Shown here: piece after piece, positions 1 to 28,680 of the stretch
Position numbering within the stretch: the stretch's first letter is position 1
How the letters are laid out: each line of letters starts with the position of its first letter
IMG/VR virus record: IMGVR_UViG_3300030060_003925
Span: 1-28,680 of that record
DNA from: a virus
DNA: 28,680 nt
Strand: one strand, 5' to 3'
The notes under the pieces: generated by a model
The model's database searches: none
What the model saw: only the letters and a program-made list of their open reading frames with translations
Told to the model about the DNA's origin: nothing
Position numbers and translations under genes: made by a program

Positions 1-258
1 GTCGGTTACAGAGGTACTAACCCATACGACGCAGGTATCTTCTACTGTCCATACGTTCCGCTCCAGATGGTTCGTGCGGTTGGTGAGAACACCTTCCAGC
101 CCAAGATCGGGTTCAAGACTCGATACGGAATGGTTGCAAACCCATTCTCCAAGGGTGGATCAGGTGCAGGTGACGGACTGTTAGGTAACGCTGATAACGT
201 ATACTACAGACTATTCACCGTCAGCAACCTACACGGTAACACCGGACACGGACTCTGA
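1..258 (+). CDS. 23: Major capsid protein gp23, C-terminal end (partial)
   Basis: The window opens inside this gene; the frame is open from base 1 to the TGA at 256-258 and gives 85 residues. They match the end of the T4 gp23 major head protein family, including the conserved stretches PYVPLQMVRAVGE and KIGFKTRYGMVANPF near the C terminus. In T4 this protein builds the hexameric capsomers of the head. The segment is visibly richer in G and C, with many C-ending codons, than the genes downstream, as expected for a very highly expressed gene. It is followed by a strong terminator, so it ends a late structural transcript. Identification is firm; only the 5' part is missing, because of the window edge. 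Confidence 0.95.
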   Translation, partial: VGYRGTNPYDAGIFYCPYVPLQMVRAVGENTFQPKIGFKTRYGMVANPFSKGGSGAGDGLLGNADNVYYRLFTVSNLHGNTGHGL

Positions 259-289
259 TTCTGAATAACAGATTTGGTTAGATCTACCG

Positions 290-325
290 AAAGGGGAGTG
301 GAGCAATCCACTCCCCTTTTTCTTT
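290..325 (+). terminator. Rho-independent terminator after gp23
   Basis: A perfect 13-bp stem (290-302 with 307-319) closes a four-base GCAA loop of the stable GNRA type. A T-rich run with one C follows (TTCTTT). It lies 31 bases after the capsid stop codon and just before the next promoter, so it would end the structural transcript. Confidence 0.93.
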
Positions 326-332
326 ATAAATA
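325..332 (+). promoter_or_regulatory. T4-type late promoter (TATAAATA)
   Basis: The octamer is an exact match to the T4 late promoter -10 element recognised by gp55-programmed RNA polymerase. It begins at the end of the terminator's T-run. It sits just upstream of a GGAGGA ribosome binding site (338-343) and an ATG at 352, so the predicted 5' end falls close to the ribosome binding site. The downstream gene is a tail protein, which fits late expression. Confidence 0.85.
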
Positions 333-351
333 GTAATGGAGGAATACTTCT

Positions 352-984
352 ATGGCAATAATTATAGATGGATCTACGGGTGGATATACTGGACCAGGCA
401 TTCCTGATGTCACTAGATCCAACGCCCAAAAACAACCAGATACGAATAACTTTCTAAACACTAGTTATTTTAAATTAGTTCTTGGTAGACTTCCTACCAT
501 GACATATATGTGTCAAACGGTAAACCTGCCTGGAATTTCTATTGGTGTTGCTGATCAGTTTACTGCTCTAGGTCTTCGTCAGAAGAGAGCGGGTGACACT
601 TATAACTTTGATGACTTGACTGTAAGTTTTCTTGTTGATGAAAACATGGACAACTGGACAGAAATGTTTAACTGGATGATTAGTATTGCGGACTATGAGT
701 CAAACATACCCATAGGAAAAGGTGGAGATGTAATTGACGAAGGAGATCATTTTTCCGACGCCAGAATCCTAATAACAAACAGTGCCTTTAAGGCGAAAAA
801 AGAAATCATATTAAAGGACATAATTCCCACTAATTTATCTGGTGTTGAGTTTTCATCCGTTGAATCTGATTCAATACCTACTATTGCTACTGCTACTTTT
901 GCATTTACCTCAATGAGAATAGTTGATCATCCTTCACAGCAACCGGGAAATATAGTAAACCTATTCACTCCGCCTGAAAGATAA
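352..984 (+). CDS. gp19-like tail tube family protein
   Basis: This 210-aa protein has the hallmarks of the T4 gp19 tail tube family, found in several copies in marine T4-like phages. CQTVNLPG (residues 54-61) corresponds to the C.a..lPg segment of gp19, AGDTYNFDDLTVSF (80-93) to its GDRTFDDWTVTV segment, and PTNLSGVEF (159-167) to its PTNVGEL segment. It is longer than T4 gp19 (163 aa), mainly through an N-terminal extension of about 35 residues and a C-terminal tail. It probably contributes to the tail tube or a tube-related ring. The start has a strong GGAGGA site eight bases upstream and a perfect late promoter in front. Whether it is the main tube protein or a paralogue cannot be decided without the rest of the genome; its place after gp23 suggests a paralogue. 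Confidence 0.75.
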   Translation: MAIIIDGSTGGYTGPGIPDVTRSNAQKQPDTNNFLNTSYFKLVLGRLPTMTYMCQTVNLPGISIGVADQFTALGLRQKRAGDTYNFDDLTVSFLVDENMDNWTEMFNWMISIADYESNIPIGKGGDVIDEGDHFSDARILITNSAFKAKKEIILKDIIPTNLSGVEFSSVESDSIPTIATATFAFTSMRIVDHPSQQPGNIVNLFTPPER

Positions 985-986
985 TC

Positions 987-1014
987 TTGACATTTTTAAT
1001 ATATGACGTATAAT
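987..1014 (+). promoter_or_regulatory. Sigma70-type early promoter for uvsY-uvsW
   Basis: TTGACA (987-992) and TATAAT (1009-1014), both perfect consensus, are separated by 16 bases. The expected transcription start (about 1021) falls on the GGAGGT ribosome binding site (1021-1026) of uvsY, so the leader is only about 14 nt. It directs the recombination block by unmodified host polymerase. Confidence 0.88.
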
Positions 1015-1034
1015 TATTTCGGAGGTCTATAGAT

Positions 1035-1469
1035 ATGAACTTAGATGAAATACGCCGGAATGTTTCAAAAGACATTACAATGGATAAAACGGAACTGGAC
1101 ATGGAGTCAATGAAGACTCCCCAGTTGCACAATAAATATCTTATCATGTATACCGATGAAAAGTTGGTTCTTGGTAAGTTAGAAAGCGACTATAAGAAAC
1201 TCAGAAAAAACAAGTGGCTTTACTATACAGGTAAAATGAGTCAAGAAGAATTGGACTATCTTGGGTGGGAACCCTTTGCACTTTCTCTTCTGAAGACAGA
1301 CATCGATAGGTTTATCGAGTCTGATGATGAAATTATACTACACGAAAACAAAATACTTCTTCAGAAGGAGAAGGTAGAATACCTAAAGAGCGTAGTCGGT
1401 ATAGTCACGAACCGACAATGGTTAATTCGTTCAACTATCGATTGGATTAAGTTTACACAAGGCTCATGA
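1035..1469 (+). CDS. uvsY: UvsY recombination mediator
   Basis: UvsY loads the UvsX recombinase onto single-stranded DNA coated with gp32 in T4 recombination-dependent replication. The 144-aa product is close to T4 UvsY in length (137 aa). Its N-terminal pattern (MNLDEIRRNVSKDI, then D.T.L...S...P.LHNKYL) matches the family, as does the helical C-terminal end with NRQWLIRSTIDW. A perfect GGAGGT site lies eight bases before the ATG, and a consensus sigma70-type promoter sits just upstream. The gene overlaps uvsW by four bases (ATGA), so the two are probably translationally coupled. No UvsX gene is in the window. Confidence 0.9.
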   Translation: MNLDEIRRNVSKDITMDKTELDMESMKTPQLHNKYLIMYTDEKLVLGKLESDYKKLRKNKWLYYTGKMSQEELDYLGWEPFALSLLKTDIDRFIESDDEIILHENKILLQKEKVEYLKSVVGIVTNRQWLIRSTIDWIKFTQGS

Positions 1470-2953
1470 CTGATTTAGAGATAAAAGATGTAGATTCTGT
1501 CCATATAAAGATAGAATCAGAAAAAGGAATCGCTAGGGAACTAAGCGACTTTTTCACATTTTATGTTCCTAATCATCAATACACACCAGCCTATAAGAAC
1601 AAACTCTGGGATGGACAGATACGTCTGTTCAACCTTCATACTCGAAATTTGTATTCTGGATTACTCGACTATGTTCTTACGTTTGCAAAGGACAGAAATT
1701 ATACGGTATCCAATAAAACAAAAAGACCTAATGGAAGCATAACAAAAGAAATGGTTGATAAGTATATCAATGAATATCTTCAACCATATTGCGTGGACAA
1801 ACCCATCAAACCCCATGATCATCAAGTGAATGCAATTACACATGCACTAAACAAAGAAAGATGTCTTCTCTTATCACCTACGGGAAGTGGTAAGTCGTTC
1901 ATCATCTATTCACTTATTAGATACTACTTAGATAAAATACCCAAAGATAAAAAGATTCTAATCGTAGTACCCACCACCAACCTAGTTGCACAGTTATACG
2001 ATGATTTCAATGACTATTCGTCCAAGTCTTCTTGGAATGCGAAGAAAGAGTGTCACACGATATACGCAGGTAAAGATAAAGAAACCAATAAGCGTGTAGT
2101 AATAACAACTTGGCAGAGTGTATATAAACTGCACACTAAACACTTCGAACAATATGGTGCTGTGTTTGGAGATGAGTGTCATCTCTTCAAGGCTAAATCG
2201 TTGACGAGTCTGATGTCAAAGTTGACTGATTGTCCTATCCGGGTTGGAACCACAGGAACGCTAGATGGGACACAGACACACAAACTCGTTATTGAGGGAT
2301 TGTTCGGAAAGGTATTCAAGGCTACCACAACCAAAGAATTAATGGATAAAAATTTGTTGTCTAAACTTGACATTGACCGTATAATACTTAAGTACGGTGA
2401 TGAAGTCGAAGAGACAAAAAGAATTACATATCAAGAGGAAATAAAATGGTTGATAACAAATCAAAAGAGAAATGATTTTCTTGTCAAATTATGCGGTAAC
2501 TTAGATACCAATGTTTTACTTCTTTACAATTATGTGGAACTACATGGAAAACCTCTCTTTGAAATGATCAAAAAGGCTTATCCAAAACGAAAAGTGTTTA
2601 TGATTTATGGGGGTACTGATGTGGATCAGAGAGAGAAGATAAGAAAGATTGTGGATAGACAAAAAAATGCTATTCTTGTTGCCTCCTATGGAACATGTTC
2701 TACTGGAATCAATATCAAAAATATTCACAATATTATTTTTGCTTCTCCGTCTAAATCCGTAGTTAGAGTCTTACAGTCAATAGGTAGAGGTCTTCGTAGA
2801 ACTGAAGATAAAAATAATGTAAAACTTTATGATATCAGCGATGATCTACGCTTTAGGAAGTATATCAACCACACATATAAGCATATGGATGAAAGAATAA
2901 AGATATATAATAGAGAGAAGTTCAATCATAATGCTATCACCATAAGGCTATGA
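1466..2953 (+). CDS. uvsW: UvsW RNA-DNA and DNA helicase
   Basis: UvsW is the T4 superfamily 2 helicase that unwinds R-loops and branched DNA, helping the switch from origin to recombination-dependent replication. The 495-aa protein has the UvsW N-terminal domain (FKN-type pattern YKNKLWDGQIRLF near residues 43-55). The helicase motifs follow: Walker A PTGSGKS (138-144), DECH box (236-239), a GTTGT motif III-like segment soon after, and motif VI QSIGRGLRR around 437-445. Length agrees with T4 UvsW (about 500 aa). It overlaps uvsY at its start. The next gene begins just past its end. Confidence 0.95.
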   Translation: MTDLEIKDVDSVHIKIESEKGIARELSDFFTFYVPNHQYTPAYKNKLWDGQIRLFNLHTRNLYSGLLDYVLTFAKDRNYTVSNKTKRPNGSITKEMVDKYINEYLQPYCVDKPIKPHDHQVNAITHALNKERCLLLSPTGSGKSFIIYSLIRYYLDKIPKDKKILIVVPTTNLVAQLYDDFNDYSSKSSWNAKKECHTIYAGKDKETNKRVVITTWQSVYKLHTKHFEQYGAVFGDECHLFKAKSLTSLMSKLTDCPIRVGTTGTLDGTQTHKLVIEGLFGKVFKATTTKELMDKNLLSKLDIDRIILKYGDEVEETKRITYQEEIKWLITNQKRNDFLVKLCGNLDTNVLLLYNYVELHGKPLFEMIKKAYPKRKVFMIYGGTDVDQREKIRKIVDRQKNAILVASYGTCSTGINIKNIHNIIFASPSKSVVRVLQSIGRGLRRTEDKNNVKLYDISDDLRFRKYINHTYKHMDERIKIYNREKFNHNAITIRL

Positions 2954-2964
2954 AGGAGCAAACT

Positions 2965-3690
2965 ATGCAGTACAGAATACTCAAATTACGAAGTGGTGAA
3001 GAACTTATTACGAGAATCACAGGAAAGCAAAAAGGTAAAATGATCCTTGAGCGTCCTATGGTTTTTCGGACTATGATGGTACATGATGGATTAGGAAGAC
3101 CTAAAGAAGTTACTGTTCTTAGAAATTGGACTCCAAACACAAACGATATTCATACAAAAATTCCAGAGGATCACGTTGCAACTTTCATGACTCCTTCTGT
3201 TGAGGCAGTGAAATTGTATGAATTAGAAAAAGATCAAGAGGATAGAATAGAAAATACTATTGTAGCAAAGCCTCTTTATCCAGAGAAACCAAAACCCTCT
3301 GACATGATGTCCATGCTGGAGTCTTTGATTAGGATCAAAGAAGACATGGAAGATCTGGAAGATGAAAGAGAAGATCTACTAGATGATCTAGAACCAACAG
3401 ATGAAGAGTTGGATGAGTTAGACGAAGAGGAACAAAACATGATGGACATGGTAACTATGACCATGTTCTTCCCCCCAGAATTACTAACTAAAATGATTAA
3501 CAGTGGATTAATCGATCCCAAACATTTAGGACAGATACTTCGAGAAGTAGAAAGAAAAGATGGTAAGTTTTCTTCTATGTCCGACATGTACACCGGAGAT
3601 CAGGAACGTGATGATCTGGGGACTCACTGGACTGATTGGAGTTCAAACCCAGAAGATTATTTCAAGGATGATAAAGAAGATAATCCTTGA
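2965..3690 (+). CDS. Conserved phage protein, LSm-like N terminus and acidic centre
   Basis: Function is not known. I chose the ATG at 2965, not the in-frame ATG at 2950 that overlaps the uvsW stop, because AAGGAG (2953-2958) sits six bases before 2965. The 241-aa protein starts MQYRILKLRSGEELITRI, followed by ILERPM. This resembles the Sm1 strand pattern of LSm/Hfq-like folds (L.SGEEL......), but that is inference from a short motif. The middle is very acidic (Glu/Asp-rich, about nucleotides 3340-3440) and is followed by a Met-rich hydrophobic stretch with FFPPELL. It sits between uvsW and gp55, on the promoter side of the late sigma factor. A role in RNA handling or recombination is possible but unproved. 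Confidence 0.7.
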   Translation: MQYRILKLRSGEELITRITGKQKGKMILERPMVFRTMMVHDGLGRPKEVTVLRNWTPNTNDIHTKIPEDHVATFMTPSVEAVKLYELEKDQEDRIENTIVAKPLYPEKPKPSDMMSMLESLIRIKEDMEDLEDEREDLLDDLEPTDEELDELDEEEQNMMDMVTMTMFFPPELLTKMINSGLIDPKHLGQILREVERKDGKFSSMSDMYTGDQERDDLGTHWTDWSSNPEDYFKDDKEDNP

Positions 3691-3715
3691 AACTAGGGCA
3701 AAAGTATTATACAAT
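3687..3715 (+). promoter_or_regulatory. Sigma70-type promoter before gp55
   Basis: TTGAAA (3687-3692, overlapping the stop codon of the preceding gene) and TACAAT (3710-3715) are 17 bases apart, each one base off consensus. The expected start near 3722 gives a leader of about 40 nt to the gp55 ATG. This would let the late sigma factor be made before late transcription begins. Confidence 0.65.
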
Positions 3716-3763
3716 GATTGTTAGAAACCTGTCAAACAAAAAAAATTGAATTTAGGATTTATT

Positions 3764-4294
3764 ATGGAAGAAAAAGAAAAAGATACTAAAAACCATTACA
3801 TAGTCAATGCTGACTTTTATGAGGCAATGAAAGAATGGAAAAAGGATGTTGTAGAAGCGGAAAACGTAGGTGATGGAAAACCTCCCGTTTCTGAATACAT
3901 CGGAGAATGTTTTGTTAAGATAGCAGAACACTTATCACACAAACCAAACTTCATAAACTATCCATACAGAGAAGAGATGGTAGGTGATGGTATTGAAAAC
4001 TGCCTGATGTACGCACATAATTTTGATCCAGAAAAATCAAAGAATCCATTTTCATATTTCACTCAGATAATATATTATGCATTTCTAAGAAGAATCGAAA
4101 AGGAAAAGAAACAATCATATGTGAAGTACAAAATGTTAGAGCAGTCACCAGATGCGGCAGTAAACAAATGGTTCAAGTCTAATTACTTCGAAAAGAGTTC
4201 CGAGGAACTTCCAGACACAATGACTAAGCATTTCAACTTGTCAGAGTCTGACATCAAGAAGTTTACACCGAAAAAGAAAAAGGGTAAGAAATAA
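3764..4294 (+). CDS. 55: gp55 late-promoter sigma factor
   Basis: gp55 is the small sigma factor that directs host RNA polymerase to TATAAATA late promoters. The 176-aa product matches T4 gp55 through its middle: a region with IAEHLSHKPNFINYPYREEM, then DGIE......HNFDPEKSKNPFSYFTQIIYYAFLRRIEKEKK, corresponding to the sigma region 2 relic. I start at the ATG at 3764, with AGGA six bases upstream; an in-frame TTG at 3746 has no ribosome binding site. The C terminus ends in a lysine-rich tail (FTPKKKKGKK). It shows no obvious match to the LDFL-type hydrophobic-acidic motif with which T4 gp55 binds the gp45 clamp. A consensus late promoter at 325 shows its target is present. Confidence 0.93.
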   Translation: MEEKEKDTKNHYIVNADFYEAMKEWKKDVVEAENVGDGKPPVSEYIGECFVKIAEHLSHKPNFINYPYREEMVGDGIENCLMYAHNFDPEKSKNPFSYFTQIIYYAFLRRIEKEKKQSYVKYKMLEQSPDAAVNKWFKSNYFEKSSEELPDTMTKHFNLSESDIKKFTPKKKKGKK

Positions 4295-4297
4295 GTT

Positions 4298-5338
4298 ATG
4301 AAAATCGCTGTCATAAACGACACACACTTTGGTGCAAGAAACGATCAAAAAGAATTTTTAGACTACTTCTTCAAGTTTTTTGATGAAGTATTTTTTCCGT
4401 ATGTACAGAAAAATGATATAACCGATGTCATCCATCTGGGTGATTTCATGGATAGACGTAAATTTGTAAACTTCAATACACTAAATCAAGTTAGAACTAG
4501 GATCATTCAGCCGTTGGAAAAGATGGGAGTGAAACTTCATTGTGTTTTGGGTAATCACGATACCTACTATCGCAACACAAATGATGTAAATTCTTTGGTA
4601 GAATTATTCTCAAAGTACGAAGGGTTCAATATAATTGATAAGCCTATGGTTTTGGATTTCGAGGGAATGTGTGTAGGTTTGGTTCCTTGGTTAACAAAAG
4701 AAAATTCCGACGAGTGTGTAGATTTTATCAAGTCATGTCCTTGTCCAATATTAGGTGGACATTTTGAACTAACTGGTTATGAGGTTATACGAGGAGTCAA
4801 GTTTGACGGGGGAATAGACGATTCTATTTTCAGAAACTATGAAATGGTAATGTCAGGTCATTTCCACGGAAGACAATCAAAAAATAATGTTCACTACTTA
4901 GGCACTCAGTATCAGATAACATTTTCTGATCTAGGTGAAGTTAAGGGATTTCATGTATTGGATACCAAAGATAGAAGCCTAACTTTTATAGAAAACCCAA
5001 ATGTTATGTTTCATGCTGTTGACTATAATGACACAGGAGTACATGATTGGAGAGATTTCGACTTCTCCAAATATGAAGGGTGTTATGTAAAGATAATGGT
5101 ACATAGGAAAACACAGCCTTTCTTGTTTGATCTTTTTGTAGATAATTTCTACAAAGCAAATGTGGCAAACTTAACGATCATGGAAGAGTTAGTAGAAGAA
5201 TCGAAAGAAGAAATGGTTGACATGGCGAAAGATACTGTTACACTTATTCATGAAGAAATAGATTCTTTAGAAACCGACAAGAAAGATGAAATCAAAAAAC
5301 TAATAAGTGATCTTTACATGGAGAGTTTGTCGCTGTGA
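4298..5338 (+). CDS. 47: gp47 recombination nuclease subunit (Mre11-like)
   Basis: With gp46, this calcineurin-like phosphoesterase forms the phage Mre11-Rad50-type complex that resects double-strand ends for recombination and replication. The 346-aa protein has all metal-binding motifs in order: DTH (residues 8-10), GD with FMDRR (48-54), GNHD (85-88), a GGH around 165 and SGHFHGR further on. Length equals T4 gp47 (about 340 aa). The C-terminal third is helical and charged, as expected for the gp46-binding region. It follows gp55 by three bases, with only a weak ribosome binding site, and overlaps the next gene by four bases. Confidence 0.96.
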   Translation: MKIAVINDTHFGARNDQKEFLDYFFKFFDEVFFPYVQKNDITDVIHLGDFMDRRKFVNFNTLNQVRTRIIQPLEKMGVKLHCVLGNHDTYYRNTNDVNSLVELFSKYEGFNIIDKPMVLDFEGMCVGLVPWLTKENSDECVDFIKSCPCPILGGHFELTGYEVIRGVKFDGGIDDSIFRNYEMVMSGHFHGRQSKNNVHYLGTQYQITFSDLGEVKGFHVLDTKDRSLTFIENPNVMFHAVDYNDTGVHDWRDFDFSKYEGCYVKIMVHRKTQPFLFDLFVDNFYKANVANLTIMEELVEESKEEMVDMAKDTVTLIHEEIDSLETDKKDEIKKLISDLYMESLSL

Positions 5339-5898
5339 ATATTTTTGTATTGGATGAAAAACCAACAACCGCCGCTCAGATGATGTGTGATAAGCATGTT
5401 GTTAAGATGATTGTAGAGTCAGCACAGATGCTGTCTACTGCTCATCGTGTTCTAGACGGAGAACAGTACACAGAGTTGTCTGCAAACAATCGTCGCATCA
5501 AAAGATGGAAGTCACCATACAAGTTGATGGAAGAAATCTTATACAAAGCATCCTTTGTTGGACACCCCTGTACACAATGGGTAATGGAAAATGATAAAAA
5601 TTATTACTGGTTAGCAGAACACGCATATGAACTATGCAGAGAATACACTCGCCGATATGGTAGAGTACATAAGACAGATGATATGATATCTCTTATTCGA
5701 TATCGTAAACCTGCAAACATTGCAATTGCAGATTCTATCACACCATTTGCACAAGCCATGCCCGAGGAGTATAAAAATGCAGATGCAGTAGAAGCGTATC
5801 GTGCATACTATCTCGGGGAAAAGACTAGATTTGCAAAGTGGAAAGATGGAAACATTCCAAGTTGGTGGAATCAAGAACAGGAAATGGTACTAACTTGA
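5335..5898 (+). CDS. Conserved phage protein between gp47 and gp46
   Basis: The 187-aa product starts at a GTG that overlaps the gp47 stop (GTGA), and its own stop overlaps the gp46 start. Its pattern is one I recognise as widespread in tailed phages but without an established function: MNIFVLDE.P..AAQ..CDKHVVKM..ESAQ.LSTAHR at the N terminus, H with tryptophan-rich W....NYYWL in the middle, EYTRRYGRVH, and FAQAMPEEY, then EKTRFAKW....PSWW at the end. The invariant Cys-Asp-Lys-His, His and Trp residues suggest an enzyme or nucleic-acid-binding protein. There is a loose likeness to the DenV-type pyrimidine dimer glycosylase layout, but I would not assign it. Its place inside the gp47/gp46 pair suggests a DNA repair or recombination job. 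Confidence 0.8.
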   Translation: MNIFVLDEKPTTAAQMMCDKHVVKMIVESAQMLSTAHRVLDGEQYTELSANNRRIKRWKSPYKLMEEILYKASFVGHPCTQWVMENDKNYYWLAEHAYELCREYTRRYGRVHKTDDMISLIRYRKPANIAIADSITPFAQAMPEEYKNADAVEAYRAYYLGEKTRFAKWKDGNIPSWWNQEQEMVLT

Positions 5899-7607
5899 TA
5901 GTTTTTAAAACATTACGATGGAAGAACTTTCTTTCTACGGGTAACGTATTTACTAAATTAGATTTAGTGAAACGAGATACTACGTTGGTTGCAGGAGAAA
6001 ACGGAGCAGGCAAATCTACAATGCTAGATGCTTTGACTTTTTCTCTGTTTGGTAAATCTTTTCGTGGTATTAACATACCACAACTTGTGAATAGTGTTAA
6101 TGATAAAGACTGCCTTGTAGAAATCGAGTTCACGATTGGGGAAAAAGAATACCTAGTCAAGCGTGGACTCAAACCAAAGATATTTGAAGTCTATGTTGAT
6201 GGAGAACTACTACCACAAGATTCTAAGTCAAAAGATTATCAGCGTATTCTGGAAGAACGAATCTTGAAGATGTCATACAAGTCATTCTGTCAGGTTGTCA
6301 TTTTAGGATCTTCTAACTACATACCCTTCATGAAACTTACCGCAGCAGATAGAAGATCAGTGGTTGAAAATCTATTAGACATTGATGTATTCTCTGTCAT
6401 GAATTCTTTACTGAAGGGTAGAGTTTCTAAATGTAAAGAAGAAATCCAATCCTTAAAAAATGAAGTTGAATTACTGAAAGATAAAGTAGACAACCAGAAG
6501 AAGTACATAGAAAAGATTAAGAATAGATCAAAGACTACCGTAGAGAAGTACAATTTAGAGATCAAGGAAACTCAAGATCAAATCAAAGACATAGACAATC
6601 AAATCTTAGTTCTTAGTAATTCTATTACAGGACTCATACAGAATACTCAAAACAAAAAATCTCTACAAAAAACTATGGACAAGTACAAAGATCTACGGAC
6701 ACAGATGTCTGTTAAGATAAAAAAGATAAATGATCAGATTGATTTTTATGAGAACAATGATGTATGTCCAACATGCGATCAATCCATAGACAGTGAACAT
6801 AAAGATTCTCTAATTAAAAAGAATGAAACTGAAAAGCAACCACTCGATGATGCATTGATTTCTATGGATCAGCAGATCAATGACTACATGGGAATGATCA
6901 GCGATGCAGAGGCACTTATAGATCAGTGTAACAAAATGCAAAGTAAGGTGAGTGAACTTCAGTCTTCTAAGAATGCTCATGAAAAGTATGTGAAAACTAT
7001 GGAGAGCAAGGTGCAAGATGTTCAGAAAGAAACACCAGAATCTTCTGAAGAAGAATCTATTCTTTTAAATCTAATTGAAGAGGGTACAAAAAAAGCAACT
7101 GATCATCAGGAAAAAAAGGAAGAGATGTATCAGTACGATATTGTTTCTGTTCTTTTGAAAGATAGTGGAATCAAATCAAAGATCATTAAGCACTACCTTC
7201 CGATTATGAATAAACTAGTAAACAAGTTTCTTACCTCTATGGATTTTTTCTGTCAGTTTACGTTAGACGAAACTTTTAACGAAACCATAAAGAGCAGACA
7301 TCGGGATGAATTTACCTATCATAGTTTCAGCGAAGGTGAGAGGTTGCGTATAGATTTGTCGTTGCTTCTTGCGTGGAGAGAAGTTGCACGACTAAAGAAT
7401 AGCGTCAATTGTAATCTTCTAATACTAGATGAAGTTTTTGATTCGAGTCTGGATGGTGGAGGAACAGAGGAGTTTATGAAATTGATTACGACTATGGGAA
7501 GTAGATCAAATATATTTGTAATCAGTCACAAATCAGATCAGTTGATTGATAAATTTTCTGGACAGATTCGATTTGAAAAGAAGAACAACTTCAGTAGGAT
7601 AAAGTAA
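5895..7607 (+). CDS. 46: gp46 recombination ATPase subunit (Rad50-like)
   Basis: This SMC-type ATPase partners gp47. I place the start at TTG 5895, overlapping the previous stop (TTGA), because the protein then begins IVFKTLRWKNFLSTG, as the family does. Upstream GTG at 5838 would only add residues that shadow the preceding gene. AGGA lies 12 bases upstream, a long spacing. The 570-aa protein (T4 about 560) has Walker A GENGAGKST (34-42), a long coiled coil interrupted by a zinc-hook CPTC (291-294), the ABC signature SFSEGE (from 477) and Walker B LLILDEVFD with D512 and E513. The ISHK sequence near the end is the switch histidine region. Identification is firm; only the start is uncertain. 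Confidence 0.95.
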   Translation: MIVFKTLRWKNFLSTGNVFTKLDLVKRDTTLVAGENGAGKSTMLDALTFSLFGKSFRGINIPQLVNSVNDKDCLVEIEFTIGEKEYLVKRGLKPKIFEVYVDGELLPQDSKSKDYQRILEERILKMSYKSFCQVVILGSSNYIPFMKLTAADRRSVVENLLDIDVFSVMNSLLKGRVSKCKEEIQSLKNEVELLKDKVDNQKKYIEKIKNRSKTTVEKYNLEIKETQDQIKDIDNQILVLSNSITGLIQNTQNKKSLQKTMDKYKDLRTQMSVKIKKINDQIDFYENNDVCPTCDQSIDSEHKDSLIKKNETEKQPLDDALISMDQQINDYMGMISDAEALIDQCNKMQSKVSELQSSKNAHEKYVKTMESKVQDVQKETPESSEEESILLNLIEEGTKKATDHQEKKEEMYQYDIVSVLLKDSGIKSKIIKHYLPIMNKLVNKFLTSMDFFCQFTLDETFNETIKSRHRDEFTYHSFSEGERLRIDLSLLLAWREVARLKNSVNCNLLILDEVFDSSLDGGGTEEFMKLITTMGSRSNIFVISHKSDQLIDKFSGQIRFEKKNNFSRIK

Positions 7608-9193
7608 TGAAAAATTTTTATGAACGAAATGATCATGTAATAGATCATGAAGTGAATGTGTTATTTGAAGAACTTTTAGATATGAACCCCGATCAGTTTC
7701 GTGATTGGGTTGTGCAAATGAGATCCGTAATTCAACAGTCTTGGGATGAGAATGGGTGTCCACCAAGAACAGGAAAAAATGAAGAGGATATCATATCACA
7801 GTTCAATAAACTTTCGGAATATCCCGTTCATAAATTTACTCACACAGATGAATTATCTGATGTTGATGACGATGTAATCATAAACAAAGTTAGAATCGGT
7901 GTAGAAGCAGATCAATGGTTCTCGAACATGTTCAAGACAAGAATCAACTACAGTGACACTGACAATGGATATTCGATTTATGATTTAGTAGCAGATGACG
8001 AAAGGTTGGATCGTGTAGTGAAGGGTGCTATGCGTCACATGAGAAGAGACTCATTCTATACCCACGCACTTTCTGCTATAAAAAATGATGCAAAGTATGG
8101 TATTGTCAGTGTCGATAGTGGCGAGGAATGGATGGAAGCATTTTTTGGTAGTCCAGAGATGTTCAAGGATCATGACTTCCTACTAGAACAAGTCGCAGTT
8201 CGTGAGGGCTTCAATACGGGTTACTTTCAAATTCAACAGTCGGACATTCTACAACTTACAAGAGAGCAAGTATTAGAATGGAAAGACAAGATGTCATATC
8301 GTCACTATTCTACGTTTGACATTGACAACATGGAAGAAGATAAGGTATACTCTATACGGATATATAAAAAGGGAAACAGGGTGTTTCCTGCTGCGTTTAA
8401 ATCTTTTAGAATTGGGTATATTCAACCTGCTGTGAATTTCCCACCAATGACGGCGAAATATTTATATGAGAGGTTCACAGAAGAGTTCAAAGGTCAAGAT
8501 CAAATTAATATCTACGATCCGTCGTCTGGATGGGGTGGTCGCATACTTGGTGCTATGGCCTGCCGCGATGATCGCATCATTCATTACATTGGTACTGATC
8601 CCAATCCTGATAATTTTTATGACGATGATAGCCGCTCTCGTTACTCTGATCTCGCTGATTTCTACAACACCAAGACTTATAGAGGAAATCCTTTCTTTTC
8701 CAAAACAAACAGTTACGAACTTTTTAAACTCGGTTCGGAAGTAATCCAACACAATGAAGACTTCAAAAAATACAAGGGTAAACTAGATCTTGTTTTTACA
8801 TCACCTCCGTATTTCAACAGAGAGGCATATAGCGAAGATGAGAATCAATCGTATAAGAAATATGGATCCTCGTATGAATCATGGAGAGATGGGTTTCTAA
8901 AACCAACACTGGAAACCTGTGCAGAATGGCTTAAACCAGACAGATACTTATTGTGGAACATTGCAGATCTTTTGATAAAGGGAGAGTATCTCCCCCTAGA
9001 GAAAGATTCAATTGATATACTAGCATCGGTTGGACTAGAGTATCAGTACACGTTAAAAATGGCTATGGAATCCATGCCGGGACAGAATAGAGTAGATGAG
9101 AATGGTATTCCTAAATGTAAAAACTATTGCAAGGTAGATGATAGATATTTAAAGTACGAACCAATTTTTGTGTTCAAAAAACAAAGGGATTAG
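7607..9193 (+). CDS. Putative DNA methyltransferase (N4-cytosine/N6-adenine type) with large N-terminal region
   Basis: The C-terminal half of this 528-aa protein looks like a SAM-dependent amino-methyltransferase acting on DNA. It has a motif I region DPSSGWGGRILGA starting at D304, and a motif IV FTSPPYFN with SPPY at 399-402. The order motif I then IV is that of the gamma class, and the SPPY form is common in N4-cytosine and some N6-adenine enzymes. Residues 1 to about 270 match nothing I recognise; they are charged and could hold target recognition or a second activity. The start overlaps the gp46 stop by one base (TAATG). It is not part of the T4 core and is inserted, with glutamine synthetase, between gp46 and rnh. 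It could protect phage DNA from host restriction. Target sequence is unknown. Confidence 0.8.
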   Translation: MKNFYERNDHVIDHEVNVLFEELLDMNPDQFRDWVVQMRSVIQQSWDENGCPPRTGKNEEDIISQFNKLSEYPVHKFTHTDELSDVDDDVIINKVRIGVEADQWFSNMFKTRINYSDTDNGYSIYDLVADDERLDRVVKGAMRHMRRDSFYTHALSAIKNDAKYGIVSVDSGEEWMEAFFGSPEMFKDHDFLLEQVAVREGFNTGYFQIQQSDILQLTREQVLEWKDKMSYRHYSTFDIDNMEEDKVYSIRIYKKGNRVFPAAFKSFRIGYIQPAVNFPPMTAKYLYERFTEEFKGQDQINIYDPSSGWGGRILGAMACRDDRIIHYIGTDPNPDNFYDDDSRSRYSDLADFYNTKTYRGNPFFSKTNSYELFKLGSEVIQHNEDFKKYKGKLDLVFTSPPYFNREAYSEDENQSYKKYGSSYESWRDGFLKPTLETCAEWLKPDRYLLWNIADLLIKGEYLPLEKDSIDILASVGLEYQYTLKMAMESMPGQNRVDENGIPKCKNYCKVDDRYLKYEPIFVFKKQRD

Positions 9194-9196
9194 ATT

Positions 9197-10288
9197 ATGA
9201 ATCAGCGAGTTAAATTAGATTACGTTTGGTTAGACGGCGGTGATGTTAAAAGCACTCGAAGTAAAACGAAATATACTCAATTAGACATCATTGAAAATGA
9301 TGACAATGGAAGACCTTCCATGAAGTCTATGAAAGATATTTTGCCACTCATACCAGATTGGTCTTTTGATGGATCTAGCACTAATCAGGCAGAGGGTAAC
9401 AGTAGTGATTTAGTTATCCGTCCAGTCAGGGTTGTAAGAAATCCGATAGAGAAGTTTAAGATCAATTCATTTATTGTTCTGTGCCAGGTGATGAATCCGG
9501 ACGGAACACCACACGAATCAAATACACGAAGTCAGTTGGAAATGTCCCTGAGAAAAAATAAACAAAATGGTATGATGTTCGGAATTGAACAGGAATATAC
9601 TATTATGAATAGGGATGGAACAGAACCGTTTGCTTGGCCTGATGAACCAGAAAAGCAAGGAAAATATTATTGTGGTGCTGGGAGCGATAAGGTGAGAGGA
9701 AGAGAAGTATGCGAGTCTCATGCAATCGCTTGTCTGGGTGCAGATCTTTTGTTTGAAGGAACAAACGCCGAAGTAATGCTTTCCCAATGGGAATATCAGA
9801 TAGGAGCCGGTGATGCGATCACAGTTTCGGATCATTTGTGGCTATCCAGATATATTTTAGATTTGCTTTCCGAGAGATATAATGTCTCGATCTCCTATGA
9901 TCCAAAGCCGGTTGAAGGAGATTGGAATGGCTCAGGCGCTCATGTAAATTTTTCAACAAAATACATGAGAGAGGATTCCAATATGGAGTATCTTCGGGTA
10001 TTATGTGAAGGTATGGGACAGGATCATAAAGACTGTATCTCCAACTACGGAGAAGGTAACGAGAGACGTTTGACGGGTGATCACGAAACTGCTCACATCG
10101 ATGAATTCTCTTGGGGTGAATCCGATAGGGGTGCTTCTATTCGCATCCCCCTGTCTACAATCGCAAGGAATGGTAAGGGACACTTGGAGGACAGAAGACC
10201 TTCTGCCAATATGGATCCCTATGAATGCTTGACTAGTTTGGTGGAGGCTGTTTCAAAGTCCCACCAAGAAATCTTAATTTCTACATAA
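9197..10288 (+). CDS. glnII: Glutamine synthetase, type II (GSII)
   Basis: This 363-aa protein is a full-length GSII, the decameric ATP-dependent enzyme making glutamine from glutamate and ammonia. GSII is best known from eukaryotes and some bacteria. Visible motifs: the N-terminal beta-grasp DWSFDGSST (54-62), GIEQEY with metal ligands E131 and E133, YYCGAGSDK (157-164), NAEVMLSQWEYQ with E192 and E199, WNGSGAH with H249, NERRLTGDHETA (288-299), SDRGASIRIP (309-318) and EDRRPSANMDP with E331 and R333 (331-341). All expected metal and substrate residues appear present, so it should be active. It follows the methyltransferase gene by three bases. I know of no T4 core equivalent; it is probably an auxiliary metabolic gene. 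A relative that ligates another amine is possible but less likely given the motif set. Confidence 0.93.
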   Translation: MNQRVKLDYVWLDGGDVKSTRSKTKYTQLDIIENDDNGRPSMKSMKDILPLIPDWSFDGSSTNQAEGNSSDLVIRPVRVVRNPIEKFKINSFIVLCQVMNPDGTPHESNTRSQLEMSLRKNKQNGMMFGIEQEYTIMNRDGTEPFAWPDEPEKQGKYYCGAGSDKVRGREVCESHAIACLGADLLFEGTNAEVMLSQWEYQIGAGDAITVSDHLWLSRYILDLLSERYNVSISYDPKPVEGDWNGSGAHVNFSTKYMREDSNMEYLRVLCEGMGQDHKDCISNYGEGNERRLTGDHETAHIDEFSWGESDRGASIRIPLSTIARNGKGHLEDRRPSANMDPYECLTSLVEAVSKSHQEILIST

Positions 10289-10305
10289 TGACGAGGTAAA
10301 TTAAA

Positions 10306-11070
10306 ATGGCGAGGTTGTCCGTGCAAAAAAAGAAAAGATCCAAGAAAAATTTGTTTGAAAGGGCTTATGGTAAGGAAGCCGACTTCACTCGTTTGGATCC
10401 TGAAGCGGATGGGTACGAAGATCATATCTATAATGGACTCTCTTGGTATAGAAATAATTCTACACCAAGGGATGAAAAGAGATGGACTCTAGAGTATTTG
10501 GTGAATAATGATTATTCTAGTGATGATGTCTCTTATGTAAAAACGATCTCCGTCAAACTTTTTGCTAACAAAGGTAGATACTTTAGAATGATGGACAGGG
10601 GTGCTGTTCTCGGTGAAGATAGAAAAACACCTCTCGAACAATTCATCAATAAGTGCCTAAGTGATGGAAAGATTAAGAAAGAATCTACTCCCCCAAAGAA
10701 GAGCGTTCAAGAATACATCAACGAACAGGTTGAGGAGTATCTCTCCGCACTTGAAATTGAATGGGACAATACTCTTACACATCTAATGAAGAAAGAGGTG
10801 GTAACATTCTCTATGTACTCTTGGTTAAAATCCAATAACGTAAAAACAGTACAGGTAAAGAGAATAGGTGAGTATTGGAAACCGATTGCAGAGGAACTAC
10901 TGTCTGCTATAAATAAAGAGGATCCTCAACTAGTTGAGGGTTACTCATATGTTGGGCGAGTGGTTCTCAAAAGAATGCATAAAACTCTAATGGAATGGAT
11001 ATCTGATTGTGAAAAGTTTCATCAAGAGAAAAGAGCAACGAGAAAAAAGAGAAAGAAAAAGGTTAAGTGA
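10306..11070 (+). CDS. Unknown basic protein
   Basis: I do not recognise this 254-aa protein. Both ends are strongly basic (VQKKKRSKKNLFERAYGKE near the start and RATRKKRKKKVK at the end), which suggests nucleic acid binding. The body is helical and charged, with several tryptophans (NGLSWYRNN, EWDNTL, MYSWLKSNN, EYWKPI, EWISDC). A good GAGGT ribosome binding site (10293-10297) lies eight bases before the ATG. It follows the glutamine synthetase gene and its stop overlaps the next start (GTGA). Its place between gp46 and rnh is where T4-like phages often keep helicase-loading and single-strand-binding accessory genes. I see no gp59 or gp32 signature. Confidence 0.75.
   Translation: MARLSVQKKKRSKKNLFERAYGKEADFTRLDPEADGYEDHIYNGLSWYRNNSTPRDEKRWTLEYLVNNDYSSDDVSYVKTISVKLFANKGRYFRMMDRGAVLGEDRKTPLEQFINKCLSDGKIKKESTPPKKSVQEYINEQVEEYLSALEIEWDNTLTHLMKKEVVTFSMYSWLKSNNVKTVQVKRIGEYWKPIAEELLSAINKEDPQLVEGYSYVGRVVLKRMHKTLMEWISDCEKFHQEKRATRKKRKKKVK
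10908..10915 (+). promoter_or_regulatory. Possible late promoter octamer inside the basic-protein gene
   Basis: An exact TATAAATA lies in codons of the upstream gene, about 150 bases before the small tail-fibre-like protein at 11067, which would suit late expression. In a sequence this AT-rich about two chance copies per strand are expected in the window, so support is weak. Confidence 0.2.
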
Positions 11071-11387
11071 CAGACTACATTAACAATCCCCGTGGTGAAT
11101 GGTCTATGAAGGACTCTTCCGGAAAACTTACTCTCTATAAAGAAGGGGATCAGGTTTCCAAGGATGGGTTTTTGTACGCTGCCATTCGAAACACTATGGG
11201 GCACTCTCCCGAACAGGGGGAGCGAGCAGGCTGGAGAAAATTAAACGAATCTAGAATTATGAATTTTAGTTCAGGAGATACGGCTCCAACTAATGCAAAT
11301 ATGGGTGATGAGTGGTTTGATACGGCTTCTGGAACTCTTTATAAATATATTGTTGATGGTGATACTTCACAATGGGTATCTTTGTAA
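11067..11387 (+). CDS. Small tail-fibre-like/carbohydrate-binding-like protein
   Basis: This 106-aa protein starts at a GTG overlapping the previous stop (GTGA). It has two parts. Residues from about 20 to 60 (KEGDQVSKDGFLYAAI, then GHSPEQG....WRKL) resemble the short tryptophan-containing carbohydrate-binding modules (CBM5/12-like) often found on phage tail proteins. Residues from about 68 (SSGDTAPTNANMGDEWFDT, then GTLYKYIVDGDTSQWV) match the GDT.P.....GD.W.DT..G.LY.Y...G...QW unit repeated in phage tail fibres. It is a stand-alone copy in a replication operon. It may be a virion-associated adhesin, or a relic of a fibre gene. No signal peptide is seen. A possible late promoter lies upstream at 10908, and a second identical octamer at 11340 falls within its own codons. 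Confidence 0.75.
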   Translation: MTDYINNPRGEWSMKDSSGKLTLYKEGDQVSKDGFLYAAIRNTMGHSPEQGERAGWRKLNESRIMNFSSGDTAPTNANMGDEWFDTASGTLYKYIVDGDTSQWVSL

Positions 11388-11416
11388 TTGACTCCTAGTT
11401 AAAAATAAAGTATAAT
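11388..11416 (+). promoter_or_regulatory. Sigma70-type promoter for rnh, apparently leaderless
   Basis: TTGACT (11388-11393, one base off consensus) and TATAAT (11411-11416, perfect) are 17 bases apart. The expected start, about seven bases after the -10 box, falls on or next to the A of the rnh ATG at 11423. No ribosome binding site lies between them. Confidence 0.82.
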
Positions 11417-11422
11417 GATATA

Positions 11423-12277
11423 ATGATTTTAATAGACAACAACCAACTAATACTGTCCAATCTTTTTCAACTAGAGAAACAGGGAATAGAAGATCCCGCA
11501 GAAAAAGAAAATATGCTGTTGCATATGGTTCTTAATTCTTATCGACTATATCGAACCAAATTCTCTAGAGAGTTTGGTGAACTAGTCATATGTCATGACT
11601 CTTCTAATTGCTGGAGGAAAGATCTTTTCCCAGAATATAAAGCAAATAGAAAGAAGGCTCAAAAGAAATCTGATGTGGACTGGACTGAAGTACACAACAT
11701 GATGGATTCTGTTAGAAGTGATATAGAAAAACATCTACCATATAAGAACATTAAGGTAGACAGAGCAGAAGCAGATGATATCATTTATGCTATGTGTAAA
11801 GAGTTCAATCAAGTCGAGAACATTCTTATCATTTCGAACGATAAAGATTTTCAGCAGTTACAGGTTTTTCCGACAGTGAAGCAATTCAGTCCGACAAAGA
11901 AAAAATACTTGGTATGCGAAAAACCTAATATGTTTTTACTTGATCACATTATTAGAGGTGATGCGTCGGATGGTGTTCCTAACATTCTCTCAGATGACGA
12001 TGTGTTTGTAACAGAAGATAAGAGACAGAAGAGGTTAACATCAAAAAGATTTGAAGAGATTTATGATTTGTATACTACAGGATCTGATATGGGTTCATAT
12101 TCCAGAAACTGGAATAGGAATGAAACTCTGATTGATCTATGCAAAGTGCCGTCTCATATCGTTGAACAGACGGTTAACTCATATAACAATAGCGAAACAC
12201 CAGACAGATCTAATCTGTTGAACTATTTCATAGAAAGAAAATTAAAAAATCTAATGGGGAGCATCGAGGAATTTTAA
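11423..12277 (+). CDS. rnh: RNase H / 5'-3' exonuclease of the FEN family (T4 rnh)
   Basis: T4 RNase H removes lagging-strand RNA primers and adjacent DNA. The 284-aa product shows the acidic active-site set of the family: D5 in LIDNNQ, HDSSNCWRKDLFPEYKANRK with D59 (58-77), RAEADD (114-119), and ISNDKDF with D140 and D142 (137-143). A later GDASDGVPNI segment corresponds to the helix-hairpin-helix metal site. The C terminus (ERKLKNLMGSIEEF) resembles that of T4 RNase H. The ATG at 11423 is the only start that keeps the first catalytic Asp close to the N terminus as in relatives, yet it has no ribosome binding site. The gene may be translated from a leaderless transcript made by the promoter right in front, or by read-through coupling. 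Confidence 0.92.
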   Translation: MILIDNNQLILSNLFQLEKQGIEDPAEKENMLLHMVLNSYRLYRTKFSREFGELVICHDSSNCWRKDLFPEYKANRKKAQKKSDVDWTEVHNMMDSVRSDIEKHLPYKNIKVDRAEADDIIYAMCKEFNQVENILIISNDKDFQQLQVFPTVKQFSPTKKKYLVCEKPNMFLLDHIIRGDASDGVPNILSDDDVFVTEDKRQKRLTSKRFEEIYDLYTTGSDMGSYSRNWNRNETLIDLCKVPSHIVEQTVNSYNNSETPDRSNLLNYFIERKLKNLMGSIEEF

Positions 12278-12472
12278 ATGCCGAAGAAAAAAGACAAGCA
12301 CAATAAGCAAAATTATCATTCTCAGTATGAAGATTACGAAGACATGCGAGGGAAGGGTATTAAGAAAGAAAAGAAACGAAGTCATAAAAGGAATATGAAG
12401 AGACAACTCGATGACATGATTTCTTATGAATACTACGATCAAGATGAAGTAGATAACTTTGAACGATTTTAA
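12278..12472 (+). CDS. Small charged protein before the clamp gene
   Basis: A 64-aa protein starts on the base after the rnh stop, with a good GAGGA site seven bases upstream inside rnh, so it is likely expressed. Residues 1-42 are very basic (PKKKDKHNK, KGIKKEKKRSHKRNMKR) and 44-64 are acidic and aromatic (DDMISYEYYDQDEVDNFERF). I do not recognise it. Its position directly before gp45 and its acidic-aromatic tail make a clamp- or polymerase-binding role conceivable, for example a small co-activator such as gp33. No sequence match to T4 gp33 is visible. Confidence 0.65.
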   Translation: MPKKKDKHNKQNYHSQYEDYEDMRGKGIKKEKKRSHKRNMKRQLDDMISYEYYDQDEVDNFERF

Positions 12473-12487
12473 TTAAAGGATTTTTAT

Positions 12488-13186
12488 ATGATGACAAGTG
12501 AAACAATGAAACTCAGTAAATCAACAATGGATGTTCTAAAGAACTTTGCCTCCATCAATTCTAATATTCTGGTTAAACCCGGAAATACTCTTAGCACAGT
12601 ATCGCCTATGAAGAACCTGATGGGTAAGGCTAAGGTAGAAGAAACTTTTGATGTGGAATTTGGTATTTGGGATCTACACAAGTTCTTGGGAACCGTGTCT
12701 CTTTTCTCTGATCCACACCTGACTTTCGAAGATGGTAAGGTAGTGATCAGCAATGAAGCGAACACATCTCAGGTTGTTTATCACTATTCAGAACCCTCTC
12801 TTCTTACAACACCTCCTAGAGATGTTAATATGCCTGAGAGTGTTCTTAAATTTGAATTGTCTTCCTCTGAAATGTCAGAACTCATGAAGGCTTCTTCTGT
12901 TCTTCAACTACCAGATCTTAAGATTACAAACTCGGACGATGGTGATGAGGTTCTGTTGGTTCTCACGGACAAGGGTGACGTTACCAGCAATACTTATACA
13001 GTAAGTACAGTAGGAGACACAACTGTTTCTTCTTATTCGTTCTACTTCAAGGTGGATAGTTTGAAGATTCTTCCGGGGACATATACAGTCGAGATTAGTG
13101 ATCAGATGGTAAGTGAATTCACTAACGATGTCGAGGACATCACATACTGGATTGCATTGGAGAGCGATTCAACATCGGAGAAGTGA
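12488..13186 (+). CDS. 45: gp45 sliding clamp
   Basis: gp45 is the trimeric DNA clamp that tethers the phage polymerase and, in T4, activates late transcription. The 232-aa product aligns with T4 gp45 (228 aa): MKLSKSTMDVLKNFASINSN near the start, DVEFGIWDLHKFLGTVSLFSDP, a central LKFELSSSEMSELMKASSVLQLPDL, then LKILPGTYTVEIS and the end YWIALESDS. AAAGGA (12475-12480) lies seven bases before the ATG at 12488. The in-frame ATG at 12506 would begin exactly at MKLSKS, as in T4, but has no comparable site. The gene order 45, then 44 and 62, is kept as in T4, but two sugar-nucleotide genes separate clamp and loader. Confidence 0.94.
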   Translation: MMTSETMKLSKSTMDVLKNFASINSNILVKPGNTLSTVSPMKNLMGKAKVEETFDVEFGIWDLHKFLGTVSLFSDPHLTFEDGKVVISNEANTSQVVYHYSEPSLLTTPPRDVNMPESVLKFELSSSEMSELMKASSVLQLPDLKITNSDDGDEVLLVLTDKGDVTSNTYTVSTVGDTTVSSYSFYFKVDSLKILPGTYTVEISDQMVSEFTNDVEDITYWIALESDSTSEK

Positions 13187-13188
13187 TA

Positions 13189-14088
13189 ATGAAAACACTA
13201 GTTACAGGTGGTAGTGGTCTTGTAGGATCTACCATCCAGAGTGATTACAAACCCAGTCAAGATGATTTGGATCTGATGGATTATCGTTCGATTGTAGATT
13301 ACATCGACGATAATGGTATTGATTCAATCATTCATTGTGCCGCAAAGGTGGGGGGTATCAAGGCTAACTCCGAGAAGTTGGGTGAATTTTATCATGACAA
13401 TATGGTGATGAATACAAATGTTTTGGAGGCTGCTAGAGAAACGGGAGTGAACAAAGTTGTTTCTTTTATGTCCACTTGCGTTTTTCCAAACGACGCAGTG
13501 TATCCTTTAACAACAGATCAGATTCACTTGGGTGAACCACACTCTTCTAACTATGCATATGCATACGCAAAAAGAATGCTGGAAGTTCAGAGTAGAGCCT
13601 ATCGTGATCAGTATGGTTGTAATTTTGTAACTGTGATTCCATGTAATATATACGGTCCAGAGGATAACTATAATTTAGAATCTGGACATGTTATTCCATC
13701 ACTCATACATAAATGTCATAACGCAAAATGGTCTGGTAGTGACTTTGAAGTATGGGGAACTGGTGCAGCGTACCGTGAATTTATTTACTCCAAAGATGTT
13801 GGTTACATAGTTCAGTGGGTTCTTGAAAATTATAATGATCCAGAGCCTCTTATTATTTCTCCCGACGAAGAGATTAATATTGCGACATTAGCACAGGAGA
13901 TCGCATGGAGAATGGACTTTGATGGGAGTATAGTTTATAATGGGGAGATGGATGGACAAATAAAAAAACCATCAGATAACTCTAAACTAAAGTCTCTCTT
14001 ACCCGAATATAAATTTGTTCCGATTGAGATGGGGTTATCCCAGACGATTAAATACTTCAATGAAAATTATGGAGAGGTGAGAAAATGA
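13189..14088 (+). CDS. fcl: GDP-L-fucose synthase
   Basis: This short-chain dehydrogenase epimerises and reduces GDP-4-keto-6-deoxymannose to GDP-L-fucose using NADPH. The 299-aa protein shows the nucleotide-binding TGGSGLVGS (6-14), HCAAKVGGI (49-57), HDNMVMNTNVL (69-79), catalytic STC (96-98) matching the SSC of E. coli WcaG, and Y124xxxK128. I start at ATG 13189, eight bases after GGAG (13177-13180). A GTG at 13183 overlaps the clamp stop but lies too close to that site. Its stop overlaps the gmd start (ATGA), so the two are co-translated. It follows directly on the clamp gene, an unexpected place. Other 6-deoxysugar epimerase-reductases are possible, but the gmd partner supports fucose. 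Confidence 0.92.
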   Translation: MKTLVTGGSGLVGSTIQSDYKPSQDDLDLMDYRSIVDYIDDNGIDSIIHCAAKVGGIKANSEKLGEFYHDNMVMNTNVLEAARETGVNKVVSFMSTCVFPNDAVYPLTTDQIHLGEPHSSNYAYAYAKRMLEVQSRAYRDQYGCNFVTVIPCNIYGPEDNYNLESGHVIPSLIHKCHNAKWSGSDFEVWGTGAAYREFIYSKDVGYIVQWVLENYNDPEPLIISPDEEINIATLAQEIAWRMDFDGSIVYNGEMDGQIKKPSDNSKLKSLLPEYKFVPIEMGLSQTIKYFNENYGEVRK

Positions 14089-15074
14089 AAGCATTAATCA
14101 CTGGTATTAATGGACAAGATGGCTCATACTTAGCAGAGTTGTTACTCGAAAAAGGATATGAGGTTCATGGTATTCTGAAAAGAAATTCTGTATCAGAAAA
14201 CCAAACCACTCGAATCGATCATATCAGAAACTATCTACATCTGCATTATGGTGATCTTACAGATCTATCTTCTTTGATTTCTGTAATCAAGGAAGTCCAA
14301 CCAGATGAAATCTATAATCTAGCAGCACAATCTCATGTTAGAATTAGTTTTGATCAGCCTTACTATACTGGACTGACAACTGGACTCGGGACATTGAATG
14401 TCCTAGAGGCATGTAGATTGGTTTCACCGTCTTCTAAAATTTATCAAGCGTCTTCATCCGAGATGTTTGGTAATAACATTGATGAGGATGGTTATCAAAG
14501 AGAGACTACACCAATGAATCCGGTGAGTCCTTATGGTTGTGCTAAAGTTTATTCATATAATATTTCTAGGAACTATAGAAATTCTTATGGTATGTTCGTT
14601 AGCAATGGTATACTATTCAATCATGAGTCTCCCCGAAGGGGATCTAACTTTGTGACTAGTAAAATCGTAAAGGGTGCTTGTGCTATCGCAATGGGAAAAC
14701 AAGACAAACTTAGTTTGGGTAATCTAGAAGCAACCAGAGATTGGGGACATGCTCTTGATTATGTAAACGCCATGTGGATGATGCTTCAACAAGACACACC
14801 TGACGATTATGTTTGCTCTACCGGAGTCTCCCATAGTGTAAGAGATTGTTGTCAGCAAGTATTCTCTGCACTTGGATTAAACTATGAAGATCATGTTATA
14901 ATTGATCCGAGATTTTATCGTCCAGAGGAACTACGAGATCTTAAAGGTGACTCTACCAAGATACGAGAGGAACTGGGATGGAGTGAGACGTATACGTTTG
15001 AATCTATGATGAGTGAAATGATTGAGTATGAACTAGAGTTGGAGTATAAAACTTCACTCGATATTATTACATGA
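14085..15074 (+). CDS. gmd: GDP-mannose 4,6-dehydratase
   Basis: The enzyme converts GDP-mannose into GDP-4-keto-6-deoxymannose, the substrate of the preceding gene's product. The 329-aa protein is typical for Gmd: TGINGQDGSYLAELLL (6-21), RNSVSENQTTRIDHI near 33-47, NLAAQSHVRISFD (78-90), SSSEMFG (123-129) with the catalytic Ser/Glu pair, SPYGCAK with Y150 and K154, and LFNHESPRRG (177-186). It lies between fcl and gp44, overlapping fcl by four bases; its TGA is next to the GAGG ribosome binding site of gp44. Gmd is also the entry point to GDP-perosamine and GDP-rhamnose, so its product might feed the aminotransferase found further down as well. Confidence 0.95.
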   Translation: MKALITGINGQDGSYLAELLLEKGYEVHGILKRNSVSENQTTRIDHIRNYLHLHYGDLTDLSSLISVIKEVQPDEIYNLAAQSHVRISFDQPYYTGLTTGLGTLNVLEACRLVSPSSKIYQASSSEMFGNNIDEDGYQRETTPMNPVSPYGCAKVYSYNISRNYRNSYGMFVSNGILFNHESPRRGSNFVTSKIVKGACAIAMGKQDKLSLGNLEATRDWGHALDYVNAMWMMLQQDTPDDYVCSTGVSHSVRDCCQQVFSALGLNYEDHVIIDPRFYRPEELRDLKGDSTKIREELGWSETYTFESMMSEMIEYELELEYKTSLDIIT

Positions 15075-15081
15075 GGATAAA

Positions 15082-16029
15082 ATGACAAATAAATTTGATG
15101 AATATCTGTGGGTTGAGAAGTATCGTCCACGGAAAGTGAGTGATTGTATATTGTCCGAGAGTCTTCGGGAAACCTTTCAGCAAATGGTTGACGCCGAGGA
15201 GATGCAAAACCTACTACTGTCTGGTGGTGCGGGTTGTGGAAAGACAACGATTGCAAAGGCTATGTGTGAAGAACTTGGATGTGATTACATGGTGATCAAC
15301 TGTTCGGAGGATGGAAACATTGACACTCTGAGAACCAAGATTCGCAACTTTGCAAGCAGCGTGTCTATGTCCGGCGGTAAGAAAGTAGTAATCTTAGATG
15401 AGTTTGATTACAGTAATGCACAGAGTATGCAACCAGCACTTCGTGGTTTCATAGAAGAGTTCAGTAAGAATTGTAGATTTATTCTTACATGTAATTACAA
15501 GAATCGAATCATTGAACCGATTCATTCTAGATGCACATGTGTAGAATTTACTATCCCCGCACAAGAGAAACCTAACATCGCTAAGGGTTTCATGGACAGG
15601 GTTAAGTTTATACTCGATAGTGAAGGAGTTTCTTATGATGAGAAGGTTCTTGTCCAACTCATAATGAAGCACTTTCCGGACTTCAGAAGAACTATCAACG
15701 AACTACAAAGGTATTCCGTAGCAGGAAGTATTGATGTTGGTGTTCTTACCAACATAGGGGAGATTCATATATCGGATCTTATGAAGAGCATGAAAGATAA
15801 AGATTTTTCTGCTGTTCGTAAGTGGGTTGTGGATAATCTAGACAATTCACAAGTAGAATTGTTTCGCAGTATATACACTGGGTGCTATGAATATATGCAA
15901 CCATCTTCTGTACCCCAAGCAATTTTAATTATCGCAGAGTACCAGTATAAGTCAGCCTTTGTTGCAGATCAAGAAGTGAATCTTGCAGCGTGTTGTATTC
16001 AGTTAATGATGGAGTGTTCTTTCAAATGA
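15082..16029 (+). CDS. 44: gp44 clamp loader, large (ATPase) subunit
   Basis: gp44 is the AAA+ ATPase that, four copies with one gp62, opens and loads the gp45 clamp. The 315-aa protein has the family start LWVEKYRPRKVSD (9-21), Walker A SGGAGCGKTT (47-56), Walker B LDEFD with D106 and E107, and the SRC arginine-finger motif near 148 (PIHSRCTCVEF). Length matches T4 gp44 (319 aa). GAGG (15073-15076) serves as ribosome binding site. Its stop overlaps the start of a GroES-like gene, so the loader subunits are no longer adjacent as they are in T4. Confidence 0.96.
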   Translation: MTNKFDEYLWVEKYRPRKVSDCILSESLRETFQQMVDAEEMQNLLLSGGAGCGKTTIAKAMCEELGCDYMVINCSEDGNIDTLRTKIRNFASSVSMSGGKKVVILDEFDYSNAQSMQPALRGFIEEFSKNCRFILTCNYKNRIIEPIHSRCTCVEFTIPAQEKPNIAKGFMDRVKFILDSEGVSYDEKVLVQLIMKHFPDFRRTINELQRYSVAGSIDVGVLTNIGEIHISDLMKSMKDKDFSAVRKWVVDNLDNSQVELFRSIYTGCYEYMQPSSVPQAILIIAEYQYKSAFVADQEVNLAACCIQLMMECSFK

Positions 16030-16322
16030 GTAAGTTTTATCCAATCAGAGGCAAAGTTGCCGTACGAAGATCTGTTCAATCTGAATCAACCTCAGCCGGA
16101 GTGATCTATACCCCAAAAGAAAATGTTCACTATGCAAAGGGACAGGTGGTTTCTGTTGGACATCCCATACCACTATCCAATGGAACGATGGTTACACCAG
16201 AATACTATGATGGAGATTGGGTTATCTATAAACGAGAAGGTGTAGAACATACGATGGGTTTTGATATCATGGATCATGATGGTGTCGTTGCAATCATAGA
16301 AGAGGACACAGAGGTATCATGA
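16026..16322 (+). CDS. GroES-like co-chaperonin
   Basis: The 98-aa product starts at an ATG overlapping the gp44 stop, with GGAG about ten bases upstream. It fits the GroES fold: YPIRGKVAVRR (5-15) matches the first strands. SESTSAGVIYTPK (19-31) matches the mobile loop that docks on GroEL, with GVI at the place of the hydrophobic GIV/GGI tripeptide. AKGQVVSVG (37-45) matches the following strand, DGDWVIYKREGVE (62-74) the next, and DHDGVVAIIEE (83-93) the last. T4 uses gp31 for the same role, folding gp23 with host GroEL; this protein looks closer to bacterial GroES than to T4 gp31. It probably redirects host GroEL to phage capsid protein. It sits between gp44 and gp62, where T4 has no gene. 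Confidence 0.82.
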   Translation: MSKFYPIRGKVAVRRSVQSESTSAGVIYTPKENVHYAKGQVVSVGHPIPLSNGTMVTPEYYDGDWVIYKREGVEHTMGFDIMDHDGVVAIIEEDTEVS

Positions 16323-16699
16323 AACTAACTGACTTCCTAAAAGCCATTAATTACACTAAAAAACCTCTTCTTGACGGAGAAGCACTGGAGAAGGACTATG
16401 CACCATTTGTAGTAAATCGGTGCTTATCTTATTTTCCAGACACACTTTTCCATGCTAACACTATGAATCACATGTGTTCTATGGATAAGAAGATGCATTT
16501 TGATTATCTAAGAGGTGCAGTCAGAAAAAGAAATCGATTTAGTCCTTGGGTGAAGAAGGAAAAGCAACCAGAAATTGATGCTATCAAAATCATTTTCGGA
16601 TTTTCAAACTCAAAAGCAAAAGAAGCACTTAGAGTTCTAAGTCAAGAAGATATTGACAGTATCGTAGATGCAGCGGAAAAACTCGAAAACCCTAAATAA
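16319..16699 (+). CDS. 62: gp62 clamp loader, small subunit
   Basis: gp62 is the non-ATPase subunit of the clamp loader. The 126-aa product agrees with the short gp62 of marine T4-like phages (T4 gp62 is longer, 187 aa). It has a start with LKAINYTKKPL, then APFVVNRCLSYFPDTLFHANTMN, KKMHFDYLRGAVRKRNRFSPW and a C-terminal helix EALRVLSQEDIDSI. It overlaps the preceding co-chaperonin gene by four bases (ATGA), so loader assembly is probably still translationally coupled through that gene. Confidence 0.92.
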   Translation: MKLTDFLKAINYTKKPLLDGEALEKDYAPFVVNRCLSYFPDTLFHANTMNHMCSMDKKMHFDYLRGAVRKRNRFSPWVKKEKQPEIDAIKIIFGFSNSKAKEALRVLSQEDIDSIVDAAEKLENPK

Positions 16700-16753
16700 G
16701 TATACAGGACTGTATTATGAAAGCGAACTCATGCTTTTACGATGGAGAAAAAA

Positions 16754-17167
16754 ATGTCAAACGAAGAATACGAGGAGGATATCTTCAATGGACTCGGTGT
16801 AGAAATAGAACTCAAAGAGAGAGATGACTTTCTTAAAGTCAAAGAAACACTGACACGCATTGGAGTGTCCTCAAGAAAAGAAAATAAATTATACCAGTCA
16901 TGCCATATCCTGCATAAACGAGGAAGGTATGCTATACTACACTTTAAAGAATTATTCGCTCTTGATGGTCTTGAATCTAACATATCAGACAATGATGTTG
17001 CAAGAAGAAACACCATAGCAAAACTATTAGAAGACTGGGGGTTACTTGAAATTCTTGATGAAATGGAAGAGGAACCAACTGTCAATGTCAAGCAGTTAAA
17101 AATTCTACCATTCTCAGAGAAAAAAGACTGGGAGTTGATTCCTAAATATCATATAGGCAAAAAGTGA
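16754..17167 (+). CDS. regA: RegA translational repressor
   Basis: RegA binds the translation initiation region of many early phage mRNAs, its own and those of 44 and 45 in T4, and blocks ribosome entry. The match to T4 RegA is strong: DFLKVKETLTRIG (25-37), LYQSCHIL..RG.Y.I.HFKE (46-66), DGLESNISDNDVARR (71-85), IAKLLEDWGLLEI (88-100) and WELIPKYHIGK at the end. I start at ATG 16754, six bases after GGAG (16744-16747). The ATG at 16742 has no ribosome binding site. The protein is 137 aa, with about 15 acidic residues (EEYEEDIF) added before the point where T4 RegA (122 aa) begins. It closes the replication block; the glycan locus starts 16 bases later. Confidence 0.96.
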   Translation: MSNEEYEEDIFNGLGVEIELKERDDFLKVKETLTRIGVSSRKENKLYQSCHILHKRGRYAILHFKELFALDGLESNISDNDVARRNTIAKLLEDWGLLEILDEMEEEPTVNVKQLKILPFSEKKDWELIPKYHIGKK

Positions 17168-17182
17168 ATTGGAGATTATATA

Positions 17183-17902
17183 ATGAAACCGATAGTGATT
17201 AGTTTTTATAGTGATATTGAGGGTAAGGATTATTACTCTCGCAATGCAAAACGTCTAATGAAAGAGTTAGATGATCTCGATATTGAGTATGATATTCAAG
17301 AAAAAGAATCATTGGGTGATTACAGATCAAACTGTCTTAGTAAACCAAAATATATTTTGGATAAAATGAAAGAACTTAACCGTCCAGTTATATGGTTGGA
17401 TATTGATAGCAGAGTTCATAGAAAATTAAAGGCTTTTGATTCACTTCAATCCGGAGTTGACGTAGTGTTTTCTTCGTCCACAAAGGAGCAATTGGACGAG
17501 GTATCACAGACAGAACAGGCTGCTTTTATATCAGATGAATTCAAACTCAAGATGCTCATAAATGGAATGAAAGCATCTCCTTTATACTTTGGAAACACTC
17601 AACGATCAATTGACTTTCTTAACTCTTGGTGTAATGAGACTGAGAGTATGAACTTCAGACAAGATCCTAGATTTGATCATGAACCTCTTTTTCCTCTCTT
17701 CATGCAGTGGTTAAAATTAGAAGGAATTCGAATACAGTGCGTGGGTACTGACTACTGCACATGGCCCCGAAACACCACAACAAAAACTGTCATCACTATG
17801 GGACTTGCTGATTCTGAAACAAAGAAAGAAAAATTGCGTGAGATGGGACTTCAAGAAGAACACATAGAATGGCAATCTGGTGGAGATAAAGAACATGTCT
17901 AG
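17183..17902 (+). CDS. Putative DxD glycosyltransferase (nucleotide-sugar transferase fold)
   Basis: The 239-aa protein looks like a small GT-A glycosyltransferase. VIWLDIDSRVHR (69-80) holds a DxD metal site (D73, D75) of the kind seen in the nucleotide-diphospho-sugar transferase family PF03407. A later SPLYFGNTQRSIDFLNSW segment is the G.....A..F...W pattern of the same family. DPRFDHEPLF and CTWPRN follow, typical of the acceptor end. There is no signal peptide or membrane segment, so it would act in the cytoplasm. GGAG (17171-17174) lies eight bases before the ATG. It is the first gene of the glycan locus after regA. Sugar and acceptor are unknown. Confidence 0.75.
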   Translation: MKPIVISFYSDIEGKDYYSRNAKRLMKELDDLDIEYDIQEKESLGDYRSNCLSKPKYILDKMKELNRPVIWLDIDSRVHRKLKAFDSLQSGVDVVFSSSTKEQLDEVSQTEQAAFISDEFKLKMLINGMKASPLYFGNTQRSIDFLNSWCNETESMNFRQDPRFDHEPLFPLFMQWLKLEGIRIQCVGTDYCTWPRNTTTKTVITMGLADSETKKEKLREMGLQEEHIEWQSGGDKEHV

Positions 17903-18752
17903 TAAAGTTCTGGGAATGGGATTTCCTTTTCATCCCGATCACTCTTCTTGTTCTCTAAGAAAACCTAAAAACTTCAAGTGGACTTCTGACAAAACAGAGG
18001 AAGCAGCATTCGAGGTTTGGTTTGATAATTACATCCCAATGGGTATAGATCACCCCAAAGAAAACAAAGTAAAGGTTGGTTGGATATGTGAATCAAATTT
18101 CATCGTCCCTGAAGTAGTTTCATACGTTGAAAAAAAGATGGACTATGTTCTTTCAGCCTATGATTATATTTTTACTTGTGATAGAAGACTAAGAGAATTA
18201 TCAAACAGATTTATTTACTGTCCTCCGGGAAGTAACTTATCTTGGATATCAGAAGACAAGCAAAAAATTTACGATAAAACAAAGTTGTGTTCTATAATCG
18301 CATCAGCAAAAACTGCTACGCCTGGACATTTGTTGAGACATAAGGTAGCAGAAAAATATAAAGATAGGATAGATTTATATGGCGGTGTTTTGGGTTCAGA
18401 GAAGATCGGAACCGGGAATCTAACCACTACGTGGCACGATAAACAAGATGGACTTCACGATTACATGTTTTCGTTTGCGATAGAAAATGCATCATATGAA
18501 ACATACTTTACCGAAAAGATTATGGATTGTTTCACCACCGGAACGGTTCCAATTTATTGGGGTTCTCCAGACATAGGAGATCACTTCAATAAAGATGGTA
18601 TATTAATACTGGATGATAATTTTGATATAGATATATTGTCGAATGAATTATATAATAGTATGTTACCTGCTGTTGAAGAAAACTTTAAAATTGCTAGTAA
18701 CATGAAGATGGCTGATGATGTTCTATATGAATCCGTGGAGAGTTTAGCATGA
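17895..18752 (+). CDS. Fucosyltransferase-like protein (GT10 family)
   Basis: The C-terminal part of this 285-aa protein carries the GT10 alpha-fucosyltransferase signature: FSFAIENASYETYFTEK (192-208), then GTVPIYWGSPDIGDHF (216-231). This matches the F..a.ENs...dY.TEK......vPvyWG.P.i pattern that binds GDP-fucose. Its N-terminal half (VGWICESNFI, 61-70; YIFTCDRRL, 91-99) is consistent with the acceptor domain of the GT-B fold. I start at ATG 17895 (GGAG at 17882-17885); a GTG at 17880 lacks a ribosome binding site. It overlaps the previous gene by eight bases. GDP-fucose made by the nearby gmd and fcl is the likely donor. Acceptor unknown. Confidence 0.85.
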   Translation: MSSKVLGMGFPFHPDHSSCSLRKPKNFKWTSDKTEEAAFEVWFDNYIPMGIDHPKENKVKVGWICESNFIVPEVVSYVEKKMDYVLSAYDYIFTCDRRLRELSNRFIYCPPGSNLSWISEDKQKIYDKTKLCSIIASAKTATPGHLLRHKVAEKYKDRIDLYGGVLGSEKIGTGNLTTTWHDKQDGLHDYMFSFAIENASYETYFTEKIMDCFTTGTVPIYWGSPDIGDHFNKDGILILDDNFDIDILSNELYNSMLPAVEENFKIASNMKMADDVLYESVESLA

Positions 18753-20269
18753 AGGCGAACATAAAAAATGCTCACTACCTATTTCATAAAGATGGGATGG
18801 AGTTTACCGAACCTGTCGAAATTCATGTGAGTAGATTTGGTAATAATAATAAAAAGGGTGGACCTGTTCGCTTTGATAATCCTCATGCATTCAGGGTATA
18901 CATCAACGCAACGGAACCAGTCTCTTCTCAGAATAGGGAGGAGATATCGCATGTAATATCAAATGCAGATAACTATAATTTAATTCTCACAACAGATACA
19001 GAAATACTTAACTCGGTTTCTCATGCTGTATTTTTTCCATACGGAACTACTTGGTTAAATAAGGACAGAAGTAAGATTGATCATTCCGATGGACTGGGAG
19101 AGTATACAGAAGATCTAAATGATTTACATAAAAACAAAGAGTTTTCTGTTTCATTTCTAGGAACAAATCATAAACCAGGTCCAGATGGTTATAAGATGAG
19201 ACATGAACTTTGGGCGAAAGAACATGAAATCTCAGTCCCAAAGATTTTTTATAGCAGCACTCGACACCCCCTACCACTACCTCCAGGTCCACTCGGTGCA
19301 AGTAAACTTTTACCGGAAGATGATAAGAAACATCTTTTCAATTCGCAATTTAGTATTGCAATTGAAAGCACTTCTGTAGAGAATTATTTTTCCGAAAAAC
19401 TCATAGACTGTTTTATTACAAAAACGATTCCTGTCTATTGGGGATGTCCAAACATTGAGGAATTTTTTGATACAAGAGGAATGATCATAGTAAACTCTGT
19501 AGATGATATCATCAAGAAAGTTAACAAACTAACACCAACGTACTATGAAAAAAAGAAAAAGTATGTGGAAGAAAACTTTAAACTAGCACAGGAATATGCT
19601 AGATCTTTTACTGACAGAGTACAAGAGGTCATTATGAAAGAACTTCCAACGGTAGAGGAATCCGTGGAGGAGTCTCAAGATAATTTCTTACTGACTATAG
19701 GTATTGTTACCTTAAAGGAAAGAGAAGAAAAATTACTAAGACTTATCAATGCAATGAAACAACATACAACACCTGAAAATATGGAGTGTGTTGAATTATT
19801 GATAAATTCAGATGAAGGACAGAAAGCAGTAGGTCATAAAAGAAATGAAGTGCTACAAAAGGCTAGAGGCAAATTTGTATGTTTCGTAGACGACGATGAT
19901 CTAGTTTCTGATCACTACATAAATATGATCGTATCGCTGATTCGTGAAAATCCAAAACTAGATTGTATTGGTTTTATGGGTTTGTTTTACAATGATGGTA
20001 AACCACACATGAAGTTTAAACACGCGAATATGTACAGAGGAAACTATAAAGATTCTGAAGGTATTCAATATAGACCTGCAAATCATCTGAATCCTGTGAA
20101 GACAGATATTGCAAGACAAATTGGATTTCCGGAGAACAAAAATTTTGGAGAAGATTCTGATTATAGTGATCTTCTTCTGCGTTCTAATTTAATCCAAAAT
20201 GAAATGATAATAGACAATGAAGTGATGTATCATTATCTGTTTAGCAAAGCAGAATCAAAAACACATTGA
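18749..20269 (+). CDS. Fusion of GT10-like and GT2 glycosyltransferase domains
   Basis: This 506-aa protein combines two transferases. Residues 1 to about 300 resemble GT10 proteins, with FSIAIESTSVENYFSEK (from 201) and KTIPVYWGCPNIEEFF (about 223-238), like the preceding gene but only loosely similar elsewhere. Residues from about 313 (FLLTIGIVTLKEREEKLLRLI) form a GT2 GT-A domain with the DxD-type VDDDD (D381-D384), an NPVK segment and FGEDSDYSDLLLR, the catalytic ED motif, near the end. A short acidic linker (EESVEESQDN) joins the halves. No frameshift or stop separates them, so the fusion appears real. It overlaps the previous stop by four bases. The product could add two consecutive sugars to one glycan, one probably fucose. 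Confidence 0.85.
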   Translation: MKANIKNAHYLFHKDGMEFTEPVEIHVSRFGNNNKKGGPVRFDNPHAFRVYINATEPVSSQNREEISHVISNADNYNLILTTDTEILNSVSHAVFFPYGTTWLNKDRSKIDHSDGLGEYTEDLNDLHKNKEFSVSFLGTNHKPGPDGYKMRHELWAKEHEISVPKIFYSSTRHPLPLPPGPLGASKLLPEDDKKHLFNSQFSIAIESTSVENYFSEKLIDCFITKTIPVYWGCPNIEEFFDTRGMIIVNSVDDIIKKVNKLTPTYYEKKKKYVEENFKLAQEYARSFTDRVQEVIMKELPTVEESVEESQDNFLLTIGIVTLKEREEKLLRLINAMKQHTTPENMECVELLINSDEGQKAVGHKRNEVLQKARGKFVCFVDDDDLVSDHYINMIVSLIRENPKLDCIGFMGLFYNDGKPHMKFKHANMYRGNYKDSEGIQYRPANHLNPVKTDIARQIGFPENKNFGEDSDYSDLLLRSNLIQNEMIIDNEVMYHYLFSKAESKTH

Positions 20270-20288
20270 ACCGAAGGGTTAGTATATT

Positions 20289-21185
20289 ATGAGTGACATG
20301 AATGAGGTATACGAAAAAAGAGGACCTCTCAATTCGAAGATGATGACCGGTAAAAAGGTTATTTCGTTTTCTTTGTGGGGAGATAAACCCAACGATTGTA
20401 TAGGTGCAATAGACAACGCAAGAAAAGCGGCTCAGTATTTTCCCGGTTGGATATGTAGATACTACGTTTCCACAACAGTCCCTAGTCTCATAGTAGAGAC
20501 ATTGAAGAATGAAAAAAATACTGAAGTAATTATCATCAATCAAAAGGAAGATATTCTTTGCGATCTCTGGAAGTTGTTTGCTGTTGAGGATCAGTCAGTT
20601 GATGTTTGTATTTTTCGTAAGGTTTCTTCCCGATTAACTAGACGAGATTCTATCGCAGTCGAGGATTGGATGCGAAGCAGTCTCCGTGTCCACATAATAA
20701 GAGATCATCCATTTAATAATCCACATCCACTCCCACTTAACAGTTGGGGTGTTGTATGTAATGATTTTAGATGGTTAGGAAATGATGCTAGGGAATATAT
20801 TAAAAGGTTTATTCCAACCACACAGGACAGAATATTGTATTCTGATGAGAAAAAAGAAGTCGATGAAAGAACTATCATAAACTTCTTAAATAAGATATAC
20901 ATCAATTATATAACACAGACTTTTGTTCACGATTCTTTCCCCCACTTTAATCCGTGGTCTTGTAGGAATTTTGAGCAAGGAAAAATAAAAGAGTTCAGCA
21001 CAGGAATTCCAATAGAGAGAAACATCTACAAAGATCATAGCAACAAATGGGACGACTTCATTGGACAGGAATATGATCAGGAAAATAATCCCAATGTAGA
21101 ACTACGAGAGGCATTACGGGAATCTGAGGAAAAACTATCCGAACTGAACAAAGGAATATTACAAACTCAAGGGGAATGGATATAA
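20289..21185 (+). CDS. SLWGD-family paralogue 1, DxD motif lost
   Basis: First of three tandem paralogues. Shared features: VISFSLWGDKP (24-34), FPGWICRYYVSTTVP, DLWKLFAVEDQSVDVCIF, then R..R.SIAVEDW, HIIRDHPF and SWGV. The other two have RDTDSR where this one has RKVSSR, so the metal-binding Asp residues are gone, and it has NSWG instead of GGMWG. It ends with FSTGIPIERN and KWDDFIGQEYDQE like paralogue 2, plus an extra helical tail. It may be an inactive partner or a scaffold. GAAGGG ten bases before the ATG at 20289 is a weak ribosome binding site; about 20 residues of N-terminal extension precede the shared domain. Family name unknown to me; the fold is probably GT-A glycosyltransferase. 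Confidence 0.8.
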   Translation: MSDMNEVYEKRGPLNSKMMTGKKVISFSLWGDKPNDCIGAIDNARKAAQYFPGWICRYYVSTTVPSLIVETLKNEKNTEVIIINQKEDILCDLWKLFAVEDQSVDVCIFRKVSSRLTRRDSIAVEDWMRSSLRVHIIRDHPFNNPHPLPLNSWGVVCNDFRWLGNDAREYIKRFIPTTQDRILYSDEKKEVDERTIINFLNKIYINYITQTFVHDSFPHFNPWSCRNFEQGKIKEFSTGIPIERNIYKDHSNKWDDFIGQEYDQENNPNVELREALRESEEKLSELNKGILQTQGEWI

Positions 21186-22087
21186 TGAAAAATGTAATTA
21201 GTTATAGTTTATGGGGTGATAACCCAATGTATACTGTGGGTGCAGTTCGTAATGCAGAAATGAACCCACGAATTTTTGGATCAGACTGGATCTCTAGATT
21301 TTATATAGGCAGCGATGTTCCAAACTCGGTATGTGAAATGCTATTGTCTCTTCCACAGACAGAATGTATTCCTCTTCCAAACGAAAATCCAGATTGGAAC
21401 GGAATGTTCTGGAGGTTCTGGTCGATTAGCGATCCGGATGTAGATGTTGTCATTTTTAGAGATACCGATTCTCGTCCAAGCACCAGAGACTCCGCTGCTG
21501 TTAAAGAGTGGATGGACTCTGGAAAAACTATACACATCATGAGAGATCATCCGTATCACACAGAACCTATCATGGGTGGTATGTGGGGGTGTCGTACAAA
21601 GGTCGCTTTTGAGAAAATAAAACAAGAACTTCCATTCGCAGATACAATGCCTGAAATAACAAAAGCATGGTTACATAAAGCAATTCATGATATTCAACGG
21701 GGTACGTCTATGTTTCTAAAAAGATATGGAAGCATGGAAATGTTAGAAGGAAAAACTATAAAGGGAGTAGATCAACTCTTTTTAAGAATGGTAGTGTATA
21801 AGATCTTCCAAGATGATCGTCATATTAATGACGCCTTTCCAATGTACAATGCATTTTCTGGTGTTTTCGATGAACAAAGATACTTTGCTAATGAAGCAGG
21901 TACTGGTGTTAAGAAAGAAGCAACAACAGGATTTCCCAGCGAGAGGGGAACTTTCAATGAAACTCCTACTAAGTGGCATGATTTCATCGGACAACAATGG
22001 GACGAGTTTGATGTTCCAAACGAAGAGTACGCAGAGTTACTAAAACAAAGAGATGAGTGTGTTTACATGGACTGGGCGAAGAAATGA
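21185..22087 (+). CDS. SLWGD-family paralogue 2, putative DxD glycosyltransferase
   Basis: Second member of the tandem array, 300 aa from ATG 21185, which overlaps the previous stop by one base (TAATG) and has AGGGG nine bases upstream. A more distal ATG at 21176 is too close to that site, and starting at 21185 gives MKNVISYSLWGDN, matching paralogue 3. It shows WNGMFWRFWSISDPDVDVVIFRDTDSR with a DxD site, RDSAAVKEW, HIMRDHPYH and MGGMWGC. Its middle has an insertion of roughly 40 residues (ITKAWLHKAIHDIQRGTSM) relative to paralogue 3. The end (TGFPSERGTFNETPTKWHDFIGQQWDE) matches paralogue 1. Probably a cytosolic GT-A glycosyltransferase; sugar donor unknown. Confidence 0.82.
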   Translation: MKNVISYSLWGDNPMYTVGAVRNAEMNPRIFGSDWISRFYIGSDVPNSVCEMLLSLPQTECIPLPNENPDWNGMFWRFWSISDPDVDVVIFRDTDSRPSTRDSAAVKEWMDSGKTIHIMRDHPYHTEPIMGGMWGCRTKVAFEKIKQELPFADTMPEITKAWLHKAIHDIQRGTSMFLKRYGSMEMLEGKTIKGVDQLFLRMVVYKIFQDDRHINDAFPMYNAFSGVFDEQRYFANEAGTGVKKEATTGFPSERGTFNETPTKWHDFIGQQWDEFDVPNEEYAELLKQRDECVYMDWAKK

Positions 22088-22938
22088 AAAAAGTAATATC
22101 AATGAGTTTGTGGGGAGACAAATCTGGGTATGTACTCGGAGCAATTTTAAATGCTGACATAGCAGAGGAATTGTTTCCCGATTGGATCTGTCGATTCTAC
22201 GTTGCACCAACGGTTCCAGAAGCAGCGGTAAAAGAACTTGCGTCCAGAGATAATGTAGAAATCATTATGATGGAAGAGGATGTAAGTTGGAATGGTATGT
22301 TCTGGAGATTCTATGCTGCGGGTGATCCCGAAGTTGATGTCATGATTTCAAGAGACACCGACTCTAGGTTAAATGTCAGGGACAAAGCCGCGGTGGATGA
22401 GTGGTTAGCAAGTGATAAAGATTTTCATATCATGAGAGATATGTGTCAGCATGGGTGGAACATCTGTGGTGGTATGTGGGGTGCAAGGAACGGTGTGGTT
22501 AAAAATATCGTAGGAATGATCAATGGTTACTCTAGGAAAGAGAAGCAGAACGCACATGGTATTGATCAGCAGTTCTTAGCAACAGAAATTTATCCATACG
22601 TTGTTAAACACAAAGCGTTCATACATGACGATTGGTTCCCCCAAAATTATAGAGGACTACACTTTCCATATCAAAACGAAGATAAACGTCCTTTTCCCAT
22701 TCCAAGACTGCGAGGAGAGGGCTGGTGGAACACCGAGTTCCCAGAGTGGCATAGTGGCATCGAAGATGATGTAGAGAACTACCCGTTCTGGCAACCACCA
22801 GATGGTCCGGGACACTGTTTCTTGAAGTGTCCTGCGTGTGGTGTGTTTCACGACAATGATTATATTGGTAAGCAACGTATGCCTACCGAGGCAGATAGGA
22901 AAAAGTATGAACATGTAATGAAGGAGTTATCAGGATGA
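22084..22938 (+). CDS. SLWGD-family paralogue 3, putative DxD glycosyltransferase with cysteine-rich tail
   Basis: Third member, 284 aa from the ATG overlapping the previous stop (ATGA); a longer in-frame start at 22057 would only shadow the gene before. MKKVISMSLWGDK, FPDWICRFYVAPTVP, WNGMFWRFYAAGDPEVDVMISRDTDSR (DxD site intact), AVDEWLA, HIMRDMCQHGW and CGGMWGARNG are shared. The C terminus differs from the other two: it ends with HCFLKCPACGVFHDNDYIGKQ, where cysteines and histidine (CxxxCxxC....H) could bind zinc. NAHGIDQQFL is equivalent to GVDQLFL in paralogue 2. Probably a glycosyltransferase; donor and acceptor unknown. Confidence 0.82.
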   Translation: MKKVISMSLWGDKSGYVLGAILNADIAEELFPDWICRFYVAPTVPEAAVKELASRDNVEIIMMEEDVSWNGMFWRFYAAGDPEVDVMISRDTDSRLNVRDKAAVDEWLASDKDFHIMRDMCQHGWNICGGMWGARNGVVKNIVGMINGYSRKEKQNAHGIDQQFLATEIYPYVVKHKAFIHDDWFPQNYRGLHFPYQNEDKRPFPIPRLRGEGWWNTEFPEWHSGIEDDVENYPFWQPPDGPGHCFLKCPACGVFHDNDYIGKQRMPTEADRKKYEHVMKELSG

Positions 22939-23690
22939 ATTTACAAGACATAGCACTGACTAGTTACAACTCACAAGATGGAGATAAGCATAAGCACCAT
23001 TTTCAGGGAACGACTCATTTCCAAAGATATCAAAAGCATCTTGAAATTTTCAAGGATGATACTTTTAATTTCTTGGAGATAGGGATAAGTGCAGGACATT
23101 CGCTACATGTGTGGGAAGCATTTTTTAAAAATGCAACAATATACGGAGTAGACATAGCAAATAAAAGTCAACACGCAAGAGACAGAATCAAAACAAGAAT
23201 GGGAAATCAAATAGACGATACATTCATGAATTCTGTAGGAGAAGAGGCAGGAAAGTTCAAGGTAATTCTTGATGATGGATCCCACCTAGGCGAACACATG
23301 ATACACACACTGAAAACGATGTGGAAGTTTTTAGAACCCGGAGGTTTTTACATCATAGAGGACATGGGAGCAACTAGAGATAACAGCATACCATTAAAAC
23401 ATTGGCCTGGATGGAAAGAAGGTGGTTTCTCTGACTTAGCAACAGAGGATAAGTTCCGAGAAACTGATAATCAATGGGGTGGATTGTATGATAACACAAA
23501 GAGTAGAGATGATATTGATAAACTGATAATCGAGTGCATGGAATCTATGGACAATAATCTATATAGAGGTCCAGAAAATCCTGCACTACCAACCGAGAAC
23601 TTTTTTACCTCTCCTCTGGGAGACTATCCGGTTGAGTGTATTACTTATTATCCTGCCGTTATTATAATACAAAAGGCTTTAAACAAATGA
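22935..23690 (+). CDS. SAM-dependent methyltransferase, probable sugar O-methyltransferase (MycE/CmcI-like)
   Basis: This 251-aa class I methyltransferase has motif I LEIGISAGHS (47-56), the acidic residue D73 after strand 2 (GVDI), DDGSHLGEH (113-121) and LEPGGFYIIEDM (133-144). The DDGSH plus ED pattern is typical of the metal-dependent sugar O-methyltransferase and cephalosporin-hydroxylase-like family (MycE, TylF, CmcI). The N terminus has several histidines (KHKHHFQGTTHFQRY). AAGGAG eight bases upstream supports the start, which overlaps the previous stop. In this locus it probably methylates a sugar hydroxyl of the glycan, perhaps as a cap that stops chain growth. Substrate is inferred from context only. 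Confidence 0.82.
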   Translation: MNLQDIALTSYNSQDGDKHKHHFQGTTHFQRYQKHLEIFKDDTFNFLEIGISAGHSLHVWEAFFKNATIYGVDIANKSQHARDRIKTRMGNQIDDTFMNSVGEEAGKFKVILDDGSHLGEHMIHTLKTMWKFLEPGGFYIIEDMGATRDNSIPLKHWPGWKEGGFSDLATEDKFRETDNQWGGLYDNTKSRDDIDKLIIECMESMDNNLYRGPENPALPTENFFTSPLGDYPVECITYYPAVIIIQKALNK

Positions 23691-24304
23691 AAATAGTAGT
23701 ATTTGGAAAGGGTAAACTTGCGATAGATGTTTGTGACTTCTTAAAAAGAAACAGTCATGAACTTCATGTTGTTCCTACTATACCAGAACCAAAATGGACG
23801 GACTCAATTACCACTTGGTGTGTAGATAATAATGTTCCATACACGGAGAGTGGAAATTATAGAGACTTAGATTTTCAAGTTGAACTGGGGATCTCTGTAT
23901 TCTACGACAAGATTTTCAAAAAGGATTTTATTGATTCGTGTGACAAGTTAATAAACATTCACAACGGACCTCTTCCAAAGTATCGCGGAATGTCTCCAAT
24001 CAACTGGGCGTTAAAAGACGAAAGACAGGAGCATGGTATTACCATCCACGAGATAACTCCGGGTGTTGATGATGGACCTATTATATCTCAATTAAACTAT
24101 AGCATTTACCCAGAGTTTGATGAGGTAATTGATGTATACAATAGATCACTGGAATATGGTAAGATTCTATTTGAAAATACTTTCCCCATGCTGTATAATA
24201 TAAAACCCAGAGAGCAAGACGAGTCTGAAGTAATATATCATGATTCAAGAGAGCATGAGTTATTGGGTGATAGAAAAAACTTTACGAGGAAGGATTCTGT
24301 ATAG
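23687..24304 (+). CDS. Sugar N-formyltransferase
   Basis: The 205-aa product has the formyltransferase core: KIVVFGKGKLA at the start, NIHNGPLPKYRG (90-101), then HGITIHEITPGVDDGPII (116-133). Catalytic residues correspond to the Asn-His-Asp triad of methionyl-tRNA formyltransferase, N90, H92 and D128; the 36-residue His-Asp spacing equals that in Fmt (H108-D144). It lacks the tRNA-binding C-terminal domain, which points to a sugar N-formyltransferase using N10-formyl-tetrahydrofolate. The start overlaps the previous stop (ATGA). An aminotransferase two genes further on could provide the amino sugar substrate. Confidence 0.88.
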   Translation: MKIVVFGKGKLAIDVCDFLKRNSHELHVVPTIPEPKWTDSITTWCVDNNVPYTESGNYRDLDFQVELGISVFYDKIFKKDFIDSCDKLINIHNGPLPKYRGMSPINWALKDERQEHGITIHEITPGVDDGPIISQLNYSIYPEFDEVIDVYNRSLEYGKILFENTFPMLYNIKPREQDESEVIYHDSREHELLGDRKNFTRKDSV

Positions 24305-25260
24305 TGGTATACACCGATTTAAATCTCTCAGAAATGAATGACGCTTCAGTTCATTGGGATTGGTATCCTCTTGTGTGTGATGTTAATGTCTATGTCCCCG
24401 ATGACATAAGAAAGATAAACAAAGACAACGTGATAAATGGATCTCTGATTTTTATTAAAACCGATCTTTTGAGAAATTCAGGTAAATACAGAAAATGGAG
24501 ATCTGAGATTGTAAAAAGGCTGAATGAATTATGGATAAAATGGAAAATACAAGTTCATATTGTGTGTCATAATTCAGATTATCCATGTCCCTCTCCATAT
24601 GAGAATCATAAACAAGCATTAGATCGAGATGAAATATTAACAATTTTTTCTAATCAAGTTGATGCAGATCATCAGTTTGAAAAGACTAAGGTGTACTCCA
24701 TAGCACAAGGACTCGTCGGGGGTGGTTCCTTTGAAAATGCGAAGGGAATATGGGAAAACAAAACGAAATGGGATAAAAAAGAAAACAAAATGGTTCTCAC
24801 ACCGGGATGCTGGCAATATGGTCACAACGCACACAGTGAAGATCTATCACCAAGAACTAAATGGTATCCAGAGTTACAGGAAAAATATTCAGAAACAGAT
24901 TGGTTTATTGGGTTTCCCGAAGATCATAGAGTACATAACTCTAACTGGACTGATTTATTTGACAAGCATAAGTATCAGATAACCATTCCCGGACTCTTTG
25001 GCTGTCAGGTAAATAGACTTTGGGAAGGATTGATTCACGGTTGTGTTCCAATCCAAAGAAGAAATTGTTGGTTGTGGAGTTCTGGTGTCGAGGAGTTATG
25101 TGAAACACACAACATACCATCTGTTTGGGTAGATGATTGGGATGAACTAAAGGATATGAAGGATGAACTATTTCAAAGGGAGTTCGACTTCAGTTCTGTT
25201 CTAGAAACATTTAAAATGAGTTATTGGAGAGATTTTATTTATGAAAAAATTGGAAGATAA
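24304..25260 (+). CDS. Putative GT-B glycosyltransferase (exostosin-like C terminus)
   Basis: A 318-aa protein from a GTG that overlaps the previous TAG by one base, with an AGGAAGGA site about a dozen bases upstream. Its C-terminal portion has PGLFGCQVNRLWEGLIHGCVPIQRR, the E....G.vPV pattern found in GT47/exostosin-like and GT10-like GT-B enzymes, where the donor nucleotide is bound. The N-terminal half is unassigned but has several Trp and His residues (HWDWYPLVCD, VHIVCHNSDY), and YSETDWFIGFPEDHR in the middle resembles a GT-B linker. No membrane segment. It is probably another transferase of the glycan locus. The family is uncertain. Confidence 0.6.
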   Translation: MVYTDLNLSEMNDASVHWDWYPLVCDVNVYVPDDIRKINKDNVINGSLIFIKTDLLRNSGKYRKWRSEIVKRLNELWIKWKIQVHIVCHNSDYPCPSPYENHKQALDRDEILTIFSNQVDADHQFEKTKVYSIAQGLVGGGSFENAKGIWENKTKWDKKENKMVLTPGCWQYGHNAHSEDLSPRTKWYPELQEKYSETDWFIGFPEDHRVHNSNWTDLFDKHKYQITIPGLFGCQVNRLWEGLIHGCVPIQRRNCWLWSSGVEELCETHNIPSVWVDDWDELKDMKDELFQREFDFSSVLETFKMSYWRDFIYEKIGR

Positions 25261-26065
25261 AATTGGACTGGTTGGTTATGGGTATTGGGGAAAAATTCTA
25301 CGCTCAAATATTGAAGGTGATGTGGTAATATATGATCCCGTTGCGGGCATTGGACACTCCACCGAGATCTACAATTGCAATAAAGTATTTGTTGCAACAC
25401 CAGCAACAACTCATTTTAGTGTTGTGAAAGATCTTCTTTCCAGAGGTATCAGTGTGTTTTGTGAAAAACCTCTAACCCTACACAGCAAAGAATGTTCTGT
25501 TCTATACGATCTTGCCAAAACAAATAAAACTAGCCTCTTTGTTGATTGGATTTTTACTTTCAATGATGCAGTAAACTTCATAAAAAGACAGTATCAATCA
25601 GCAGAGTATGGTGGTATTCGAAACATCACAATGAATAGACTGAACTCAGGCCCTGAGAGAAAAGATGTCTCTGCTAAGTGGGATCTTGCTTCCCATGATG
25701 TTTCTATCCTTCAGTATATCTTCGAGGAAAGTCCTATTCAGATTGACTGGAAAACATACAAAAGAAATCCCAATAGTTTTGTGAGTGACACATGTGTCGG
25801 TATTCTACAGTACAATGGATTTGATGCAACGCTAAATTCTAGTTGGGTTTATGGTAGGAAAAACAGAGAGTGTGTGTTTGAGTTTGACGCAGGGTTCTTA
25901 GTATGGGATGACTCGACGAATAGTTTAGAGTTTAACGGAGAGAAAATCAATTTCCCCACGACAGACTCTCCTCTGAAAAACTCTATAGATACTTTCATTA
26001 ATGGTGAGTTTGATCAACAACAATTAACAATGAGTGTGACGGAGATTTTAGAACATGGAGAATAA
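25241..26065 (+). CDS. Gfo/Idh/MocA-family sugar oxidoreductase
   Basis: The 274-aa protein begins KIGLVGYGYWGKIL with the NAD(P)-binding GYGYWG (12-17). It has CEKPLTLH with the family EKP motif (E75-P77), and WDLASHDVSIL with the catalytic Asp/His region. At 274 aa it is shorter than the usual 330-350, mainly in the C-terminal half. The start overlaps the preceding gene by 20 bases, with GGAG about a dozen bases upstream. In amino-sugar pathways such as that of WlbA, an enzyme of this family oxidises the C3 hydroxyl of a nucleotide sugar before transamination; the next gene is an aminotransferase, so that role is plausible. Substrate unproved. Confidence 0.85.
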   Translation: MKKLEDKIGLVGYGYWGKILRSNIEGDVVIYDPVAGIGHSTEIYNCNKVFVATPATTHFSVVKDLLSRGISVFCEKPLTLHSKECSVLYDLAKTNKTSLFVDWIFTFNDAVNFIKRQYQSAEYGGIRNITMNRLNSGPERKDVSAKWDLASHDVSILQYIFEESPIQIDWKTYKRNPNSFVSDTCVGILQYNGFDATLNSSWVYGRKNRECVFEFDAGFLVWDDSTNSLEFNGEKINFPTTDSPLKNSIDTFINGEFDQQQLTMSVTEILEHGE

Positions 26066-27176
26066 AGTACTGTTTAATAATTTAGGAATACAGTGGGATC
26101 TGGTTGAGCAAAATGTAAACTCAAGAATGTCAGATCTTTTCAAGTCATCTGCCTTTATTAACGGACCTGATGTCATCACCTTTGAGAAAAACTTTGCAGA
26201 GTACATCGGAACAGAGTATGCAGTTGGAGTTTCCAATGGGACTGATGCATTGAAGTTATGCGTGGAAGCGTTGGATCTCAAGGGAAGTGTCGGTATCTTT
26301 ATTCCAGCAAACACTTTTATTGCAACCATACTAGGAGCAGAACAAGCACTACCAGACGCAGACTTCATGTTAGTTGACGCTGATCAATACTATCAGATGG
26401 ATGTCGAGATCCTAGAGGATGAGTTGAAGAGTAAACGAAAAGCATGGGATCATTGTATCATAATGCCTGTTCATCTCTACGGACACTCTTGTGACATGGA
26501 TGAGATCATGAGGTTGTCGGAGGAGTTTGATTGTTATGTAATTGAAGACTCTTCACAGGCACACGGAACAAAAGCATCGAATGGTAAGAGGGTTGGTAGC
26601 ATGGGGCATATGTCAGCCTTCTCGATGTATCCCGGAAAGAATCTTGGTGCTGCTGGTGACGGTGGTGTCATTACGACTAACGACAAGGAACTTTATGAAA
26701 CTCTAAAACTCCTACAAAACTGGGGTGCTGTCAAGAAGTATTATTACGAGAGAAAGGGTTATAACAATCGTCTGGATACAATTCAGGCTATTATTGTAGA
26801 CGAAAAACTAAAGCACCTAGACAACTGGAATGAACACAGAAGACAGGTTGCATCTTGGTATGATGAGTTGATTGATAATGATAAAATCATCAAACCAAAG
26901 GTTGCTGATTATTGTTTAGAACACACATGGCATATTTACTGCGTTCGTCTGTGGGGACCTGATAGAGAAGAGGTTATGAAACTTCTAGCAGACAACGGAA
27001 TTCAATCTGGAATTCACTATCCAATTCCAATCGAACAAACTAAAATTTATAAAAATCGAGGATGGAAAAATGAATTGACTAGGCTTTTTGCAGAGCAAAC
27101 CATGAGTCTACCAATGCATCCTTTTATGACGAGAGAAGAAGTAGAAAAAGTAGCGAAAGTTTTGAATGAGATTTAG
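26055..27176 (+). CDS. DegT/DnrJ/EryC1-family sugar aminotransferase
   Basis: This PLP-dependent transaminase adds an amino group to a keto-sugar nucleotide. At 373 aa it is full length. It has NGPDVITFEKNFAEYIGTEY (36-55), the phosphate-binding NGTDALKL (61-68), PAN TF.AT (84-92), EDSSQAHG with the PLP-stacking Asp 165 (164-171), and MYPGKNLGAAGDGG with Schiff-base Lys 195 (191-204). The PGKNLGAxGDGG form is the one I associate with 3-amino-forming enzymes of the FdtB/QdtB type, in contrast to perosamine synthases. It overlaps the oxidoreductase gene by 11 bases and may use its product. The formyltransferase at 23687 could then act on the amine. Confidence 0.93.
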   Translation: MENKVLFNNLGIQWDLVEQNVNSRMSDLFKSSAFINGPDVITFEKNFAEYIGTEYAVGVSNGTDALKLCVEALDLKGSVGIFIPANTFIATILGAEQALPDADFMLVDADQYYQMDVEILEDELKSKRKAWDHCIIMPVHLYGHSCDMDEIMRLSEEFDCYVIEDSSQAHGTKASNGKRVGSMGHMSAFSMYPGKNLGAAGDGGVITTNDKELYETLKLLQNWGAVKKYYYERKGYNNRLDTIQAIIVDEKLKHLDNWNEHRRQVASWYDELIDNDKIIKPKVADYCLEHTWHIYCVRLWGPDREEVMKLLADNGIQSGIHYPIPIEQTKIYKNRGWKNELTRLFAEQTMSLPMHPFMTREEVEKVAKVLNEI

Positions 27177-27178
27177 AC

Positions 27179-28078
27179 ATGAAAGATTTCTTATTTTTCA
27201 CATATACAGATAACCACACCACAACAAATCCCTTTTGGTACTACTTTAGAGAAAAGGGACACTCTGTAGATTTTGTTACACAAAGAGACATACACTCTTT
27301 CAAACCAACAGATCAATACAAAAATGTGGTTGTTTATATGAACATGAACCCCGATGTCGGAGGGGATGAAAAGTCATGTAGACCTATAATTAATAATCTT
27401 ATCATTAGTGATCTAAAGGATTCGTTTTTAATACAGCACAATGACACTGATTATGAAGATGTTCAAATGTGGACGACTAGACCTCCTGATCTAGTAATGC
27501 AGAGAGAGTTTACAGACGACACAAAAAATCCATACACCTATCACCAAAACATACCGATACATGGTTTTCATTTCGCTATGAATTCTATAGAGGAATCTAC
27601 AGAGAAGGACATAGACATATCTTTTATTGGTAACATGACAAACAAAAGAAGAAAACCTTTTTTAGATGAGGTAGTTCGTTTGTCCAAAGGGACTCTTAAC
27701 CATTTGAATTGGTTTATAGATTTCGACGGAACCCCACACTTTAAAGAAATAAGTAATAGATCAAAAATTGGATTGAACTATTTTGGTAACTCTTATGATA
27801 CATGGAGAATTTGGGAACTAGCAAGTTGTAAAACGGCTTTGATTATGCCAAAACTGAGATTAAAGTCTTGTACAGATGAAGGCGTTGGTTTATTTGATTC
27901 TTATCTTGAGATACGAGATGACTTTTCAGATCTAGAGGAAAAAATACTCTACCTATTGGAAGAGAAGAGATATAAAGATTTAGCAGATCGCGCCTACAAA
28001 TCATATAACGAAAAGCATTGTCCTGAAAAAGTGTTTGAGTATTACTATCAAACAGTTATGAAGTACGCAAAGAGGTGA
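27179..28078 (+). CDS. CgeB/YkvP-like GT-B glycosyltransferase
   Basis: The 299-aa product has the C-terminal half of a group-1-like GT-B enzyme. DISFIGNMTNKRRKPFLDE around 145-165 marks the start of the donor domain. YFGNSYDTWRIWELASCKTALIMPKL follows around 199-225, where Glu binds the nucleotide. ILYLLEEKRYKDLADRAYKSYNEKHC at the end is the helical tail seen in CgeB/DUF3880-like glycosyltransferases. It follows the aminotransferase stop by two bases; the ribosome binding site is weak, which suggests translational coupling. Probably the transferase of a sugar made by the genes just upstream. Sugar not known. Confidence 0.75.
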   Translation: MKDFLFFTYTDNHTTTNPFWYYFREKGHSVDFVTQRDIHSFKPTDQYKNVVVYMNMNPDVGGDEKSCRPIINNLIISDLKDSFLIQHNDTDYEDVQMWTTRPPDLVMQREFTDDTKNPYTYHQNIPIHGFHFAMNSIEESTEKDIDISFIGNMTNKRRKPFLDEVVRLSKGTLNHLNWFIDFDGTPHFKEISNRSKIGLNYFGNSYDTWRIWELASCKTALIMPKLRLKSCTDEGVGLFDSYLEIRDDFSDLEEKILYLLEEKRYKDLADRAYKSYNEKHCPEKVFEYYYQTVMKYAKR

Positions 28079-28081
28079 TAC

Positions 28082-28680
28082 ATGAAACTTGATATTATGA
28101 CATTTTCTGTAAACGAAAAGGATGAGTATGTTCGCTACTGGGAGCCTCTTTCGCAGCATATCAAACAGTATTTGAACTTACATCCAGTTCTTTTGTATGT
28201 TGGAAAAGAAGATCTTTCTTTATCCGAAGAATACGGAGATGTCCATAGGATATATTGCGGTGATGATATCCCAACATATATCCCATCCACATGGGGGTGG
28301 TTCTGGATAGCATCTCAGTATCCAGATAAGACCTGTATGCAAAGCGGAATAGACATGGTTGTTATGAACAAATATTATTTTGATCAGAAGATAAAAGATT
28401 TAGATGATGATTGTTATGTTGTTTCAAATGCGGACGGATACACATCTCCCGAGGATCTTGATTACTGGAAACAACCATACAATACTTTCCCTTCCTATTA
28501 CCACATAGCAAAAGGAAAAATATTTAAAGAAGCACTGGATCTAATGGATGATTTCAAAGAGGAAGTAGAAAAGATAAACAAAATAGATTACTCTGATAAA
28601 GGTAGAGGTTATTCAGATAACCCTTCCCCATTCTTAACTGAGACTTGTGTAAAGAACAATGGAAAATGGTGTCTTGATGA
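28082..28680 (+). CDS. Unknown protein of the glycan locus (truncated by window end)
   Basis: An ATG three bases after the previous stop, with an overlapping GAGGTGA site (28072-28078), opens a frame that stays open to the window end, giving 199 codons. The product begins MKLDIMTFSVNEKDEYVRYW and contains YIPSTWGWFWIASQYPD, CMQSGIDMVVMN and VVSNADGY. The last of these could be an Asp-containing metal site of a GT-A fold, but I do not recognise the family. Its length, spacing and context suggest another glycan enzyme. The C terminus is outside the window. Confidence 0.7.
   Translation, partial: MKLDIMTFSVNEKDEYVRYWEPLSQHIKQYLNLHPVLLYVGKEDLSLSEEYGDVHRIYCGDDIPTYIPSTWGWFWIASQYPDKTCMQSGIDMVVMNKYYFDQKIKDLDDDCYVVSNADGYTSPEDLDYWKQPYNTFPSYYHIAKGKIFKEALDLMDDFKEEVEKINKIDYSDKGRGYSDNPSPFLTETCVKNNGKWCLD

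Follow-up and report, generated by a model that had tools for sequence, protein, structure and literature searches.

A T4-like phage carries, inside its replication block, a complete type II glutamine synthetase (GSII) that likely makes glutamine from glutamate and ammonia during infection, as judged from its residues and predicted structure. The window, by which we mean the whole stretch of DNA analysed, is an IMG/VR fragment of 28,680 bases (IMGVR_UViG_3300030060_003925) that encodes a tail tube, UvsY, UvsW, a late-transcription sigma, gp47/gp46 (SbcD/SbcC), RNase H, gp45, gp44, gp62 and RegA. These T4-like hallmarks flank the glutamine synthetase (GS) gene on both sides, placing it in the 46-rnh-45-44-62-regA block (Table 1). 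Among isolated phages, gp44 comes nearest to that of OM43 phage Melnitz (58.7%), then to that of Pelagibacter phage Mosig (56.7%) and then to those of cyanophages. An earlier sequence-only reading had put GS between a DNA methyltransferase and a basic protein in a block otherwise devoted to DNA metabolism. The two neighbours stand as described; the wording on the block is slightly overstated, given two epimerase/dehydratase genes and a GroES-like gene in the same block. Translation of GS is probably coupled to that of the methyltransferase-like gene, because an AAAGGGA motif spans the short gap between them.

Table 1. Features of the window and of related viral loci (locus handles precede positions that lie outside the window).
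Feature	Position	Strand	Basis
gp46/SbcC-like recombination nuclease subunit, upstream landmark	5838..7607	+	
Methyltransferase-like protein, 528 aa; C-terminal half with DPSSGWGG and SPPY motifs (PF01555)	7607..9193	+	
Likely ribosome-binding site AAAGGGA, spanning 3-bp gap to upstream gene	9180..9196	+	Sequence, inferred
Type II glutamine synthetase (GSII), 363 aa, ATG start	9197..10288	+	ORF, homology, predicted fold
Basic protein, 254 aa, pI 9.45, phrog_11903; other boundary of cargo slot	10306..11070	+	
Conserved small protein, 106 aa	11067..11387	+	
T4 RNase H-like 5'-3' exonuclease, downstream landmark	11423..12277	+	
gp45 sliding clamp	12488..13186	+	
Two nucleotide-sugar epimerase/dehydratase genes, cargo between gp45 and gp44	13183..15074	+	
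gp44 clamp loader large subunit	15082..16029	+	
GroES-like gene	15990..16322		
Ammonia site	D58 of window GS		By homology
Metal sites	E131/E133/E192/E199/H249/E331 of window GS		By homology
Catalytic base	E297 of window GS		By homology
Phosphate/glutamate residues	R311/R316/R333 of window GS		By homology
Thioredoxin-fold-GSII fusions	L007:6691-8130, L008:4738-6171, L011:7671-9068 and 22 others		
Pseudo-GS lineage, same slot	L109:6608-7831; L209 matches 5001-6221; L110, L112-L117, L120, L122, L209-L220		

The assignment to class II is borne out by comparison with solved structures. The best match of the window protein is Streptomyces coelicolor GSII (4bax; 305 bits, E 6e-90, near full length), followed by plant and animal GSII, whereas similarity to class I GS is weak (best E 1e-11). 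In Pfam, Gln-synt_C scored above its cut-off and Gln-synt_N slightly below (31.2 vs 33.4 bits). The C-terminal adenylylation segment of class I, which carries the adenylylated tyrosine, is absent: the window protein stops at residue 363, shortly past the region that aligns with class I. Identity to bacterial GSII was 44-49%.

All seven active-site residues named in the sequence-only reading (E131, E133, E192, E199, H249, E331 and R333) are present in the window protein, as are D58, E297, R311 and R316. These eleven positions are invariant in an alignment of 25 viral sequences, and the same set was found in 80 of 80 cellular GSII examined, save for one masked residue. An AlphaFold2 monomer model built from the 25-sequence alignment (pLDDT 93.6, pTM 0.93) recovered the GS fold, with a beta-grasp N-domain and a catalytic C-domain. 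Foldseek aligned it to 4bax with TM scores of 0.88/0.93 and to human, maize and yeast GSII with 0.83-0.89, and the model superposes on fly GSII too. The window protein thus shares its fold, length and all active-site residues with 4bax and the eukaryotic enzymes. Unlike cellular GSII, the viral sequences carry consistent swaps beside the metal ligands (S196 for G, Y200 for F, S246 for A and V/I250 for T), which count against an ordinary synthetase. The gene is under purifying selection: comparison with its counterpart on a second contig, L001, gave dN 0.076 and dS 1.03 (NG86), a dN/dS of about 0.07 (0.12 by LWL85). Sequence, model, residue conservation and dN/dS together give good support to a genuine and probably active GSII.

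We placed the window protein in a tree of 77 GSII sequences, comprising a virus-only set of 34, 29 cellular sequences (two of them from the PDB) and 14 other viral rows. It clustered with the GS of locus L051 (100/100 support), and the virus-only set, which includes both, split from the cellular and other viral rows with 99/95 support; as the trees are unrooted, 'virus-only set' denotes one side of a branch. A quick tree of 126 rows gave the same picture. Phylogeny, which the sequence-only reading had put forward as a check, therefore sets the window GS apart from all cellular GSII sampled, the cellular set being the 80 best matches to a viral profile, beyond which a closer cellular relative may exist. 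Taken together, the viral GSII sequences require at least three virus-cell changes. Recent acquisition from a host was discarded as an explanation, no close cellular relative having been found (the nearest was about 45-50% identical), and this branch appears to have long resided in viruses rather than to have been freshly copied from hosts.

Phage-borne GS is not a new idea, and the window gene adds one more example. The rarity implied by the sequence-only reading did not hold: at least 595 matching GSII stretches occur in IMG/VR, making the gene a frequent one on contigs of uncultured viruses, and several reports count glnA among viral auxiliary metabolic genes (PMC9083009, PMC10721903, PMC7532657, PMC13037316, PMC9636769), as does a further survey (PMC12448302). 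The first five resemble the present case in that they describe a phage contig bearing GS and infer that the gene serves ammonia assimilation; the passages covered do not state GS class, locus, phylogeny, thioredoxin fusion or pseudoenzyme. Huge uncultured phages (LR756501, LR756503, LR756502 and LR745206) also encode full-length GSII relatives, 40-46% identical to the window protein, but differ in having genomes of 635-735 kb.

If active, the window GSII would use ATP to make glutamine from glutamate and ammonia inside the infected cell while DNA is being replicated. Because it belongs to class II, it should assemble as an enzyme of its own, probably decameric, and should ignore the adenylylation by which the host controls class I GS; the escape from GlnE/PII control proposed from the sequence is plausible for a GSII lacking the adenylylation segment. 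The added glutamine would go first to the nucleotide-synthesis amidotransferases, with amino-sugar and protein synthesis as secondary uses. The link to nucleotide supply, also proposed earlier, gains indirect support from a second viral lineage of this branch (L015, L025, L034, L041 and others), in which GS lies between primase and ThyX, with ribonucleotide reductase (RNR) nearby. In pelagiphage-SAR11 systems, infection induces host glnA, gltBD and amt (PMC12753301). Set against glutamine synthesis as the role, many close phages do without GS. Were the enzyme active, uncultured T4-like phages would carry into the cell a route of ammonia assimilation of their own, one expected to lie beyond host class I control.

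Some members of the viral branch depart from cellular GSII further still, being fused to another fold or apparently catalytically dead. In 25 viral GS-like sequences, out of 118 distinct ones, the N-terminus is lengthened by an extension bearing CxxC and TPxF motifs, which none of the 80 cellular sequences has. The window protein lacks this extension. The fused forms occupy the slot in which the window GS lies. Within the extension CGWC, C69, P72 and C84 are invariant. The Pfam Thioredoxin family was matched by all 14 fused members scanned (best E 4.9e-6, many below the curated cut-off), and a profile of the domain matched TXNDC5 and thioredoxins in the PDB (E 6e-5 and weaker), modest similarities that suggest a thioredoxin fold. 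The fusion requires two changes on the 77-sequence tree, and may place these enzymes under redox control. We found nothing relevant on viral GS fused to glutaredoxin or thioredoxin in the open-licence literature, which is weak evidence of absence.

A second group of relatives, found in L109, L110, L112-L117, L120, L122 and L209-L220 with some contigs shared between these sets, occupies the same slot as the window GS and is about 34% identical to it. Here E133, E192, E199, H249, N251, S253, E297 and R316 are replaced, while E331 and R333 are retained. The reading frames are nevertheless intact, the members' identity to L109 ranges over 59-100%, and dN/dS in pairwise comparisons stays far below 1 (L122-L116, for instance, gives dN 0.096 and dS 0.97), although in distant pairs, with synonymous sites near saturation, only the lowness of the ratio is readable and not its exact value. 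As metal and catalytic residues are lost and the sequence is conserved, the lineage is probably a retained pseudoenzyme, its loss of activity being read from the residues. A search of the open-licence literature for GS pseudoenzymes in viruses likewise yielded nothing relevant, again weak evidence of absence.

The conservation of this sister lineage without catalytic residues implies that the GS scaffold can have another use. The window protein itself might act mainly by binding, for instance by joining host GS subunits in mixed assemblies or by tying up a nitrogen regulator, as the conserved pseudo-GS in the same slot would suggest; we regard this as quite unlikely, since binding would not require catalysis and the window GS keeps every catalytic residue under purifying selection. 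A broader proposal, unlikely though worth stating, is that the viral branch provides a multi-use scaffold, serving as an enzyme, as a redox-controlled fused enzyme or as a dead protein that would manipulate host nitrogen control, for instance through co-assembly with host GS or by tying it up. The fused and pseudoenzyme relatives offer a natural comparison between GS folds put to catalysis, redox sensing or interference, and the wider interest lies in this branch, with its fused and inactive forms, more than in the window gene itself.

The genomic context of GS was examined through its upstream neighbour. A search with the 528-aa protein yielded 80 viral loci (L050-L128), over which it is 65-93% identical. 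A structure model shows a methyltransferase fold, and the conserved N-terminal ~230 aa had no recognised or informative relative; isolated phages match the protein solely over the methyltransferase part, no record in the phage collection covering its full length. Among the 72 loci with a downstream landmark, GS follows the 528-aa gene in 13 and precedes it in 6, a GS-like protein whose active site is broken occurs in 10, and about 43 have no GS; the loci partly overlap between searches, so these are counts of contigs sampled and not frequencies. In four slots without GS (L062, L068, L069 and L124) an NAD-dependent epimerase-like gene takes its place, and in another (L058) a 264-aa protein does. 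Isolated Kyanoviridae, which are marine T4-like phages, carry metabolic cargo in their 46-45-44 region as the window does, namely an NAD-dependent epimerase, S-adenosylmethionine decarboxylase, 2OG-Fe(II) oxygenases and a CobS-like gene, but none of the three isolates examined has GS or the 528-aa methyltransferase-like gene there. The methyltransferase-like gene is therefore the constant partner of the slot and GS is optional cargo, as both the varying slot contents and the metabolic genes of the isolates indicate. The GS gene has two marks of an auxiliary gene: it varies among close relatives outside the conserved core, being missing from those 43 or so loci with the same flanks, and it is a metabolic gene flanked by viral genes in a genuine viral genome.

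Adjacency might instead be taken to mean that GS is a GS-fold ligase that couples glutamate to an amine other than ammonia (polyamine, nucleotide or modified base), together with the methyltransferase-like protein and sometimes a PLP enzyme. The methyltransferase-like gene is adjacent or near in most GS-bearing T4-like loci, PLP-fold-II enzymes sit beside the pair in L020-L028 and L031/L037/L047, and the substitutions at 196, 200, 246 and 250 lie close to the active site. Yet the neighbour does not imply joint function, because it is without GS in about 43 of the 72 informative loci, and the ThyX/RNR lineage has GS without the methyltransferase; co-occurrence is not obligate. A joint DNA-modification pathway was accordingly rejected as the default. 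Moreover, D58 and E297 are kept in all active-type sequences, giving no support to the unusual acceptor substrate suggested from the sequence, and with ordinary cellular GSII the viral proteins share 44-49% identity, leaving such a ligase highly doubtful. As a glutamine-forming enzyme, GS would travel as optional cargo of the replication block, outside the methyltransferase's own pathway.

A bacterial glnA fused onto a phage contig by misassembly or contamination is extremely improbable, for although the record is only a fragment, its junctions recur in L001 and L051, its GS falls inside the virus-only branch, and GS does not stand out from the neighbouring genes in codon usage or third-position GC. 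L001 is an independent contig with identical gene order (GS 86%, flanking genes 92-94% identical to the window), which renders unlikely the chimera that the sequence-only reading had named as a way for its claim to fail. L051 also keeps the gene order, at 74% identity for GS and 92% for the methyltransferase-like protein. Control of GS by a glutamine riboswitch was considered and dropped, Rfam scans having returned no such match in the window (E up to 1) or in nine related loci (gathering cut-off); nor did other Rfam elements match in this set, and both absences count against the glutamine-synthesis role.

Several further features were seen in these loci. PLP-dependent (PALP family) enzymes adjoin the methyltransferase-like gene at L020:7234-7983, L037:5403-6359 and L047:4919-5896, and several PALP-bearing lineages sometimes have a second N6/N4 methyltransferase too. 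Between the gp47 and gp46 homologues of the window, an ORF at 5335-5898 matches a pyrimidine dimer DNA glycosylase domain (PF03013, phrog_624). Three neighbouring ORFs at 17183-20269 (239, 290 and 506 aa) form one similarity cluster, the second matching glycosyltransferase family 10 and the third phage glycosyltransferase PHROGs. Finally, a sugar-modification cluster at 22935-28078 comprises methyltransferase, formyltransferase, Gfo/Idh/MocA-like, DegT-type aminotransferase and glycosyltransferase-like genes; the making of amino sugars would draw on glutamate or glutamine nitrogen.
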